Source of the DNA: a virus
Length of the DNA stretch: 53,450 nucleotides
IMG/VR virus record: IMGVR_UViG_3300036851_000134
Coordinates: 1 to 53,450 of that record
Reading direction: 5' to 3' (one strand)
Shown: positions 1 through 53,450 of the stretch, piece after piece
Layout of the letters: each line of letters opens with the position of its first letter
Numbering within the stretch: position 1 is the first letter of the stretch
Translations under genes and position numbers: made by a program
The notes under the pieces: model-generated
Databases searched by the model: none
What the model was told of the DNA's origin: nothing
What the model saw: the letters and a program-made list of their open reading frames with translations, nothing else

Positions 1-127
1 CAACGGGTCATGCGACGAAGCCCGCGCCGAACATGACAGCGGCGGATTTGAGAGCGGCAGCGGCCAAGAAACCGTATCGATCAAAGAAGATGGTGGCAGG
101 CTGGCGTTCGATGGGGTTGGGTTCAAC
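1..127. repeat. Terminal direct repeat, copy 1 (circular overlap)
   Basis: Bases 1-127 are identical to 53324-53450. The repeat lies inside a coding sequence that reads continuously across the junction. A length of exactly 127 matches a common assembler k-mer, so it most likely marks a circularly closed contig and not a biological terminal repeat. Confidence 0.95.
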
Positions 128-149
128 GGCGGGCATGGATTCAATGTGA
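1..149 (+). CDS. 3' part of small basic virion-region protein (start at 53236)
   Basis: This is the C-terminal part of a 78-residue protein whose start lies at 53236; the reading frame continues exactly across the 127-base overlap and stops with TGA at 147-149. The protein is Lys/Ala/Met-rich and basic, with an AAAKKPYRSKK stretch. It sits between the capsid gene and the tail genes. I do not recognise the family; a minor head protein is possible but is inferred only from position. Confidence 0.8.
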   Translation, partial: TGHATKPAPNMTAADLRAAAAKKPYRSKKMVAGWRSMGLGSTAGMDSM

Positions 150-152
150 AAT

Positions 153-557
153 ATGCCGTTCTACAACGAAGGCACTCGCAACGAGCAGAACGATCCGCTG
201 TTGAAAGTGCTAATGAAGGTGCTCATGGCTTTGCGCACCCTCGCAACAAACCTTTTCCCATCAATTGACTTGAGTTCTCCAAGCTTTTATCTCGAAGGTT
301 CGACGCCGGTTTTGACGGACACGAAATACAAAGTGGCCCAGAAGATCCTCGGAGTCTTGAACGACTTAAACGACGCAATCGGCGGAGCCGGTGGTGGCGG
401 TGGAGCAGGGTGCTCCGTGTTTTCACGTAGACGATCCGGTGTCGGCGATCCAAACGGATCGGTGTCGGGCTGTGTCGGAGAGACTTACATCGACACTTCT
501 ACGGGGCAAATTTGGGCAAAGGTTTCCGGTGCAAACACAACCACAGGTTGGTCATGA
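153..557 (+). CDS. Small tail-fibre-associated protein
   Basis: 134 residues. The N-terminal half is predicted mostly helical, followed by a Gly-rich hinge (about residues 77-86). The C-terminus, GETYIDTSTGQIWAK and a closing GWS, resembles the short beta motif (time/value/GQ/W) at the ends of phage tail fibre and fibre-adaptor proteins. The start follows the upstream stop by 3 bases, and the stop overlaps the next ATG (ATGA at 554-557), coupling it to the tailspike. A role in attaching the tailspike is inferred. Confidence 0.6.
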   Translation: MPFYNEGTRNEQNDPLLKVLMKVLMALRTLATNLFPSIDLSSPSFYLEGSTPVLTDTKYKVAQKILGVLNDLNDAIGGAGGGGGAGCSVFSRRRSGVGDPNGSVSGCVGETYIDTSTGQIWAKVSGANTTTGWS

Positions 558-3500
558 AATATTTACTGATTTTCTTCACGTGCCTTGGTGTTTGGGCTCA
601 AGGCACAGCACCCACAACCCGCTTTAACAGCGTAGCGGACATGGTTGCAGCAACCATCTACAGTCCGACAACAATCAAGAGTTGTATCTTGTCTGGGTAT
701 TACTCGGCCAACGACGGTGGCGGTGGGATTTTCTACATTGTCGCTAACCAAACAAGCACAAACACAGGTATAAAGATTGCGTCCAGCACAGCGGGGTTTA
801 GTTGGAATCGAGAACGCGGTCCATCCGATGGTGTGAATGTCAAGTGGTTTGGCGCAAAGGGCGATGGCGTTACAGACGATCGTGTGGCGATCAAAGCCGC
901 AATAGACGCAGTAAATACCATCGGTGGAGGGGTGGTGTTTTTCCCAACTGGCACCTATGTGACGAGTCAGGACACACCATCAGCCGACTGGGTAACAATT
1001 CCAAGCGGAGTAACGCTGAAAGGCGAAAACGTTCAAACCACAATCATTAAAACGAAGGTTGCGCCCGCTGACAATTACGCGGCGATCTTTTCACGCGGAA
1101 CGATCAATGCCGGGATCGAGAACATGACCCTTCAAGGCTACAAAGCAGCCGCTCCCGGAGCAGCAGGAAACTACGGCATTGGTGTGTATTTGCAGGGGAC
1201 GACCAACTTCGTAGGTCGAAACCTGATCCTGAAGGATTTTTGGTTTGACGGGTTCAGTGAGGCTGACAACACGAACGGAGTTGTTAGCAGAGACAACCTT
1301 TGGGAAAACATTTTGGCTACGGGAAATCGGCGTCAGGGCGGAACCATAACCGCAAGCGACGGTACCACCGTGAGAAATTCGGTTTTTGAACTCACCGGAG
1401 GCGCATCACCCGAAGCGGGCATGGACGTTGAGCCGAATAGCAGTGAATCCGTGATGAATCTGCGCATTGAAGGTTGCAGGTTCTCGAACAACACTGGCAA
1501 CGGTCTTTATTTGAACCTCGGATCAGGAATCACCATCACAAACGTTGTGATTACAGACGCGACCGCAAACAATAACGGCGTGTCTGGAGTCCAGCTCCAG
1601 GGCGCAACTGATGTATCCATCGTAAACCTCGTAACCACAACGAACACACTCAACGGCCTCGGGATCACCACTTCAACGAATATCACCTCCAGCGGTGGGG
1701 AATACTCTTACAATGTAAACGTTGGCATTCGCGTTTCGAATCATTCTCGGAACATTTCTCTTACCGGCGGGGCGTCTCATAACAATGGAGATCACGGCAT
1801 TGAGCTGGGCGCTTCCGCCTCTGGCGTTGCGATGGGAGTGGTGATTGACGGTTTGCACTCCCACAGCAACGGCGGAGATGGAATTAACCTTCGTGGCGTT
1901 GGAAATGTGGTGAGTAATTGCCTTGTCGATCGAAACAATAAACACGGCATTGATCTGATCAGTCAGGATCACGGCATCATCATTGGAAATCAGGTTTCGG
2001 AAAACAGCCAACTCACTCACAACACTTACAGCGGAATCGTTCTGTCCGATTCCAGCAGTTGGAATAGGATTGACGACAACACCATTGCGTGGAGCCGAAT
2101 TTACAACGATGGGGTTGCCCAGGCGGGGGGCGCATCCACGGTCACGATTAGCGCCAATTCCTCTGCGGTGGATGACATCTACAACACGCTGGAAATCGTG
2201 GTGTCAACCAATTCCACTACGTTCCAAACGAACACCATCACAGACTACGTTGCCGCCACCAAAGTCGTTACTGTGTCAACGCCGTGGGGGACAACGCCGG
2301 CAGTCAATTGGGATTACATAATCCGCACTCCAAAGAGCCACAAATACGGCATCATCAGCGCGACCGCATACAACAACGTCGCCGAGAACAACACCTTTCA
2401 CGGCGTCGGAACTGCCTTTTTTTCGGACGGCGGAACGAGCAACCAGTTTACCGGCATATCCTGGCGGGGATTAACCAGCGGAACAGTGACGGTTAAACCG
2501 GCTGCGGCGGCGGGGACCTACACGTTGACTTTGCCAACGACAGATGGCGCTGCTTCTGAGTTCCTACAGACCGATGGTGCTGGAGTATTAACGTGGGCTG
2601 CTGCGGGTGGAGCGAGCGCGTTGTCCGCCCTCACAGCAGCCGTCGCCGGAAACAGCATCAATAACGGGGACAACGCTCAAACGTGGAATGCGAGCCTGAC
2701 GACTGCGGGCAGGGATTTCCTGACGATCAGCGAGAACGTTGCAAGCACGGCGACGGGTGATGCTGCGTTGCTTCAGCTTTCGACGATTGCGGCAAGCACA
2801 GCGATTCCGCTGCTTGTCGATGCTCTCGGGGTTGAACGTTTGCGAGTGCGCGCAGACGGAACGTATGTGGAATTTGGGCAAACCACAGGCATGGGAATGA
2901 TTAAGACAAGCGGAGCCGGAACAGCGGCAGCTCCAACTTGGTCATTTTTCAACAATTCAAATCTCGGCGTCTATCGCGTTGGGGCTGATGCGATGGGATT
3001 TGTTTCCGCTGGTGCCACAATCGCGCAGATCACATCAGGAGGACTAAGGTTTCAGGCGGTCACGCTCGGAACAACTGCCGGTGATACTGGAACTGACTCA
3101 ACTCAGAAAACTCTTGCCACTTACCAAGCTGGAGTTAAACAAGCTTTGCAAGGTGTCATCTTCACCGCCACCGCAGATGCGAGCGTCACGAATACCATGA
3201 CCGGCGCAACAATCCTTGGCACTGGTGTTGGAACCAAGACGCTGCCAGCGAATTTCTTTGTTGCTGGCAAGACGGTGCGTGTGAAGTGGAGCGGTGTTTA
3301 TAGCTCTGACGCCGTGACGCCTGGCACCATGACTGTCGATTTCCGGCTCGGTGGTAACATTGAAGCCACAAGCGCGGCATTCACAATGCCAACCAGCGGT
3401 AACTCATCGACAATCGTTGAGGGCGAACTTACTTGCACATGCCGGACAACGGGAGCTTCTGGAACCATGTCGATTGTTGGTTGGGTTTCGTTTGAGACTT

Positions 3501-3670
3501 CCACGGCTGGTTCAGATGTCCGGTTTGCTGTCGTCAACGGGTCAGGCAATCAACCTGCCGTGGCTGATACAACCGCAGCCCTCGCCATCGACGTGCAAGC
3601 TGACTGGGGCACCGCCGATGCAGACAACGGTATCACGGTGCAGAATGTGACTATAGAAGTGCTGAACTGA
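554..3670 (+). CDS. Tailspike with pectate-lyase-type beta-helix and signal peptide
   Basis: 1038 residues from the ATG that overlaps the upstream stop (ATGA). The first 17 residues, MKYLLIFFTCLGVWAQG, look like a Sec signal peptide with an AQG cleavage site. A pectate-lyase-3 style entry follows at about residues 90-135 (VKWFGAKGDGVTDD, then FFPTGTY), then a long right-handed beta-helix rich in N-G-I/V ladder repeats to about residue 560. The C-terminal half has fibre motifs such as FLQTDGAGVLTW and a terminal beta-sandwich. The expected role is binding and cleaving surface polysaccharide. A signal peptide is unusual for a virion tailspike. Another in-frame ATG at 512 would add 14 residues and hide the signal. 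Confidence 0.88.
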   Translation: MKYLLIFFTCLGVWAQGTAPTTRFNSVADMVAATIYSPTTIKSCILSGYYSANDGGGGIFYIVANQTSTNTGIKIASSTAGFSWNRERGPSDGVNVKWFGAKGDGVTDDRVAIKAAIDAVNTIGGGVVFFPTGTYVTSQDTPSADWVTIPSGVTLKGENVQTTIIKTKVAPADNYAAIFSRGTINAGIENMTLQGYKAAAPGAAGNYGIGVYLQGTTNFVGRNLILKDFWFDGFSEADNTNGVVSRDNLWENILATGNRRQGGTITASDGTTVRNSVFELTGGASPEAGMDVEPNSSESVMNLRIEGCRFSNNTGNGLYLNLGSGITITNVVITDATANNNGVSGVQLQGATDVSIVNLVTTTNTLNGLGITTSTNITSSGGEYSYNVNVGIRVSNHSRNISLTGGASHNNGDHGIELGASASGVAMGVVIDGLHSHSNGGDGINLRGVGNVVSNCLVDRNNKHGIDLISQDHGIIIGNQVSENSQLTHNTYSGIVLSDSSSWNRIDDNTIAWSRIYNDGVAQAGGASTVTISANSSAVDDIYNTLEIVVSTNSTTFQTNTITDYVAATKVVTVSTPWGTTPAVNWDYIIRTPKSHKYGIISATAYNNVAENNTFHGVGTAFFSDGGTSNQFTGISWRGLTSGTVTVKPAAAAGTYTLTLPTTDGAASEFLQTDGAGVLTWAAAGGASALSALTAAVAGNSINNGDNAQTWNASLTTAGRDFLTISENVASTATGDAALLQLSTIAASTAIPLLVDALGVERLRVRADGTYVEFGQTTGMGMIKTSGAGTAAAPTWSFFNNSNLGVYRVGADAMGFVSAGATIAQITSGGLRFQAVTLGTTAGDTGTDSTQKTLATYQAGVKQALQGVIFTATADASVTNTMTGATILGTGVGTKTLPANFFVAGKTVRVKWSGVYSSDAVTPGTMTVDFRLGGNIEATSAAFTMPTSGNSSTIVEGELTCTCRTTGASGTMSIVGWVSFETSTAGSDVRFAVVNGSGNQPAVADTTAALAIDVQADWGTADADNGITVQNVTIEVLN

Positions 3671-3671
3671 T

Positions 3672-3908
3672 ATGAGCGAAAGCATCAAGTTGAACCTGTC
3701 GCGCCTTGGTCTTACAATAGCCATTCTCACTGGTGTTGGTGCGTTTGGAAGCGCGTGGGTTGTATTACCAACACGAGTGTCAGCGCATGACATTGCGATC
3801 AGCAAACTTGAAGGTGCTCACAACGAGTTGAACAAAGAACTGTTGAGAGTGAGGGTTTTGTTAGAGCGTATCGATGAGCGCACAGTTCGAATCGAAAAGA
3901 AACCATAA
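3672..3908 (+). CDS. Small membrane protein with C-terminal coiled coil (lysis region)
   Basis: 78 residues. One transmembrane segment at about 12-32 (LGLTIAILTGVGAFGSAWVV) is followed by a charged heptad-like helix (ISKLEGAHNELNKELLRVRVLLERIDERTVRIEKK). This topology is common among holin-associated and XhlA-like lysis accessory proteins, although XhlA carries its membrane segment at the other end. It is next to a holin-like and a spanin-like pair, so a lysis role is inferred. Confidence 0.6.
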   Translation: MSESIKLNLSRLGLTIAILTGVGAFGSAWVVLPTRVSAHDIAISKLEGAHNELNKELLRVRVLLERIDERTVRIEKKP

Positions 3909-3912
3909 ATCT

Positions 3913-4143
3913 ATGCCAGACCTAACCGATACCGAAATCCAACGGCGCAAGACCAGTTGGAAAACCACAACCGCAGGACTGGTTACCGCCATTGCTGCTG
4001 TCGCGAATGCCATCAGTCTTTTGCTCGATAACAACTCGGCAACAAACCCGGATTGGACAGCAACGATTGCGGCGGTTAGTGCCGGACTCGGACTCCTATT
4101 CGCGCGCGACAACAAGGTGCGATCTGAGGACGTGGGCGCATGA
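3913..4143 (+). CDS. Holin-like small membrane protein
   Basis: 76 residues. Two hydrophobic segments, about 20-38 (TAGLVTAIAAVANAISLLL) and 48-63 (WTATIAAVSAGLGLLF), are separated by a short polar turn, and the tail is charged (ARDNKVRSEDVGA). This is the layout of class II holins and of small phage proteins annotated as holins. The stop overlaps the next start by 4 bases. Function is inferred from topology and from the neighbouring spanin pair. Confidence 0.6.
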   Translation: MPDLTDTEIQRRKTSWKTTTAGLVTAIAAVANAISLLLDNNSATNPDWTATIAAVSAGLGLLFARDNKVRSEDVGA

Positions 4144-4448
4144 CATCGGTTGTTGCGTTCTTGTTCGCGTTGCTGAACGCGGTGCCAGCGGTTCGGGACA
4201 TATTCCGCCAACTGGTGGCTCTGGAAAACAAAGCTAATGAAGCTGAAGCTCAATCGCGGTTGGCATCCAAAGAAGCTTTGGTTGATCGCGCTATTACTGA
4301 CGTTCTTGAGCATCGCAAGCGGATGCAGTCTATTCCATCAGCGGCACAACAACAGCCAGCGGTTGGTTCAACGGGCGGACTTCTCAAAGGCAGCGGAAGC
4401 GGCACCGGAATGGGTGCGGGACGCACTGAGAACTATCAACAGACTTGA
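4140..4448 (+). CDS. Inner-membrane spanin-like protein (Rz-type)
   Basis: 102 residues. A short N-terminal membrane segment (SVVAFLFALLNAVPAV) is followed by a helical, coiled-coil-prone region (about 24-65) and a low-complexity Gly/Ser tail. A lipoprotein gene overlaps it in another frame from 4237, the arrangement expected for Rz/Rz1 spanins. Sequence alone cannot prove homology because spanins diverge strongly; the call rests on topology plus the out-of-frame lipoprotein. Confidence 0.6.
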   Translation: MTSVVAFLFALLNAVPAVRDIFRQLVALENKANEAEAQSRLASKEALVDRAITDVLEHRKRMQSIPSAAQQQPAVGSTGGLLKGSGSGTGMGAGRTENYQQT

Positions 4449-4470
4449 ATTCGAACTAGAACGGAAATGA
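4237..4470 (+). CDS. Outer-membrane spanin-like lipoprotein (Rz1-type), overlapping
   Basis: 77 residues in a different frame from the gene at 4140, overlapping it for 212 bases and extending 22 bases past its stop. It has a basic n-region (MKLKLNRGWHPKK), a hydrophobic core (LWLIALLLTFL) and a lipobox-like SIASGC ending at Cys30, so the mature lipoprotein is about 48 residues. This is the classic o-spanin arrangement and supports a Gram-negative host. The lipobox is imperfect at the -3 position. Confidence 0.65.
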   Translation: MKLKLNRGWHPKKLWLIALLLTFLSIASGCSLFHQRHNNSQRLVQRADFSKAAEAAPEWVRDALRTINRLEFELERK

Positions 4471-4595
4471 TTATGCCAAGTGAACTCCCTCAAGTCCAAG
4501 CCTGCGGCAGTTGCGACACAAGCGGCACGAACGCCGCGGACGCTGCCACACCGGATACTGCGTCGCCACCGCCGTGCGAATGTGACGAAGACTGA
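4467..4595 (+). CDS. 42-residue Cys-rich peptide
   Basis: ATG at 4467 overlaps the upstream stop (ATGA), and its own stop shares a base with the next ATG (TGATG at 4593-4597), so it is coupled on both sides. The peptide contains CGSC near residue 13 and ends CECDED, with Ala/Thr/Pro between. It could bind metal or form disulfides. I do not recognise it. Confidence 0.55.
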   Translation: MIMPSELPQVQACGSCDTSGTNAADAATPDTASPPPCECDED

Positions 4596-6685
4596 TGCCT
4601 GAACTTCTCACAGAACGGGTTTATGACGGTATCAGCACAAGTGAAGGCGGTGTTGACACTGGCATATCGCCTTTGCTTGTTCCGCGGAACCGTTTGGCTG
4701 GTGCTTACAACGTGACGGTTCGCGGCGGTCGCCCGCATCCGCGACCTGGCATCAATACGCGCGCTTTGGACTTCGACGGTGATGCCACACTGCAAACGCG
4801 GTTTGAGGACAACCGTTTTCAGGGTGCCACGACGTATTACGATGAGGTTGGTGAACCGTGGATTGTGGTTGCCATCGGCGGGCGTGTGTTCAGGATCAAC
4901 CCGGCGAATTTCTTTGTTCAAGACATCTCGATTGCAACCGATCTCAATTCCAGTTTGACCCAGTGTTACTTCGTTCAAGCCGAACAATTCCTGATCATGC
5001 AAGATGGCCAATCGTTGGCTTGGATTTACGATGGGGTAACGGCGCGCAGAGCGAATCCGTTGCTCAAAGAGGTTCCGACCGGCACCGTGATGGCTTACGG
5101 GCAAGGGCGCTTGTGGGTTGCCAAAGGGCGCTACTTTGCAGCAGGCGATATTGTAGGCGGTTCTAGCGGTTCAGCGATATACAATTACCGTAACGCAGTC
5201 CTAAAGTTTACCGAGAACGCATTCATTGCTGGCGGCGGTGCGTTCTACGTTCCGCAACAGAGCGGCAACATCACGGCCATGCTGTTCCCGGCGCGCCAGG
5301 ACACGGCTACCGGCGAAGGTGCGTTGAAGATATTCACGCAAGACGCCATTTACAGTGTGGAAGTGCCCGTTGAACGGCTTGTGTGGCAATCGTTGCAGCA
5401 ACCTGTTCAAACCGTGACTGTGCTGGGTGGCGGGTCAATGTCCGACAGCGTGATCAGCGTTAACAGCGACTTGTTCTATCGCAGCCGGGACGGAATCCGA
5501 TCGTTGCTGCTTGCGCAACGGCATTTCGGCGAACTTGGCAACACTCCAATCTCCCGGGAAATGGCGTATTACATCGGGTTCGACAGCGACATCTGGTTGA
5601 ATTGGTTCTCGGGCGTGTTGTTCGACAGCCGGTTGCTCGTGACGCTTTGGCCGTCATCGACTGAAACAAGCAGGTCCACGACAGGAACAGTTACAACTTT
5701 GGCACCGTTCACTGCGCCTGCGGTTGGTTCACAAGTGGGCGTCACTGTTCGTGGCGCAAGTGGGTTGACGGATGAAGCCACCTACGAACTCAGTGCGCTC
5801 GGAGTCAATTACAAGGTCAAAAGTATCACAGGCGATTTCGTTCAATTGGAAAACTTGACGGACGTTGCCGGGACAGTTCGCGCCGCGGGTCAAACGTTTC
5901 GCGTGGCGGCAGTGGCGGCGACTTACAGCGAAACGATCAACACCAGCAGCATTCAGCATCGCGGGTTGGCGTCGCTCAATTTCGATACGGTAGCGAATGT
6001 GCGCGAGAAACTGCCTCCGGCGTGGGAAGGTATGTGGACACTACCGGCGAACATCAATCTCTTGGAACCGTTGACGATCAAGGTCAGCGGGAAAGAGCGT
6101 TGTTTCCTGATCACCTACAACACGAGCACAGACAAGATTTCGTTGCACGAATTGAGCATGGGAGATCTGAACGACGGCGGTACAGATATCACCTGGGAAA
6201 TTGAGACAGGTGAGCTCGGCAGTGAAGATCGCATGTCGCCGACTCGCGAACAACCGCAGATGCTCACGCTTGAAGGCGGCAAGATTTGGCTGCAATCGTT
6301 GGTCGGCAGCATTTCAATGGATGTTTGGTACACACCGGACGATCATCCGTGTTGGTATACGTGGGTTTCGTCTCGAGTACGTTGTCAGACTTCGTGTGTG
6401 TCCACGCCCGGAGGGCCGAGTGTGTGCGTGCCGCCTGTGCCGTTTCAACCGCAGTTTCGGCGCATGGTCTTGCCAGCTCCACCCATAACCTGCAACGCAC
6501 CGGCAGGTTCAACGAGCAATATCGGGAACAGGTTCCGAGTGAGAATTCGCATTGCCGGTCAAGCGGAACTGCTTCCTGTTCGGTTGCGAATGAAACAGGA
6601 ACCCGAAGATCCATACGGCGGAGACGCTTGCACAGCCAGCGAAAGCTGTCAGACTGTTCAATGTTGTGATGTGTCTCCGCCTTGA
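4595..6685 (+). CDS. Tail tube/nozzle-like structural protein
   Basis: 696 residues, beta-rich, with an opening of the type ...GGVDTGISPLLVPRNRLAGAYNVTVRGG. This resembles phage nozzle/stabilisation proteins (T7 gp12-like or P22 gp10-like propellers) that start by listing variables assigned per genome end. Segments resembling propeller blades recur (YYDEVGEPWIVVAIGGRVFRI; FILMQDGQSLAWIYDG). The C-terminus has clustered cysteines (ESCQTVQCCD), echoing the small Cys-rich peptide upstream. Its position next to the adaptor-like gene at 7741 supports a tail function. Exact homology is not provable here. Confidence 0.65.
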   Translation: MPELLTERVYDGISTSEGGVDTGISPLLVPRNRLAGAYNVTVRGGRPHPRPGINTRALDFDGDATLQTRFEDNRFQGATTYYDEVGEPWIVVAIGGRVFRINPANFFVQDISIATDLNSSLTQCYFVQAEQFLIMQDGQSLAWIYDGVTARRANPLLKEVPTGTVMAYGQGRLWVAKGRYFAAGDIVGGSSGSAIYNYRNAVLKFTENAFIAGGGAFYVPQQSGNITAMLFPARQDTATGEGALKIFTQDAIYSVEVPVERLVWQSLQQPVQTVTVLGGGSMSDSVISVNSDLFYRSRDGIRSLLLAQRHFGELGNTPISREMAYYIGFDSDIWLNWFSGVLFDSRLLVTLWPSSTETSRSTTGTVTTLAPFTAPAVGSQVGVTVRGASGLTDEATYELSALGVNYKVKSITGDFVQLENLTDVAGTVRAAGQTFRVAAVAATYSETINTSSIQHRGLASLNFDTVANVREKLPPAWEGMWTLPANINLLEPLTIKVSGKERCFLITYNTSTDKISLHELSMGDLNDGGTDITWEIETGELGSEDRMSPTREQPQMLTLEGGKIWLQSLVGSISMDVWYTPDDHPCWYTWVSSRVRCQTSCVSTPGGPSVCVPPVPFQPQFRRMVLPAPPITCNAPAGSTSNIGNRFRVRIRIAGQAELLPVRLRMKQEPEDPYGGDACTASESCQTVQCCDVSPP

Positions 6686-6698
6686 TTGACAAAATGCT

Positions 6699-7736
6699 AT
6701 GTCTGTTCCAGTTACATTAACAGCCGGTTCGTTGCCGGGAGGCTTTTGCCCGACCACATACCAGGCGCAGCTTGAAGCGTTTGTTGCCGCCATGTCCGCG
6801 TCCATCACAGGTGACAACAACAGCTTCAATTACGGATCGGCGGAACCCGCGTCAGAGAACCGAGGTCGGCCTTGGATTGAGATCGATGTCAACGGTCATA
6901 TCGTTTCAATCTCGAACTGGAACACTGCGCTTGGGATTTGGGACCCGTATGATGGCCGTCCGTATTTCGGGACAACGACGAATGTTGGCAATGACTACAC
7001 GCTTGCCATCAACGATCGGTCCATTGTCTCGGATGCAAGCGGGCATGGTCTGTTTTTCCTAGCTGAATTCAACTCTGCAAACACGGGCGCAGCGACCATG
7101 ACCATTGATTCGCCAACGGCTTTTAATCTTGGCCCATACCCTCTTAACAAGAACTTTAATCAAGCTCTTGTTGCCGGTGATATTTCAGCGACTCAATTGG
7201 TTTTATTTGCGTTCAATGATACTCGGAATGTGTTCGAGGTTTTGAGTGTGCTTCCGCTTCCCGCTGGAACAACGAAAAAAATTGCCGTTTTACAAGATCA
7301 AAAAGCAGATGGCACAGACGGTGGAACATTCACCACGGGCGCATGGCAAACCCGAACCATCAATACATTGGTAAGTGATCCAACTGGGATTATCACGAGC
7401 TTGGCATCCAATCAGATAGAACTTGCGACTGGCACATATACAATTCGTGCTGAGTGTGCAGCTTGTGTTCAGGTGGATCGTCATAGAATGCGAATTCAAA
7501 ATGTCACGGATGCAACCACAATAATTCAAGGACCAAACTCAGATGCAAATTCTGGAGCTGGTGCAAATGGTGAAGCCGGTGCTTACGTTGAAGGTCGAGT
7601 AACGGTGGCATCAGGCACAAAGAAATTCGAAATTCAACATCGTTGCCAGACAACCAGAGCCACAGATGGGTTCGGTGCAGATTGCACATTCGGAACGACA
7701 GAAGTGTATTTGCAGGTGATCGTGGAAAAGGACTAA
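6699..7736 (+). CDS. Tail fibre/appendage protein with jelly-roll-like C-terminus
   Basis: 345 residues. The N-terminal 190 residues are beta-rich. From about residue 195 the sequence (IAVLQDQKADGTDGGTFTTGAWQTR, then TINTLVSDPTGIITSLASNQIELATGTYTI, then Y-rich strands ending VYLQVIVEKD) has the strand pattern of C1q/TNF-like jelly rolls that end many phage fibres. It lies between the nozzle-like and adaptor-like genes. A receptor-binding or decoration role is inferred. Confidence 0.65.
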   Translation: MSVPVTLTAGSLPGGFCPTTYQAQLEAFVAAMSASITGDNNSFNYGSAEPASENRGRPWIEIDVNGHIVSISNWNTALGIWDPYDGRPYFGTTTNVGNDYTLAINDRSIVSDASGHGLFFLAEFNSANTGAATMTIDSPTAFNLGPYPLNKNFNQALVAGDISATQLVLFAFNDTRNVFEVLSVLPLPAGTTKKIAVLQDQKADGTDGGTFTTGAWQTRTINTLVSDPTGIITSLASNQIELATGTYTIRAECAACVQVDRHRMRIQNVTDATTIIQGPNSDANSGAGANGEAGAYVEGRVTVASGTKKFEIQHRCQTTRATDGFGADCTFGTTEVYLQVIVEKD

Positions 7737-7740
7737 ACGA

Positions 7741-8724
7741 ATGCGCCAAAGACTCGTAGACGCCAAAAACGCCAATCTCGGCTTGTCCATTGGCATTTGT
7801 TCGACTGACTCGCGCTTCACGACGTTGCTCAACGAAGCGCAACAGCGCATTGTGATGGGTCCCGAGCAATGGTGGAAGATCACGCAACGTTATCGTATTT
7901 CGGTTGCCGAAGGGTGCATCACCTGGCCGCGGCACATTGCTGCCATCGAATCGATATCGGCGTGCGGTATGCCGATGACGCTGCGCAATCCGTGGTTTGA
8001 GTTTCTTGAGTCCGGTTACGGGTTGCGTTCGTGTTCGTGTAACTGCGATTGGGGCGCTTACGATCGCGGCACTGCCGTCACATTCGACGACATCAAACCC
8101 ACCGGCAAACGGTTGCGATTTTACGTGGACGTAGCCGAAACCGCTGGTCAAACGATCATCGCCCAGGGTTACAACGATTCATCCGAATGGATCAGAACTC
8201 TCTCGGGTGGCGTGTATATCGACGGCGAAGCGATCAGTTTACCAAATGCAGTTGCTACACCGATTCTTTCCACAAACTTCTTTTCGTCTGTGACCGCTCT
8301 CATCCTTCCGGCGAGCAGGAACGGTATCCTGCGGCTTTACGAATACGACAACGCCGCGGCAACTCAACGGCAGATTGGCGTGTATGAACCGGACGAAACG
8401 ACGCCGGAATATCGGCGAACGTTCATCGGCGGCTTGTGCGATTCGACGGCGCGAACGGTTGACGCGATGGTCCGGCGCGAGTTCATTCCGGTATCGGCTG
8501 ACAACGATTGGTTGATGGTCGCCAACTTGCCGTCGTTAAAACTGATGATGATGTCGATTGATAGCGAGATGAAACGCGATTTCAACGCTGCGGCGTATTT
8601 CAAAGGTGAATGTTTCAATCTGCTGACGCGGGAGGCGGCGCATTACACAGGTCAAGGAAACGTCGCGCCGTTACGGATTGAAAGTGATATTTGGAACGCC
8701 GGAAACATCCCATGTCTGTATTGA
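7741..8724 (+). CDS. Head-tail adaptor/tail tubular-A-like protein
   Basis: 327 residues. An N-terminal helical part contains FTTLLNEAQQRIVMGPEQWWKITQRY, typical of adaptor proteins in which a helical hairpin binds the portal. A beta-rich central insert with a Cys cluster (CSCNCD) and a C-terminal helical region follow. Its order next to nozzle-like and internal virion genes fits a T7 gp11-like role. Assignment is by pattern and context. Confidence 0.55.
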   Translation: MRQRLVDAKNANLGLSIGICSTDSRFTTLLNEAQQRIVMGPEQWWKITQRYRISVAEGCITWPRHIAAIESISACGMPMTLRNPWFEFLESGYGLRSCSCNCDWGAYDRGTAVTFDDIKPTGKRLRFYVDVAETAGQTIIAQGYNDSSEWIRTLSGGVYIDGEAISLPNAVATPILSTNFFSSVTALILPASRNGILRLYEYDNAAATQRQIGVYEPDETTPEYRRTFIGGLCDSTARTVDAMVRREFIPVSADNDWLMVANLPSLKLMMMSIDSEMKRDFNAAAYFKGECFNLLTREAAHYTGQGNVAPLRIESDIWNAGNIPCLY

Positions 8725-9197
8725 CTGAAGCTAAACGGGCTCCGTTGACCAAGCTGGAATTGCGCGAGCGCATTTTCAAGTTTGAAAGCGTGCTCGCACA
8801 GCATCCTGGTGCGATCTTTGGGAATTCGGATTTGTGTCCGTTGAAACATACGTTTGCGCCCGGGATGTACATCCGCGAGATCTTCATTCCAGCAGGCACA
8901 ATGTTGACTGGAAAGATTCATCGGCATACGCATCCGAGGTTTCTGTTGTCCGGCACATTGACGGTTGTTACGGAAAGCGGCGGTGTCGAGCACATGACCG
9001 GGCCGCTCTCCTTGATTTCCTTGGCGGGCAGCAAACGAGTGGTATACGCTCACACAGATGTTGTTTCGGTGACGGTCCATCATAACCCTGACAACATCAC
9101 CGATTTGGAGAAACTTGAAGAAATGATCATCGCACCAGATTACGAATCTCTGGAGAAAGGAACCGAATGTCATTCATCGCCCTTGCAGTTGGCGTAG
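8712..9197 (+). CDS. Cupin-fold protein of virion region
   Basis: 161 residues from the ATG at 8712, overlapping the upstream gene by 13 bases. A cupin-like barrel is seen from about residue 50: MYIREIFIPAGTMLTGKIHRHTHPRFLLSGTLTVVTESG, with the HRHTHP metal-ligand motif followed by a second motif around VVYAHTDVVSVTVHHNP. Similar small cupins occur next to tail genes in podophages; their role is unknown. The C-terminus overlaps the next gene by 31 bases. Confidence 0.7.
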   Translation: MSVLTEAKRAPLTKLELRERIFKFESVLAQHPGAIFGNSDLCPLKHTFAPGMYIREIFIPAGTMLTGKIHRHTHPRFLLSGTLTVVTESGGVEHMTGPLSLISLAGSKRVVYAHTDVVSVTVHHNPDNITDLEKLEEMIIAPDYESLEKGTECHSSPLQLA

Positions 9198-10030
9198 CTG
9201 CCATCGGTGCCGGTGCGGCGATGTCCGCAAACGCTGCCGGTAAAAAAAAGAAAGAGCTACGCGGTATTGCCGATACGCCTGGGCTGGATATTGGCGGTGT
9301 TCAAAGCGAAGCCATCGAAGCGAATCTTTCGAATTTAGCCGATGCAGAGTCGCTTGCATCAAAGGTTAACCAGTTCAATCAGGATGAACTGATCAAACAA
9401 TTGCGAGCGGCAATTCCGAACTTCGACGAAATTACGGGTGGGGTGGGTCAGACGATTGAAAGTTTGGTGTCAGGAGAGCTTCCGAAGGATGTTCGAGATG
9501 CCATGGTCAATTTCGGTGCGGAACGAAACGTGGCTTCCGGGCTCGGGTCCCGCAGTGAGATTGGAGCAAACAGGATTGCGCGCGACCTTGGTTTAACGCG
9601 ACTGCAATTGCAGGGACAAGGGTTGGATGCCGCCATGCGCTGGTTGCAGGTCGGGAGAACGACGTTGGCTGCGCCGCAGTTTGACGTGACGAGTCAATTC
9701 ATCAGTCCGGCTGGAGCGATAAATCTTCGCAGCGCAGAACGATCTCAACGAATGAACCTGAATGCCGCCGCTGCAATGCAGAAAGGTGGCAACGAAATCT
9801 GGGGTGGGGCTTTGCAACAAGTAGGCGGTATGTTGGTAGGTGCGGGTGCTGGAGCCGCTCTTGGCGGCGGTGGCGGCGGAATGTTCGGTCAGAGTGGAAC
9901 GTTGGCAACTGGCATTGGCGGCATGGGTTATCAAGTGCCATCGAACTACGGAACATTGCCGTACGGTCAGCAGCTCAATTATTACAATATGCTACAGCGC
10001 AACTCGCAAATTCCCGGAGGATGGGAATAG
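9167..10030 (+). CDS. Internal virion (ejection-type) protein, small
   Basis: 287 residues. A hydrophobic Ala/Gly-rich N-terminus (MSFIALAVGVAAIGAGAAMSANAAGKKKK) is followed by helical middle segments and a Gly-rich, probably membrane-active stretch (about 218-245, LVGAGAGAALGGGGGGMFG). It is followed directly by two longer helical proteins, the usual trio of ejected proteins in short-tailed phages. Function is inferred from this arrangement. Confidence 0.55.
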   Translation: MSFIALAVGVAAIGAGAAMSANAAGKKKKELRGIADTPGLDIGGVQSEAIEANLSNLADAESLASKVNQFNQDELIKQLRAAIPNFDEITGGVGQTIESLVSGELPKDVRDAMVNFGAERNVASGLGSRSEIGANRIARDLGLTRLQLQGQGLDAAMRWLQVGRTTLAAPQFDVTSQFISPAGAINLRSAERSQRMNLNAAAAMQKGGNEIWGGALQQVGGMLVGAGAGAALGGGGGGMFGQSGTLATGIGGMGYQVPSNYGTLPYGQQLNYYNMLQRNSQIPGGWE

Positions 10031-10031
10031 T

Positions 10032-11291
10032 ATGGCAGACGACAGCATACTTCAAGGGATTCAGGTTGGTTCGAATCTGTTCACGCAAGCGTTGCAGAAC
10101 CGGCAGCGGCAACAAGCGTTTACGATGGAGATGGCGTCCAAGTCACTTGAACTGCATCAGATGGAAAACAAGATGCAGTTGCAGGTGAACGGTCAGGCTG
10201 CTTTGACGGAGTTCGGCCAAACGATTGCAACGGCGATGGCCGAAGGAACAATCGGCGATCCGGCAACGGAATCCAAGCTCTGGGATATTGGAGCACGGTT
10301 CCCGATGATCGTTGGTTCTGCGCAATGGAATGCAGTTCTTGGACAGGACGGACTCGTGGCTCGAAGTAGATACGCGAAAGCCGGAAAGAAGTTCGCGCAA
10401 GACTTTCAGTTCCAGCTTGAACACGGCGCACCGGCATCTGAGGCGGCTGAGACTGCGTTGCGCCAAGGATTGCCAGAGCTTGCACCGGACAAGATACCGG
10501 AACGCGTGGAGTCGTTGGCGAGGATTGAGAATGCGCGGCGGCAAACGGAAGCTCTGTCAACGTTCCGTGAACGCAAGTTTGAATTGGACGAGCGTAAGAT
10601 GACCAATGAAGATTTGAGGATCAAGCTTGCTGAAGCTGGCGTTGATCAACGTGAGATCGGTCAAATTATCAAGGCGCGAGAGTTGGGTTACGAACTGCAA
10701 CCACGAACAAAAGGTCAAACTCCATCTGAACAACCGGTGTTAACGCCGGTTGAACGTCCGCCGACGACTGGCACTGTATCCAAAACACAACAGGAACTTC
10801 AGTCTACTGACGCGGCGCTGTCTACCCTTGGAGATGCTATTTCGGCCATTCAAAAGAATCCGGATGCGATCGGTTTGCGCGGGTTCGTCGGGTCATTGAC
10901 CGAGAAAGCTAAAGGCCAATTTTCTCCAAGCGAACAAGTGGACACGCGCATAAATGATACACGCCAAAAGGCGTCCATAGCATTTGCGAATATGGCAAAA
11001 AGTTTGAGAGTGGACAGCGGCAACATGAGCCGGTATGAGCTAACCAAGCTCGAACAAGCAGGTGATGTATTGGACTGGACGGAAGCACCGCAAACAGCGC
11101 TTTCGAAACTTCAAAACCTTAAGGATTTGTTGGTGTGGAAAAAGCTTCGTCAAGTCAAAATATTACGCAAGGGTGTCCCGGATTCTTTGCTTCAACAAAT
11201 CCAAGATGCCGACCTTCAAGAGATGGTTCGTGAAGGGTTATTGTCGAAGGATGACGCGAGGAGATGGAAAAACCTGAAACCGATTCTCTGA
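10032..11291 (+). CDS. Internal virion (ejection-type) protein, medium
   Basis: 419 residues from the ATG at 10032, 1 base after the upstream stop. It is almost entirely helical and charged, rich in Gln, with several coiled-coil-like stretches (for example RRQTEALSTFRERKFELDERKM) and a Pro/Thr linker around residues 225-245. There is no enzymatic motif. Placement between two other helical virion-like genes suggests an ejected core protein. Confidence 0.55.
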   Translation: MADDSILQGIQVGSNLFTQALQNRQRQQAFTMEMASKSLELHQMENKMQLQVNGQAALTEFGQTIATAMAEGTIGDPATESKLWDIGARFPMIVGSAQWNAVLGQDGLVARSRYAKAGKKFAQDFQFQLEHGAPASEAAETALRQGLPELAPDKIPERVESLARIENARRQTEALSTFRERKFELDERKMTNEDLRIKLAEAGVDQREIGQIIKARELGYELQPRTKGQTPSEQPVLTPVERPPTTGTVSKTQQELQSTDAALSTLGDAISAIQKNPDAIGLRGFVGSLTEKAKGQFSPSEQVDTRINDTRQKASIAFANMAKSLRVDSGNMSRYELTKLEQAGDVLDWTEAPQTALSKLQNLKDLLVWKKLRQVKILRKGVPDSLLQQIQDADLQEMVREGLLSKDDARRWKNLKPIL

Positions 11292-11292
11292 A

Positions 11293-14220
11293 ATGGCTGA
11301 TCTCCGTTCATTGTCCGATCAAGACTTCGATTTGTTCCTGGACGGTTTAACAAGGGAAACCGCTCCTGAGCGTGTTCCGGACGCAAACGAACTTCCGGCG
11401 GTCGCACTCGAGACTCAGGCTGCATTGGAAACCGCCAATGCTCAGATTCGCGGCCAGTTGAGCCCTGATTTTTTGATGGAAGCAGGCAACCGCGCGCGCG
11501 GTATGCGATCTGATGTCTTTTTGGATATTTCCAAGGGCGCACCGGCAGGCACACGGTTTAAGCTTGGGTTGGATCAAAATCAGTTGAACCAATTCAAATT
11601 GCTTTCCAAGATCTACGGCGTTGAGAATGTTGATTTCAGCCCGGAAGGTCGGTTGATAATCCGCAATCAAACTGGCGAAGGCGGCGAACGCCGTGATATT
11701 CTGGTTGATCCAGTTGGAGTAGATCCGGGCGATTTCGCTGAAATTGGTTCTCAAGCTATCCCGATGGTTGTCGGAGGTTTGGCGGCGAGGTTCGGGCTGA
11801 AAGCTAAGAGTCCAGTTGGGAAAGTTGCTCTTGGAACAACGGCTATGGCTGGCGCAACTGCGGCGACGGGCGGTGCCCAAGATGTGTTCGTCAGGTGGCT
11901 TCAAGATAACGAAATCGACTTTTCAGAAGTCGCGCGCGAACGCGCCAAACAAGCTGTTGCGGATGAAGTTTTAGGGTTCGCAATGGCGGGCGGTTCCAAG
12001 GTTGCGTCAAAGACGTTGGAAGGGCTCGCCGGGACACTTGGCATTTCAACCGGTCGAACCGGGACACAAGCTGCCAAGGAAGGATTGAAGGCTAAAACGG
12101 GCGTCGATTATCCGTTGTCACCCGGGCAATCATCCGAAAACAAGGTCCTGTTACGGCTTGAAAGCATGATCGGCGAACGTATCGGCACAGCCGGGTCAAT
12201 GGATAGAATTCGCAAGGCGCAAATGGACGCTGAAAACGAATTGCGCCGTGTGTTTCTTGGTTTGCCTCGGACCCTGACAGATGATGAATTGGCAGCGGCG
12301 CTCCCGGCTGCGGATCGCGTTGGTCAACGTGGATTGCAACGGCTCGGAACAGAAGCGTTGAGGTTGGAAGGTGGAGTTTCAAAAGCTGTTCAAGCAATTG
12401 AAAAGACCGGCACCGCAGAAGTTCAAGCACTTGGCACGGTGAATCTTGAAAGGCCATTCAGTGTCACGGAAGTTGGCAGGCTGGCGAGGCAAAGAGTCGT
12501 ATCTGACTTCGAGAGTTTCAAGGGAAAGATGGGCGAACGTTACGAGGAGTTCCTGAGTAAACCGGAGATTTCTGAACGCACAGTATCCGGATCATCGTTG
12601 GCAAAGGCGATTAAGAAAGCTGAATCTCAATTAACACCGGCTGCAACCAGAACAAAACAAGTTGAAACAGGGTTAACCGATGATCTTGGATTTCCTCTCA
12701 CAGAAACCAAAGATGTAACAGAGGAGCTTTCAGCTTTTGTTACATCCAAGGTGAAGTCATTTTTCTCTGAACTGAAGTCTCTCAAGGGTGCCAAAGTTTC
12801 GGTGAATGATCTGAAACAGATTCGCACTTCAATTGACAATGCGATTTCCGAAGGTGTGGCAATTCCTGGAACAGACGTTAAACAGCTTACAACCATGCGC
12901 GGTATCGTAAGTGAATCCATCGATGACGCTTTGAAAGGGATGGATGACAAATCGTTGTTCGGCCAATGGGAAGCGTTGAATCAAGACTGGAAGAAAGGCA
13001 TGGAACGGTTCGACCGCACAGCCATTCGCCCAATGTTGATCAAAGAAGGCGAAAAGGGAAGCGTCGGTAACACGCAAATTGCCGAAAGCGTTATCGGCAA
13101 TGAAGCTGGTGCGCTAGATCGGTACAACGATTTCAAATCGTTTTTCGGTGCGTCCTCGAACGAATTTCAAGCGCTCCAGGCTGCGGCACGACAATCAGCG
13201 TTGCTCGGAGCACTCAGTGAAACCAGCGGTTACGTAGACGGTCAAATCCTTCGCGCACGATTGCGTCCTGAAGCTTTGCGTCCTGAGGTTGCCATGGAAC
13301 TTTTCGGCGCGAACAAACAGGAACTTCATCGTGTCGGTGAAGTCTTGGCTGCGGCACAAGGGAAGATCGATGTAAACGATTTGATCAAACTTGGTCAGAG
13401 CAAAAGCTTTACCGCATCCAAAGTTGCGGATTTGGTGAAGGCTGAATCGGAGCGTGCTGCGGCCTACAATAACAAGCTGATCAAGGCCGCGGCGCGCGGC
13501 TCGGCGGGTGCAGAAACAATCAAGCCAAGTGAGTTCGTGCGTTACGCGACTGACATGGACCCGGACGACGCAATGAAAGTAATGGGAATATTAGTTCATC
13601 AACCAGGATTGATTGAAGATATACGACGGATAGCCATTGAAGATGTTTGGGCGAAAATCAAAACTGGGATTCAAGGTCATGGATTGGTTTCAAAGACGTT
13701 GGTCGAAAAATCGCTTGGTAACGATCTCCAGCAACGCACTCTTTCAACTATTATCGGAGGTGACACCATCAATACCCTGAAGGATTTAGCTGAAGTAGTC
13801 GGTTCAAGAGAAATATCAGCTACAACTTTCAAAGGTGGCGGAAGATTGGCTGGTGCAGCGGATCTCAGCAGGCTCATGCTCCAAGGTGAAATTGGATCGT
13901 TGAAAGACATTGGAACGCGATACCTGCTTGGCTTCCTTTATTCCGGGCCGCTCCGCAAGTCCGTAACCAACCTGGCTACGTCAAATGATCGGTCGCGATT
14001 TCTCAATGCCGTCATTGCGAGCACGCCGTTCGTTGAAGGCGTTCTGGATGAGTTCGGACCCGATGCCGGACTTGGCATCATGGGCGAACTTCGAAGCTTG
14101 ATTGAACCGATGCAAAAGCGTTCTATGCAGGTGCAGGGTCAATTGCCGTCTCAAGATTTGGATTTGCGCTCGTTGTCCGCGGAGGAATTCAATCAATTGA
14201 TCGATCGCGCAGCCCAGTAA
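11293..14220 (+). CDS. Large internal virion (ejection-type) protein with repeated end motif
   Basis: 975 residues, mainly helical. A hydrophobic Ala/Gly-rich segment at about 150-200 could insert in membrane. The first residues (ADLRSLSDQDFDLFLDGL) and the last (LDLRSLSAEEFNQLIDRA) share a D-L-R-S-L-S-x-x-x-F pattern, so the same short motif caps both ends. No lytic transglycosylase motif is visible. It closes the virion operon apart from one 41-residue gene. Confidence 0.6.
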   Translation: MADLRSLSDQDFDLFLDGLTRETAPERVPDANELPAVALETQAALETANAQIRGQLSPDFLMEAGNRARGMRSDVFLDISKGAPAGTRFKLGLDQNQLNQFKLLSKIYGVENVDFSPEGRLIIRNQTGEGGERRDILVDPVGVDPGDFAEIGSQAIPMVVGGLAARFGLKAKSPVGKVALGTTAMAGATAATGGAQDVFVRWLQDNEIDFSEVARERAKQAVADEVLGFAMAGGSKVASKTLEGLAGTLGISTGRTGTQAAKEGLKAKTGVDYPLSPGQSSENKVLLRLESMIGERIGTAGSMDRIRKAQMDAENELRRVFLGLPRTLTDDELAAALPAADRVGQRGLQRLGTEALRLEGGVSKAVQAIEKTGTAEVQALGTVNLERPFSVTEVGRLARQRVVSDFESFKGKMGERYEEFLSKPEISERTVSGSSLAKAIKKAESQLTPAATRTKQVETGLTDDLGFPLTETKDVTEELSAFVTSKVKSFFSELKSLKGAKVSVNDLKQIRTSIDNAISEGVAIPGTDVKQLTTMRGIVSESIDDALKGMDDKSLFGQWEALNQDWKKGMERFDRTAIRPMLIKEGEKGSVGNTQIAESVIGNEAGALDRYNDFKSFFGASSNEFQALQAAARQSALLGALSETSGYVDGQILRARLRPEALRPEVAMELFGANKQELHRVGEVLAAAQGKIDVNDLIKLGQSKSFTASKVADLVKAESERAAAYNNKLIKAAARGSAGAETIKPSEFVRYATDMDPDDAMKVMGILVHQPGLIEDIRRIAIEDVWAKIKTGIQGHGLVSKTLVEKSLGNDLQQRTLSTIIGGDTINTLKDLAEVVGSREISATTFKGGGRLAGAADLSRLMLQGEIGSLKDIGTRYLLGFLYSGPLRKSVTNLATSNDRSRFLNAVIASTPFVEGVLDEFGPDAGLGIMGELRSLIEPMQKRSMQVQGQLPSQDLDLRSLSAEEFNQLIDRAAQ

Positions 14221-14221
14221 G

Positions 14222-14347
14222 ATGCCCTACAGCCAAAAAGCACACAATTTCTTTGCGCTCTGCTCGAAGTCTCCGGGTAAAGCCAAGAAGAAATGCCCGC
14301 CCAAAGCCACAGCGAAAAAGCTGATGAGCCACGGTGTTAAACGCTGA
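14222..14347 (+). CDS. 41-residue basic protein
   Basis: ATG at 14222, 1 base after the preceding stop. Lys-rich sequence MPYSQKAHNFFALCSKSPGK then AKKKCPPKATAKKLMSHGVKR. Short basic proteins with a terminal K/R helix are common at the end of virion operons; the role is unknown. It is the last plus-strand gene before a convergent minus-strand block. Confidence 0.6.
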   Translation: MPYSQKAHNFFALCSKSPGKAKKKCPPKATAKKLMSHGVKR

Positions 14348-14485
14348 AATTGCGTTTTCACCGAAATCGGTTCGTCCCTGTTTTGGTCCATTTCACCCCT
14401 GAAACAGTCCACTTCGTCCCATAAAGCTTGACACTCTTTTCGGCTGACAATATTCTGCCTCTAGGTTTTGCGTTTGATCATTGTC
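14348..14485. other. Convergent intergenic region
   Basis: 138 bases between converging operons. It contains an imperfect dyad (CTGTTT near 14378 and AAACAG near 14402) but no U-tract terminator. On the plus strand TTGACA at 14428-14433 and TATTCT at 14451-14456, spaced 17, match a sigma70 promoter, but it would fire antisense into the minus-strand block. Confidence 0.4.
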
Positions 14486-14575
14486 TCAACTTCCAGTTGC
14501 TAAAAGCATCACGATGAGTGATGCGGTTGCCAGTGCGAAACCAACGAACCAAACGGTTGCTCCTCGGTGGTTCAT
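14486..14575 (-). CDS. 29-residue single-pass membrane peptide
   Basis: Its ATG (14575) overlaps the stop of the upstream gene (ATGA), supporting real translation. The peptide MNHRGATVWFVGFALATASL then IVMLLATGS is one transmembrane helix with a short basic N-tail. It is the last gene of the minus-strand operon. Function unknown. Confidence 0.55.
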   Translation of the reverse strand: MNHRGATVWFVGFALATASLIVMLLATGS

Positions 14576-14763
14576 TTGGTTAACGGTGATACCCAGTGAA
14601 ACCCTCGACCCTCGCAAGCCGGATAATCGTAGGACCGGAACGGAACGCGCTTGGTGATCCGTCCCAGTCCATCGCAATGAACGCACTGTCTCTTGGTGAA
14701 ACCGTTGGCAAGAAGCTTTCGATCGGCTTCGAACTCGGTTAACAGTTCCACGTTGCTTTTCAC
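14572..14763 (-). CDS. Small DnaJ-like zinc-finger protein
   Basis: 63 residues. CVHCDGLGRI at about 27-36 resembles one CxxCxGxG repeat of DnaJ zinc centres; the second site is only ACEGRGF, so metal binding may be incomplete. Start and stop both overlap neighbours by 4 bases. Role unknown, possibly an accessory to the recombination genes in the same operon. Confidence 0.6.
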   Translation of the reverse strand: MKSNVELLTEFEADRKLLANGFTKRQCVHCDGLGRITKRVPFRSYDYPACEGRGFHWVSPLTK

Positions 14764-15473
14764 ACGCGCACTTCCTTTTCAATCCGGATGTTCGCCAGAC
14801 CCGGACACGCTGTCATACCGCCTTTGATCGCCTCGGCAATGCGCGACTTGGACGGCGCGATGTCGCACAGGTCAGGACGCGCCTGAACCAAGGCGAGAAC
14901 GTCCGTCACGTCGTAGCGCGGCACGTCGCAATGCCGTGTTCCTGCGACTTTGACCGGCGGCGCTGGCATTGCAGCGGTTAAAACCGCCATGACCATAGCG
15001 CCAGCTTGATCGGCTTGCGCGGCCAAGTTTGACGCTTCGTTCTCGGTATCGGCAAACACCATGGCTGCCTCGGCGGCGGCGCGTTCGCGTTCGAGCCGTG
15101 CGAGTTCCGCCTGCCGTGCGCGTTCGGCTTCCTGCGCTTTTCGTTCCTGTTCGACTGTGTAAGCGGTGATCATGCGGCCAAGCCGGAAAATCTCGATGTC
15201 CAGCGGCGTGACGAAATCCTTGGCAACTGTGTCAATCCGTTTGCCGAGGTCCATCACAGGTCCCTTGAGCAACTTGCGCGTGTCCTCGACCTGTTTGACA
15301 GCAGCTTTAAGATCCCGGCAGGTATCGACGGCAACGCGCTGTTGTTGGTCGGTGTAGACGGCTTCGACCGCTTGCGCGGAAGCGATCAGTTGATCGCGCA
15401 CTTCAAGAGCCGCGACGTTCATTTCGACCGGCACACGGGCCAAGTCGCCTTTCAATTCAATCGGTGTGTTCAT
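14760..15473 (-). CDS. Coiled-coil protein of phage recombination operons
   Basis: 237 residues. Residues 30-155 are a long charged coiled coil (for example ERKAQEAERARQAELARLER), followed by a small globular C-terminal domain (DVPRYDVTDVLALVQARPDLCDIAPSKSRIAEAIKGG) of the type seen in conserved phage proteins encoded with Erf/RecT-type recombinases. No catalytic residues are seen. A recombination accessory role is inferred from the family context and the ERF gene upstream. Confidence 0.6.
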   Translation of the reverse strand: MNTPIELKGDLARVPVEMNVAALEVRDQLIASAQAVEAVYTDQQQRVAVDTCRDLKAAVKQVEDTRKLLKGPVMDLGKRIDTVAKDFVTPLDIEIFRLGRMITAYTVEQERKAQEAERARQAELARLERERAAAEAAMVFADTENEASNLAAQADQAGAMVMAVLTAAMPAPPVKVAGTRHCDVPRYDVTDVLALVQARPDLCDIAPSKSRIAEAIKGGMTACPGLANIRIEKEVRV

Positions 15474-15495
15474 TTGTCATTTTGGTTTGTTTGTT

Positions 15496-15729
15496 TTATC
15501 TTTCGACTTTGCAGACAGTCGCCGCGCCCGCATCGGTGTCGATTTCGATAGTGACGAATTCACCGAATTGAATCCACGGTTTGCATTGCTGTTTCAATTG
15601 TCGGCAACGCACTTGCATGATTTCTACGCGTTCTTGAGCGCCGCCAATTTCAACGCTGTCATTTGCAACGGCCTCCCAGATGGATGCATTTATTCCGTCC
15701 GGGTCTTTGAGTGTGATTTTCAGTTTCAT
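15496..15729 (-). CDS. Small conserved hypothetical protein
   Basis: 77 residues, MKLKITLKDPDGINASIWEA opening, alternating strand/helix pattern, no Cys pair. A clear AAAAGGAC ribosome site lies about 10 bases before the ATG, overlapping the end of the preceding gene. I do not assign a function. Confidence 0.6.
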   Translation of the reverse strand: MKLKITLKDPDGINASIWEAVANDSVEIGGAQERVEIMQVRCRQLKQQCKPWIQFGEFVTIEIDTDAGAATVCKVER

Positions 15730-15730
15730 G

Positions 15731-15898
15731 CTATTTTGTCCTTTTGGTTGTTATTTGTTGTAAAGTTTCATCGAAAGCAACGGCTTCCCGTCGTCTCTTT
15801 TCAATCTCTTGTTGCAACCCATATTCCCACCACCATTTAGGAACCGGCGCGAATGTTGTGCAAGGTTGAGACTGTGATTTGGGTGGGTTGATTTTCAC
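15731..15898 (-). CDS. 55-residue protein with GTG start
   Basis: The GTG at 15898 overlaps the upstream TGA as GTGA, an arrangement that recurs in this genome. The sequence has a PVPKWWWEYG patch followed by a basic helix (EIEKRRREAVAFDETLQQIT). Its 3' end contains the ribosome site of the next gene. Unknown function; easily missed because it has no ATG. Confidence 0.6.
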   Translation of the reverse strand: MKINPPKSQSQPCTTFAPVPKWWWEYGLQQEIEKRRREAVAFDETLQQITTKRTK

Positions 15899-16077
15899 GG
15901 AATCTGATCCTTCAATTCGCCGATTTCGTTCTCCAATTCGCCGATCTCATCATTCAAATCGCTTGCTTCTCTCTCCAGTTCTTCGATTCGTTTTTCAAGT
16001 TTTTCCATGTGAAAACAGGCTGGGCATGTGTATCCTTCAAAACACACTTCGTCATGGTTTTTGTTGCAAAGGTTCAT
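15895..16077 (-). CDS. Zinc-finger plus coiled-coil small protein
   Basis: 60 residues. Cys at about 4, 12, 18 and 21 (CPAC) with a nearby His gives a plausible metal site, followed by a strong heptad helix (MEKLEKRIEELEREASDLND...). Coupled by ATGA at its start and GTGA at its end. Unknown function. Confidence 0.6.
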   Translation of the reverse strand: MNLCNKNHDEVCFEGYTCPACFHMEKLEKRIEELEREASDLNDEIGELENEIGELKDQIP

Positions 16078-16271
16078 TTGTCCTTTTTGTTCTGCGGCGC
16101 ACTCGCCTTTTCCGCTGAAATCTGTTGGTCAATGGATTTGATCCTGTCACCGATTGATCGCCATTGCCGCCCGAGTTCATGGTGCAAGCCCTGAAGATAC
16201 AGTTTCTCGGATTCCAACATCCAGACACGATTGGAAATTGCTTGCCTGATAGATGTTGAGAAAATCTTCAT
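16074..16271 (-). CDS. 65-residue helical protein
   Basis: Predicted helical throughout, basic, with Gln-rich and Lys-rich ends (KASAPQNKKDK). The stop overlaps the next ATG, and the AAAGGAC ribosome site of that gene is embedded in its last codons. No recognisable motif. Confidence 0.55.
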   Translation of the reverse strand: MKIFSTSIRQAISNRVWMLESEKLYLQGLHHELGRQWRSIGDRIKSIDQQISAEKASAPQNKKDK

Positions 16272-16648
16272 TGCTCCGGTGGGTTATATTCGTCGCCTTG
16301 TTCTTCTGGAATTAAACAGTCCACCGACTTCCCTCGGTATGTACATTTGTAGCACCACCCGAAGCCGCTGTGCTTCACGAAGTCCAGAGCATTGAGCGCA
16401 ACCCAGAGTCCTTCCAGGTCTATTTTCGCCACTTGCCGGATGCGATAGAGCACGATATCGCAATCTTTCCGTATGCCTTGCTTGTAGAGCAGTCCGCCCG
16501 TCAGCGCAACATGGCAGCCATACTTCGGGCAGATGGTTTCAATTTTGAAGCAAAGTTCGATGGCTTCGGATCGAGTCCATTGGACTTCTTCTGACAAGTC
16601 GCTAGAGGCAACCGCGGAAGCGCCGGTCTGTAGTCCGATTAATTTCAT
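16268..16648 (-). CDS. Nucleotidyltransferase-fold-like protein
   Basis: 126 residues. Residues 42-70 read ICPKYGCHVALTGGLLYKQG then IRKDCDIVLYR. A GG followed by DxD after about 10 residues is the active-site pattern of minimal nucleotidyltransferases. A later SVDCLI could supply the third acidic residue. It overlaps the helicase stop (ATGA). Substrate unknown; the assignment rests on the GG...DxD pattern alone. Confidence 0.5.
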   Translation of the reverse strand: MKLIGLQTGASAVASSDLSEEVQWTRSEAIELCFKIETICPKYGCHVALTGGLLYKQGIRKDCDIVLYRIRQVAKIDLEGLWVALNALDFVKHSGFGWCYKCTYRGKSVDCLIPEEQGDEYNPPEQ

Positions 16649-18726
16649 GCTATTGCTTCCATTGGTTTCTTCCAGCCGTTATCCGACCATGCTTGCAAAA
16701 TCTTGCTTGCTTCCGCTTTGCTCAGGTCCGTTGGGTATCCGTGTTTTTTCAACCAAATGCTTTGGCGCGGTGTGCAAGCGCCACTTGCCCAGCTCCGGAA
16801 CAGATCGCGCACGATCTGTTGTCCTTGTGCTGGTGTCAGCTTGCCCGGATCAAACCCTTGCTGCCGTAAAATGCGCTGTTGTTTTTCGGACAGTGGCGCG
16901 CCGTTTGTCCGCGCAACATTCCGTTGCGGCATTACGGCCATCGCATCAAATGGATCGATCGTTTGTGTGGTATATCGCACCTTGGCGATGATGCGCGCTT
17001 TCCGTGCGGCCTCGCGCGCCTTCCTTTCCTCAGCTTCCTTGCGCAACTCTTCCGCTGATTGCTTCAACGCTTCCAACATCGACACGCCATTTTTTGCGTT
17101 CTCAGCTTTCTTCTTGGCGCGAATGATGGCGTCATTGCCCATCTTACCGCCGAGAACATCTGCGGTCGTGATCAGCTTGTGTTTGCCGGAGTTCCCGACA
17201 AAATCGATGATTGTCGCTTTCGGTTTTACCGATAGCGCAATGGCCATGCGTCGTTCGTGCGGTGCGTCGAGTCCATCCACAACACCCGGTAATGGACGCA
17301 ACCCGCGCCCACAAATCTGTGTGTAAAGACATCGGCTCTTGGTCGGTCGCCCTTGAATGATCACTTCAACTTCGGGTGCGTCGAACCCTTCGGTTGCGAC
17401 CATGCAATTTGCGAGCACCTGAAATTTGCCAGCAGAAAAGTCCCTGATCAATTCGCGTCGTTGTTCTTTGGGCGTTTCGCCGCTGACAAACGCCGCCATA
17501 CCAGGTCGATGCCGGTTAAATATTTCACAGGCCATCTCCGCTTGTTTCACCGACGCGGCAAACAAGATCGCGCGACGTGTGCTAATCAGTTCGATAGCGG
17601 CACCGGCAATGCCTTGCACATTCCGTTCCTGTTCCATGAGCGCCGCAAGGTCCGCGCCGTTCAAATCGCCTGCGGTTGTTCGAACATGGGAGAAATCCAA
17701 ACCGCTGACATGCACGATCTGTTGTTCGACCGGCACAAGCCAGCCATCCTCGATGCCGCAAAGAATGTCGTATTTGAACGCAACGGAATCGCACACCTTG
17801 GCAAGTGCCTGTTCATCGGCACGATCCGGCGTTGCCGTCACACCAAGTATTTTTAAGTCAGGGTTCTGTTTGAAATAGTTCAGCACTTGCATGTACGACG
17901 CGGCTGGCATGTGATGGCAATTGTGGACTAAATAGCCATTAGCGAAGTAATTGTGTGCGGATTCAACTTCGAGATTGTAAACGTAACCGCCCGGACACAA
18001 TCCTCCAAATGTTCCATCACTTGTTGGTTCGAGAATCTCAATATTGTCCACCCGATCGAATTCAAGAAAAGGAGGTTTATCTGTTATGAATTTACGTACC
18101 AGGCTCCCGTCGATAAGTAAACTCGCTTTGGTCCATCTTCCGAAGGAAAGAAATGGATGCTCAGGAGTGCAGATTACGGCGTCACCCGATGCAAATTGAA
18201 TTTGCAGCAATGCGTTAGGTTTTCGTCGAAATGTCCGCGTTACGCGACGCTGGAGAATCCTCCCATCATCAACGCACCAAACCAATTGTCCGGCTTCGAT
18301 CTTTTCAATAGGAATCTCGTCAACCATTGTTCCAGCCGGGAAACATTCATCGATTATCAAGCACGAGAAATCCGTTGGTTTGAAGCGCGTCATTCGTTTG
18401 CGATCCTTGGGTCCGCTGACGAGCGTTTGCACGCTGGCAATGACAACGGACGTTGCATTGAACAAGCTCGTTTGCGCTGTGCGATCCGCCATTTCAATCT
18501 CGCACGGTATTCCGAATGCTTTTTCCAACCGATGTTTGGCTTGAAAGATCAACTCTTCGCGGTGCGCAATGACGAGCGTGCGCTTTGGCAACAGGCGGCG
18601 GATGACTTCGCAGAAGACCGTAGTTTTCCCTGTGCCTGTCCCGGCTACGACAAGCGTTGATCGCACCTTTTCCCATTCGGAAAAAATGCAGTCAACAGCG
18701 TGAGTCTGGTAGTCGCGCAGGTCCAT
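16645..18726 (-). CDS. SF2 (DEAH-type) helicase interrupted by an intein
   Basis: 693 residues before splicing, about 551 after. Motifs: Q-like LRDYQTHAV (3-11), Walker A AGTGTGKTT (28-36), motif II split as DE/CH by an intein at residues 128-269, motif III VTATPDR (about 295), motif VI QICGRGLRP (about 470). The C-terminal part is helical. It probably unwinds or remodels DNA during replication or recombination, next to primase, SSB-like and ERF genes. Removing the intein restores LIIDECHH, so the host exteins are active only after splicing. Start ATG 18726 gives MDLRDYQ, the usual opening of such helicases. Confidence 0.88.
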   Translation of the reverse strand: MDLRDYQTHAVDCIFSEWEKVRSTLVVAGTGTGKTTVFCEVIRRLLPKRTLVIAHREELIFQAKHRLEKAFGIPCEIEMADRTAQTSLFNATSVVIASVQTLVSGPKDRKRMTRFKPTDFSCLIIDECFPAGTMVDEIPIEKIEAGQLVWCVDDGRILQRRVTRTFRRKPNALLQIQFASGDAVICTPEHPFLSFGRWTKASLLIDGSLVRKFITDKPPFLEFDRVDNIEILEPTSDGTFGGLCPGGYVYNLEVESAHNYFANGYLVHNCHHMPAASYMQVLNYFKQNPDLKILGVTATPDRADEQALAKVCDSVAFKYDILCGIEDGWLVPVEQQIVHVSGLDFSHVRTTAGDLNGADLAALMEQERNVQGIAGAAIELISTRRAILFAASVKQAEMACEIFNRHRPGMAAFVSGETPKEQRRELIRDFSAGKFQVLANCMVATEGFDAPEVEVIIQGRPTKSRCLYTQICGRGLRPLPGVVDGLDAPHERRMAIALSVKPKATIIDFVGNSGKHKLITTADVLGGKMGNDAIIRAKKKAENAKNGVSMLEALKQSAEELRKEAEERKAREAARKARIIAKVRYTTQTIDPFDAMAVMPQRNVARTNGAPLSEKQQRILRQQGFDPGKLTPAQGQQIVRDLFRSWASGACTPRQSIWLKKHGYPTDLSKAEASKILQAWSDNGWKKPMEAIA
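17920..18345 (-). mobile_element. Mini-intein in helicase Walker B motif
   Basis: 142 residues (128-269 of the precursor). Block A begins CFPAGTMV after DE; block B has TPEH (Thr187, His190); the end YLVHN is followed by extein Cys270. All standard splicing residues (Cys1, TxxH, penultimate His, terminal Asn, Cys+1) are present. There is no LAGLIDADG or HNH motif and no room for one, so it is an endonuclease-free mini-intein. Codon boundaries at 18343-18345 (TGT) and 17920-17922 (AAT) were checked. Confidence 0.92.
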
Positions 18727-18741
18727 GTTCAGGTATGCAGT

Positions 18742-18810
18742 CTATGCTTTGTTATGCTCCTTGGCGCAGCGTCTCGCCAATTCAAGTGTCATTGTGCTTT
18801 CGGGAGTCAT
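18742..18810 (-). CDS. Possible 22-residue peptide
   Basis: MTPESTMTLELARRCAKEHNKA, ending 16 bases before the helicase start. It contains the only AAGGAG-type sequence near the helicase start, but 30 bases away. It could couple helicase translation. Weak support. Confidence 0.25.
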   Translation of the reverse strand: MTPESTMTLELARRCAKEHNKA

Positions 18811-18839
18811 GGTTATTCGCCGCCATAGTAGGTAAAGTT

Positions 18840-19076
18840 TCAAAACGGAAAATCGTCATCATCTTTACTTGCGCTCTGAGGTTGTGCGTCGGCTTTTTCG
18901 TCCTTGCGCTTGAATGAAAGCGTGATGAACTGGCCTCTGTTGCCTTCCTTGATCCAACCGCTGATCCAATATTCAACGCCCGCGATGGTGGCGCTGCCTT
19001 GGCGGTCTGGGTGACTGTCTTTTTCTTTCCGGTCATTGTTGAAGATGATGCCGGAGTTGTCGTATTGGGTTTTCAT
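18840..19076 (-). CDS. SSB-like small protein with acidic DDDDFPF tip
   Basis: 78 residues. The body (YDNSGIIFNNDRKEKDSHPD, then GVEYWISGWIKEG, GQFITLSFKRKDE) matches a widespread small phage protein with a beta-rich, OB-like pattern. It ends with KDDDDFPF, the hallmark acidic tip by which bacterial SSB proteins recruit partners. It sits between ERF and helicase. Single-strand DNA binding and partner recruitment are inferred from the tip and context. Confidence 0.6.
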   Translation of the reverse strand: MKTQYDNSGIIFNNDRKEKDSHPDRQGSATIAGVEYWISGWIKEGNRGQFITLSFKRKDEKADAQPQSASKDDDDFPF

Positions 19077-19260
19077 TTTTACAGGTATCGCAGAATTCCG
19101 TTTCGTGTTCAGCTAAAACCCTCTTGCACTCGTCGCAGCGCGGCGCGCAATTGTCGCACAGATCAAAGCGCACGGATGCGGACATGGGCGCGCCGCATTG
19201 ACAACGCGCAACGTCAAAGTGCGGATTGGACGGGAGGAGATCGCCGGGTAGATCATTCAT
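19033..19260 (-). CDS. Double zinc-ribbon small protein
   Basis: 75 residues with four Cys pairs: CQCG, CDNC, CDEC and CDTC, enough for two zinc sites. It overlaps ERF by 8 bases upstream and the SSB-like gene by 44 bases downstream, the latter unusually long for this genome. Function unknown. Confidence 0.6.
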   Translation of the reverse strand: MNDLPGDLLPSNPHFDVARCQCGAPMSASVRFDLCDNCAPRCDECKRVLAEHETEFCDTCKNENPIRQLRHHLQQ

Positions 19261-20365
19261 ACTGCGCCTCTTTCTTGTCTTGTTCCCCCTTCAGAAACGC
19301 GTCGAGCCCAACCCGGAACGCAATGTCGAGTTCGGACGGTTGTTGGACGATGCCGGTCAAGCTGTTTGTCCACGGCTCGGGCTTGTAGTTGCGCGCCCAA
19401 CCCCACAAGTGTTTCCGGGCATCGGCGCTGCCGCCTTTCATTTCGTCGTACACCTGACCAAGTGTCCGCGGCGACTTCATGTACTCGGCTTTCGTCACGC
19501 CTTCAGGCGGCATGGGCACGATCACCGCGCGCCAGTCCACCGTTGTTTCCGTTTGCAACGGCGTAGGCGGCGGCGGCGCAAGATCACCGGCATCAGCGGA
19601 GCGCGTCCGGATCTCACTGACCAACGCTTTCGCGTTTTCGCGGTTTAATAACGCACATTTTATTTCCGAAATAGCTGTGAATGTTTCCTCGGGTCCAACC
19701 AAATCGTTTTCTCGGAACACCGACGTAGCGGTTGCAGGCCATTCGTTGCATTGCGCGACAAGCGCGGTCTTTCGTTCCGCGGGCGTCATGTCCGGCCACA
19801 GCTTGCGCTGTGGCGGTGCGGCGGGAGCGGTCTTAACTGGCAACGGCGGAAGCGCAACCCTGCGTTCTGGCGCTCGTGCATGTGGTTGCGGTGGCTGGTC
19901 TGCCGGTTGCATGAACTTGTACTCGTTATGATCGTTCTCCGGATCATCACCTGGGCCGGACAGGCGCACGCAAAAAACCTGCATAAACAGGTACTTGAGC
20001 GCTCCGGAGGCGGCTTTGTTGGCGCTCTTGTCGCCTGAGTCCGCGCCTTCGCCGAGCGCATCGGCCTCGATGAAGGAGCCGTCCTCGGTCCATACCCGAA
20101 ACCGAACTTTGGTCAACGTCGTCATGAGCGTGCCGCCGGAGCGTGTGGCGCGTTCTTCTCGCGCGTGCTCTAAAATTGTCGGCGTAACGAACACTTTGTG
20201 TTCTGACAGCGCAGGTTGCAGGGCATCGTAAAAATCGTCGATCCCGCGGAAATCATAGCCTTGCTGCTGGTTGCGCTTGTTTTTTCCGACTGCACCGACT
20301 GCGGCCATGACAGCCGAAATGCGGCCATAGATCAGCGGGACGGGAGGTTGTTCGGGTGTGCTCAT
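19253..20365 (-). CDS. erf: ERF-family single-strand annealing protein
   Basis: 370 residues. The N-terminal 150 residues match the ERF family: IYGRISAVMAAVGAVGKNKRNQQQGYDFRGIDDFYDALQPALSEHKV, then GDSGDKSANKAASGALKYLFMQVFCV, the conserved core of this superfamily. A Pro-rich linker (about 155-190) and a helical C-terminal region follow. It should anneal homologous single strands, circularising the genome and promoting recombination at short homologies. Start is at an ATGA overlap region; no exonuclease partner gene was recognised nearby. Confidence 0.9.
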   Translation of the reverse strand: MSTPEQPPVPLIYGRISAVMAAVGAVGKNKRNQQQGYDFRGIDDFYDALQPALSEHKVFVTPTILEHAREERATRSGGTLMTTLTKVRFRVWTEDGSFIEADALGEGADSGDKSANKAASGALKYLFMQVFCVRLSGPGDDPENDHNEYKFMQPADQPPQPHARAPERRVALPPLPVKTAPAAPPQRKLWPDMTPAERKTALVAQCNEWPATATSVFRENDLVGPEETFTAISEIKCALLNRENAKALVSEIRTRSADAGDLAPPPPTPLQTETTVDWRAVIVPMPPEGVTKAEYMKSPRTLGQVYDEMKGGSADARKHLWGWARNYKPEPWTNSLTGIVQQPSELDIAFRVGLDAFLKGEQDKKEAQYE

Positions 20366-20688
20366 GTGGTGACGGGTTCGGGTGCCGGGAACTGCACGGG
20401 TCGGTCCGGTTCGGACGGCGATTTGTGCGCGCTGAACAGATCAATTTCCACGTCGTTCAGCGTGCCGATCCAGTCGCAATTATTTTGAATCCTCCAGTTT
20501 GCCTGTTGGTTCTTGGCTGCGAATGCGCGCATGGCGGCGCGATCGCCGAAGCACAGAACGTTGGGCGATCGCCCGTCGTGTGAACTGGCCCGCGGGTCCA
20601 GCGTGAGAATGTCGGGATAGTCGCGGTAGAGCCGCTCGATGGCGGCGACTCCTTCCAGGAGGCGACTGCGTCGTTCTGGTGTAATCAT
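20362..20688 (-). CDS. Small hypothetical protein of recombination operon
   Basis: 108 residues from ATG 20688, preceded by AAAAGGACAA. Opening MITPERRSRLLEGVAAIERL is helical; the middle has NVLCFGDRAAMRAFA. Both ends overlap neighbours by 4 bases. No recognised domain. Confidence 0.6.
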   Translation of the reverse strand: MITPERRSRLLEGVAAIERLYRDYPDILTLDPRASSHDGRSPNVLCFGDRAAMRAFAAKNQQANWRIQNNCDWIGTLNDVEIDLFSAHKSPSEPDRPVQFPAPEPVTT

Positions 20689-20774
20689 TTGTCCTTTTGT
20701 TTTCGGCGACAGACGGCGCACCGTGTTGTTCCGGTGCATCGACGTTTGCCGCAAATCTCGCATTTACCCAACAT
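20685..20774 (-). CDS. 29-residue zinc-knuckle peptide
   Basis: MLGKCEICGKRRCTGTTRCA then VCRRKQKDK: CxxC, Cys, CxxC spacing fits one zinc site. It starts inside the end of the preceding gene and stops at an ATGA overlap. An upstream in-frame ATG at 20831 would add 19 residues; neither start has a good ribosome site. Confidence 0.5.
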   Translation of the reverse strand: MLGKCEICGKRRCTGTTRCAVCRRKQKDK

Positions 20775-21003
20775 GCTTTGGCGTATTTGCCAGAGGCGTT
20801 GCCGGGAGATCTTTCGTTTCACGCACGCCATTATTCGGCGCGTCAAGCACAGCGTCAAGCAAAATTTTTCCCTCGGCAATTTTCCGGATCAGGACGCGCC
20901 AGGACGGTTCTTTGCGATTGGAGAGCGCGGCGTATTTGCGCGCCGCTTGTTCGATGGCGCGCCAGCTTTCCGGCGATAGTTCCAGTGAACGACGTGTTTT
21001 CAT
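20764..21003 (-). CDS. Small helical, possibly DNA-binding protein
   Basis: 79 residues. MKTRRSLELSPESWRAIEQAARKYAALSNRKEPSWRVLIRKIAEG is a strand followed by two helices, similar in shape to ribbon-helix-helix proteins. A regulator role is possible but unproven. Starts at an ATGA overlap with the small CxxC gene upstream. Confidence 0.5.
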   Translation of the reverse strand: MKTRRSLELSPESWRAIEQAARKYAALSNRKEPSWRVLIRKIAEGKILLDAVLDAPNNGVRETKDLPATPLANTPKHVG

Positions 21004-21092
21004 AACTGTTTAACTCTACGGCGTCGGCGTGTAGCTTCGCCATTGTCAGGAAGCGAATTGAATTGCAGCCTGAGACATTTTTGACATTTCAT
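21000..21092 (-). CDS. 30-residue CxxC protein in frame with primase
   Basis: MKCQKCLRLQFNSLPDNGEA then TRRRRRVKQL, stop overlapping the next ATG. It is in the same frame as the primase; between the primase TGA and this ATG the frame is open for 14 codons. It could be a separate peptide, a remnant, or a read-through extension of the primase. Confidence 0.45.
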   Translation of the reverse strand: MKCQKCLRLQFNSLPDNGEATRRRRRVKQL

Positions 21093-21134
21093 GCGGCGAA
21101 CATTCTGACCACTGACTGAGTTTACGCTGTATTT

Positions 21135-21941
21135 TCATATTGGTTGTTTCCAAATTTGTGCGTTTCCCATAACCATCAAATCTTCGGCGGTGAAGCCATC
21201 GCGGACAGCAGCGCGTAGGTCCTTGGCCGGCGGAACAACGATCATGGAAGGGACGCGGAGGGCAGCCTGAAGCGTTTCAGCGCCGCGCCAGCCGGGTGCG
21301 TCGTTATCGGCAACGATGACGACACGCCGGAAGCGGAAACGCGTGATTAACGCAAGCGTGGCGTCCAGGCAACCGGAACAGGACGGGCGTCCGACGACGG
21401 CGCACAAACCGATGGTCAGCGCGGCGGCGGTGTCAGTCGGGCCTTCGACGATGTAAACTGTAGTATCTCTCACACTATCAACGGTATAAAACAACCCTTG
21501 GCGGGAACCGGTAACGGCGAATTTGCCACCATTCGGCGAACGCAGCCGTAAACCGACGATATCTCCGTACTGATCCCGCATTGGGAACGCCCAATTTGGA
21601 CCGGAATCAGCCCAGCACGCTCCCAGTGCGGACACAGCCAGCCAAGACACGCCAAGACTGCCCGCGAACGCTCTCAGGTCATTTTCGGAGGTTTGAGCGC
21701 GCCATTGCTCCCAAAGCCGGGTAAAATTCGGGCGCGGGACGGCTGGTGCGGGAGGTTTAGCGGGTACCGGCTGCGCTTTGGCGTCCAGGTGATGGAGCCA
21801 ACCGCCGTTTTTGAGCGGGCGGCTGCTCTCGACGCGCATACAACAGGAACCGAGCTCCGAGTGCGTGCACCAATCCGGGTGCGCACAAATCGGGCATGGG
21901 TCCTGCCGGGTGCGACGATGCCATGTGATAGACCAGTTCAT
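21135..21941 (-). CDS. DNA primase, Toprim domain
   Basis: 268 residues from ATG 21941, preceded by AAAGGACAC. An N-terminal zinc-binding region (CPICAHPDWC, then SCC) is followed by a linker and a Toprim core: VYIVEGPTDTAAALTIG (about 172-188) and VVIVADNDAPGWRG (about 217-230), supplying the Glu and DxD metal ligands. It is shorter than DnaG and lacks a C-terminal helicase-binding domain. It should synthesise RNA primers for phage replication. Confidence 0.85.
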   Translation of the reverse strand: MNWSITWHRRTRQDPCPICAHPDWCTHSELGSCCMRVESSRPLKNGGWLHHLDAKAQPVPAKPPAPAVPRPNFTRLWEQWRAQTSENDLRAFAGSLGVSWLAVSALGACWADSGPNWAFPMRDQYGDIVGLRLRSPNGGKFAVTGSRQGLFYTVDSVRDTTVYIVEGPTDTAAALTIGLCAVVGRPSCSGCLDATLALITRFRFRRVVIVADNDAPGWRGAETLQAALRVPSMIVVPPAKDLRAAVRDGFTAEDLMVMGNAQIWKQPI

Positions 21942-21966
21942 TGTGTCCTTTGAGTTTGAGGTTTGC

Positions 21967-22335
21967 TCATGCGTTTTGCACGTCATCCAACAGCGATTCG
22001 GCAATCTCGTGCCAGTTCACTTCACTCATGGCGGCGTTGAGGAGGTCCGCAGCGAATCCTTGCAGCCCTGGCAAAGCTTCTTGGTGCTCGCCTTTAAGAT
22101 TCTCTGCCAGTTGCAACGCGGCGCGCTCCTCGGGCGTGAATCCCTGTTGCCAATCGTGCCAATGGGTTTTGTCGGACGAACGCCAACCGTCTAGAATTTC
22201 GCGCGCGTGATCGCGCCAGTAATTATAGGTGCCCTCCTCGTTATCGATCCAGAGTTTAACCGCCCACGTTTCGTAGTTAGCCCAGCCGTTATAGGTTTTT
22301 GGCTGGGCTGCTGTTGTTGAGGTTGCTGTTTTCAT
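21967..22335 (-). CDS. Conserved NYETW phage protein
   Basis: 122 residues. YNGWANYETWAVKLWIDNEEG (about 15-35) is the signature of a widespread small phage/plasmid family of unknown function. Preceded by AACCAAAAGGACAAA, the genome's usual ribosome site. The rest is acidic and helical. Confidence 0.7.
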   Translation of the reverse strand: MKTATSTTAAQPKTYNGWANYETWAVKLWIDNEEGTYNYWRDHAREILDGWRSSDKTHWHDWQQGFTPEERAALQLAENLKGEHQEALPGLQGFAADLLNAAMSEVNWHEIAESLLDDVQNA

Positions 22336-22356
22336 TTTGTCCTTTTGGTTTTGTGG

Positions 22357-22596
22357 TTAGGTTCCGGCGAAGCGCCCGCCGAAGTCCGCAAACATTTCCG
22401 CCACGTCGGGTATGTTGACGTTGACGCGACACTCTACGAGCACAATCGGCGCGGTCAACCGGAATGGAAACGGGTCCACCTGATCCGAGTGCGCCTGGTT
22501 CGCGCAAACGCGAGTCAAGAGCCCGTATCGATCGCGAACGGCAATTGCGAAATTGTCCGCAGCCGCAGCCGATGGAAAGCGATGGAAAATTAACAT
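22357..22596 (-). CDS. 79-residue hypothetical protein
   Basis: MLIFHRFPSAAAADNFAIAV then RDRYGLLTRV: ferredoxin-like strand/helix pattern. Start chosen at 22596 because AAAGGACAAACC lies directly upstream. Unknown function. Confidence 0.55.
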   Translation of the reverse strand: MLIFHRFPSAAAADNFAIAVRDRYGLLTRVCANQAHSDQVDPFPFRLTAPIVLVECRVNVNIPDVAEMFADFGGRFAGT

Positions 22597-22958
22597 GGTT
22601 TGTCCTTTTGGTTGAGCGCAGCCCGGATACGGGCGCGCATTTGTTCTCGTTTCTGTTTCCGTTGGTACATTACGACCGTCGCTTCCTTGGCTAGCGCAGC
22701 CGCGTGCGACTCGGAAAGTTTGCGCGCGGCCTGATCCACGTTGCGCCGCGACACACTTGTTGCGCACGGTTCCGCGAACAGGTCAGCGAGTGCGCGGTGG
22801 TATTCGCCAAGGGCGCGATCAATTTCGCGCGCACAAAGATCGAGTTCGTTGGCATAGCGTGGCGGGTGCGGTTGTTTCATCTGCTCCAGCGTGTAAGGCT
22901 CCTTGGGCAGCAAAGACGCCACCAAAGCGCGCCGTGCGCGTTGTTGTTTAGGATTCAT
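22590..22958 (-). CDS. Helical basic protein
   Basis: 122 residues from ATG 22958 at an ATGA overlap. Arg/Ala-rich helices (for example QAARKLSESHAAALAKEA), basic C-terminus (QRKQKREQMRARIRAAL). Possible nucleic-acid binding; no family recognised. Confidence 0.55.
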   Translation of the reverse strand: MNPKQQRARRALVASLLPKEPYTLEQMKQPHPPRYANELDLCAREIDRALGEYHRALADLFAEPCATSVSRRNVDQAARKLSESHAAALAKEATVVMYQRKQKREQMRARIRAALNQKDKPC

Positions 22959-23164
22959 TTCAGGAAATCCTTTGCGCGTTCCACGGAAAGTGTTGTGGAA
23001 TCGCTGTAAAATTCCACGTCTGGCACAACGATTGTGCCGCCGATGCTGTTGGAATTCATGACGAGATGACCAGCTTTGACGGGTTGAACGTAGGTCAGGA
23101 TGCAACCGCGCCATTTGCCTGTTTTGACGGTGACGGCCTGTCCGATGGAAGGTTCAGTGTTCAT
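22955..23164 (-). CDS. 69-residue beta-rich protein
   Basis: MNTEPSIGQAVTVKTGKWRG then CILTYVQPVKAGHLVMNSN: KOW-like or SH3-like strand pattern (GQ.V.V..GKW.G). Starts directly after an AAAGGACAAC linker site. Function unknown. Confidence 0.55.
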   Translation of the reverse strand: MNTEPSIGQAVTVKTGKWRGCILTYVQPVKAGHLVMNSNSIGGTIVVPDVEFYSDSTTLSVERAKDFLK

Positions 23165-23196
23165 GTTGTCCTTTCTCCGCTCGCGCGGGCGTCGAA
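23161..23196 (-). promoter_or_regulatory. Hairpin/ribosome-site linker copy 1
   Basis: On the minus strand a GC hairpin (GCCCGCGCGAGCGG) is followed by AGAAAGGACAAC and ATG. Degenerate member of a six-copy family in front of small genes. Confidence 0.65.
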
Positions 23197-23310
23197 GCCT
23201 TGACCGGACTCCCGTCCAACACCGTGGTAACTGCGCTGCCAGCGCACCGCGCCAGCTTTCTTCGCCGCGCGCACGAACCGGCGCCATGCGTTCTTCGTCT
23301 TCGTTTTCAT
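23161..23310 (-). CDS. 49-residue basic protein ending in linker sequence
   Basis: MKTKTKNAWRRFVRAAKKAG then AVRWQRSY, very basic. Its last residues (ARASGERTT) are encoded by the hairpin and ribosome-site linker before the next gene, so the linker is partly coding here. Confidence 0.5.
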   Translation of the reverse strand: MKTKTKNAWRRFVRAAKKAGAVRWQRSYHGVGRESGQGFDARASGERTT

Positions 23311-23345
23311 TCTCTTGTCCTTTCGTGCCCGCTCTCGCGGAGTCT
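23308..23345 (-). promoter_or_regulatory. Hairpin/ribosome-site linker copy 2
   Basis: CCGCGAGAGCGGGCACGAAAG then GACAAGAGAATG with the ATG of the 49-residue gene. The hairpin is CCGC/GCGG. Confidence 0.65.
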
Positions 23346-23350
23346 CGCGG

Positions 23351-23542
23351 TCATCGGTGTACAATCACACTGTGTGTAATGCGGGCGCGTGTTGCGGCGT
23401 ACACCCGAGCTTCTTCCGCTGTGCGAAACCATTGAGTGTCGTGATTTGGTTCCGCCACTGCATACCACGGCCACGCCGGGTCTGACGATTGCCACGTGGC
23501 AATCTTGCGCTCACTGATTTGATCAGGTTCCATCGTTTTCAT
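23351..23542 (-). CDS. 63-residue hypothetical protein
   Basis: Starts MKTMEPDQISERKIATWQSS after a linker copy; contains WPWYAVAEPNHDTQWFRTAE and EARVYAATRARI. Small alpha/beta protein, unknown. Confidence 0.55.
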   Translation of the reverse strand: MKTMEPDQISERKIATWQSSDPAWPWYAVAEPNHDTQWFRTAEEARVYAATRARITHSVIVHR

Positions 23543-23580
23543 TCTCTTTTCCTTTCGCGCCCGCTCTCGCGGGCGGTTGT
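23540..23580 (-). promoter_or_regulatory. Hairpin/ribosome-site linker copy 3
   Basis: Full copy: CCGCCCGCGAGAGCGGGC followed by GCGAAAGGAAAAGAGAATG. Stem CCCGC/GCGGG with a 4-base GAGA loop. Confidence 0.75.
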
Positions 23581-23742
23581 TCACGCACTAAACACAGTTT
23601 GTTTTCCGGGTGAGGTTTCGAGCGCGAATCGCCCATTGATCCTCTGGCGAATATGCGTCCAAGTGTTGCCTCGTTTTTTGTTGGCCGCCGCCTGCCTCTT
23701 TGCCGCGGTCAGACTCTTATAGTTGTCCCAAGTCGTCTTCAT
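23581..23742 (-). CDS. 53-residue basic protein
   Basis: MKTTWDNYKSLTAAKRQAAA then NKKRGNTWTHIRQRINGRFA: helical, basic. Starts behind a linker copy (GGAGAAAGGAAACA). Unknown function. Confidence 0.5.
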   Translation of the reverse strand: MKTTWDNYKSLTAAKRQAAANKKRGNTWTHIRQRINGRFALETSPGKQTVFSA

Positions 23743-23771
23743 TGTTTCCTTTCTCCTGCTCGCGCGGGGGA
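23740..23771 (-). promoter_or_regulatory. Hairpin/ribosome-site linker copy 4
   Basis: Degenerate copy: CCCGCGCGAGCAGGAGAAAG followed by GAAACAATG. Confidence 0.6.
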
Positions 23772-23773
23772 GT

Positions 23774-23814
23774 GATTGCTCCCGCGTCCCCACCGAGGGG
23801 ACGAGGGAGCAATC
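23774..23814. other. Long perfect hairpin between small genes
   Basis: GATTGCTCCC (23774-23783) pairs with GGGAGCAATC (23805-23814), and GTCCCC (23786-23791) with GGGGAC (23797-23802), with a 2x2 internal loop. There is no U-tract on either side. It lies in the 77-base gap between two minus-strand genes and could be a processing or stability element. Confidence 0.7.
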
Positions 23815-23819
23815 TACTA

Positions 23820-24077
23820 TTATTCACAGCGCAATTCAGCGGGGTTACAGTCCACGTCTCGAATTGCGAGGAGCATTCCTGGGGTTCGTGGGGCTGATGC
23901 CCTGCGTACAAATGAATCGATGGCCTCCCGCTCAGTGCAAAAAAATTGCCCATCGCAAAAAAACGGCTTGCCGTGCGGGTGATTCGCACCAAACCGAAGT
24001 ACCTGCACGTGCCCGATTTCTGGAGTGATATTATACCACGTCGCATTGCCTTCCCGCGATTGAATCTCTGCTTTCAT
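23820..24077 (-). CDS. 85-residue hypothetical protein
   Basis: MKAEIQSREGNATWYNITPE then IGHVQVLRFGANHPHGKPFF. The mid region FFCTEREAIDSFVRRAS is helical. Starts directly behind a full linker copy. No family recognised. Confidence 0.55.
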   Translation of the reverse strand: MKAEIQSREGNATWYNITPEIGHVQVLRFGANHPHGKPFFCDGQFFCTEREAIDSFVRRASAPRTPGMLLAIRDVDCNPAELRCE

Positions 24078-24117
24078 TGTTGTCCTTTCGTTGCCCGCTC
24101 TCGCGGGCGGTTGTTCA
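24075..24117 (-). promoter_or_regulatory. Hairpin/ribosome-site linker copy 5
   Basis: Full copy: AACAACCGCCCGCGAGAGCG then GGCAACGAAAGGACAACAATG; almost identical to copy 6, 358 bases away. Confidence 0.8.
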
Positions 24118-24435
24118 CGCGATTTGTTCGAGTGCGAGCGAAACGGCGTGCAGCGCGCCGTGTGGAGCGCCGTAGTTCCGCCACTGCGATCCATGATTTT
24201 TTAACGCGCAGGTCACAGTCGCGTAGCCATTCCAGTACTGCACAGTGCCCGAGACGTGCAGCGCGCCGTATCCGCACTTTTCTGCGCCCTCAGTCACATC
24301 TACGCCCTCCGTCCATTCGGGTGTGTAGCGTTGGTCGCGCCCCGCGTTGAGGATTTTTTCCGACGCGCGCTTGATCCTGGCCTGCGTCTTGAGCGGGCTG
24401 GCTTCGCCGGTGAATTTGATCTCTCCGAGTTTCAT
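24115..24435 (-). CDS. 106-residue hypothetical protein, first gene of minus operon
   Basis: MKLGEIKFTGEASPLKTQAR opening, then an alpha/beta body with GYGALHVSGTVQYWNGYATVTC. Promoter-proximal gene of the minus-strand block, preceded by a linker copy; unknown function, and by position probably expressed early. Confidence 0.6.
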   Translation of the reverse strand: MKLGEIKFTGEASPLKTQARIKRASEKILNAGRDQRYTPEWTEGVDVTEGAEKCGYGALHVSGTVQYWNGYATVTCALKNHGSQWRNYGAPHGALHAVSLALEQIA

Positions 24436-24476
24436 TGTTGTCCTTTCGTTGCCCGCTCTCGCGGGCGGTTGTTGCC
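24433..24476 (-). promoter_or_regulatory. Hairpin/ribosome-site linker copy 6
   Basis: Full copy in the leader of the whole operon: AACAACCGCCCGCGAGAGCG then GGCAACGAAAGGACAACAATG. The stem could act as a 5' mRNA stabiliser. Confidence 0.8.
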
Positions 24477-24756
24477 TTGATCACACTCTAGCTAGTCCTT
24501 CCGCACATCGCAACAACTATTTCACTCTCCGCTCCATGTTTATTTCGCTCTCCCGCAACGCTTTGGCACCGCACTAGCTACTCTATCGTTAGAGTAATTG
24601 CTCGCATCCGCGCCCATCTACACATACCACCCACCTAGCTATCGCCCCGCTCAAGTCAATTTGTATCGTTAAAGTTTTCACGCGTATCTAACTCTCCTCC
24701 AACCTGTTGCACACTTCTACCTTGACTTTATCGTTATTCATTGGCATTCTCCCCAA
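24477..24756. promoter_or_regulatory. Divergent control region with repeated TATCGTTA dyads
   Basis: The gap between divergent operons holds three sites around TATCGTTA: 24581-24595 (ACTCTATCGTTAGAGT, a perfect 6-base dyad starting at 24580), 24664-24671 followed by AAGT, and 24729-24736 preceded by ACT. A consensus ACTYTATCGTTARAGT fits an operator bound by a dimer. TTGACT at 24722-24727 with CATTCT 17 bases on could be a promoter producing a near-leaderless mRNA for 24757. No gene is seen here. Confidence 0.6.
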
Positions 24757-25320
24757 ATGCCAGACTGGCTCGCCATCCGCACCGCCTATGTCACGGATGC
24801 TGCACTTACGCTAAAGTCTCTCGCTCAACGCTTTAATGTCCCGCTCCGTACCCTCGCAGGTTACGCCGCCCGCGGTAAATGGCATCAATCCCGCAAACTC
24901 GCCCTCCTTCCAGATGCATTAGCCTCCCAGGATGCTGCACCCATTGCACCGTCCATGGCACCACCCCGCATCGATCGTGCAAATATTGCACAAGATGCGG
25001 ATCGACGCGCCGCTCGCCTCCTCCAAGCGGCTGCCTCACCCGCTCTCTTCGTTGCTCGCGTTCAGTCGGAAGCTGTTGAGTTGCTGGACACTCTGAAAGA
25101 TAGGCGCGCCACTGAGGTAAGTGCACGAGCAACCCGCGATCAGGTCGGTGCGTGGAAGGACGTCGTGAGCGTCGCGCGGCAGGCTTACGGCCTGGACTCC
25201 GCGGACGCCAGGCCGGTTGCGGTAAGGGTCGGACTCGCGATCAGCGTGAGCAATCGCGCCGGCGTGGACGATGATCAAGCGATCGAGGCTGCCATCGATG
25301 TGAGCAGTAACCCGAGCTGA
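24757..25320 (+). CDS. Small terminase-like DNA-binding protein
   Basis: 187 residues. The N-terminus (WLAIRTAYVTDAALTLKSLA then QRFNVPLRTLAGYAARGKW) is a clear helix-turn-helix of the type found in phage small terminases that begin with a KSLAxxF.VPxxTL..YA..GKW motif. A variable Pro/Ala region and a helical C-terminus follow. The large terminase gene is 5.7 kb away with an opposite-strand block between. A different regulatory HTH protein is possible. Confidence 0.65.
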   Translation: MPDWLAIRTAYVTDAALTLKSLAQRFNVPLRTLAGYAARGKWHQSRKLALLPDALASQDAAPIAPSMAPPRIDRANIAQDADRRAARLLQAAASPALFVARVQSEAVELLDTLKDRRATEVSARATRDQVGAWKDVVSVARQAYGLDSADARPVAVRVGLAISVSNRAGVDDDQAIEAAIDVSSNPS

Positions 25321-26305
25321 GCACCGGTCGGGAAAGCAACCCGTCACGCGCGCATCGGGCCCCGACCGTCCGAGTGCGACCGCGCCGTCCAGCTGTGCGA
25401 CGCATGCTCCTCGGAGGAGGTGCCGATAGGTCAAAGCCCATTCGGCCCGGAACTAAAGATCGTTATTCCTCGCGTGGTGGTGATGCCAAGCGCGAACCCA
25501 GAAGCCCTTTTCGGTCATGGCTTGTGTATGCGTGCACCACGAGAAAATGGAACGAATTTGAACGCTGATAGCTAGACTTGTGAGCCCCACGAAAATGGAG
25601 GTATTGGGGGCGCGGGTAGCTAGAGTTACGGAATAAGCTGGCAAAGGAGATGTAGTTGGTAATGGGACAATGAACTGAGCAATGTGAATAAGCACACCAC
25701 TCCCTACGACAGAAGTGTGTAGAGGAAAGATACCTGGAATTAGCCAAGGACCGCGCTTGTCAGGGCGTTATTCTCCCTGTTAAGGGAGGGTCCGATCGGG
25801 TATCTGACGTTAACGGAGGGCGACGTGAGTGGCTTTGGGCAGTTGGGAGTGGGCATCCTGATCTGGGCAGCAGGTATGAGCTGGTAAGTCCAGAATTGGA
25901 GTCTTGGAAGATGGCCTTTGGGCACCGAAACGGAATGGTCGAGGGAAGGTCCAAGACAATTAGCTTTCTGAGAATCCGAGGCCCGCGCCGGAACTGCATG
26001 GGAGTTGCCATGGAGTGAGCGGTTTCCCGCTCCGGACATCTCAATTGAAGAACTGCTTACTATCACACGAAATGAGCGCATTGGTATTTGCTCTGCGCTC
26101 CGTCAACGTTACACACTGCCGAGTTTGAAAACCGATCCCGCTCGGCACGGGAAAACGAGCACATGCCCTGTGGTTGTTTTTGGGTCATGCGCAAACTGGA
26201 AAGTGGCGCCCCCATGTTGACAGTCGGGATTTCTCCCCGGAACTGGTGAGGGCCGTTGCCTAGGCGGTTCCCTCGGGGGCGTATTGGATTAACTGTCAAC
26301 ATGGC
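25321..26305 (+). ncRNA. Candidate large structured non-coding RNA (about 1 kb)
   Basis: No reading frame here looks like protein. Many perfect local helices occur: CGGTCGGG 25325/CCCGACCG 25361; CTCCT 25407/AGGAG 25415; CGTGGTG 25473/CACCACG 25535; AAGCC 25502/GGCTT 25519; TAGCTA 25569/25617 enclosing GCCCC 25584/GGGGC 25607; GTCAG 25759/CTGAC 25804 around CTCCCT 25773/AGGGAG 25783; CATCCTG 25854/CAGG-T-ATG 25871; TCTTG 25902/CAAGA 25952 with GGCCTT 25913/AAGGTC 25946; a three-way junction CCGGA 25988/TCCGG 26031; GCTCG 26140/CGAGC 26156; and a 13-bp helix closing 26212-26304. Two helices carry G-U pairs only if the plus strand is the RNA. Exact ends unknown. It could belong to a GOLLD/ROOL-like giant phage RNA class, which I cannot test. 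Confidence 0.6.
26212..26304 (+). ncRNA. Three-way-junction domain closed by 13-bp helix
   Basis: CCATGTTGACAGT (26212-26224) is the exact complement of ACTGTCAACATGG (26292-26304). Inside are CGGG 26225/CCCG 26236 and GAGGG 26248/CCCTC 26270 with a further CCG/CGG stem. This is the 3' end of the structured region and the strongest single helix in it. Confidence 0.75.
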
Positions 26306-26409
26306 GGTAGAAAAGCAAAAGTCAGGAATGTCGTCAAGAGGAAAAATTCATGCGACCGATCAGACAGACCCAGCTGCTCCGTTTTGATGGGAATGCGGCC
26401 TGTTTTCTG
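26306..26409. other. Non-coding tail of structured region
   Basis: 104 bases, purine-rich at first (GTAGAAAAGCAAAAGTCAGG), between the structured region and the convergent minus-strand gene. I see no gene and no convincing terminator. Confidence 0.4.
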
Positions 26410-26616
26410 TCAAGCCACTCGCCACAGACGGCATTCGGTGTCAGATATTTTTCGAGCTGCCACCTTGTATCCGCAATTTCTGGCAGCCTGCCTCCATCTC
26501 ATGTCCATGCCAAGGGGCAACACAACAGAGTCTCCTATCTCCATGGTTTTGAGGGTAGTTGAAACTAGACCAGCGCGTGATTGCTTCGGCATTGGAATGT
26601 TCTTTTCGATGTTCAT
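26410..26616 (-). CDS. Small conserved phage protein (MEIGDSVVLP type)
   Basis: 68 residues. The core LKTMEIGDSVVLPLGMDMRW then RQAARNCGYKVAARKISDTE with LWRV at the end matches a common short phage family (G-D-S-[FV], then K.. R, then RVWRV). Function unknown. Last gene of the second minus-strand block. Confidence 0.7.
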   Translation of the reverse strand: MNIEKNIPMPKQSRAGLVSTTLKTMEIGDSVVLPLGMDMRWRQAARNCGYKVAARKISDTECRLWRVA

Positions 26617-26641
26617 GTTTTGGTTGTTTTGAATCTCTGGG

Positions 26642-27160
26642 TTAACCGGTTAAATCAGGTTCAACTGCGCGGTTGGATGTAAAGTGTCCCGGTAGTCCGC
26701 ACGTCCTCAGGCATTCGGCATTTTCCTGGCCGTAGGCGATGAGCACGCTTGGCGCTCCCGCGGTCCCACCCCGTTTCCCTTCTCGCGTGTAGAAGCACAG
26801 CCGACCCCTGATCCACAGTAGCCCGGTCGCGTATTCCCACACCCACGGGAAGAATGTTTTGGTTTCAGTTCTCGCGAAAATGAGGGCGATTCCGTTTCCG
26901 TGGTTGGCGAGTCTTCGAATCCATCGTTCAGTTTCGTTGCCGTATGGCGGGTTGAGCCACACGCGCCCGAGCCACGGCTTGAGTAGCCCATTGTCCTCCA
27001 TCGTGTAGTGTTTCTTTGCCGTATCCCACGGTCTCCCGATTGGGGCGCACGGGTCGAGGTCGAAGTCTCCGAGCGCGCGGAGGAGATCGGGCGGCGTGAG
27101 CCAGTCTTCTTTGCCCGTCGTGCGGTCGTGCGCGAACCCGATATCGAGAATCTCTTGCAT
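26642..27160 (-). CDS. Phage DNA N6-adenine methyltransferase (Dam-type)
   Basis: 172 residues. EDWLTPPDLLRALGDFDLDP followed by CAP, then GLLKPWLGRVWLNPPYG with the catalytic NPPY (about residues 70-73), and W-rich strands afterwards. This is the short phage DNA N-6-adenine-methyltransferase family. It should methylate phage DNA and protect it from host restriction. The FxGxG-like cofactor loop is not obvious, as is usual in the family. Confidence 0.88.
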   Translation of the reverse strand: MQEILDIGFAHDRTTGKEDWLTPPDLLRALGDFDLDPCAPIGRPWDTAKKHYTMEDNGLLKPWLGRVWLNPPYGNETERWIRRLANHGNGIALIFARTETKTFFPWVWEYATGLLWIRGRLCFYTREGKRGGTAGAPSVLIAYGQENAECLRTCGLPGHFTSNRAVEPDLTG

Positions 27161-27166
27161 AAACCG

Positions 27167-27454
27167 TTAAAGCGGTTTCACCTGCGCGCCTTGTCTCCGC
27201 TTCTGCTCTACAATTCGAACAAAGTCTTTTTCGTTTGGCGCTATCCACTCCCACGCTGTATCAATCATTAAAGGTTTCGTGGTGTCGAGCATTCCAGTTT
27301 TAAAGTCAAAAGTGAAGTTTGTGATTGTATATACCCACCTTTTATTGCCAGTAACAGGCGCATAAACCGGCTTCCAGATGCGACCGGAGCCTTTGAGCCA
27401 GAGCGGCTCGACGCCTGCGGTCAGGAGCGAGGAAAGGAAAGAGCGGCGGTTCAT
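27167..27454 (-). CDS. Small protein with Tat-like leader
   Basis: 95 residues. MNRRSFLSSLLTAGVEPLWL begins with an RRSFL twin-arginine motif followed by a short hydrophobic stretch, as in Tat signal peptides. The remainder is beta-rich (VYTITNFTFDFKTGML). Export is inferred; no cleavage site is obvious. Start overlaps the stop of a short upstream peptide (ATGA). Confidence 0.6.
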   Translation of the reverse strand: MNRRSFLSSLLTAGVEPLWLKGSGRIWKPVYAPVTGNKRWVYTITNFTFDFKTGMLDTTKPLMIDTAWEWIAPNEKDFVRIVEQKRRQGAQVKPL

Positions 27455-27537
27455 GATCGCGGTTCAATCAATTCTTTGTCGCGCACTTCATGCACCCAAC
27501 CTTCGCATTCTTTGCCGGCCCAGGCAACGGCCCTCAT
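27451..27537 (-). CDS. Possible 28-residue peptide
   Basis: MRAVAWAGKECEGWVHEVRD then KELIEPRS, with CGGAGCC 6 bases before ATG and a 4-base overlap with the next gene. It overlaps the 49-residue frame at 27488-27637, so only one may be functional. Confidence 0.4.
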   Translation of the reverse strand: MRAVAWAGKECEGWVHEVRDKELIEPRS

Positions 27538-27637
27538 AGATGGCTCCGAGCCAGTTTCCACGCGCGGCACGCACGCGAACAATCTTCCCGCAGATGCGGC
27601 ACGGCGCAGCGTAGGTCTTGCGAAGTGCTGTCGGCAT
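27488..27637 (-). CDS. 49-residue CxxC protein
   Basis: MPTALRKTYAAPCRICGKIV then RVRAARGNWLGAIYEGRC: one CxxC and a later Cys, basic. Weak ribosome site. Possibly a zinc-binding peptide. Confidence 0.4.
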   Translation of the reverse strand: MPTALRKTYAAPCRICGKIVRVRAARGNWLGAIYEGRCLGRQRMRRLGA

Positions 27638-27669
27638 GATCGAGGGCGGTTGTTGCGGGTTTATGTGGT

Positions 27670-28023
27670 CTATTTCTTGTTGAGCCAATACTTGGCGACA
27701 AGCGCATACACATTGTCTGTCGGGAAACCGTACCCACGATCCGGCGTGAGTGAGTCGATCATTTGTTGGCGGAAATCCTTTTCCATCGCCTCTTGAAGTT
27801 CCTTGAGCGGGATAGGGGATCGCTGCCCAATCCGCCGCATTGTTGGCACGGCTCTTTGCCTGCGCCTTTTTACCTCTGCAATCACCTGATCGAAGCATTC
27901 ATCACAGAAACGCGTTTGCCATCCTTGGACTAGGATGTGCAGAATAAGTCCTCGCGACGATCCGCAAGCCATGCAGAAACCGTCTTGCGCTGGTCGATAG
28001 CCGACGCCGATGTTTTCGCTCAC
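27670..28023 (-). CDS. Zinc-finger protein with GTG start
   Basis: 117 residues from the GTG that overlaps the upstream stop (GTGA at 28020-28023). CMACGSSRGLILHILVQGW then FCDECFDQVI gives two Cys pairs for zinc. The C-terminal half is helical (LKELQEAMEKDFRQQMIDSL). An ATG 15 bases upstream would overlap the previous gene more; GTGA is preferred. Confidence 0.55.
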   Translation of the reverse strand: MSENIGVGYRPAQDGFCMACGSSRGLILHILVQGWQTRFCDECFDQVIAEVKRRRQRAVPTMRRIGQRSPIPLKELQEAMEKDFRQQMIDSLTPDRGYGFPTDNVYALVAKYWLNKK

Positions 28024-28388
28024 GAGTCGTCCTCCCACTTGTCAAGCGTGCGCAAAAAAGCCTCGGCGCGCTGGGCGGCGGTGGCAAAGAGTATCTTGGT
28101 CGAGCAGTTGATTCTGGCCGCACCAAAGTCGATCTGTCTCCCGCCGGTTAAACCTCCCAAGTAGGCTGCAAACACATCTTGTTGCTGAGCGTTTAGGCGC
28201 TTTTCTGCTTCATGCATCGCGTTAAGGTCGCCGGGGTAGTCAGGTAGGGTCCTCCCGTCGCCAATGTCGTTCTCATAGGCGTAAAGCTCGCCTTTAATCC
28301 ATCTTCTGCCGCCATCTGCGCAGCGCCATGAGTCCAGGATCCACCCGCAGGCTTCAGCAATGGCAATGCGTTGTGCTTTGGTGGTCAT
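28020..28388 (-). CDS. Conserved phage protein (ABA-sandwich-like)
   Basis: 122 residues. IAIAEACGW, then LPDYPGDLNAMHEAEKRL, matches the small phage domain with a lpdY..DLNAmhEaE signature. Alternative GTG start at 28451 overlaps the upstream stop as GTGA and would add 21 residues. Function unknown. Confidence 0.65.
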   Translation of the reverse strand: MTTKAQRIAIAEACGWILDSWRCADGGRRWIKGELYAYENDIGDGRTLPDYPGDLNAMHEAEKRLNAQQQDVFAAYLGGLTGGRQIDFGAARINCSTKILFATAAQRAEAFLRTLDKWEDDS

Positions 28389-28447
28389 GATCTTGGTCCC
28401 ACCATGATCGATAGCGGCTCTGGGATCGGTGGGTTTGGTGGCAGAGG

Positions 28448-28696
28448 TCACCACAGGTGCAAGCAGCCTTGATGGAAGTTGACGTATTGCGACTTGCGCG
28501 GGTGCAGTTGCATCACGACATCTTCCGGCTCCCAAAACAAGTCTTTGACCCAGCACATAACGCTCCATTTCGGCGGGCGTTTGTCCTGCTCAACGGATAC
28601 GGAGACGTGCTGCCACTTGAAACGAGCGTCCACGTTGTCTATTCCGTCGGAGGCGATGCACCGAAGTATTGCGCCGTCCTTCGGTAGCCGAAACAA
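28448..28696 (-). CDS. Conserved phage protein (W..VSV/MCWVKDLFWEP type)
   Basis: 82 residues. WQHVSVSVEQDKRPPKWSVM then CWVKDLFWEPEDVVMQLHPR and KSQYVN..CLHLW is a very conserved short phage protein of unknown function, known from many unrelated phages. Confidence 0.75.
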   Translation of the reverse strand: MFRLPKDGAILRCIASDGIDNVDARFKWQHVSVSVEQDKRPPKWSVMCWVKDLFWEPEDVVMQLHPRKSQYVNFHQGCLHLW

Positions 28697-28708
28697 GCCG
28701 TTGAATGT

Positions 28709-28918
28709 TCATCGCACAGGCTGGAATTTCGGCGTCACTTCCGATGCCGACTTGGTTAACGGCGGCCACTTCGCGTCTTTGACATGGTTTACCCAAAGGA
28801 TGTGGCATCGGCGCTCAAACGGGCGGTATTGTGCACACGGAACTTTTTCTCCATCTTCCTCCGCCAAAAGCCCGAGCCATGGCACTGAATGTTTCATGTT
28901 GTTTTCGTCGGTTGTCAT
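28709..28918 (-). CDS. 69-residue hypothetical protein
   Basis: Starts MTTDENNMKHSVPWLGLLAE at an ATGA overlap. Contains CAQYRPFERRCHILWVNHVK. Two Cys but no clear zinc pattern. Unknown. Confidence 0.55.
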   Translation of the reverse strand: MTTDENNMKHSVPWLGLLAEEDGEKVPCAQYRPFERRCHILWVNHVKDAKWPPLTKSASEVTPKFQPVR

Positions 28919-29133
28919 GGTGTCAACTCCTTGTTCGGCGATTTCCATTCGCCGCGAGTATCGGCAATCCGAACTTTGCCGGTTTTCGTGATGTAGATTT
29001 GAATCGCGCTGCCTCCTTTGTGCTTTGGCGTTTCCAGCAGTAACGTCACCCATCCCTTCTTCGCATCCGAGAAGCAGCGCGCGACTTTCGCCGCGCCCCA
29101 GTCAAAGCCGTATTTTGTTTCCTGGTAGTGCAT
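28915..29133 (-). CDS. 72-residue hypothetical protein
   Basis: MHYQETKYGFDWGAAKVARC then FSDAKKGWVTLLLETPKHKG and beta-rich end IQIYITKTGKVRIADTRGEW. A family of small beta proteins is likely; function unknown. Confidence 0.55.
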   Translation of the reverse strand: MHYQETKYGFDWGAAKVARCFSDAKKGWVTLLLETPKHKGGSAIQIYITKTGKVRIADTRGEWKSPNKELTP

Positions 29134-29136
29134 TCG

Positions 29137-29997
29137 CTACTTTCGTTCGCAGCTCTTTGCGCGCGTAGCCTTTATGTTTTCCGGCACGCACGTGTCGAAC
29201 GTGAATTTGCTCAAGACGCCCGTTGCTTTGCAAACCGTGCAGGTTTTGCGCATAACGCCTTGGCAATAAGGACATACCGCATACGGCACAGCACGCTTCA
29301 GGTTGGACCAAAGATTGTCCAGATCCGAAAACGCCGCGTTGAAGTTCACTTCCCGAAACAACGCATCCTTCGTTTCTTGCGCATCTCGCAACCCAGATCG
29401 CAATTGGGTGATAGTTCCCAGAAAATGGCGGTTAAACTCCTCCGTTCGATCGAAGTGCGAGATCAGGTCATCCGGGATCTTGAACCCGGTCTTGTCCCGG
29501 CGCACCGGCGCGGTTTTTGCCGAAATCGCCTTTGCAGCCTGTGTTATCCTGCTTGCCGTTAACGGTTTGCCGTTTTTTGTTGCCTCGGAAATGACGGTTT
29601 CGCGTTTATCTTCAGGAACTTGGTGTAACGCACGCGATTGTCGTTCGTTTCTAATATGGGAACCATGGTTCCCATCGGAAATGCCCTCGAAACATTGGGG
29701 TTTTTGCCCGTTTTGAAATTTCGACCCTTGGGAACCATTCTCTGGGTCGAGTGTTTGCATTAGATCAACTGATTGAATTAGCTGATTTACGCGTCTGGCT
29801 GTGCAGTTCAAGACGGTTGTGCAAAATGCTTCGAATGTCCCAAACTCCTCCCGATACAACCGTTGATCCCGGATTTCCTTCAGCGCCGGTTCCGCAACCG
29901 TGGACCTGGAAATGAAATCGATGACTATCGATTTATTGTGTTGGTAGCGAACTCTTTCATCGTCCGTGAGCGGAGTAACGAGTGTGGTATCTGACAT
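29137..29997 (-). CDS. ParB/KorB-like DNA-binding protein with zinc-finger tail
   Basis: 286 residues from ATG 29997. The first 70 residues (DFISRSTVAEPALKEIRDQR then LYREEFGTFEAFCTTVLNCT, RRVNQLIQSVDLM) match helix-turn-helix segments common in plasmid and phage DNA-binding proteins (IRD.RLYRE.YGTFE..C). A disordered middle and a C-terminal CPYCQGVMRKTCTVCKATGV zinc knuckle follow. It is the first gene after a strong promoter and a structured leader and could autoregulate; a replication-initiator or regulator role is inferred. Confidence 0.6.
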   Translation of the reverse strand: MSDTTLVTPLTDDERVRYQHNKSIVIDFISRSTVAEPALKEIRDQRLYREEFGTFEAFCTTVLNCTARRVNQLIQSVDLMQTLDPENGSQGSKFQNGQKPQCFEGISDGNHGSHIRNERQSRALHQVPEDKRETVISEATKNGKPLTASRITQAAKAISAKTAPVRRDKTGFKIPDDLISHFDRTEEFNRHFLGTITQLRSGLRDAQETKDALFREVNFNAAFSDLDNLWSNLKRAVPYAVCPYCQGVMRKTCTVCKATGVLSKFTFDTCVPENIKATRAKSCERK

Positions 29998-30023
29998 GAG
30001 TGGTCCGTGGTTGTTGCCCACTA

Positions 30024-30096
30024 ATCGCAGCGGTTCGCACAGGCCAACACACGGTCGCACGAGTGGCGTGCGAATGGAGGGACCTACCGCTGCGAT
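30024..30096 (-). promoter_or_regulatory. Structured 5' leader
   Basis: ATCGCAGCGG (30024-30033) pairs with CCGCTGCGAT (30087-30096), and adjacent TTCGCAC (30034-30040) with GTGCGAA (30068-30074): 17 base pairs with one 12-base bulge. It lies between the promoter at 30137-30165 and the ParB-like gene, so it would be in its mRNA leader. It could be a DNA operator or an RNA regulator. Confidence 0.65.
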
Positions 30097-30136
30097 GAGT
30101 GAGCAAATTCAACATAGTTGGCCGTGCGTTCGTTTT

Positions 30137-30165
30137 CCGATACCAAATCCGCAAAACCCTGTCAA
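30137..30165 (-). promoter_or_regulatory. Sigma70-like promoter for minus block
   Basis: On the minus strand TTGACA (30165-30160), 17 bases, TATCGG (30142-30137). The -35 is perfect and the -10 is 3 of 6. Its position upstream of the 29997 operon supports use. No gene is seen between 29998 and 30280 apart from this promoter and the leader. Confidence 0.5.
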
Positions 30166-30280
30166 CGTTTTTACGGTTTCCCTGATTCTTTTTTCAGGTT
30201 GCCGGTTCCGTGGTTATCGCCCGCTGCGTTCCGGCTGCGCGTAGAGGAAAGGACGTATGAGGGCCTCGGGCTTTCCGCAC

Positions 30281-30499
30281 TCACGGCTTACGGATGTGTT
30301 GATCTTTGGCTGTCCACGCGTAAAGCGCCGACTCAAGCCTGGCATCGTAAAGTTTGCGGTTGTACAATTCGCGCGCGGCACCTTCGCCCAGCAGCGTCAT
30401 TCTTCGCAGTTCTTCATCTGTTGTGTTGCCGATATTTGGTCGTTGCCCATGTTTCGCCACAAACCACGTCCGGAATTCAGAGCGTTGTTTTTTCATCAC
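30281..30499 (-). CDS. 72-residue hypothetical protein
   Basis: MMKKQRSEFRTWFVAKHGQR then PNIGNTTDEELRRMTLLGEG: helical, basic start. A family in phages with ..F..W...G.RP... is likely. ATG 30496 is an equal alternative start. Confidence 0.55.
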   Translation of the reverse strand: MMKKQRSEFRTWFVAKHGQRPNIGNTTDEELRRMTLLGEGAARELYNRKLYDARLESALYAWTAKDQHIRKP

Positions 30500-30625
30500 G
30501 GTTTGCGATCAGATGTCAACCAGCGGGTTTACTCTATTCTCCCAGTCACGGGGTCCGGGTCGCCGATGGTTCCGTTGCATCATGCGCGAGTAACGCTCCG
30601 CTGACTGACAAATTCGTGGTCATTG

Positions 30626-30931
30626 TCAACACACCCTCCACAGCATGGATATCGTATCCATTAAGCACAGGTTCTTGGGTTCAACGTAAAACACGCGCCA
30701 GCCAAGCGACGTTGCGGCATTGTGCTTTTCCATGTCGCGTCGTTGCCCTGCTCCGCGCGAGTGCGCGCCTTGGCTCCAGATGCCGCCCTGCACTTCGATG
30801 GCGATTTTTGATTGCGGCCAAGCAATGTCGAAGCGCCATTTGCGAGTTGTGTGAAACCGATATTCGAACTCGGGTTTTCCGAGGCCGTGTTGTTCGAAGA
30901 ACGCTGCAACGATTCGTGGATTGTATTTCAT
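30626..30931 (-). CDS. VSR-like/PD-(D/E)XK nuclease
   Basis: 101 residues. FDIAWPQSKIAIEVQGGIWS (about 35-54) has the D...E-x-Q catalytic arrangement of very-short-patch-repair-like nucleases, followed by RGAGQRRDMEKHNAATSLGW, the helix with basic residues and GWRVF. Small phage enzymes of this type probably act on branched or mismatched DNA, for instance in junction resolution. Substrate not determinable. Confidence 0.75.
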   Translation of the reverse strand: MKYNPRIVAAFFEQHGLGKPEFEYRFHTTRKWRFDIAWPQSKIAIEVQGGIWSQGAHSRGAGQRRDMEKHNAATSLGWRVFYVEPKNLCLMDTISMLWRVC

Positions 30932-31010
30932 ACGCGCCTGTGCTGTGACGTGATTCCGTCAGAATTTCAGCGTTGCGTCAAGCAAAACTTTCTGGCATCG
31001 TCCGTTTTCG

Positions 31011-32834
31011 TTGAAAAATCATCTTTACGGTATTCGGTGCAACACGGATCTCACGCCGCAAGAGCTTGAATTTGCTGCGTTTCTCTATGATCCGCCGGAA
31101 GGGCTCGGGAAATTTGAGCACATGCGACGCGCAATGACGTTGACGTGGCCGGCGTTGCAATGGAACGAGTGGTTAACCGAACAGATCCGGTCCCTTTGCG
31201 AGCCTGAATATGCTTCGCGTTCCGGGCGCATGATTCAACGCACGGTGGTTTGGACGGGATCGGCTGCCGCGGGCAAAACATTCGCTGCGGGCGCTTTTGC
31301 CTGCGCGTGGTTCCTTGCGGGCCGTCTTGCGCCTGAGTTCGATTCGTTTGTGCGCCTGACTTCGACCACCAAAGACATGATCGGCAAGCGGGTTTGGCCG
31401 GTTATTCGCAAATTCTACACGGAAGCCTGTGATGTGCGCGGTATTCCAAACAGCATGGGTTGTCATATGGTTGACAGCCGCAAGATGCTTCAGCACAAAA
31501 AAGGTGATGAGAAATTTTCCATTGCAGCGTTGGCGGTAAAAGACGGCGAAACTCAAAAAGCCGTTGAAAATCTGAAGGGCCAGCACGCCAGCCGCATCCT
31601 TCTGATCATAGACGAAGCGAACCTGACGCCGACCGCCATCTTCGAGGCCATCAACAACATGAAAGAAGGTTGTCTGGACCTGACTGTCCTGATCATTGGC
31701 AATGCTGAATCCAAGCTGGACAATCATGGGCGCGCTTCTGAACCGTTGAAAGGTTGGAACAGCGTCAGTGTATCCTCGGAGCGTTGGCGAACAAAAGGCG
31801 TGAAAGAATGGGGATTGGCTCCCGGGATTTGCCTGCATTTCGATGCGTTTGAATCGCCCAACGTTAAAGCGGCAAAGACGATCTTTCCGTTCCTTTACAC
31901 TTACGAAAGTTACCTTGAAAAGGTCAACGATGACGCTGCGAAAAGTCACAAGTTTTGGTCGCAAACACGCGGCTTTTGGCCACCGGAAGGATTGACCAAC
32001 ACAGTTTTCTCCGAAACGATGATCAGCAAATACGATCTGACAGGTCGTATGCTGTTCCTTGGTGACAGGATCGAGATTGCTTCGTTGGACACGGCTTTTG
32101 GCGGGGACGATTGCGTATTGCAATTTGCCGCGCTCGGAGATGTCGGCGGTGGGTTCGGGATTGAATGTCGCGCGCCCATCGTCATTCAACCAAATGCAAC
32201 CAGTGCGCACGAGATCGACTTTCAGATCGCGCGCCGGGTCATTGAAGAATGCAAGCGGCGCGGGGTGAAACCTGAACATTTGGCCGTTGACGCGACAGGA
32301 ACCGGACGCGGTGTTGCGGCGATCATTGCAGGCGAATGGGGGCAGGTGCATCGCGTTGAATACGGCGGTGCGCCCAGCAAAATGCCAAGCGGCCAAGCGG
32401 ACATGCGCCCGTCCGTTGAGGTGTATGACCGGCGTGTGACCGAGCTTTGGTTCAGCGCCCGCGAGTTTGCTGTGGGCGGTCAATTGCGCGGACTTTCGCA
32501 ACAGGCTTGCACGGAGTTTTGCAATCGCAAGTTCGATTTCAAAGGGCGCAAGTATTCGATTGAAACCAAGGAAGATTACAAGGATCGACATGGGCGCTCA
32601 CCGGACTACGCCGACAGCGTGGTCGGGCTTGTGGATCTCGCCCGCAGTCTCGGGCACGTTGCCGGGACGGTGTACAATCTCGCAGGCGCGCGTGAAGCGC
32701 AGGAAACGGCTCGTGAAGCGGATAAAGTCTACGATGACTCGCATTTGAACAGCGACCAAGGCGCAGAGGAAATGCTTGCGGAAGAAGGGATGCTTACTTC
32801 AGGAAATCAGCTTGACAACAGTTCGTTCTTTTGA
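31011..32834 (+). CDS. terL: Terminase large subunit
   Basis: 607 residues with TTG start (31011); no ATG or GTG lies upstream in the open frame. ATPase: Walker A WTGSAAAGKTF (about 82-92), Walker B ILLIIDEANL (about 197-206), coupling motif near VLIIGNAES. Nuclease: SLDTAFGGDD (about 360), AVDATGTG (about 424) and SPDYADSVV (about 529) give the metal-binding acidic residues. It packages DNA through the portal and cuts concatemers. The start lacks a good ribosome site, so the true start may differ slightly. Confidence 0.92.
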   Translation: MKNHLYGIRCNTDLTPQELEFAAFLYDPPEGLGKFEHMRRAMTLTWPALQWNEWLTEQIRSLCEPEYASRSGRMIQRTVVWTGSAAAGKTFAAGAFACAWFLAGRLAPEFDSFVRLTSTTKDMIGKRVWPVIRKFYTEACDVRGIPNSMGCHMVDSRKMLQHKKGDEKFSIAALAVKDGETQKAVENLKGQHASRILLIIDEANLTPTAIFEAINNMKEGCLDLTVLIIGNAESKLDNHGRASEPLKGWNSVSVSSERWRTKGVKEWGLAPGICLHFDAFESPNVKAAKTIFPFLYTYESYLEKVNDDAAKSHKFWSQTRGFWPPEGLTNTVFSETMISKYDLTGRMLFLGDRIEIASLDTAFGGDDCVLQFAALGDVGGGFGIECRAPIVIQPNATSAHEIDFQIARRVIEECKRRGVKPEHLAVDATGTGRGVAAIIAGEWGQVHRVEYGGAPSKMPSGQADMRPSVEVYDRRVTELWFSAREFAVGGQLRGLSQQACTEFCNRKFDFKGRKYSIETKEDYKDRHGRSPDYADSVVGLVDLARSLGHVAGTVYNLAGAREAQETAREADKVYDDSHLNSDQGAEEMLAEEGMLTSGNQLDNSSFF

Positions 32835-32953
32835 AGAATGAGCGCGTGACGCTTAACGTTTGGATCATCAAAAAGCTTGATGCGCATTGGGCCTGTCAGA
32901 CAGGTGAGCGTCACGTCTACCCAGTCCAACTTCTCAATGCGCATCTTTTTCAC
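32807..32953 (-). CDS. Possible antisense 48-residue protein
   Basis: On the opposite strand, GTG at 32953 preceded by AGG 8 bases away opens VKKMRIEKLDWVDVTLTCLT then GPMRIKLFDDPNVKRHALIL, a protein-like sequence filling exactly the gap between two plus-strand genes. It overlaps the dyads listed next, so the gap is either coding here or structural. Confidence 0.3.
   Translation of the reverse strand: MKKMRIEKLDWVDVTLTCLTGPMRIKLFDDPNVKRHALILQKNELLSS
32845..32945 (+). promoter_or_regulatory. Nested/crossing inverted repeats after terL
   Basis: CGTGACGCT (32845-32853) complements AGCGTCACG (32907-32915). GATGCGCATTG (32879-32889) complements CAATGCGCATC (32935-32945), extendable by G-U and G-C on the plus strand. 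CCTGTCAGACAGG is a DNA palindrome at 32892-32904. The first two cross, so they would form a pseudoknot or switch. The core ATGCGCAT is itself palindromic, which lowers its significance. Confidence 0.5.
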
Positions 32954-32963
32954 AAAACAACCT

Positions 32964-33596
32964 ATGGTCAAAGTAGCAAACAGAACCACCGCAATTGGCG
33001 GTGAATCACCCACAAACGGCGCTCGTGGCGGAATCGAAATCGGGATGCCGTATCGTGTGCAAGTGACAATTGAAGGCGTGTGCCCGATTTTGTTTCACCG
33101 CTGGAACTGCGAAAGCGTCGAGTCCAAGTCAAAAGCTAAAAAGGGCAGCGCAGAAAAGAAAACCGATGATTTGGAGAGTTACGTTTGGCGCAATGAACAA
33201 GAGGAATTGTGCATTCCCGGAGAATACCTGCGCGGTTCAATCATCGCCGCTGCAAAATTCCAGCAAGACCCTCGGTCGCCTCGGAAAAGCGCAATGGACT
33301 TGTTCAAAGCGTCGATTGTGTCATTGACGCCGTTAGCGAGTCTCGGTTGCAAAACGTGGGATTTTTTGGATAAACGACGCGTGGTCATTCAACGCAACGG
33401 CATTACTCGCGTGCGTCCTGCAATGGCTACCGGCTGGGTCGCGACGTTCGTTTTGATGGTGAACCTTCCCGAATATATCGATGCTCAGTTCTTGAACGCA
33501 ACGATTCAGAACGCCGGGAAACTGATCGGTCTTGCGGACTTTCGTCCGTCGTACGGCCGCTTTAACGTGACGGCGTTCGAAGTTTTGGACGATTGA
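32964..33596 (+). CDS. Conserved phage protein, possibly RAMP-like fold
   Basis: 210 residues. The core VQVTIEGVCPILFHRWNCES, then LCIPGEYLRGSIIAAAKFQQ, DPRSPRKSAMDLF, and the end LADFRPSYGRFNVTAFEVLD is a highly conserved phage family of unknown function that often lies near the terminase. IPGEYLRGS resembles the IPGSSLKG motif of RAMP (Cas7/Csm3) proteins, and a GRF loop follows; this is a resemblance, not proof. The start is uncertain (in-frame alternatives at 32877 and 32940). Confidence 0.6.
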   Translation: MVKVANRTTAIGGESPTNGARGGIEIGMPYRVQVTIEGVCPILFHRWNCESVESKSKAKKGSAEKKTDDLESYVWRNEQEELCIPGEYLRGSIIAAAKFQQDPRSPRKSAMDLFKASIVSLTPLASLGCKTWDFLDKRRVVIQRNGITRVRPAMATGWVATFVLMVNLPEYIDAQFLNATIQNAGKLIGLADFRPSYGRFNVTAFEVLDD

Positions 33597-34008
33597 TTTG
33601 GGTGCGGTTGTGTGATGTAGGGCACGGCAGGTTGTGGTTAGGTTCGGGCGGGTGAGGGTTGGAAAGGATAGCCGATGTGTGCCGAGATGTGTTTTGCTGA
33701 GGATCGGCCTGGTGTGGTGGGGCAATGTACGGTTAGGTGGGGCCCGGTATGGACGGGTTTGGTTCGGTAGGGTCGGTTTAGGCAGGGTGTGGCGGGGAAA
33801 TGTATGGTTTGGTGTGATTTGGTAGGGTCCGGGCCGAAAGGCCGGTATGGTCAGGTGCGGTGTGGCATTGCGATGCGCGGCAGGGGTAGGTCTGGTCGGG
33901 CCTGGTGCGTTGCGGTGATGTGAGATTTGGTAATCCGAGTTATGGCAGGGGTGGGCACGCTCTGGTAGCGGCGGGGTGGGGTTGTCTACGGTTTGGTATG
34001 GCCGTTTC
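33597..34008 (+). other. G/T-rich quasi-periodic non-coding tract
   Basis: About 400 bases where the plus strand is dominated by GG and GGT units every 5-10 bases, e.g. GGTTAGGTGGGGCCCGGTAT and GGTGTGATTTGGTAGGG. The minus strand frames give only Pro/Thr/His/Arg low complexity. Frequent GGG runs could form G-quadruplexes, and transcription would favour R-loops. No credible gene is present. Confidence 0.7.
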
Positions 34009-34046
34009 CCGCGTTGCAGGTTCAATCTTGCAACGCGGCTTTTTTG
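34009..34046 (+). terminator. Rho-independent terminator
   Basis: CCGCGTTGCA (34009-34018) and TGCAACGCGG (34029-34038) form a perfect 10-bp stem with a 10-base loop, followed by CTTTTTTG. It separates the terminase transcript from the next gene. Confidence 0.9.
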
Positions 34047-34064
34047 TTGGTAAAGAGGGGTTTG

Positions 34065-34580
34065 GTGGCTTTAACTTTTAGAGATATTTCGTGGACACCG
34101 CCGCAAGGTTGGACGTTTATCGATCCGCACACTCAGCATCAACATCGTGCGTCCAGTTTCCAGCAGTTGCTTGACAATATCCGGCGGTATCGGCGCATGA
34201 ACAATCTGCCTACGGAAGCGTCGATGGAACAACAGGTGATCGATGCCATTTGCGCTCGGATACCAACGCAATGCCGGGAAGCACACGCACCGTCGTTGAC
34301 GCAACTTGCTCAAACGTTTGCCGGATCGATGGTGGCGTGGGTGAAGCAAGGCGCGCCGGTTTTGACTTGGGAACAGATGATGTCGCGTCGTGACGTTTGC
34401 ACCGGCAGCGTCGAGAAAGGTACGTCTGCTTGTCCGCAATGGCACGGTGATGCCGGGTTTCACATGGGCCGCTGCGGGCAATGCGGTTGTTTGTCGCTCA
34501 AGCTTTTTCTTGCTACGGAGAAATGTCCGTTGGGCAAGTGGGATGAAGTGAAAGATGAAACTAAACTTTTCAAAGGTTGA
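34065..34580 (+). CDS. Small virion/packaging-region protein with Cys cluster
   Basis: 171 residues from GTG 34065, with GAGGGG 4 bases upstream. The N-half is helical (YRRMNNLPTEASMEQQVIDA then ICARIPTQCREA). The C-half has CPQWHGDAGFHMGRCGQCGC, likely zinc-binding. It precedes the portal. Function unknown. Confidence 0.6.
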   Translation: MALTFRDISWTPPQGWTFIDPHTQHQHRASSFQQLLDNIRRYRRMNNLPTEASMEQQVIDAICARIPTQCREAHAPSLTQLAQTFAGSMVAWVKQGAPVLTWEQMMSRRDVCTGSVEKGTSACPQWHGDAGFHMGRCGQCGCLSLKLFLATEKCPLGKWDEVKDETKLFKG

Positions 34581-34583
34581 TCT

Positions 34584-36956
34584 ATGGAAGTGCCTCCTGT
34601 AACAGCAAAAACTCTCAATGCCGCCATGACCGAGCTTGCGTCTTTGGATGCCAGCGGGCGACCGCCGCGGACGCGAATCGATTCAGCTATGCAGGTGCGC
34701 GATATGTACGCTCGCGCGCGTCGGCACAACGCGCTTCGGTCCCAGCGCAATTCACTCGTCAAAGGGCTTGTGGACGGCAACCCGCCGTACGACCAGGGCG
34801 CGATCAATCGCAGTGGTCAACGGTATCGGAGCAACTTCAACAATGGCGAAGCGGAAGCGTTCCTGAATGTTGCGCTCACGGCATTTTATGATTTGTTCAG
34901 CGAAGTTGAAACGCACGCGACTGTCGAGGTGGACGATTACAACAACCCGGATGCGCACAAATGGAGTGAATGTCTGACTCGCAATTTCGAATGGTTACAG
35001 CGGCAGGACGAAGATTTCGATTTCAACATTCAACTTTCGCAGCATGACATGGTTTTGTACGGTGCCGGGCCGCATCTGTTTGAAGATCCTTTGGATTGGA
35101 GAAGTCGCCCGGTGCGTTTCGAGGACATGCTGTTGCCGCGTTGGTCGGAGTCCAATGTGACCCGGTGGGAATGGGTCATTTTCTTTTATCAATATACAGT
35201 CAGCCAGCTTTACGAATTCATCAGTGACGAAGACGCGGCGCGCATGGCTGGTTGGGACGTGGCTGCGGTAAAGCGCAGCATCATGCTGTGCAGCGATCAG
35301 ATCGGAGCGGACCCGCTCGGTCGCAACTGGCAGAAGTGGGAAACATGGCAGCAAGCATTGCGCAATAACGATCTTTGGTTGTCTGATCGCGTGCGAATGG
35401 TGAGAACGATCCGGATGCTTTACAAGGAATTCGCCAAGGACGGCGCGCCATCGACGGTGAGTGAGGTGTGGGCGGACGAGAATGATACGGCCAACGACAC
35501 GTTTTTGTTTCAGAAAGAGAACGCATTCGAGAACATGAAACAGGCGTGTTGCCCGTTCTTTTACGATCGCGGCGACGGCACGGCGCATTCCGTTCGCGGT
35601 CTGGGCGTGAAGATGTACAAACTGCTTGTGGCGAAAATGCGATTGCAAAACGGCATGGTGGATTCGGCTTTTGCCCGCGGTTCCGTGATGCTTAAGTCAT
35701 TGGGTGGCGGTGTAGGTGCGCAACAGCTTTCCATGACGCACCTCGGGCCATATACCGTGATGCCTGCCGGGTTTGATTACGTTGCGAATGTGGCGGTGCC
35801 AGGTGTGTTGGACGCGTTCAAGGTTGCTTCTTTGGACATGGACAACACGTTGACGGCGAATTTGTCGCAGTATCGGTCGCGAGTTGAGTCTGCGCAGGCC
35901 AAGCAAGGTAACCCGCGCACAGCTTACGAGGTCAATCAGGACGTTCAACAGCAGAGCGCACTGACCAAAACCCAGATCGCGCGATACTACGAGCAGTTGG
36001 ATGATTGGTATTCGGAACGGTTCCGGCGCGCGTTGAGCAGCGAGATTCCAGGCAGCACAACCAACAAATGGCTCAAGCTCGCCTTGGACTTTCAGAAGCG
36101 TTGCAAGGAAGATAGCGTGCCGCTTGAAAAGGTGCGCGACAAATGTCATGTGCGCGCGACTCGCGCGAGCGGTCAAGGATCGAGTTTCGTTCGGATTCAG
36201 GCGCTCAACATGATCCTGAACACGGTATGGCCGACGTTGCCGGAGGAAGGCAAACAAGCGGTGGTTCGCGATCTGGTTGCGGCTGCGGTCGGGCGCGAGC
36301 ACGTCAATCGGTATGCGGGCGGTTACGACAATTACATGTCGCCGACGGAAGCCGAGAATCGTTGGGAGGCGCAACAGGAAAACAACGACTTCGCGCAAGG
36401 CGGCAATTCGCTTGTGACAGGTCAACAGAATGATCTGTGGCATCTGGATGAGCATTTCGGGTTCTTGAATGCGGCGGCGGGAACGTTGCGGGAAGGCGGC
36501 GATCCGATGAAAGTCTGGACGACATTGGACACCGGCGGGAAGCATGTTGTTCAACATTTGCAACGGATGGCGCAAGATCCGAAGCGCAAACAGCAGGTGC
36601 AATTTTTCATGCTGCAATTCAAGCAACTCAGCGCCGTGACGGATGAACTTGGCAAGCAGATTCAGCAAGCTCAGGAACAACAGGCGCAAGCGCAACAACA
36701 GGCGATGATGCAGGATCGCGAGATGCAAACGGCGGTGATGAAACTTCAGTTGCAAGCGCAGAAAGATCAGGCAAACCTCGCGCTCAAGAGAGAGAAACAG
36801 GATGAAACGTTGCGGTTAAAAGCCGAAAACCAACAGTTCAACCAGGCGATCACGGACGCCAAGACCGCGCACGAAATTCAGACCGGCACAGTGAAAACGG
36901 CTGTGGCAGTGCAAACGCAACGGCAAAAAGCCGCGGCAAAACCGACTGCAAAATAA
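34584..36956 (+). CDS. Portal protein
   Basis: 790 residues. A typical portal wing/stem/crown pattern is seen: NSLVKGLVDGNPPYDQGAIN near residue 55, a long central region with the AYEVN and SALTKTQIARYYEQLDDWYSERFR clip/stem signature around residues 450-490, and a long Gln-rich coiled-coil C-terminus from about 680 (QQAQEQQAQAQQQAMMQ) like the barrel of podovirus portals. It should form the dodecameric DNA channel at the head vertex. Size is on the large side of the family because of the C-terminal tail. Confidence 0.85.
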   Translation: MEVPPVTAKTLNAAMTELASLDASGRPPRTRIDSAMQVRDMYARARRHNALRSQRNSLVKGLVDGNPPYDQGAINRSGQRYRSNFNNGEAEAFLNVALTAFYDLFSEVETHATVEVDDYNNPDAHKWSECLTRNFEWLQRQDEDFDFNIQLSQHDMVLYGAGPHLFEDPLDWRSRPVRFEDMLLPRWSESNVTRWEWVIFFYQYTVSQLYEFISDEDAARMAGWDVAAVKRSIMLCSDQIGADPLGRNWQKWETWQQALRNNDLWLSDRVRMVRTIRMLYKEFAKDGAPSTVSEVWADENDTANDTFLFQKENAFENMKQACCPFFYDRGDGTAHSVRGLGVKMYKLLVAKMRLQNGMVDSAFARGSVMLKSLGGGVGAQQLSMTHLGPYTVMPAGFDYVANVAVPGVLDAFKVASLDMDNTLTANLSQYRSRVESAQAKQGNPRTAYEVNQDVQQQSALTKTQIARYYEQLDDWYSERFRRALSSEIPGSTTNKWLKLALDFQKRCKEDSVPLEKVRDKCHVRATRASGQGSSFVRIQALNMILNTVWPTLPEEGKQAVVRDLVAAAVGREHVNRYAGGYDNYMSPTEAENRWEAQQENNDFAQGGNSLVTGQQNDLWHLDEHFGFLNAAAGTLREGGDPMKVWTTLDTGGKHVVQHLQRMAQDPKRKQQVQFFMLQFKQLSAVTDELGKQIQQAQEQQAQAQQQAMMQDREMQTAVMKLQLQAQKDQANLALKREKQDETLRLKAENQQFNQAITDAKTAHEIQTGTVKTAVAVQTQRQKAAAKPTAK

Positions 36957-36958
36957 TT

Positions 36959-37000
36959 GCTTGACGTTTTGACGGCGGAAGCGTAAACCGTCAGGCAAGC
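36959..37000. other. Post-portal hairpin
   Basis: GCTTG (36959-36963)/CAAGC (36996-37000) outside TGACGG (36970-36975)/CCGTCA (36988-36993). TTGACG...TAAACC with 17 spacing also resembles a weak promoter for the cassette downstream. Confidence 0.5.
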
Positions 37001-37001
37001 T

Positions 37002-37250
37002 ATGAGCGACCGCCTACTACCGCTCGCAGACGTTCTTGGACTCAAGAAAGCCTGCCCAACCACCAAACAAGCCGAGCGCATCATGGAACGGTGCGCCCGG
37101 CTGCACTGGAAGAAACAATCGGCCAAGGTCCGGGAACTGCCGTATCTGGCGTTCAAGGTCGGGTTTTTCATCGGGACAGTTCAAGGTCCGCAGAATTACA
37201 CCGCTGAACTCGCCAAGGAATGGGCGAAACGAAAGGAACCGCCGTTGTGA
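37002..37250 (+). CDS. 82-residue hypothetical protein
   Basis: MSDRLLPLADVLGLKKACPT then TKQAERIMERCARLHWKKQS, with hydrophobic YLAFKVGFFIGTVQG. Ends in a GTGA overlap with the next gene. Unknown; position suggests a virion-associated role. Confidence 0.55.
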   Translation: MSDRLLPLADVLGLKKACPTTKQAERIMERCARLHWKKQSAKVRELPYLAFKVGFFIGTVQGPQNYTAELAKEWAKRKEPPL

Positions 37251-37414
37251 GTGACGCACGCATGGCTGATACTTACCTTCTGTTGTTTTTAGTGTTCGGT
37301 GGTATTGCGGCGTATCGTACAGCTGGATTGAACGTGCTGTTTGTGTTTTTGGCATTGAACTGTTTATTGACGGCGATTTGTGCTGTGCGGCGCTGTGAGG
37401 AACGCAAAAAATGA
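37247..37414 (+). CDS. Two-pass membrane protein
   Basis: 55 residues from GTG 37247 (GTGA overlap); ATG 37262 is the alternative. Hydrophobic segments TYLLLFLVFGGIAAYR and LNVLFVFLALNCLLTAICAV with a basic tail. Function unknown; could anchor the cassette enzymes or act in lysis. Confidence 0.55.
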   Translation: MSDARMADTYLLLFLVFGGIAAYRTAGLNVLFVFLALNCLLTAICAVRRCEERKK

Positions 37415-38187
37415 TCCCGGCGCAAATTCACACAACGTTCGGGCTCGTGCCGGATTTCGGCGGCAAACCGTTTTCATTCATTCATTACGCGTGTGTGCTC
37501 AGTTGGGTGCGCGTGTTAAAGATGCCAGTGACGATTTACTCGGAGTTTTTTCCTGGGGAATCGGATAATTCGAATAAATGGTGGAACCTTACGTTACAGT
37601 TGCCAGGTGTTCATGCGTATTACGCCGGGATGCCGTTGTCGTTCAAACCTAAAATGACTCATTCAGCGCATCGTTCGGATTGGATGAGATTGCGTTGGTG
37701 CCTTGAACACGGTGGTATCGGTTTGGACATTGACGTTTTCGCGTTGCGCCCGTTGCTTTTTCCTCCGGCGGTAACTCCGATGCTTGGCCGCATCAACGGC
37801 GATTACGGTCTTTGCAATGCGGTCATGATCGCGTCCAAGGGCGATGAATTCATCAAACGTTGGGGGGAAGCATATTCATCGTTTAACCCTGCTGAATGGG
37901 ATGCTCATTCCGTCAGGCTCCCTGGGCAAATGGCCAAGTGGTGGCCGCATCTTGTGACCGTTCTGCCTGAGCACTACTTTTTTGAGCACGGTTGGGGTGA
38001 CGTTGGTCAGAAAGCGTTGTTTGAGGATGCAGAGCGCGAGCCGCATCCGGAGGCGATGCTGGCGCATCTGTGGCAGACTGCGACGTGGCCAACGCGCTTG
38101 GAACATCTGACTCCGGAAACCGTGCGGCAAGAGAAGGGGTTTGTGCAACGGCGCATCGTTAAACTCATCGAAGCGGAGGGATTATGA
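37411..38187 (+). CDS. DXD glycosyltransferase (Gly_transf_sug / OCH1-like)
   Basis: 258 residues. HRSDWMRLRWCLEHGGIGLD followed by IDVFALRPL is the DXD signature of sugar-binding-region glycosyltransferases (OCH1 and capsule types). GRINGDYGLCNAVMIASKG is the acceptor loop. It transfers a sugar from a nucleotide donor; the acceptor is unknown. It opens the carbohydrate cassette with ATGA coupling. Confidence 0.85.
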   Translation: MIPAQIHTTFGLVPDFGGKPFSFIHYACVLSWVRVLKMPVTIYSEFFPGESDNSNKWWNLTLQLPGVHAYYAGMPLSFKPKMTHSAHRSDWMRLRWCLEHGGIGLDIDVFALRPLLFPPAVTPMLGRINGDYGLCNAVMIASKGDEFIKRWGEAYSSFNPAEWDAHSVRLPGQMAKWWPHLVTVLPEHYFFEHGWGDVGQKALFEDAEREPHPEAMLAHLWQTATWPTRLEHLTPETVRQEKGFVQRRIVKLIEAEGL

Positions 38188-38294
38188 GCTATACCGACGC
38201 TATCGCAATTTCATTGATTCAGTTTGTCGTGTGGACTACGGCTGCAATTTTAGGCGGGATAACTGGTTACTGGTTGGCGAATCGCAAGAAATGA
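38184..38294 (+). CDS. 36-residue membrane peptide
   Basis: MSYTDAIAISLIQFVVWTTA then AILGGITGYWLANRKK: one transmembrane helix with a basic tail, overlapping both neighbours by 4 bases. Probably translated; role unknown. Confidence 0.6.
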   Translation: MSYTDAIAISLIQFVVWTTAAILGGITGYWLANRKK

Positions 38295-38899
38295 TCGATC
38301 GCACTTTCATTCTCACGCTCAAACGCGATACAGCGCGGTTGAACGCTACGCAATCGCACTTGCAAGAGCGCGGCATTGCGGCTGAACCGTTTTACGGCTT
38401 GGATCATCAGATCACCGGACTTTGGACGCGGCATTCGTATGAGGTTGACGTTGCCGGAAGCGGCTACAATCCGGGACCGAAACCGGCGAACTTGCACATG
38501 AGCCATTTCATACTGTGGAAGGCTATTGAGCTTTTGGGACAGTTTGAAACGTTCATGATCCTTGAGGATGACGTGCGATTTTCTTTGGAATGGCTGGCGC
38601 ACATCGAGCACGCCATGACGAACATGGATTCAGACTGGGACATTTTGTATCCCGGCTCGTGTTGTTGTATGGGACACGGCGAGAAACGGATCAGCGACCG
38701 GTTGTATTCCGTGTCCTACGCTCTTTGCACGCACTGCTACATTATCCGGCGCAAAGTGCTTCCGGTGTTGATTGAGAAATGCGAGCGCGTCTGGGGCAAA
38801 CTCGACATTGCAATGGCGCTGCATGTGTTGCCGCTTGTGAAGGCGTATGCGGTTTTGCCGCGTGTTGCGTGGCAAATGAACACACAAATTCCTCCATAA
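38291..38899 (+). CDS. LPS-type glycosyltransferase family 25-like
   Basis: 202 residues from ATG 38291. FILTLKRDTARLNATQSHLQ at the start and FMILEDDVRFSLEWL (ILEDD) match GT25 LPS glycosyltransferases. The middle part has GCCCMG-like Cys residues that may be structural. It would add galactose- or glucose-type sugars to a lipid or protein glycan. Confidence 0.8.
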   Translation: MIDRTFILTLKRDTARLNATQSHLQERGIAAEPFYGLDHQITGLWTRHSYEVDVAGSGYNPGPKPANLHMSHFILWKAIELLGQFETFMILEDDVRFSLEWLAHIEHAMTNMDSDWDILYPGSCCCMGHGEKRISDRLYSVSYALCTHCYIIRRKVLPVLIEKCERVWGKLDIAMALHVLPLVKAYAVLPRVAWQMNTQIPP

Positions 38900-38901
38900 A
38901 A

Positions 38902-39480
38902 ATGAAAGTTCTTGTTGGATGCGAATTTTCGGGAATTGTGAGGGATGCCTTTTTGCGTTTAGGTCACGACGCTTGGAGCTGCGATTTGCTTCCTTGTGAA
39001 TCCGGAGGGCCACACATTCAAGGCGACGTTCGGGATGTGCTGGCTGACGTTTGGGAATTTGCAATTTTTCATCCGCCTTGTACGCATTTGGCTGTCAGTG
39101 GTGCGCGTTGGTTCAAGAACAAAGTGCGCGAACAAGCCGAAGCTTTGGATTTCGTGCGTTTACTGCTCGACGCACCAATCTCACATATCGCCCTCGAAAA
39201 CCCGGTCAGTGTTATTTCGTCTAAAATCCGAAAGCCCGACCAGGTGATTCAGCCATGGATGTTTGGGCACGGCGAACAAAAGGCAACGTGCCTCTGGCTT
39301 AAAAATCTCCCGCGTCTCACGCCGAGCAGCATCGTGGAGGGCAGGGAGCAACGAATTTGGAAAATGCCTCCAAGTGCTGACAGGTGGAAAGAACGTTCTC
39401 GAACTCTGCCGGGTGTGGCTACTGCGATGGCAAACCAGTGGACGTTCGCAATGCGTCCAAACACGCAAATTCCGTCATGA
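38902..39480 (+). CDS. DNA cytosine-methyltransferase-like enzyme
   Basis: 192 residues from ATG 38902. MKVLVGCEFSGIVRDAFLRL (SAM loop), then the FHPPCTHLAVSGARWF motif with PC catalytic Cys, then HIALENPVSVI (ENP motif). This is a compact phage C5-methyltransferase-like family without a separate target-recognition domain. It should modify cytosine in DNA or, less likely, another substrate. It lies inside the sugar cassette. Confidence 0.75.
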   Translation: MKVLVGCEFSGIVRDAFLRLGHDAWSCDLLPCESGGPHIQGDVRDVLADVWEFAIFHPPCTHLAVSGARWFKNKVREQAEALDFVRLLLDAPISHIALENPVSVISSKIRKPDQVIQPWMFGHGEQKATCLWLKNLPRLTPSSIVEGREQRIWKMPPSADRWKERSRTLPGVATAMANQWTFAMRPNTQIPS

Positions 39481-39662
39481 AATTTGAACGTTTTGAATCG
39501 CCGTATCCGGTTTTTCAGCATGTGCGAACTGGTCGCACGGTTCATGTGCGTCCGTCGCCGATGCACGCGGGTTGGTGGTTACTCGCGCCAAACCCGGGAT
39601 TTACGGTTTACCAGAAGGTGCGAACTCGCGTGTTGCGCAAGGATTGGAGGCGGATCAAATGA
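39477..39662 (+). CDS. 61-residue hypothetical protein
   Basis: MKFERFESPYPVFQHVRTGR then TVHVRPSPMHAGWWLLAPNP: small beta protein, basic C-terminus. ATGA overlaps on both sides tie it to the methyltransferases. Confidence 0.55.
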   Translation: MKFERFESPYPVFQHVRTGRTVHVRPSPMHAGWWLLAPNPGFTVYQKVRTRVLRKDWRRIK

Positions 39663-40249
39663 CGAAGGTTGACGGATACCAATCGTTACCGGGTTGGTTC
39701 GATTTTCACGATCTTTATCAGCGTGCTGTGGATGAACATTGCTCCGGTGCGCCCGGCGTGTTCATCGAGATCGGGACGTGCTTCGGTAAGTCGGCGTGTT
39801 TCATGGGTGAACGCATCGTTGCGAGCGGTAAGCAGATCTCGTTCTTTACCGTGGACACGTTCGATTTTGACACCGTTGAAGCGTCGATTCGCGAGGTTGC
39901 GTTGAGTCAGATTGCCCAAGGTAACGGCAACACGTTTGAAGGTGTGGCGCGGCATTTCATCGAGGCGTGCGGGTTGAAAGATGTCGTTCATCTGCTCGTT
40001 GAGTCATCTGTTGAAGCGGCGTCTCGGCATCAGGAGAAATCGGTTGATTTCGTGTTCATCGATGGCGCGCATGATTACGATTCTGTGAGAGCGGACATTT
40101 CCGCGTGGTGGCCGCGGTTGCGCCAGAATCGTTGGATGGGCGGTCACGATTTCGGTATGGAAAGCGTGCGATTGGCTGTGCAAGACGCCTTTGCCGGTCA
40201 TCATGTGATGCAGGAAGGCGGATGCTGGACGGTGTTCAAACATGCCTGA
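39659..40249 (+). CDS. Class I SAM methyltransferase (Methyltransf_24-like)
   Basis: 196 residues from ATG 39659. GVFIEIGTCFGKSACFMGER (SAM loop), FFTVDTFDFD, then DFVFIDGAHDYDSVRADISA (FIDGAHDYxxVxxDI signature of sugar- and small-molecule methyltransferases). Its cassette setting suggests methylation of a sugar. Confidence 0.8.
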   Translation: MTKVDGYQSLPGWFDFHDLYQRAVDEHCSGAPGVFIEIGTCFGKSACFMGERIVASGKQISFFTVDTFDFDTVEASIREVALSQIAQGNGNTFEGVARHFIEACGLKDVVHLLVESSVEAASRHQEKSVDFVFIDGAHDYDSVRADISAWWPRLRQNRWMGGHDFGMESVRLAVQDAFAGHHVMQEGGCWTVFKHA

Positions 40250-40817
40250 TCTTGCTCCAATATTCGCGCAGCATTACGCTACGGATTGGCAGGGTTGCTC
40301 AGGCCCGGGCAGCAAACCAGAGAATGCGTGGCCGTATTTGGATTGGTTGAAACGGTTTGCGGTTCGGCAACCTTACGTCACGCGGTGGGTTGATGTTGGG
40401 TGCGGCGATCTTGGTATTTACCACGGTAAACCGCTCAATTGGTTTCATGTGCCATCGAATTACACCGCGATTGATTTGGTAGACGTGACGCCGCCGGGTG
40501 CAAAGCGCATGATCAACTTCGTGCAGGGTGACGTGCGCGAGATCAAACCGGAGGCGGACATTGCGATTGTTAAAGATGTGATCCAACATCTGAGCCACAA
40601 AACCGCGTTGGAACTGATCGAAGCGTTGAAAGGGTGCAAGACGCTCGTGTTGGTGAATGACTGGGACAACCGCGCGCCGATGAACAACATTGGGATCCAG
40701 GACGGCCAATGGTCTATGATCGATCCGGCGAGTGCGCCGTTCAACTTGCCCGGTAACTGTGAGATCGTTTATCGTAGTGTGCCATTCTACAAGATGGTTT
40801 ACGTTGTGACACGATGA
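40242..40817 (+). CDS. Class I SAM methyltransferase
   Basis: 191 residues. WVDVGCGDLGIYHGKPLNWF (SAM loop), AIDLVDVTPPGAKRMINFVQ, IVKDVIQHLSH: minimal type-11 methyltransferase of a phage type. Overlaps the previous gene by 8 bases. Substrate unknown. Confidence 0.75.
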   Translation: MPDLAPIFAQHYATDWQGCSGPGSKPENAWPYLDWLKRFAVRQPYVTRWVDVGCGDLGIYHGKPLNWFHVPSNYTAIDLVDVTPPGAKRMINFVQGDVREIKPEADIAIVKDVIQHLSHKTALELIEALKGCKTLVLVNDWDNRAPMNNIGIQDGQWSMIDPASAPFNLPGNCEIVYRSVPFYKMVYVVTR

Positions 40818-40996
40818 CTGCCAATCAAAAACGGGAGTTTATTAGGACGCTTCACAATGAAACCGCGGAAAGGTTGGAATCAGCCAGGAAAAACAAAGTC
40901 ATCTTGGATGCGACCGATCATAACCAGTTGATTTGGTGTGTTGCTGAGGAAGTGACGCTTCGTAACGTCTTAGCGATACTGGAGAAGCCTGAATGA
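40814..40996 (+). CDS. 60-residue helical protein
   Basis: MTANQKREFIRTLHNETAER then LESARKNKVILDATDHNQLI: helical, ATGA overlaps. A common phage small protein pattern; unknown function. Confidence 0.55.
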   Translation: MTANQKREFIRTLHNETAERLESARKNKVILDATDHNQLIWCVAEEVTLRNVLAILEKPE

Positions 40997-41268
40997 ACAC
41001 GCGCATGTTTCTGAACCGAATTTTTACCGGCATTTTGGCGGTCATCGGGATTCTGCATTGGAGATTGATCAAGGCCGGGATTCGGTTGGGCTTCGTGGCG
41101 CAAGTGCCGAACCCAAACTGTGTTTGGTTGCAAAAAGTATCTGGTGTGTGGTTCGTTAGGATCAGAGGTGAATGGACATTGCTGGATATGGACCGGACGC
41201 CGCCATCAGCCGGGTACGGTACGGAGTTTGATGATATAGAAGGAAAATGGGTTCGTAACAGACGATGA
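40993..41268 (+). CDS. Membrane protein with C-terminal beta domain
   Basis: 91 residues. N-terminal segment FLNRIFTGILAVIGILHWRL then amphipathic and a short beta-rich end (VWFVRIRGEWTLLDMDRTPP). Single pass predicted. Role unknown. Confidence 0.5.
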   Translation: MNTRMFLNRIFTGILAVIGILHWRLIKAGIRLGFVAQVPNPNCVWLQKVSGVWFVRIRGEWTLLDMDRTPPSAGYGTEFDDIEGKWVRNRR

Positions 41269-41378
41269 CTTTTCCCGCTCCAATCGGTTTCGTGAAAAGC
41301 GTTTCAAAGACGTTGAGTGAAATGCTATTTGCGCTGCTAAACCTCCGATTCGCCCGGCGCTTGTGCGTCCAGGGGTGA
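41265..41378 (+). CDS. 37-residue peptide
   Basis: MTFPAPIGFVKSVSKTLSEM then LFALLNLRFARRLCVQG, ATGA overlap with the gene before; amphipathic/basic, unknown. Supported only by coupling and operon position. Confidence 0.45.
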   Translation: MTFPAPIGFVKSVSKTLSEMLFALLNLRFARRLCVQG

Positions 41379-41396
41379 GAGCGGGATTATTTAACT

Positions 41397-42401
41397 ATGC
41401 CTGAAGTCGTAACAGAAAAGGTGCCGCCTACGAAATTGACAGTCGTTTACCAAACGTGCCGTCGCGAGCCGATGGCGCAATGGTTCTTTGATTCGTTGAA
41501 TCGCGAGTGCGGCGGCGACTACTCAAACATTAAGATTGTTGTCGTCGATTTCTGGTGTCAATACGAACCCGAACGTACCCAGAGCTATTACGCGAAATTC
41601 TGGTATTCTGTGCCGGTGATTGTTCCGCCGATGGGCAATGTGTGGCAGGGCAAAGAGCGATTGACCAAGGACGAGTATTTCGCCGCGGCGAACTCCCGGA
41701 ACACAGGGATTTGCCATGCGCTCGACGGTTACATTGCGTTTGTGGACGACATATCTGTTCTGATGCCGGGTTGGTTGAATCAGATTCATGAAGCGATGGC
41801 TGGCCATTGGATTGCGTGCGGTGCGTATCGGAAGGTAAACAAGCTCGTGGTTGAAAACGGCGAAGTCAAATCGTTAGAGAATCATCCGAGCGGTTGGGAT
41901 TGTCGTTGGCGCGGTGGTATCCCGATGACACCGCAACCGTGCGGCGGCGGCGATATGTTCGGTTGTTCGATTGCGGCTCCGGTGGAAGCGTTCCTTGGAA
42001 TCAACGGATTCGACACCGACGTGGATTCAATGAGCGGTGAGGACTACATTGCGGGCATCATGTTGGCGCAAGCCGGGTGGCATCTGAAATATTGCCGGAA
42101 GATGCTGACCTTCGAGAGCGAGGAACTGCATCACGTTGAACCGCCGTTGCGACGTATCATCAAAAAACATGTGCCCGGCAGAAGCAATTTTGGCGAAAAA
42201 GACGCAAGTCACGCGATCTTGAACATGGTCCGCGGCGGACGGCGAACGGCTCCGAACTATTACGGTCCTGGTGGATTGCGCGCCGTTCGTGAGCGTGTGC
42301 TTGCTGGCGAACCGATGCCTGTTTTGCGGGTGCCGGACAGAGATTGGCGCGACGGTCAGTCTTTGGTTGGGATGGGTAAAGATAACGATGGTTGTCCATG
42401 A
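41397..42401 (+). CDS. GT-A-fold glycosyltransferase (family 2-like)
   Basis: 334 residues. LTVVYQTCRREPMAQWFFDS start, then NSRNTGICHALDGYIAFVDD (with IAFVDDIS as the DxD-like acid site), GCSIAAPVEAFLGINGFDTD and DSMSGEDYIAGIMLAQAG (ED acceptor motif). Typical of GT2-like phage or capsule glycosyltransferases. The donor sugar is unknown. Confidence 0.82.
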   Translation: MPEVVTEKVPPTKLTVVYQTCRREPMAQWFFDSLNRECGGDYSNIKIVVVDFWCQYEPERTQSYYAKFWYSVPVIVPPMGNVWQGKERLTKDEYFAAANSRNTGICHALDGYIAFVDDISVLMPGWLNQIHEAMAGHWIACGAYRKVNKLVVENGEVKSLENHPSGWDCRWRGGIPMTPQPCGGGDMFGCSIAAPVEAFLGINGFDTDVDSMSGEDYIAGIMLAQAGWHLKYCRKMLTFESEELHHVEPPLRRIIKKHVPGRSNFGEKDASHAILNMVRGGRRTAPNYYGPGGLRAVRERVLAGEPMPVLRVPDRDWRDGQSLVGMGKDNDGCP

Positions 42402-42526
42402 AAAAGTTAATCGAAGAGATACTGAGTTCAAACATTGCAACGCAAGTTGTCATTGTGATTACTTCCATACTGATCGCAACTTTCGTTTTGGTTGTGATTC
42501 GGTTATTTGCGAAAATGTGGGGATGA
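42398..42526 (+). CDS. 42-residue membrane peptide
   Basis: MKKLIEEILSSNIATQVVIV then ITSILIATFVLVVIRLFAKM WG: one transmembrane helix, ATGA overlap with the glycosyltransferase. Similar in layout to the other membrane peptides of this cassette. Confidence 0.6.
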   Translation: MKKLIEEILSSNIATQVVIVITSILIATFVLVVIRLFAKMWG

Positions 42527-42527
42527 A

Positions 42528-42686
42528 ATGAGCTTCGATAAATCCAAAGGGCGCGTCATCATTTACTGTGACGATTGCAAAGGACCAATCTACGGTTCTG
42601 CGCATGTTCGCGGTGGCAAGGTGCGCTGTGAAACGTGTCTCGTGCGCGCGTTGAACCGTAAGAAAAGCGAGCAAGACGATGGCTAA
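42528..42686 (+). CDS. Zinc-ribbon peptide
   Basis: 52 residues. IIYCDDCKGPIYG and VRCETCLVR give two Cys pairs, one zinc site. It overlaps the next gene by 8 bases. A small zinc ribbon of unknown role. Confidence 0.6.
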   Translation: MSFDKSKGRVIIYCDDCKGPIYGSAHVRGGKVRCETCLVRALNRKKSEQDDG

Positions 42687-43257
42687 AGTTGCGCTCATAC
42701 TTTGCGGCGGATCGCAGACTCGCTGGGGCAACGATACGCCCAAACAGCTCATGCCTGTGCTGGGCGAAACGTTGGTTGAACGTGTGTCGCGTCAGGTGCG
42801 CGCGATCGGGTTCACGCCGTTGATCGTTGGGCCGAAGGACGTGTTTGGTTCGCACGGTAGTTGTTTGCCGCATGGGAAAACGATTACCGATAGCATTGAC
42901 GTTTCGCGCAGGTTTTTCGAGGATTGCACGGTTGTGTTGTGCGGCGACGTGGTTTGGGGCGACGGTGCAATTGGCCATTTGGCAAATGACGGTGCGCAAC
43001 GATCGGTTCTTGGTTCGGTGTTTACGGCTGAAATATTCGGGATGTGCTGGAACCATTGCATGGGTCCCGACAAAGGCCAGCTTGAACACGCCGCACGGCA
43101 TGGCGGTCGGTTGTGGCATCTTTACCGGCTGATGATCAATCAACCGATCGATAAGCATGTTTGCGACTTGTCGCTTTGGACGGAGATCAACGACGGGTTC
43201 ACTCAGGATTTCGATCATCAAAACCAATACCAAGAATGGACAGCGAAACATCAATGA
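42679..43257 (+). CDS. Nucleotidyltransferase (sugar-nucleotide/MobA-like)
   Basis: 192 residues. VALILCGGSQTRWGNDTPKQ then LMPVLGETLVERVSRQVRAI is the GG..R....PK.LMPV.GE signature of NTP transferases. VVLCGDVVWGD is the second acidic site. It may make the activated sugar (or CMP/CDP sugar) used by the nearby transferases. Confidence 0.8.
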   Translation: MAKVALILCGGSQTRWGNDTPKQLMPVLGETLVERVSRQVRAIGFTPLIVGPKDVFGSHGSCLPHGKTITDSIDVSRRFFEDCTVVLCGDVVWGDGAIGHLANDGAQRSVLGSVFTAEIFGMCWNHCMGPDKGQLEHAARHGGRLWHLYRLMINQPIDKHVCDLSLWTEINDGFTQDFDHQNQYQEWTAKHQ

Positions 43258-43850
43258 TTCTTTGTTCGTGCGTGCTTCCAACCCGAGGTAATCCGGAGGG
43301 TGTAGCGCGATTGTACTATTCGTTTTTGTCTCTGTTTGATTTGGGCAGGATCGAGCTGATTTTACGGATTGATGACGATGACGTTGATGGATACAAACCG
43401 TTGCTGGAGCAATATCCGGAGATAAGGGTTATACCCGGCCCTCGCGAGTCCGGGTATGAGTCATTGAATCATTTTTATGAAGCTCTCGCGCGCGCGTCTC
43501 TTGGCAAATGGATTTGGTTTCTGGACGATGACGTGTATTTTGAGGGTCCAAATGTTACAGAGGTTCTTGAGCGAGTTCCTACTGATGGGACATTTATCCG
43601 GCCACAGCATTATCAGTTGAATGAGTCCATGTATCAGAATTGCGCTTATGGCCCGTTCCCGATGGTTCCAAATAAGTTTTGGGAACAGTTTTCAGACTTC
43701 AATTTCCCGCAACCGATTGACGATCACATTCACAGTTTTTTAATGAGCAAGGGATGGGTAATCCGGTATCTTCCAAACGTGACAGCGGTTCACGATCGGT
43801 CTCGGGACAAGTTTCCGCTTCCTCGGCCAGCGTGTAATGAAAGACATTAA
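43254..43850 (+). CDS. GT-A glycosyltransferase (family 2-like)
   Basis: 198 residues from ATG 43254 (ATGA). CSCVLPTRGNPEGVARLYYS start, RIDDDDVDGYKPLLEQYPEI, and KWIWFLDDDVYFEGPNVTEV with DDD metal site. The C-terminal His-rich part (IDDHIHSFLMSKG) is a possible acceptor loop. Short for the family, catalytic core only. Confidence 0.78.
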   Translation: MILCSCVLPTRGNPEGVARLYYSFLSLFDLGRIELILRIDDDDVDGYKPLLEQYPEIRVIPGPRESGYESLNHFYEALARASLGKWIWFLDDDVYFEGPNVTEVLERVPTDGTFIRPQHYQLNESMYQNCAYGPFPMVPNKFWEQFSDFNFPQPIDDHIHSFLMSKGWVIRYLPNVTAVHDRSRDKFPLPRPACNERH

Positions 43851-44667
43851 ACAAGTCGAAAAGTTCTGGAACGAGCATCCGTGCAATGTCCGGCATCGGT
43901 CGCCTTCTGATTGGACGTGGACAGAAGAGTCTTTCAGGATGGTTACGATGAGGAAATATTTCGTTGAACCGCACATTTTGAGATTTGCAGATCACAAGCG
44001 GTGGAAAGGCAAAACTGTGCTTGAGATCGGATGCGGGATTGGAACTGATGCGGAACAATTCGCTTTGGCTGGAGCAGAGGTAACGGCATTGGATTTGTCA
44101 CGGAAAAGCCTTGAAATTTGTTTGGAACGATTTCGAATCAACAGACAGAATGGATTGTTTTACAGAGGTAATATCGAGGATACCGATGTTGTTCCGGTTC
44201 AATTTTATGATTTGGTGTATGCGTTTGGCGTGTTGCATCACACACCTGATCCGGTTCGCTCGATTGAGAACATCAAGCGTTACATGGGGCCGCATTCTGA
44301 GTTGCGCATTATGCTTTACAGCAAGTGGTCGTGGAAAAGCATTGCGATCGGGTTGCGTCATTGTTGGTGGTGTCCGTGGCATTGGCGGAAGGCAGTTGAG
44401 AATTACTCGGAAGCGGCGACTGGTTGTCCGGTAACTCATCTTCATTCGTTCGCTGATATTCGGTTGTTGCTGAAAGATTTTGAGATTGTTCGAATGTGGA
44501 AGGATCACATTTTCCCGTATTCGATCGATCATTACCGGCAATACGAGTATCTGAAGGTGTGGTATTTCAGGTGGTGTCCACGCTGGCTTTTCAAGAAACT
44601 GGAAAGTGTTCTTGGCTGGCACACACTGGTAATTGCGAAACTGAAAGAAAACCATGTTGCTCACTGA
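43837..44667 (+). CDS. Class I SAM methyltransferase
   Basis: 276 residues. An N-terminal FWNEHPCNVRH motif, then the SAM loop TVLEIGCGIGTDAEQFALAG and ALDLSRKSLEICLERF, and VYAFGVLHHTPDPVRSI. This long methyltransferase family with FW..hPC is common in cyanophages and sugar-modification loci. Confidence 0.85.
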   Translation: MKDIKQVEKFWNEHPCNVRHRSPSDWTWTEESFRMVTMRKYFVEPHILRFADHKRWKGKTVLEIGCGIGTDAEQFALAGAEVTALDLSRKSLEICLERFRINRQNGLFYRGNIEDTDVVPVQFYDLVYAFGVLHHTPDPVRSIENIKRYMGPHSELRIMLYSKWSWKSIAIGLRHCWWCPWHWRKAVENYSEAATGCPVTHLHSFADIRLLLKDFEIVRMWKDHIFPYSIDHYRQYEYLKVWYFRWCPRWLFKKLESVLGWHTLVIAKLKENHVAH

Positions 44668-45349
44668 ACGATTCAAGCTGGAGATTCAATCGCACGTTCT
44701 GGCGTTGCAAGGATGGTGTACGCCGGAGAAAGCGTGGCGGTTGGCGGAACTGATCCTGGACAATCGGTTGCAATGGGCTGTGGAGGTTGGAATTTTCGGT
44801 GGGCGCTCGATCATTCCTATGGCTCTTGCGATGCGCGAACAGAATTACGGCAGGGTTTACGGGCTTGATCCGTGGGACGTTGCGCACGCCACCGAAGGCG
44901 AGAATGGCGATGAACAAACTAAATGGTGGACGACGCAGGTGGACCTTAAATCTATCCGAACCGGGTTCGAGGCGCATGTGTTGCGTCACGGATTGCTCGA
45001 ATGGTTGCATTGGTTCCCGGTTGGCAGCATTGAAGGCGAGGGATTGTTTCAGGACGGTTGGGCGAACTTGGTCCATGTGGATTCCAATCATTCGGAATTG
45101 ACCAGTTGCAGGGACATTCGGCTTTGGTCACGGAAACTTGCTCCAGACGGGTTCCTTGTGTTTGACGATTTGGATTGGCCGTCGCAACAGCGAGCGATTG
45201 CCATTCTCAAGTCTGAACTGGGTTTCGAGTTGATTGAAGATTACGGGTCATGGGGCGTGTTCCGCAGGCCATCGCGCCGTCCGGACCCGATTGTTTATGC
45301 CGCTACCAACGAAATTATTGGCGTTCAAACGCCTGATCAAAGCGTATGA
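44654..45349 (+). CDS. Class I SAM methyltransferase (Methyltransf_24-like)
   Basis: 231 residues. WAVEVGIFGGRSIIPMALAM (SAM loop), YGLDPWDV, LVHVDSNHSELTSCRDIRLW (sugar-methyltransferase-like D.NH), FLVFDDLDWPS. Overlaps both neighbours; methylation of a sugar hydroxyl is likely. Confidence 0.8.
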   Translation: MLLTERFKLEIQSHVLALQGWCTPEKAWRLAELILDNRLQWAVEVGIFGGRSIIPMALAMREQNYGRVYGLDPWDVAHATEGENGDEQTKWWTTQVDLKSIRTGFEAHVLRHGLLEWLHWFPVGSIEGEGLFQDGWANLVHVDSNHSELTSCRDIRLWSRKLAPDGFLVFDDLDWPSQQRAIAILKSELGFELIEDYGSWGVFRRPSRRPDPIVYAATNEIIGVQTPDQSV

Positions 45350-46667
45350 CGATGGCGTCAGCATCGAAGAATTGCGCCGTCAACGTGATGATCTCGAACA
45401 GCACGTTAAGAAGCTCCAAGCTGAATATGAGGAGCACCTTAACACGGTGCGGTTTGAGCGTGATCAAATAGATTTTCAACTGAACGAATTTCGCGCTTAC
45501 GTGGAAGGAATTGTGAACAGTATCGATCGAGATATACCGAGTGTGACAGCGCAAAACGCGTGGCGCGCTGGTCTGTTCAACTTCGGCAAGGCGGTCAATC
45601 ATCCAGTGCCTGGGACGAGGTATTTCAATTGTTCGATCGTAGCGCGCCTTGATGGCGATTGGTTGATTGCGCGCAAGTCTGCGCCGTTTCCTCGTGTTGA
45701 AATCGGCAAGAATTCAATCGCAGCGTTCAAGATTCAGAACGATTTCTTTCGTAAACCACCGGAACAACGGGAGAGCGCACCGGCGTTGTTCACGATGATT
45801 CATTGCGCATTTCAAGAGCGGTATTCCGATGAGCACTTCGAAGATCCGCGTGTGTGCGTGATGAACGGGCAGGTTTACATTTCATGCACGAACTTTCAGT
45901 TGAGCGACAAAGGACGCTGGCGAGGTAGCCATCAAGTGTTGGTTGAGGTCGATGATCTTTGGCGATCGCGGCGTATGTGGCATCCGGTGTTTGGAGGAAA
46001 CCAAGGATCGCCGTATCTCCAGAAATACAACGAAAAGAACTGGTTATGGTTTTGGCATGAGGGCGAGATTTACATGGTTTACATGACGGTGCCGCATCGT
46101 GTTGTGCACATGAACAAGTTCATTGATCTGATCAAAGTTTACGAAACGCCACAGCGCAATCCACTTTGGAAAGCGGGTGCGCCGCGTGGCGGGACTCCGC
46201 CTGTCCGCGTTGGTGACGAGTATTTCAGTTTTTTCCATTCGAGCACGGCATGGATCTGCAACAAACGCAGGTACCACATGGGCGCGTATGCGTTTGAAGC
46301 GAAACCACCGTTTCGCATGACCAAATGCACGACGTTACCGCTGTTGAGCGGTAGCAAAGATGATCCGCCGTTTAACGGGCTCGTGCCGCCTGTGCCGACG
46401 ATACCGCTTTGCGTGTTCCCGGGTGGCGCAATTTATCGTGATGGTAAATGGATTGTGGTTTATGGCGTGAACGATTTCACAAGCGGTTGGATCGAGATAC
46501 CGCACGTTGATCTGTTGAACTTGATGCGTCCAATTGGTGAAAATGATGTGCATGGCGAAGAAATGGTGATGACAAATCAAGCTGGCATACCGCTGGACGG
46601 AAACGGACTGTCGACAAAAGGCGCTCCGATATTTGCCAACCCACCGGCAGAAGGAGTGAAAGCATGA
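45297..46667 (+). CDS. GH130-like beta-propeller glycosidase/phosphorylase
   Basis: 456 residues from ATG 45297; the start is uncertain because it lies inside the preceding gene with no good ribosome site. An N-terminal coiled coil (EELRRQRDDLEQHVKKLQAE) precedes propeller blades: EDPRVCVMNGQVYISCTNFQ, GAPRGGTPPVRVGDEYFSFF, MGAYAFEAKPPF and VFPGGAIYRDGKWIVVYGVN, typical of GH130 mannoside phosphorylases. It may remodel a mannose-type glycan. The end couples by ATGA to the tiny-gene array. Confidence 0.75.
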   Translation: MPLPTKLLAFKRLIKAYDDGVSIEELRRQRDDLEQHVKKLQAEYEEHLNTVRFERDQIDFQLNEFRAYVEGIVNSIDRDIPSVTAQNAWRAGLFNFGKAVNHPVPGTRYFNCSIVARLDGDWLIARKSAPFPRVEIGKNSIAAFKIQNDFFRKPPEQRESAPALFTMIHCAFQERYSDEHFEDPRVCVMNGQVYISCTNFQLSDKGRWRGSHQVLVEVDDLWRSRRMWHPVFGGNQGSPYLQKYNEKNWLWFWHEGEIYMVYMTVPHRVVHMNKFIDLIKVYETPQRNPLWKAGAPRGGTPPVRVGDEYFSFFHSSTAWICNKRRYHMGAYAFEAKPPFRMTKCTTLPLLSGSKDDPPFNGLVPPVPTIPLCVFPGGAIYRDGKWIVVYGVNDFTSGWIEIPHVDLLNLMRPIGENDVHGEEMVMTNQAGIPLDGNGLSTKGAPIFANPPAEGVKA

Positions 46668-46714
46668 AAACCGAAACCGTTCAAACCGCAATCGCCGGAG
46701 GCCATAGACCATGA
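46664..46714 (+). CDS. 16-residue leader peptide of the linker array
   Basis: MKTETVQTAIAGGHRP, ATGA overlap with the GH130-like gene. Its last residues GGHRP are encoded by linker copy 1, whose ATG starts the next gene. Confidence 0.5.
   Translation: MKTETVQTAIAGGHRP
46695..46713 (+). repeat. Linker copy 1 (ribosome site + start)
   Basis: CCGGAGGCCATAGACCATG. Same core as the other copies: GGAGGA/C, CATAGACC or CACAAGCC, start codon. Confidence 0.85.
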
Positions 46715-46914
46715 ACGAAGCAGGCTGCGCCCACGGTTCCGCTCTCCTCGATTGCAAGATGCAGATAGTCGAACTCCTTCACAACGCCAATGACGAGGAA
46801 TTGGCCGAATGCGATGTAAACCTCTACAATGCGCTGATCGAACACCCGGATGTAATGGAGCGAATGGGTGTGAAGCCCCACAACGACCAAGACCACGGAG
46901 AACACAAGCCATGA
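46711..46914 (+). CDS. 67-residue protein ending in linker tail
   Basis: MNEAGCAHGSALLDCKMQIV then ELLHNANDEELAECDVNLYN: helical, acidic. The C-terminal NDQDHGEHKP comes from linker copy 2. Unknown. Confidence 0.6.
   Translation: MNEAGCAHGSALLDCKMQIVELLHNANDEELAECDVNLYNALIEHPDVMERMGVKPHNDQDHGEHKP
46891..46913 (+). repeat. Linker copy 2
   Basis: Core CACGGAGAACACAAGCCATG, variant with CACAAG in place of CATAGA. Encodes DHGEHKP at the end of the gene before. Confidence 0.85.
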
Positions 46915-47228
46915 GACAAAATGTGCGCGGAGAATTTCCAAGACTGTCAGGCGACTGTATCGACGACCGGGAGCGTTCGCTTCCAACCTCTTTCTGCCCG
47001 ATCTGTCGCTACGAGATGGATTCGGCGACCTGTGTGGAAAAAGAGCTAGCTGAGCCAAGCGCAGGCGACCTGTCCGTCTGCCTCAACTGTGGTGAGCTGC
47101 TACAGTTCAACGAAATCCTTGTGCTGAGGCTGCTGCCGACGACACAACGCGCTGACATCGATGAGGAAAGCCAAAAACTGTTGACCCGCGCCAGCGAGCT
47201 AATCCGAAAACGAGGGCGCATTCACTGA
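46911..47228 (+). CDS. Zinc-ribbon protein
   Basis: 105 residues. FCPICRYEMDSATC and CLNCGELLQFNEILVLRLLP give two Cys pairs and a beta ribbon, followed by a helical acidic end. Not followed by a linker at its stop, but linker 3 lies 5 bases beyond. Confidence 0.6.
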   Translation: MRQNVRGEFPRLSGDCIDDRERSLPTSFCPICRYEMDSATCVEKELAEPSAGDLSVCLNCGELLQFNEILVLRLLPTTQRADIDEESQKLLTRASELIRKRGRIH

Positions 47229-47232
47229 GACC

Positions 47233-47255
47233 AACCACAGAGGACACAAGCCTTG
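47233..47255 (+). repeat. Linker copy 3
   Basis: Core CACAGAGGACACAAGCCTTG with TTG start. Confidence 0.75.
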
Positions 47256-47300
47256 AATAGCGAATACAATTCCAACCAGGCGAAAACACCAACAACATGA
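47253..47300 (+). CDS. 15-residue peptide with TTG start
   Basis: TTG AAT AGC ... ACA TGA from linker copy 3 (GAGGACACAAGCC TTG); the stop overlaps the next ATG. Possibly a ribosome bridge more than a protein. Confidence 0.35.
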   Translation: MNSEYNSNQAKTPTT

Positions 47301-47470
47301 AAAGCAACTCAATCAAACGCACCGATGAAGAAACAGACGAACTGCTCAACAAGTGTAGTGACCAGGAGAACAAAGGCGGGAGCAAATACCCAGGCATGAC
47401 TTATGAGCAGGGAATACAAGCTGGCATCAGTTGGCTGCTTGGTTACGCCGACGAAAATCCATTGGAGTGA
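47297..47470 (+). CDS. 57-residue conserved phage protein
   Basis: MKSNSIKRTDEETDELLNKC then GGSKYPGMTYEQGIQAGISW LLG: KYPGMTYEQGI..GI.WLLG is a common short phage motif of unknown function. Confidence 0.65.
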   Translation: MKSNSIKRTDEETDELLNKCSDQENKGGSKYPGMTYEQGIQAGISWLLGYADENPLE

Positions 47471-47554
47471 CTAGCCTTATCTGTCCTCATGTGCCCCCTA
47501 GAGTACCACCCGTTCGCATGAAACAAGAGCCTCGCCAGGACCAAATCACCATCG

Positions 47555-47575
47555 CCACGGAGGACATAGACCATG
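47555..47575 (+). repeat. Linker copy 4
   Basis: CACGGAGGACATAGACCATG. The HGGHRP frame upstream is open but has no start codon, as if a gene was lost here. Confidence 0.85.
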
Positions 47576-47791
47576 ACACCAAAAGCACTTGCCAAAATAC
47601 CTGCACCGTCTGAATGGATAGTGACGCGCACGATAAGGGAAACCTACGGAGCAGTTGGGCGCACCCGACAGGAAGCAATCGCGTGGGTAAACGAACGATC
47701 TCCCGAAGCCGACACGGTGACAATACTTACCGAGTCCGCAAAGAAAGTGCGAAGCTCGAACGATCAGGACCATGGGGGACATAGACCGTGA
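47573..47791 (+). CDS. 72-residue cassette protein (MTPKALA type)
   Basis: MTPKALAKIPAPSEWIVTRT then EAIAWVNERSPEADTVTILT. Preceded by linker copy 4; ends NDQDHGGHRP from linker copy 5. Its first seven residues and DNA are the same as the gene at 48246, while the rest differs. Confidence 0.65.
   Translation: MTPKALAKIPAPSEWIVTRTIRETYGAVGRTRQEAIAWVNERSPEADTVTILTESAKKVRSSNDQDHGGHRP
47768..47790 (+). repeat. Linker copy 5
   Basis: CATGGGGGACATAGACCGTG with GTG start. Synonymous changes keep DHGGHRP. Confidence 0.85.
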
Positions 47792-48003
47792 CAACACCAG
47801 CAACAACGTGCCATTTCTGGCAGGGTTTGTGCGGCTACAAAGCTGTTGCCGAAGTCAAGCAGCGCAACGGGAAGTGGAAGCCAATCTGTGGCCAACATCT
47901 CGCCGGATTAAAAAAACGCAAACCGCCATCGTGGATACCCGAAACCCGAATGCTGCCGAATGAGGCGCTACAGCGCCAAGACCACGGAGGACATAGACCA
48001 TGA
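47788..48003 (+). CDS. 71-residue zinc-finger cassette protein, GTG start
   Basis: GTG 47788 overlaps the stop (GTGA). CHFWQGLCGYKAVAEVKQRN then WKPICGQHLAGL: Cys/His likely zinc-binding, related to NrdR-like/small ribbon patterns. Ends QRQDHGGHRP (linker 6). Confidence 0.6.
   Translation: MTTPATTCHFWQGLCGYKAVAEVKQRNGKWKPICGQHLAGLKKRKPPSWIPETRMLPNEALQRQDHGGHRP
47980..48002 (+). repeat. Linker copy 6
   Basis: CACGGAGGACATAGACCATG; the most consensus-like copy together with copy 4. Confidence 0.9.
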
Positions 48004-48176
48004 GTGATGAAAGGGTCATAAAATCAGCACGATTCAATTACTTCGGACAAAAGCTATTGGTAGACATCGGCTCCAATGGCTCTATTCGATTTAAAATCGG
48101 AGACTCCAACGTGCAACTTTCAGAGTCTGAATTTAAGTCATTGATGCGATTATATTGTCAGGACGCCGCGAACTAG
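48000..48176 (+). CDS. 58-residue cassette protein
   Basis: MSDERVIKSARFNYFGQKLL then VDIGSNGSIRFKIGDSNVQL and a helical end. Starts with linker copy 6; lacks a linker tail. Unknown. Confidence 0.6.
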   Translation: MSDERVIKSARFNYFGQKLLVDIGSNGSIRFKIGDSNVQLSESEFKSLMRLYCQDAAN

Positions 48177-48192
48177 CGTTCGATGGCGCAAT

Positions 48193-48249
48193 GTGACCTG
48201 CAAGAAATGCCTGAGCCACTGTAAAAAACACGGAGGCCACAAGCCATGA
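48193..48249 (+). CDS. 18-residue zinc-knuckle peptide/remnant
   Basis: GTG opens VTCKKCLSHCKKHGGHKP, whose tail is linker copy 7. VTCKKCL resembles the start of phage zinc-finger proteins, so this may be a truncated gene fused to the linker. Confidence 0.35.
   Translation: MTCKKCLSHCKKHGGHKP
48226..48248 (+). repeat. Linker copy 7
   Basis: CACGGAGGCCACAAGCCATG, followed by ACACC.AAAGCACTTGCC as in copy 4. Confidence 0.85.
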
Positions 48250-48545
48250 CACCCAAAGCACTTGCCGAAATACTCGCGAAACACGGCGTCATTGATCGTC
48301 ACGCGGTAGAAGACCCGGAAGGATACGACGGCGGCGCGACCATGCTTTATGTCTGGTCGGCGGCGGACGAGATAACGGAACTCGCGCGTGAGAAATGCCA
48401 ATGGAGCGAGGACGGGAACGGCGCGCACGAAACGCAGTGCGGCCAATGCTTCGAGTTCACGCACGGCGGCGTCCAGGCGAACGGATTGAAATACTGCTGC
48501 TTCTGTGGTGGTGCGATAGTGATCAAGAACTATGAACTGGTTTAA
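48246..48545 (+). CDS. 99-residue zinc-ribbon cassette protein (MTPKALA type)
   Basis: MTPKALAEILAKHGVIDRHA, then CQWSEDGNGAHETQCGQCFE and YCCFCGGAIVIKNYELV: two Cys pairs give a ribbon at the C-terminus. Follows linker copy 7. Overlaps the next gene by 14 bases. Confidence 0.65.
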   Translation: MTPKALAEILAKHGVIDRHAVEDPEGYDGGATMLYVWSAADEITELAREKCQWSEDGNGAHETQCGQCFEFTHGGVQANGLKYCCFCGGAIVIKNYELV

Positions 48546-48876
48546 ACGCAAAAGTCAGTTGCCATCGTTGCGCAAGCAACTTGGCGCAGTGCCGTCCAGT
48601 GATCAATGGCGGCGGTCGCCTGCGGCTGTGCAAAATGCTGTGCGCGTGCTCAGTTCGGATGCCGGTCGTAACATGCTGGATATTCTGGTCAATGAACGGC
48701 CATCGCGGTATACGCTGCCTGCGGGCTCGACGCCGGAGGATATTGCGCGGTATCTTGGGCGCATTGACGGTTACGAGATGGCTTTGAACAAGTTTTTGCA
48801 ATTGGCTGAACCGATCGTTGAACAGCAAGAACCGGAGATAACGTTTCCGGATGAAATAACCCACGAAGACTCATAG
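48532..48876 (+). CDS. 114-residue virion-region protein
   Basis: MNWFKRKSQLPSLRKQLGAV then helical body with PEDIARYLGRIDGYEMALNK, ending acidic. Typically found just before scaffold genes in short-tailed phages; function unknown. Confidence 0.55.
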   Translation: MNWFKRKSQLPSLRKQLGAVPSSDQWRRSPAAVQNAVRVLSSDAGRNMLDILVNERPSRYTLPAGSTPEDIARYLGRIDGYEMALNKFLQLAEPIVEQQEPEITFPDEITHEDS

Positions 48877-48878
48877 TT

Positions 48879-50105
48879 ATGCCTGAAAACATCATGCCAC
48901 TACCCACCGCTACGCAAGGTAACGCCGCTCGGCCTCCGGCTGATCCAACTGTTATCGTCAACCCGGATGCGCGCCAATCGCCGTTCAAAGCGGCATTTAC
49001 GGCTGTGTTGAAAGCGGATCAACCGGATGCGACCGGAGATCCGGTCAAGGACGACGCCGCCAAGACGGAGGCGATCAAGAAAGCCGAGGACACAGCCCAG
49101 GCGAATGCGGATAATGTGCTGCAATCACGGCAGCAATCCAAGCCATCGGATGCGCCATCGGATGATGTTCCGGCTTCGTTGAGTCCGGAAGGGAAGGCGG
49201 ACTGGAAAAAGCTCAAAAGCGAACTGGCGGCAATCCGAACTGAACGCGACGCGCTCAAGACGGATTGGGACGGTAAACTCAAGAGCGAACGCGAAGCGGC
49301 GGCGGCAGCGTTGAAAGCTGAATATGAAAGCAAGTTGCGGGATTTCGACAATCTGCGGACTGAACACGAGAAGTTGTCCGGCGAATTCAAGCGTGTGGCG
49401 GTCGAAGCGACGCCGGAATGGAAAACGCGATTCGTTGAACCGATCAAGAGTGCGGTTGAACAAGCTAAGAAAATCGTTGGCAGCGAGAAGGGCACGCAAC
49501 TGGCTATGCTCCTGGAAATGCCGGAGAGTGAATATCGCACGAACGCACTTGAATCGTTGGTGGGTGAACTGTCTCCGATGCGCCAACAACAGGTTGCGGC
49601 TCTTGCCATGCGTGTGTCCGAAGTGCAAGCAGCTCGGGACGCGGCGCGAGCGGATCATGGTAAATACGCTGAGGAACACGCCGCGCAATCGCAACGCGCT
49701 CAGGAAGCGCAAGCGGCAAAGCAGAAGGAGGACGGCGAACGGTTCTATCGGCGCACATTGGATTGGGCCACGAAAACGTTGCCGGTATTTCAGGAGCGTG
49801 AAGGGAACGAGGCGGTAAACAAGTTGGTCGGCGAAAACCGCGAAAAACTGCGGAACCTGCTCCTGGGTCAGAACGATCCGGAGGCACTCGGTCAAACGGC
49901 GGCGTGGGCGCTTTACGGTCAATACGCAGGTAACATGCTGTCGGCTGCGGCTGCCGAGATGGAAAAGAAAGACGCGCTGATTGCCAAGTTGCAAGGCGCA
50001 CAACCGCGCCAGGGTACAACGAGTTCGGCGGGTGGCGGCGGTGGTGCGGCAGAGAAACCGATGACTTTCCTGCAAGCCATCAAGAGGGAAACATCAGGAG
50101 TGTGA
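48879..50105 (+). CDS. Scaffolding protein
   Basis: 408 residues: disordered start, then long charged coiled coils (for example ALKAEYESKLRDFDNLRTEH, QAARDAARADHGKYAEEHAA) and a Gly-rich linker near the end (GGGGGAAEKPMTFLQAIKRE). The size, acidic coiled coil and position before the capsid fit a scaffold. Direct similarity cannot be proven here. Confidence 0.7.
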   Translation: MPENIMPLPTATQGNAARPPADPTVIVNPDARQSPFKAAFTAVLKADQPDATGDPVKDDAAKTEAIKKAEDTAQANADNVLQSRQQSKPSDAPSDDVPASLSPEGKADWKKLKSELAAIRTERDALKTDWDGKLKSEREAAAAALKAEYESKLRDFDNLRTEHEKLSGEFKRVAVEATPEWKTRFVEPIKSAVEQAKKIVGSEKGTQLAMLLEMPESEYRTNALESLVGELSPMRQQQVAALAMRVSEVQAARDAARADHGKYAEEHAAQSQRAQEAQAAKQKEDGERFYRRTLDWATKTLPVFQEREGNEAVNKLVGENREKLRNLLLGQNDPEALGQTAAWALYGQYAGNMLSAAAAEMEKKDALIAKLQGAQPRQGTTSSAGGGGGAAEKPMTFLQAIKRETSGV

Positions 50106-50106
50106 T

Positions 50107-50322
50107 GTGCCATATCTGTGTCCAGATTGCGGCAAGTACCATTCCGGCACGTCCAAGAAACACTCGGAACTGCTTGAAAAGAAGATTGCCGAACTGGCGG
50201 ATCATCCGGCTGCACAACCGAAAATGAAGGGACGCAAAAAAACCGAACAAACCTTCGAGAAAACACGTGGGACATACGGACCGGGCATTTCGGATTTACC
50301 GGAGGACGACGAACCGCAATGA
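50107..50322 (+). CDS. Zinc-ribbon protein with GTG start
   Basis: 71 residues. YLCPDCGKYHSGTS start has CxxC plus His, then a Lys-rich helix and an acidic end (SDLPEDDEPQ). GTG 50107 follows the scaffold stop. Unknown function. Confidence 0.55.
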   Translation: MPYLCPDCGKYHSGTSKKHSELLEKKIAELADHPAAQPKMKGRKKTEQTFEKTRGTYGPGISDLPEDDEPQ

Positions 50323-51017
50323 CGCCTGAACTTGCTGAACGGGTCGTGATCCGGCGTTTCTTGCGGGGTCATTTGTCTGCGACTCTCTACTTAGGAGACT
50401 GCTTGGAAATACTCCCGCAACTTGAAGGTGTGGACGCACTCGTGAGCGATCCACCATACGGGATAGATTATTCTCCGAAGTATGGACGTCGCCGGATGCC
50501 TGACGGCTCGTGGCTAGAGCCAAAGGAAATGCCGCAAATTATTGGTGACGCTGAGGATTTCCAGCCCGCGCATCTGCTCAACTTCCCAATCGTGGCGCTG
50601 TGGGGTGAGAACCACTACGCGCATCGGCTGCCGCATAACGGTAAGTGGCTGGTGTGGGATAAACGTTGTCAGGTCATCCCGCCGCGTAATCAGGCGGATT
50701 GCGAAATGGCGTGGCTGAATAAATACGGCTCGGCACGAATGCTTTACCACATGTGGGATGGAATGGTGAGAGACAGTGAACGTGACGCGTCGAGAGTCCA
50801 CCCAACGCAAAAGCCAGTGATAGTCATGGCGTGGACGATGGAGCAATCGAAAATCCCAAAAGGCGCAACAGTGCTTGACCCGTATATGGGAAGTGGAACT
50901 ACGGGCATTGCATGTATGCGAACTGGACGCCATTTCATCGGTATCGAACTGGATGCTGCACACTACAAAACCGCGTGTGACCGTTTTGAGCGAGAATTGG
51001 ATGGCGTGTTGCTATGA
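50319..51017 (+). CDS. DNA methyltransferase (DPPY, N4/N6 type)
   Basis: 232 residues. LYLGDCLEILPQLEGVDALV then SDPPYGIDYS (motif IV), HPTQKP (about 166), and DPYMGSGTTGIACMRTGRHF (SAM-binding motif I): the beta-class order IV then I. It should methylate adenine or cytosine in a short site. It sits between scaffold and capsid genes, an unusual place. Confidence 0.9.
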   Translation: MTPELAERVVIRRFLRGHLSATLYLGDCLEILPQLEGVDALVSDPPYGIDYSPKYGRRRMPDGSWLEPKEMPQIIGDAEDFQPAHLLNFPIVALWGENHYAHRLPHNGKWLVWDKRCQVIPPRNQADCEMAWLNKYGSARMLYHMWDGMVRDSERDASRVHPTQKPVIVMAWTMEQSKIPKGATVLDPYMGSGTTGIACMRTGRHFIGIELDAAHYKTACDRFERELDGVLL

Positions 51018-51277
51018 CGCATGAGCAACAATCCGAATGGGATTATCGCGTTGACGAGCGCCTCGGTATCCTTACGGATGGCCGGCGTGAACCGGACTTT
51101 GCGGACTTAAACATTGCAATCAATGAAGCCAACGAATGGTTGAAACAACATGAAAACCAAACCTCTGACCCGGGAGCAGGCGCGAGAACGGCTGTTGAAT
51201 GTGGCAACGCAATACTCGGTGGCGTTCAGCGCCCTCAAGGAGAATTGGGCATCGATGATTACCGATGGAAAAGGTGA
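51014..51277 (+). CDS. 87-residue hypothetical protein
   Basis: MTHEQQSEWDYRVDERLGIL TDG then FADLNIAINEANEWLKQHEN: the first 50 residues resemble a short phage family with YRVDERLGIL.DG. The last third overlaps the next gene by 128 bases, far more than elsewhere, so the end may not be meaningful. Confidence 0.5.
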   Translation: MTHEQQSEWDYRVDERLGILTDGRREPDFADLNIAINEANEWLKQHENQTSDPGAGARTAVECGNAILGGVQRPQGELGIDDYRWKR

Positions 51278-51404
51278 GGATGAAGTTATGTTGCGCTTTG
51301 CCGAATCGGTTTCAAAAGACATGAATAGCGCGCCGTTGATGGCGGCGTTTCTCATGCGCGAGATCATGCGAATGGAAGCCAAGGAACAGGTGGAAACGGA
51401 ATGA
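51150..51404 (+). CDS. 84-residue helical protein
   Basis: MKTKPLTREQARERLLNVAT then SVAFSALKENWASMITDGKG EDEV: helical, charged. Stop overlaps the next ATG. Function unknown. Confidence 0.55.
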   Translation: MKTKPLTREQARERLLNVATQYSVAFSALKENWASMITDGKGEDEVMLRFAESVSKDMNSAPLMAAFLMREIMRMEAKEQVETE

Positions 51405-51547
51405 TTTGCAACGGCCACATGGCAACAGCCCGGCAGCGTAGTCGCGCTAAAACTGCCGTTAATTCACGGTCGCTCCGTGAGATCCGTTCAATGACCTACA
51501 AAATCGAGGTTGCTGGTCAGCCGAAAGGTGCGGAAAATCGTATGTGA
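51401..51547 (+). CDS. 48-residue peptide
   Basis: MICNGHMATARQRSRAKTAV then NSRSLREIRSMTYKIEVAGQ: basic; ATGA overlap. Last gene before the capsid control region. Supported mainly by coupling. Confidence 0.45.
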   Translation: MICNGHMATARQRSRAKTAVNSRSLREIRSMTYKIEVAGQPKGAENRM

Positions 51548-51590
51548 CCGTTGCGCTTTAGACCAGCGGGCCTACATCCGTTGGTCACGG
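51548..51590. other. Leader part of capsid control region
   Basis: A small dyad (GACC/GGTC near 51561 and 51582) next to the terminator; nothing else visible. Confidence 0.4.
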
Positions 51591-51635
51591 ACCCGCCGCA
51601 AGTTACTTGTCCTTTCTTGTGGCGGGTTTCTTTTT
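51591..51635 (+). terminator. Rho-independent terminator
   Basis: ACCCGCCGCAAG (51591-51602) pairs with CTTGTGGCGGGT (51616-51627) with one G-U pair, followed by TTCTTTTTG. It ends the scaffold/methyltransferase transcript before the capsid gene. Confidence 0.88.
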
Positions 51636-51639
51636 GACC

Positions 51640-51917
51640 GAATACCGTTAACGATAAAGGTTGGCCTTTCTGCGCCCTGAATTTTGTTGTTGACGTAACG
51701 TTAACGTTTGCGTTATCGGTAACGTGAAGTCGAAGTTCGGTCAGGTGCTTCCCTGACAATCGGCTCGATAGCTTGGATGGCCTCAAGCAGATCGCGGGTG
51801 CAACGCCCGGATGAGGTATCCGAGCAGATCTCCCGCAAGTTTAACGGCTCTGGTATGCCGCTTCATCGCGAGCATTTCCTTTAGCCAAGTCCTTAATGGG
51901 CAAACAATTCTGCTTGT
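51640..51917. promoter_or_regulatory. Capsid control region with TTAACGATA-like sites
   Basis: TTAACGATAAAGG at about 51648 is the same core (TATCGTTA in reverse) as the three sites at 24580-24736. GTAACGTTAACG and GTTATCGGTAAC follow near 51700-51725. The stretch contains no good gene. Probably a promoter/operator region for the capsid gene, but I cannot fix a promoter by eye. Confidence 0.5.
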
Positions 51918-53156
51918 ATGGCTTGTCAAACAGTATTCGATGCGTTCCGGGTTGCGACTGAATACCTGGGACCTGAAATCTATCGGTTGGCGTCTTTCCG
52001 CGATCCTTGGCTCAACGTTGTGCCGCGTGGAATCTTCGCTCCTCACTCTGGAACCACACATTCCGTGTTCCGGATCAACAAAAACGAACCCACCACAGAA
52101 GATCAATGCGGCCAAACTGTGACACTGGCCAACGGATCGAACAGTGGCGCTTGCGCACCGACGTTTACGGACGTGTCGATCGGGTTCGATGAGTTCACCT
52201 ACATTCCGCGGCGGTTGGCTTGGCGCGGTCCTTTGTTCTGCAAAGACGACCAGTATTTCAACCACGCTCCGGATGAGTTCATTGACGGTTACGTCCAGGA
52301 ACTTGCGGATTACGTCCGCAAAGACCTGAACAACCATCTGTACACGCATTACACGCGGCGTGTGCCGATCTACATTGCGGACCAGAACTGTTTCAGTGTT
52401 TCGACGACGGCGGTTGGTTATAACGGAAGCAACGGTTGCAATCCGCTCGCCGCGCCGCTTGCTCAGTCGGAACTGACCCAGGACATGCTCGACACGCTGG
52501 CGCTGCAATTGATTGCCAATCGCGCGACGGACCCGGACAGTAACGGTTTCGTAAATCTCGGGCCAGACGGTCCGTTGTTTACGTTGCTCATCGGTCTGGA
52601 AGCCAGCCAACTGATCGCGCTCAACAACAGCGAATTCCGTCAGGACATTCGTTGGGCTGAACCGTCGTTGCTGCTTAAGCGGCTCGGTGCCGGGAGGCAG
52701 ATCAAGAACTTCCAACATGTACCATGGGTGACGCCTGCGCGTTACACATGGGTTGGCGGGACGTATACCCGGGTGCCGACGTTTGTGTCTCAAGCGTCCA
52801 CGAAAGGAACGCGCACCGTTGTCAATCAGAACTGGATTGATCCGGTTACAGCGCCTTACGAGGCGGCGGTGGTTCTTTCGCCGCACGTTATGACCAGTGA
52901 ATTGATCAAGCCGAGTGCTCGTGTGGGTGCTGTGGATTGGCCGGACACGAACTACATGGGTGAGTGGATGTGGCGCACTGGTCCCGAGGCGATTGCGAAT
53001 CTCGCCGGGGACGCTTGCTACGATCCGTTGCACAAGCAGGGACGGCATTTCGCGGAGTTCATGCACGGTTTGCGCGTGGGCGCGCTGCCGCAAGCGGGTG
53101 CTCTGGTGTTGTTCAGTCGTTGCGCTCGTGCCTGTAACACGGTGTCTTGCACGTAA
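51918..53156 (+). CDS. Major capsid protein (probable)
   Basis: 412 residues, beta-rich, no Lys-rich coiled coil, beginning MACQTVFDAFRVATEYLGPE. It is the first gene after its own terminator and control region, follows the scaffold, and is a typical capsid size. I recognise no specific HK97 subgroup motif, so the call rests on position, size and composition. Confidence 0.65.
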   Translation: MACQTVFDAFRVATEYLGPEIYRLASFRDPWLNVVPRGIFAPHSGTTHSVFRINKNEPTTEDQCGQTVTLANGSNSGACAPTFTDVSIGFDEFTYIPRRLAWRGPLFCKDDQYFNHAPDEFIDGYVQELADYVRKDLNNHLYTHYTRRVPIYIADQNCFSVSTTAVGYNGSNGCNPLAAPLAQSELTQDMLDTLALQLIANRATDPDSNGFVNLGPDGPLFTLLIGLEASQLIALNNSEFRQDIRWAEPSLLLKRLGAGRQIKNFQHVPWVTPARYTWVGGTYTRVPTFVSQASTKGTRTVVNQNWIDPVTAPYEAAVVLSPHVMTSELIKPSARVGAVDWPDTNYMGEWMWRTGPEAIANLAGDACYDPLHKQGRHFAEFMHGLRVGALPQAGALVLFSRCARACNTVSCT

Positions 53157-53189
53157 TTGATCTCTGTCTGGGTTGTGCCAGAGAACAAT

Positions 53190-53224
53190 GGCGGGGAGCG
53201 GTTTTGGTAGGGCCGTTCCTCGCC
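53190..53224. terminator. Post-capsid hairpin (possible terminator)
   Basis: GGCGGGGAGCGG (53190-53201) pairs with CCGTTCCTCGCC (53213-53224): 12 bp including two G-U pairs. No strong U-tract follows, so it could attenuate rather than terminate. Confidence 0.6.
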
Positions 53225-53235
53225 AGTCCAAAACG

Positions 53236-53450
53236 ATGAAAGAAAACGCTCATGGTTATTACGGTCGCGCCAAGGGAATGAAAGCGACTAATCCGATGGA
53301 TTCCATGATGAAAAACTATCCGTCAACGGGTCATGCGACGAAGCCCGCGCCGAACATGACAGCGGCGGATTTGAGAGCGGCAGCGGCCAAGAAACCGTAT
53401 CGATCAAAGAAGATGGTGGCAGGCTGGCGTTCGATGGGGTTGGGTTCAAC
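53236..53450 (+). CDS. 5' part of split small basic protein
   Basis: ATG 53236 opens MKENAHGYYGRAKGMKATNP and continues across the contig end to the stop at 149; 78 residues in all. Basic, Met/Lys-rich. See the entry at 1-149. Confidence 0.8.
   Translation, partial: MKENAHGYYGRAKGMKATNPMDSMMKNYPSTGHATKPAPNMTAADLRAAAAKKPYRSKKMVAGWRSMGLGS
53324..53450. repeat. Terminal direct repeat, copy 2
   Basis: Identical to 1-127. See copy 1. Confidence 0.95.

Follow-up and report, generated by a model that had tools for sequence, protein, structure and literature searches.

What does a phage genome hold in about a kilobase of DNA that carries no gene? We asked this of positions 25321-26305 of IMG/VR record IMGVR_UViG_3300036851_000134, which a sequence-only reading had put forward as a kilobase-scale structured non-coding RNA. 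The window analysed here is the entire record, 53,450 bases long. Its ends form a perfect direct terminal repeat of 127 bp (1-127 is identical to 53324-53450), and we therefore take the genome to be that of a complete, circularly mapping phage.

Late genes lie on the plus strand and early genes on the minus strand. The interval falls within the early cluster, with a lone plus-strand gene before it and the 3' ends of minus-strand genes after it. The genes of this setting are:

Up to 14220, plus strand: tail genes, late.
Between 14760 and 30931, minus strand: early genes, including helicase, ERF, primase-like and methyltransferase genes.
24757-25320, plus strand: gene for a helix-turn-helix protein, tentatively a small terminase (phrog_1206, E 4e-4, residues 2-46 only), with a clear period-3 signal.
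26410-26616, minus strand: probable small gene, an ORF of 68 aa at the right border of the gap.
26642-27160, minus strand: Dam-type DNA adenine methyltransferase, the convergent neighbour (PF05869, E 5e-11; phrog_111, E 2e-36).
31011-32834, plus strand: TerL, late.
34584-36956, plus strand: portal-like late gene, named tentatively (family match weak or none).
51918-53156, plus strand: capsid-like late gene, named with the same reserve.

The interval does directly follow 24757-25320, as the sequence-only reading had it, but the name small terminase is tentative, the weak phrog_1206 match being limited to the N-terminal helix-turn-helix. On the other side, the product of 26410-26616 has no family match; judging from its sequence, we consider it probably a genuine phage protein, so that the true gap is likely to span about 25321-26409.

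Two further features of the early cluster were seen. The helicase gene (16645-18726, minus strand) contains an insert resembling an intein (Pfam Intein_splicing, E 6.5e-11), and several small early ORFs of the minus strand have a repeated leader in front of them in the region 23164-24473. Copies of this leader lie at about 23164, 23301, 23538, 23737, 24072 and 24430; read on the minus strand, the leader has a GC hairpin such as GCCCGCGAGAGCGGGC and then AAAGGACAACAATG, and two of the copies share an identical stretch of 44 nt.

Codon scores, period-3 analysis and six-frame profiles all confirmed that 25321-26305 contains no credible gene on either strand. With a codon-usage gene caller, 25321-26641 is the largest coding gap in the genome, which we count in favour of an RNA, and the best ORF within it has a codon score of 1.1, compared with more than 4 for every called gene. 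For the region taken whole, the period-3 signal is 0.45, and its mean in 297-nt windows is 0.90; coding windows have about 3.3, the upstream gene 4-6 and shuffles 0.98. Six-frame translations of the interval matched no protein family in Pfam or PHROGs. A pseudogene was rejected, as both the six-frame profiles and the period-3 analysis were negative. We conclude that the interval is non-coding on both strands, which we likewise count in favour of an RNA.

Such a stretch could simply be a spacer between convergent genes, either inert or acquired recently, or what is left of a gene after decay has made it unrecognizable, with helices that arose by chance and were picked by eye. The lack of residual period-3 signal and of any protein match argues against this explanation, and we also count against it that phage genomes rarely keep an unused kilobase of DNA. 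Another gap in the coding map, 775 bp at 47471-48245, is strongly A-rich on its plus strand (AT skew 0.34) and folds worse than its shuffles.

Taken as a whole, the interval does not stand out by its folding. The sequence-only reading had emphasized more than a dozen helices, a number that proves to be at chance level: the 985 bases contain 23 perfect stems of at least 6 bp, compared with 18.5 +/- 4.3 in shuffles, and 38 of 200 shuffles reach 23. The full 985 nt folds with a z of only -0.85 to -1.4, and when the z scores of five consecutive 250-nt windows are averaged, the interval is surpassed by 83 of the 351 stretches into which the genome was divided for comparison. An inert spacer would explain the helix number, and this rank also speaks for one. 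The two parts of the interval, however, differ:

25321-25720: non-coding, without folding signal (z +1.22 on the plus strand and +0.33 on the minus strand, 150 shuffles each; period-3 at the shuffle level).
25721-26310: candidate structured RNA that folds better than chance (z -3.41 on the plus strand, -3.43 on the minus strand).

The proposal of a kilobase-scale structure thus survives for 25721-26310 (z about -3.4) and fails for the full 985 nt and for 25321-25720, whose lack of structure again fits an inert spacer. By contrast, 25721-26310 lies in the extreme tail of folding in this genome, which argues against a spacer. It folds better than its shuffles, with none of 150 on the plus strand and one of 150 on the minus strand folding as well, and it ranks fifth lowest among 181 genome windows on the plus strand and second on the minus strand. 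Its borders were set after the helices had been seen, which inflates the z somewhat and which we count against an RNA. An unselected grid window at 25666 ranks third of 181 on the plus strand (z -3.50), and on the minus strand the grid window reaches a z of only -2.13. Segments of rRNA treated in the same way gave z scores of -1.1 to -3.9, a range that includes 25721-26310, so its fold is as strong as that of real RNA. In addition, base pairs of the plus strand over all 985 nt have a pair-probability confidence within the range seen for rRNA and phage K lnc002, a point for the RNA reading, and some coding windows of the genome fold equally well, a point against it. On balance, we consider an inert spacer or gene remnant rather unlikely.

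Strong folds also occur elsewhere in the genome. The strongest 590-nt plus-strand fold is the window at 51331 (z -4.65), which takes in the 513 bp left uncoded ahead of the capsid-like gene (51405-51917); this gap has, by eye, an apparent intrinsic terminator, ACCCGCC...GGCGGGTTTCTTTTT, and no Rfam match above threshold. The two strongest local 250-nt plus-strand folds are at 23721-23970, in the leader-repeat area, and at 32871-33120, just after TerL (z -4.3 and -4.1).

Within 25721-26310, several nested helices are present as earlier described:

25728-25805: three-way junction with an outer helix (25728-25737/25796-25805), an inner helix (25748-25752/25789-25793) and the hairpin CTCCCT-GTTA-AGGGAG (25773-25788).
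25901-25957: perfect 8-bp helix GTCTTGGA/TCCAAGAC (z -2.92 plus, -1.80 minus), which on the plus strand encloses a hairpin.
26017-26032, minus strand: GNRA-tetraloop hairpin GAGCGG-GAAA-CCGCTC.
26212-26304: 13-bp helix CCATGTTGACAGT/ACTGTCAACATGG, closing around inner hairpins.

This 13-bp helix is real. All other local perfect stems in the window are shorter, and just 2 of 800 shuffled versions of the region match its length. The domain around it (26205-26310) has a z of -2.50 on the plus strand and -3.14 on the minus strand, and the junction domain (25725-25815) has a z of -3.37 and -2.04, respectively.

From which strand would an RNA be made? G-U pairs had been read as favouring the plus strand, a bias that is lost once composition is controlled for (25721-26310 then has a z of -3.3 plus and -4.0 minus); we rejected it as strand evidence because it is a by-product of plus-strand composition. 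The two strands of 25721-26310 fold nearly equally well, the minus strand slightly better, whereas the sense strand has the better fold, by more than 1 z unit, in seven of ten control RNA segments, and this equality counts against an RNA. The remaining hints conflict, which we also count against it. All three GNRA/UMAC hairpins, GAGCGG-GAAA-CCGCTC, GGGA-GAAA-TCCC and CTCCCT-UAAC-AGGGAG, lie on the minus strand, where such loops make up 3 of 10 tetraloops compared with 0.1 of 4.5 in shuffles, in itself a point for an RNA. The plus-strand composition of 25721-26310 (G 32%, C 23%) instead leans to the plus strand.

Strand-neutral folding is what inverted repeats in DNA would give, and the interval may act at the DNA level, with repeats that bind protein or melt as part of a replication origin or of a packaging (pac/cos) site. 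A position directly after a small-terminase-like gene would suit such a site. However, the strong helices differ in sequence and include no repeated binding-site unit and no iteron, GC skew tracks gene direction without an origin-like turn specific to the interval, and 590 nt is long for a site of this kind. We regard a DNA-level site as unlikely.

Symmetrical Watson-Crick hairpins would also form in transcripts entering from both sides, and the flanking genes are strictly convergent, as would fit a long structured 3' untranslated region, or a bidirectional terminator or antisense region, between convergent plus-strand and minus-strand early genes. Yet no strong hairpin has a U tract, the three terminator-like sites are weak and close to the chance number (3 compared with 2.2), and the interval is much longer than such a role needs, making this explanation the least probable of those we considered and very unlikely. 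The weak terminator-like sites weigh against an RNA as well, as does the finding of no promoter-like site.

The homologue search suggested with the original proposal found none for the interval in viral contigs, genome contigs, phage records or plasmid records, and we count this against an RNA. When the interval was compared by BLASTN (word size 11) with 50,697 phage records and 72,556 plasmid records, only chance matches appeared, and twelve back-translated patterns made from the interval retrieved no homologue in two scans of viral contigs and one of genome contigs. Because these patterns are exact and about 24 bases long, they miss diverged RNAs, and the searches may pass over records very close to the window, so that absence from the collections searched is not absence in nature. 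Proteins of the phage were also used as queries. The small-terminase-like, TerL (plain and motif-weighted), portal and capsid proteins found no relative in the viral contigs, and TerL found none in bacterial genomes; the motif-weighted TerL query consisted of the real protein plus an artificial row altered outside the motifs, whose sole purpose was to guide which search patterns were chosen. Among phage records, TerL had one distant match, and portal and capsid had none. By these sequence comparisons, the phage is without a close relative in the collections searched. The Dam methyltransferase has five relatives with 70-86% identity; their loci have at most one or two other mobile-type genes in common and contain no copy of the interval, only chance-like matches of 22 nt. 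A near-identical inverse copy of 19 nt at 27518-27536 was rejected as being at chance level (BLAST E 0.85).

Comparison with Rfam, also suggested at the outset, matched no family to the interval. Neither strand of 25200-26700 had a match at E values up to 5, including to group I and II introns, phage pRNA, RNase P and tmRNA, and the whole window had none at the gathering score. A search of the window with the RNase P family was empty, and a search of the whole window for tRNAs and tmRNA found none. Single-family searches of the window for GOLLD and ROOL were empty too, a result of little weight alone, since they found no match in any control genome and the GOLLD control genomes hold no member. 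Judged by covariance-model searches of the whole Rfam library, the interval shows no sign of membership in GOLLD or ROOL.

We favour, tentatively and at somewhat less than an even chance, the reading that the phage encodes a structured non-coding RNA here, with a length of about 590 nt (25721-26310) and not 985 nt. A DNA-level site and an inert spacer, taken together, are as likely as this reading. The RNA would be transcribed as a single molecule whose fold is kept by selection. If made from the plus strand, it would be reached by read-through from the upstream helix-turn-helix gene and form the 3' portion of that gene's transcript; if made from the minus strand, it would be part of an early transcript running through the methyltransferase genes. 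In either case we infer that it would work as RNA rather than as a message, perhaps in the role of a scaffold, decoy or regulator. That it represents an undescribed class of structured phage RNA of about 600 nt, unrelated to GOLLD and ROOL and encoded between a small-terminase-like gene and early genes in a lineage that lacks close relatives among the collections searched, is possible but doubtful.

To our knowledge, few large structured phage RNAs have been described, and what they do is not understood. If true, an additional class, unrelated to these and encoded next to a packaging-type gene, would offer a new way into that question. At present, a single genome supplies the candidate, whose structure signal is strand-neutral and narrower than first proposed, and its main value is as a precise target, 25721-26310, for homologue or RNA-seq searches.

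How would this candidate compare with the large phage RNAs already described? GOLLD RNAs often lie near tRNA islands, an association that is common but not obligatory, and ROOL RNA forms a homo-oligomeric cage. GOLLD (RF02032) is phage-borne and non-coding, with many members longer than 800 nt (PMC12286853). The interval resembles it in the first two respects, but has no match to the model, lies in a genome without tRNAs and shows a folding signal over only about 590 nt. ROOL (RF03087) is likewise phage-borne and non-coding, and its model of 574 positions is similar in length to the structured part of the interval, which differs in having no model match and no tRNA nearby. Phage K lnc001 and lnc002 are intergenic phage RNAs of kilobase or sub-kilobase size that were demonstrated by RNA-seq and adjoin tRNA genes (PMC9241854). 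The candidate RNA of the present interval would be of similar size and intergenic kind, and the folding excess of lnc002 is comparable to that of 25721-26310.

Follow-up and report, generated by a model that had tools for sequence, protein, structure and literature searches.

The window that we analysed is an IMG/VR virus record of 53,450 bases from an uncultivated phage, and the cassette discussed here occupies positions 37411-46667 of it, all of its genes, like those of its neighbours described below, lying on the plus strand. On the left stands the portal gene (34584..36956), whose match to the PHROG portal family is weak (0.0095) and which has 52 IMG/VR relatives in ter-portal-scaffold order. 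On the right lie a small 'NWF' protein (48532..48876), conserved before the scaffold in 50 relatives, the putative scaffold (48879..50105), which keeps the same order in 51 relatives and has no library match, and the putative major capsid protein (MCP; 51918..53156), present in 43 relatives; the scaffold and MCP take their names from gene order and conservation alone. The original prediction, which set the cassette between portal and scaffold, is thus borne out, save that two small genes adjoin the portal and that small ORFs in a row (46.7-48.5 kb) adjoin the scaffold. ATGA coupling throughout, which had also been claimed, proves to be the rule with exceptions: most junctions are 4-nt overlaps, many of them ATGA, but others overlap by 8, 14, 14 and 53 nt, short gaps precede 38902 (2 nt) and 41397 (18 nt), and several short ORFs are scattered among the cassette genes.

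The expected gene content is there. Pfam confirms all four predicted glycosyltransferase-type genes, namely the accessory genes GTsug, of the DXD type (37411..38187; Gly_transf_sug PF04488, 8e-5; relatives in loci L008-L010), and GT25 (38291..38899; Glyco_transf_25 PF01755, 5e-8), the core gene GTA, of the GT-A fold (41397..42401; Glycos_transf_2 PF00535, 2e-4; model pLDDT 80.7), and GTB, of the GT2 type (43254..43850; PF00535 Glycos_transf_2, 9e-9; relatives in L003, L007 and L039). Where three or four small-molecule methyltransferases had been proposed, Pfam supports four, one of them weakly: MT24a, of the Methyltransf_24 family (39659..40249; PF13578, 2e-20), the class I enzyme MTx (40242..40817; weak at 4e-3; relatives in L008-L010), MT11 (43837..44667; PF13649, 1e-14) and the core enzyme MT24b (44654..45349; PF13578, 4e-14). 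The nucleotidyltransferase corresponds to a MobA-like NTP transferase (42679..43257; PF12804, 5e-7), possibly concerned with sugar-nucleotide synthesis and with no relative in the loci, and the GH130-like protein to a core GH130/GT108-fold enzyme with an N-terminal coiled coil (45297..46667), which combines a PF04041 match at 1.5e-8, above the cut-off, with a GH130 fold in its AlphaFold model. A passenger at 38902..39480 matches phrog_757, 'DNA methyltransferase' (1e-68), and for that reason is not counted among the sugar enzymes; none occurs in the relatives' slots.

Relatives had to be sought among uncultivated viruses. Portal, terminase, putative MCP, GH130, GTA and MT24 gave no tblastn match in the 50,697 phage records of INPHARED, so that at this sensitivity the phage belongs to a group without a catalogued isolate relative, and single-protein searches with the portal and with the terminase found no match in the viral contig collection. 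In IMG/VR, a GH130 search yielded L002 and L003, three-sequence alignments yielded 13 GH130 loci and 52 portal loci, and a GTA alignment yielded 50 loci; gene order was then read with profiles made from the found loci, over flanks of 8-10 kb, most contigs being fragments. The presence of the cassette in relatives, which had been proposed as a check, was confirmed in many of them, and it is this recurrence of the same genes at the same place that takes the cassette beyond chance. In the window, a GTsug/GT25/MTx set, as in L008-L010, is joined to a GTA/GTB/MT24b/GH130 set, as in L003, L007 and L039; no other version of this recurring module is as large.

Among the portal relatives, the space from portal to NWF and scaffold is a variable slot. 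About 14 loci have nothing in it, leaving a gap of 285-533 nt. Elsewhere it carries two putative glycosyltransferase genes in another clade (GTX and GTY, a label that is weak because neither has a Pfam match), carries GH130, MT24 and varying glycosyltransferases in a third set, and in single loci holds GT9, GT2 or FkbM methyltransferase genes. On a quick portal tree with some long branches, the GH130 state requires about 6 changes against a shuffled mean of 13.7, and the empty state 3 against 12.0; slot states are therefore clustered, yet have been gained, lost or swapped several times. Some close relatives do without the module (L027/L028 versus L033/L063, of the GTX/GTY type), and it is accordingly dispensable. 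Such variety, with empty slots in some clades and with unrelated small ORFs and a DNA-methyltransferase-like gene in the cargo, would suit a tolerant insertion site filled with mixed genes that form no single pathway. We think this quite improbable, since recognisable slot cargo is almost all glycan-related and since GH130, MT24 and GTA accompany one another in about 85-95% of contigs, whichever of two slots they occupy and in whatever order.

These proportions come from a non-redundant set of 55 contigs from uncultivated viruses, each bearing GTA or GH130; many were found by the GTA search alone, where GH130 and MT24 were not selected. GH130 is present in 49 of the 55, accompanied by MT24 in 47/49 and by GTA in 41/49, and 40 of the 47 GTA-bearing contigs have both GH130 and MT24. 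Recognisable ter, portal, scaffold or MCP genes place the module within or next to the ter-portal-scaffold-MCP block of 42 contigs: 20 have it between portal and scaffold, 13 between scaffold and MCP and 1 between ter and portal, and in 8 it stands next to a head gene at the end of the contig. In another 15 loci we could recognise no head gene of the window type; large neighbours were checked in 7 of these, and 4 match phrog_3287, a head-and-packaging virion protein, and 2 match other portal families, from which it appears that the module follows head genes across different phages. The internal order of the core genes differs between contigs, and in L015 the gene beside GH130 encodes a fusion of GT25 and MT24 domains in a single protein. 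We had entertained MT24 plus GH130 as a minimal unit, an idea weakened by the contig of L020, where GTA lies outside the slot. The contig of L018 contains neither GTA nor PF00535 in its 47.8 kb. The literature, which we covered in part, gave us no mention of GH130 within the head operons of phages.

The assignment of the propeller protein to GH130 is well supported by the five-bladed propeller predicted by AlphaFold (pLDDT 80) and by PF04041: the best structural match is RaMP1 (Z 27.9), with the GT108 Leishmania mannosyltransferases/phosphorylases (6q4x, 6q50), which share the propeller and belong to a GDP-mannose-using family, scoring below GH130 at Z of about 22-23 and GH43 at about 19. Against the PDB, phmmer with the window protein alone returned coiled-coil noise only; the family profile matches the beta-1,2-mannobiose phosphorylase Lin0857 (5e-14), Teth514_1788/1789 and the mannoside synthase Uhgb_MS. 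The phage protein shares fold and catalytic motif with these enzymes and RaMP1, and differs from them in its low identity (11-17% in structural alignments), in its place among head genes and, for the window copy, in its N-terminal coiled coil, which the 309-aa version of L016 lacks. GH130 enzymes are usually mannoside degraders. The active site is intact across the family, with N111, R126, E182, D183, K247 and N248 in 50/50 sequences and D393 in 49/50; by motif alignment to BT3780, N111 corresponds to Asn74, R126 to Arg89, D183 to the catalytic Asp142 of the EDPR motif and D393 to Asp363, Asn74, Arg89 and Asp363 being substrate-binding residues there (PMC4599007). In addition, the basic residues K247 (50/50), H314 (48/50) and R297 (43/50) are candidates for the three basic phosphate-binding residues of the phosphorylase branch, and as such would speak for phosphorylase or transferase activity over hydrolysis. 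Among bacteria, GH130-like relatives are found in Verrucomicrobiota, Chlamydiae, Elusimicrobia and Chloroploca, and by inspection several of their neighbours resemble pyruvyltransferases, glycosyltransferases and sulfotransferases, which suggests glycan synthesis rather than breakdown.

By family and motif, MT24b is a class I methyltransferase of the TylF/MeT1 type. The best solved match of the MT24 family profile is 6g7d (2e-15), whose entry is named 'Methyltransferase domain protein' and which we take to be MeT1 of M. hassiacum, a 1-O-methyltransferase of methylmannosides; an Asp/His/Asp motif (D143/H146/D172) is invariant in 60/60 sequences. MeT1 is the mannoside 1-O-methyltransferase of the mycobacterial methylmannose polysaccharide cluster, which, unlike the phage module, has an alpha-mannosyltransferase and no GH130 (PMC9883506). 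The nearest relatives of both MT24b and GH130 act on soluble mannosides, and the product of the phage enzymes could likewise be soluble, a methylated oligo- or polysaccharide serving, say, as an osmolyte or packaged in the head, but this would leave the tie to head genes and the allele swapping described below unexplained, and we consider it unlikely.

GTA retains DD and a second Asp in 48/48 sequences, and its model resembles the chondroitin polymerase K4CP (Z 20.2) and polypeptide GalNAc-transferase (Z 17.5), the latter a fold likeness from which a protein acceptor is not to be read. MT11 is 40% identical to gp226 of Synechococcus phage Bellamy, which lies in a sugar-gene cluster there, and relatives of both MT11 and GT25 occur in a Synechococcus phage sugar-nucleotide cluster. 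No cassette enzyme has a hydrophobic segment, and the window has no credible ORF for a multi-pass membrane protein, the two matches being antisense to portal and terminase; both are as expected for a cytosolic acceptor. Three small membrane ORFs (37262-37414, 38184-38294 and 42398-42526) were considered as glycosyltransferase anchors and dropped, since the relatives' slots are without them, save for two unrelated ones in L039.

What, then, would be glycosylated? Three targets had been offered for a glycan made alongside virion genes. The idea of such synthesis gains from a core conserved among the head genes of about 40 contigs, from intact active sites and from the lack of membrane segments, and of the three targets the virion fits best, the host surface stays as a rival and DNA base decoration is disfavoured. 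Glycosylation or hypermodification of phage DNA could draw on the DNA-methyltransferase-like gene inside the cassette, but the Pfam matches include no phage DNA-glucosyltransferase family, the cassette is missing from some relatives, and PF00303, the thymidylate-synthase family to which the base hydroxymethylase of T4-type glycosylated-DNA phages belongs, is absent from the record, which is possibly incomplete, in a search whose control was positive in 9 genomes (the Tet/JBP search had no positive control); we judge it very improbable. The case of the host surface is stronger. Here an O-antigen, capsule or S-layer glycan would be altered late, so that released virions do not stick to debris or other phages are excluded, and this agrees with the service of GT25 and GT2 families in bacterial surface polysaccharides, with the glycosyltransferases and pyruvyltransferase-like genes beside bacterial GH130-like relatives and with the MT11 and GT25 relatives of the Synechococcus phage. 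Against it, the window lacks a membrane glycosyltransferase, flippase, polymerase or GtrA-like protein, and the module stays in head-gene slots across several phage types. The gtrABC-type O-antigen conversion cassettes are similar in being glycan-modifying genes on a phage, but they differ in that the window has no GtrA/B/C-like or multi-pass membrane proteins and that its module sits in the head block. We regard a host-surface target as a serious possibility, albeit one that is on balance doubtful.

Allele exchange bears on this choice from both sides. The loci L016 and L017 are near-identical in terminase (98%), portal (97%), scaffold (95%) and MCP (93%), whereas MT24b is 64% and GH130 83% identical and GTA is found in L016 alone. 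Synonymous divergence is 1.1-1.8 in MT24b and GH130, where the flanks have 0.2-0.6, a sign of allele replacement, and dN far below dS in the module genes (purifying selection) indicates that the enzymes are kept functional. Module alleles are thus swapped between near-identical phages whose flanking genes retain 90-98% identity. Exposed surface structures show this kind of variation against a constant background of head genes; superinfection exclusion would look much the same, and allele swapping would suit an arms race at the host surface too.

In our preferred reading, a virion protein is the acceptor of an O-methylated glycan, probably containing mannose, that the enzymes of the cassette assemble late and in the cytosol; we hold this to be about evenly balanced between right and wrong. 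Gene content, conservation, place among the head genes, intact active sites and allele exchange are observed, and from them the sugar, its methylation, the direction in which GH130 works, the acceptor and the timing are inferred. The late timing is suggested by gene order alone, and it is position, known here from genes, that alone places the cassette among virion-glycosylation systems. In outline, the core of the pathway would be GTA, MT24b and the GH130/GT108-fold enzyme; glycosyltransferases would put sugars on a virion protein during head assembly, the GH130-like enzyme would most likely add or trim beta-linked mannose, or a similar sugar, via Man-1-P or a nucleotide sugar, and the methyltransferases would cap the sugars. 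The nucleotidyltransferase-like protein may produce the donor, and accessory glycosyltransferases and methyltransferases, swapped between phages, would give a lineage-specific surface glycan. In a sharper form, the GH130/GT108-fold enzyme would be a beta-mannoside synthase acting on a virion protein and a MeT1-like methyltransferase would cap the sugar, with allele swapping varying the particle surface in a widespread, undescribed virion glycosylation of uncultivated phages; this fuller version is tentative, and we think it unlikely to hold in every part. Against the virion count the dispensability of the module, a late-gene position that also suits a host-surface target, and the degradative habit of most GH130 enzymes.

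To our knowledge, neither a GH130-fold enzyme nor an MT24 core is known in mycobacteriophage virion glycosylation. The mycobacteriophage process (Freeman et al. 2023, cited in PMC12691614) is similar in that phage-encoded glycosyltransferases are thought to act on virion proteins, and differs in having been demonstrated experimentally, the window system being predicted from genes. The chlorovirus PBCV-1 (A064R/A061L) offers a second parallel, in which the capsid glycan is completed by a GT-GT-methyltransferase protein together with another methyltransferase; viral glycosyltransferases and sugar O-methyltransferases are shared, and so is a glycosyltransferase-methyltransferase fusion, as in L015, but PBCV-1 is a eukaryotic virus with an experimentally proven, rhamnose-containing N-glycan on its MCP (PMC9614988). 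If virion glycosylation is right, it would be common among uncultivated phages to encode a coat-glycosylation pathway of their own, tied to the assembly of the head and passed between lineages as surface antigens are, which would account for close phages differing exactly at the portal-scaffold slot and would furnish an enzyme set for protein glycosylation in bacteria that is open to testing. The module also extends the GH130/GT108 fold to viruses. Even with a host-glycan target, this is a recurrent module of uncultivated phages for which we found no description, novelty being judged against the searched sequence collections and literature covered in part.

As to the host, for which Verrucomicrobiota are our first guess, 1 of 387 genomes of that phylum has a distant relative integrated in it: ter, portal, NWF and MCP lie on one contig of 489 kb, nothing fills the portal-scaffold slot, and an MT24-like gene lies further downstream.

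The space between the portal gene and the putative scaffold gene is filled differently, or left empty, among relatives of this phage, and one alternative occupant is a pair of genes, GTX and GTY, which to our eyes look like two glycosyltransferases (L023 12221-13710; also viral loci L033, L036, L040 and L063). Their products are 257-275 aa and 213-221 aa long, respectively, and a Pfam search of both returned no match. The phages that bear them form a clade distinct from those carrying the glycan cassette, the slot itself being the same one, and in their close relatives L027 and L028 the pair has been lost. The cassette in turn is accompanied in several phages by a gene of about 430 codons (L007 6008-7309; also L006, L046 and L056) whose product, again judged by eye, looks like an ATP-grasp protein; Pfam gave no match for the L056 copy.

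A distant relative of the phage group lies inside a 489-kb Verrucomicrobiota contig of genome G215 (from L133 14836 to L134 8639), and this suggests both that the group has a temperate member and that Verrucomicrobiota is a host phylum. In bacteria, genes resembling polysaccharide pyruvyltransferases adjoin GH130-like genes in three unrelated organisms (L069 6424-8669, L070 9725-11713 and L075 3367-5401; neighbours named by eye).

Many relatives (L009, L022, L026, L029, L030, L097 and L099) have the putative major capsid protein gene antisense to the scaffold gene, or a head block broken by inversions. In the window, three tiny hydrophobic ORFs sit between glycosyltransferase genes (37262-37414; 38184-38294, with a strong GGAGG site; and 42398-42526), and their conservation was looked for in relatives and not found. 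DNA-methyltransferase-like genes occur at three separate sites, namely 26642-27160 (minus strand, Dam type), 38902-39480 (plus, phrog_757) and 50319-51017 (plus, phrog_67). To the right of the cassette, a string of small ORFs is preceded by a repeated motif (46696-48249), CGGAGGACATAGACCATG and variants, each copy comprising a ribosome-binding site and start, with 4 matches observed versus 0.02 expected; it resembles the start-associated sequences of cluster K mycobacteriophages.

Follow-up and report, generated by a model that had tools for sequence, protein, structure and literature searches.

The 53,450-base viral record analysed here (the window) carries an array of tiny genes that is quite probably a cluster of accessory genes in a tailed phage: copies of one start-linker, which spread inside the cluster, chain short genes that are unrelated to one another. 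The linker is 21 nt long (consensus CAC GGA GGA CAT AGA CCA TGA) and occurs seven times between 46694 and 48249, all on the + strand and far above chance. Each copy would provide a strong Shine-Dalgarno (SD) sequence, a fixed spacer and a start codon overlapping the preceding stop, so that ribosomes ending one small gene, or newly binding the linker, could begin the next one, which would amount to coupled translation. The copies would have been made by duplication and by short-homology or illegitimate recombination within the cluster, sometimes carrying neighbouring coding sequence along. The HGGHRP tail would mostly be what the linker spells for any upstream gene that runs into it in the TGA-terminated frame, and it may be mildly selected.

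The linker array and its translation signals

The linker copies are the following:

46694..46714, + strand: copy 1, GCC GGA GGC CAT AGA CCA TGA; ends a 16-codon minigene and starts gene 1
46894..46914, + strand: copy 2, CAC GGA GAA CAC AAG CCA TGA; gene 1 tail and gene 2 start
47236..47256, + strand: copy 3, CAC AGA GGA CAC AAG CCT TGA; tail not in the frame of gene 2, TTG starting a 15-codon minigene
47556..47576, + strand: copy 4, CAC GGA GGA CAT AGA CCA TGA; tail frame without a start codon, gene 4 start
47771..47791, + strand: copy 5, CAT GGG GGA CAT AGA CCG TGA; gene 4 tail and GTG start of gene 5
47983..48003, + strand: copy 6, its 21 nt identical to copy 4 (22-nt exact match); gene 5 tail and gene 6 start
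48229..48249, + strand: copy 7, CAC GGA GGC CAC AAG CCA TGA; tail on an orphan fragment, gene 7 start

Each copy contains an SD-like ribosome site of the GGAGG type (GGAGG-equivalent positions 46697, 46897, 47239, 47559, 47774, 47986 and 48232), and in 7/7 copies the TGA stop overlaps the next start (ATGA, GTGA or TTGA), the start codon combining the third base of the preceding sense codon (A, G or T) with the TG of the stop. All seven copies that a preliminary description had reported, each with a ribosome site and a start, were thus recovered, and the synonymous changes it had listed between copies (CAC/CAT, GGA/GGG, CCA/CCG) are real. A degenerate form of the linker, GGAGGMCAYARRCCATG, matched seven sites (46697-48248), on the + strand only, and nowhere else in the 53,450-base record at up to two mismatches. 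A degenerate 17-mer at up to three mismatches gave 8 matches where 0.94 were expected (shuffled sequences reached at most 3), a strict 19-mer gave 4 matches against 0.01 expected, and the reversed linker pattern, run as a control on the same record, gave 0. Exact identity across copies ranges from 6 to 22 nt, the longest being that of copies 4 and 6.

Quantification of the duplex energy with the anti-SD (16S tail) revealed a mean of -8.4 kcal/mol at the seven linker starts when compared to 29 other starts (-2.9 kcal/mol) and random sites (-2.8 kcal/mol; p=0.0002), the 29 being first in-frame starts of mechanical ORFs and hence some of them wrong, with minus-strand genes using an AAAGGA motif of their own. 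The SD is clearly stronger in the array than at other starts. RNA structure that would hide the start sites was absent in most copies, and the start regions were not unusually folded. As a basis of the conservation, RNA structure and membership of a known RNA family were both rejected; the linkers have no stem-loop. The idea that each linker holds a promoter was not supported either, promoters near the linkers not being in excess over shuffles.

The genes and fragments of the array are as follows:

46664..46714, + strand: 16-codon minigene MKTETVQTAIAGGHRP, with start/stop overlaps on both sides
46711..46914, + strand: gene 1, 67 aa, ending NDQDHGEHKP
46911..47228, + strand: gene 2, 105 aa, zinc-ribbon-like; stops before the linker, without a tail
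47253..47300, + strand: 15-codon minigene MNSEYNSNQAKTPTT; TTG start (47253) from copy 3, stop overlapping the gene 3 start (47297)
47297..47470, + strand: gene 3, 57 aa, without a tail
47573..47791, + strand: gene 4, 72 aa; N-terminus MTPKALA as in gene 7, C-terminus NDQDHGGHRP as in gene 1
47788..48003, + strand: gene 5, 71 aa, Cys/His-rich, ending QDHGGHRP
48000..48176, + strand: gene 6, 58 aa, ending 52 nt upstream of linker copy 7
48177..48249, + strand: orphan coding fragment (...SVRWRNVTCKKCLSHCKKHGGHKP / ...VRWRNVTCKKCLSHCKKHGGHKP, up to the stop); an open stretch without a convincing start, ending at copy 7
48246..48545, + strand: gene 7, 99 aa; related to a gene of viral contig L054 in its N-half, and to phrog_10312 and Pseudomonas phage F116 in its C-half

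Genes 2, 4, 5 and 6 have coding scores close to zero, so not every ORF of the array is proven. The orphan fragment (48177..48249), for which a phage match search was negative, is probably the C-terminal remnant of a lost gene with a linker tail. The 15- and 16-codon minigenes (47253-47300 and 46664-46714), each joined by a stop/start overlap to the next gene, could be leader peptides for coupling.

Spread of the linker and histories of the linked genes

Particular copies resemble each other past the 21-nt unit. Downstream of copies 4 and 7, 22 of 24 bases match, running into genes 4 and 7, which for this reason begin with the same MTPKALA residues; no equal was seen in ~200,000 random pairs. 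Upstream, the match is 10 of 12 bases for copies 2 and 5 and 7 of 7 for copies 2 and 6, and covers the NDQD codons. This extra homology supports the reading that the linkers are homologous repeats that spread within this genome by duplication or recombination, several of them being duplicated DNA.

An Erf-like annealing protein is encoded at 19253-20365, and an exonuclease-like protein is also present in the genome. The Erf of phage D3 is about as proficient as Red at recombining diverged sequences, and minimal pairing segments are reported to measure 23-27 bp with Red-beta and 31-34 bp with RecA (PMC3945230). Since the longest exact match between linkers falls just below the Red-beta range, linker-to-linker recombination is borderline, being possible but likely to be inefficient. 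The earlier suggestion that the phage annealing protein could recombine such short homologies is supported in so far as such a protein is present, its role here being putative. Illegitimate events, with selection then retaining those that gave a working start, are also compatible.

Three linked genes (2, 3 and 7) have relatives dispersed among unrelated phages. Gene 2 has relatives in Microbacterium, Rhizobium and Gordonia phages, and full-length relatives of gene 3 occur in Parabacteroides and Microbacterium phages. Residues 4-45 of gene 7 match a gene in L054 (64%), whereas residues 44-93 match Pseudomonas phage F116-type proteins and phrog_10312; gene 7 is, on these matches, an intragenic mosaic. 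One F116-related protein matching its C-half is annotated as restriction alleviation. Searches for relatives of genes 1, 4 and 5 were negative. In L054, Parabacteroides phage PDS1 and Microbacterium phage ValentiniPuff, inspection of the start regions showed no linker. These dispersed relatives and their linker-free start regions suggest that the array genes have separate histories, and we infer that they were brought under the linker in this lineage.

A second array was not found in 2.9 million viral contigs (two pattern scans) or in ~85,000 genomes (one scan), which gave single sites only, mostly ordinary starts of unrelated genes, nor was one found when the fetched single-site loci were re-scanned at three mismatches. 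Two candidates, a recurrent viral-contig start (GGAGGACACAGACC-ATGAA(A/G)ATC) and an Edaphobacter start preceding a repeated gene, proved to be single sites outside any array. A distant DNA search of annotated phages with the array region gave no match, and the Erf-like protein and the terminase, used as queries, found no relatives. A search for the same boundary flanking different modules in different phages yielded no linker-bearing related phage in viral or genome contigs, among which this phage has no close relative. The preliminary description had proposed a search of related phages for the linker and had named a lack of linkers elsewhere as a refuting outcome; in the sets searched the outcome was such an absence, which is weak evidence, since a singleton phage cannot show exchange.

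A broader possibility is that the linker is dedicated homology for Erf-driven swapping of gene cassettes between phages. We hold this to be doubtful, though it is the best placed of the alternatives: an Erf-like protein, the tolerance of D3 Erf for divergence and the scattered relatives would all suit it, but the collections scanned hold no other array, homologues in other phages sit in ordinary linker-free junctions, and exact identities of 6-22 nt lie below the Red-beta minimum. Direct gain or loss of modules was not seen, no relative with the same linker having been found. Of the earlier idea that modules are gained or swapped through the linker, spread inside the genome and the scattered relatives of genes 2, 3 and 7 survive, but exchange between phages is unproven.

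The tail encoded by the linker

Read in the frame ending at TGA, 7/7 copies spell an HGGHRP-like tail (copies 1 to 7, each up to the stop: AIAGGHRP, NDQDHGEHKP, TNHRGHKP, HRHGGHRP, NDQDHGGHRP, QRQDHGGHRP and CKKHGGHKP). The tail is on a substantial gene only in copies 2, 5 and 6, which genuinely close genes of 67, 72 and 71 aa, and the tails are the only sequence that proteins 1, 4 and 5 have in common. Dual coding had been claimed for copies 1, 2, 5, 6 and 7; this was borne out for copies 2, 5 and 6, applies in copy 1 to the 16-codon minigene only, and does not hold for copy 7, where the preceding gene stops earlier (TAG, 48174-48176). Copies 3 and 4 spell the tail (NHRGHKP and HRHGGHRP) in frames without a start codon, so that conservation of the linker DNA extends to places where no tail is translated from it. 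Because the tail-bearing genes 1, 4 and 5 have no relatives, a tail-less ancestor cannot be demonstrated.

Copies 2 and 5 differ at nine bases, seven of which are third codon positions in the tail frame (binomial p=0.008), and among the changes inferred over all copies third positions account for 7 of 10 (p=0.02) or 8 of 11 (p=0.009), the copies being few and related, and one third position being also the first base of the start codon. This bias is suggestive only, and may lean slightly towards selection. The earlier alternatives of a tail kept as a passenger or for function are thereby tilted a little towards function, but copies 3 and 4 keep the DNA without a translated tail.

Selection could in principle be the main reason for the linker, with a functional peptide tag at the C-terminus (serving metal binding, targeting or stability) selected on unrelated small proteins and the linker DNA kept mainly for encoding it. 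We consider this unlikely. The third-position excess (7/9 for copies 2 and 5, ~7/10 over all copies) agrees with it, as do the three base changes of copy 5, all silent in the tail frame and two of them weakening the SD or the start, and the retention of the basic K/R, the second His and the final Pro in 7/7 copies. A tag would not, however, account for copies 3 and 4, which keep the same DNA where it is untranslatable as a gene tail, or for genes 2, 3 and 6, which belong to the same array and have no tail, and the changes are very few, from copy pairs that are not independent. Slightly less likely again is that the linker is selected in two frames at once, for the start of the next gene and for a functional C-terminal peptide on unrelated small proteins; if this were true, a gene captured between two linkers would gain both regulation and a common tag.

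Known systems and a second repeat family

As a chain of small genes joined by a start-linker that spread within the cluster, the array is an independent, unusually clear case of a known arrangement and no new kind of system. The ninR region of lambda was described as a 'chain of interlinked genes' (Kroger and Hobom 1982, as cited in PMC8022706), and ATGA overlaps are common to all lambdoid phages (PMC8022706). Lambda ninR was fetched for comparison: its junctions are mostly ATGA or GTGA overlaps that place the SD within the upstream gene, and similar short C-terminal ends (DRAA, REAA and SEAA, each directly before the stop) occur in several of its genes. The array likewise has packed small accessory genes, ATGA stop/start overlaps, the SD inside the end of the preceding gene and similar encoded C-termini, and the overlap of stop and start between consecutive genes (ATGA) that marks a ninR-type chain was found at all seven linkers. 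In contrast, ninR junctions share at most 9 nt exactly and the array linkers up to 22 nt, the encoded tail of the array is longer, and there are no homologous genes or sequence. Profile searches of the array genes gave no nin families, and position and phage type differ too. The array works like ninR but is no member of it. A single event of related character is known from the cluster I mycobacteriophage Island3, where the unrelated products of adjacent genes 67 and 68 have their 18 C-terminal residues, and ~50 bp of DNA, in common, which was put down to recombination at short boundary sequences (PMC3029335); the array has seven linker copies.

A second start-associated repeat family lies on the minus strand (15729-24480), with AAAGGA(C/A)AA just before ATG at ten starts (none on the plus strand; 0.055 expected). 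A GC-rich hairpin of the CCCGCGAGAGCGGG type sits immediately upstream of five of them (starts 24435, 24077, 23542, 23310 and 23164), and the longest exact repeats in the genome, the terminal repeat aside, belong to this family. Its presence favours the view that the + strand linkers are start-associated repeats belonging to accessory genes. That a preferred phage start sequence merely evolved separately at each start, without recombination, is very improbable: the linkers do sit exactly at starts and the minus strand does use a second, different motif, but the sequence shared by particular pairs runs beyond the translation signal into coding DNA on both sides, and two copies match exactly over 22 nt.

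The linker is an SD-core repeat at several unrelated gene starts in one orientation, as is the SAS of cluster K mycobacteriophages (SAS/ESAS), a short asymmetric SD-core repeat just upstream of many unrelated starts that measures 13 bp, occurs in 11-19 copies and lies 3-7 bp before the start across the right half of the genome (PMC3203893). SAS is also conserved beyond SD needs and sometimes holds the upstream stop, and some SAS copies have inverted repeats, as does the minus-strand family here. The array linker differs in its sequence (the SAS consensus GGGATAGGAGCCC is not matched by the linker consensus CACGGAGGACATAGACCATGA), takes in the start codon and occurs within 1.6 kb only. The PeSL cassettes of T4-type phages are, in the account cited in PMC4503421, short repeats with a regulatory role that lie between small early genes and are connected with module shuffling. 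By that account PeSL carry an early promoter, whereas the array linkers have no promoter excess nearby and no hairpin, and the PeSL pairing of an early promoter and a stem-loop with each repeat was not found at the linker. The minus-strand AAAGGA family, having a hairpin as that account gives for PeSL, resembles either the SAS/ESAS pair or PeSL cassettes.

Conserved sequences at module boundaries have long been proposed as a route to phage mosaicism and are rarely visible. With seven evident boundary repeats and a minus-strand set, this phage is a natural system in which to ask whether such start-associated repeats act in translation, in recombination or in both. Upstream of the array, at 37411-46667, lies a run of glycosyltransferase-like, methyltransferase and GH130-like genes. 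The record ends in an exact 127-bp terminal direct repeat (1-127 and 53324-53450), indicating that it is probably a complete genome, circularly permuted or circularised.
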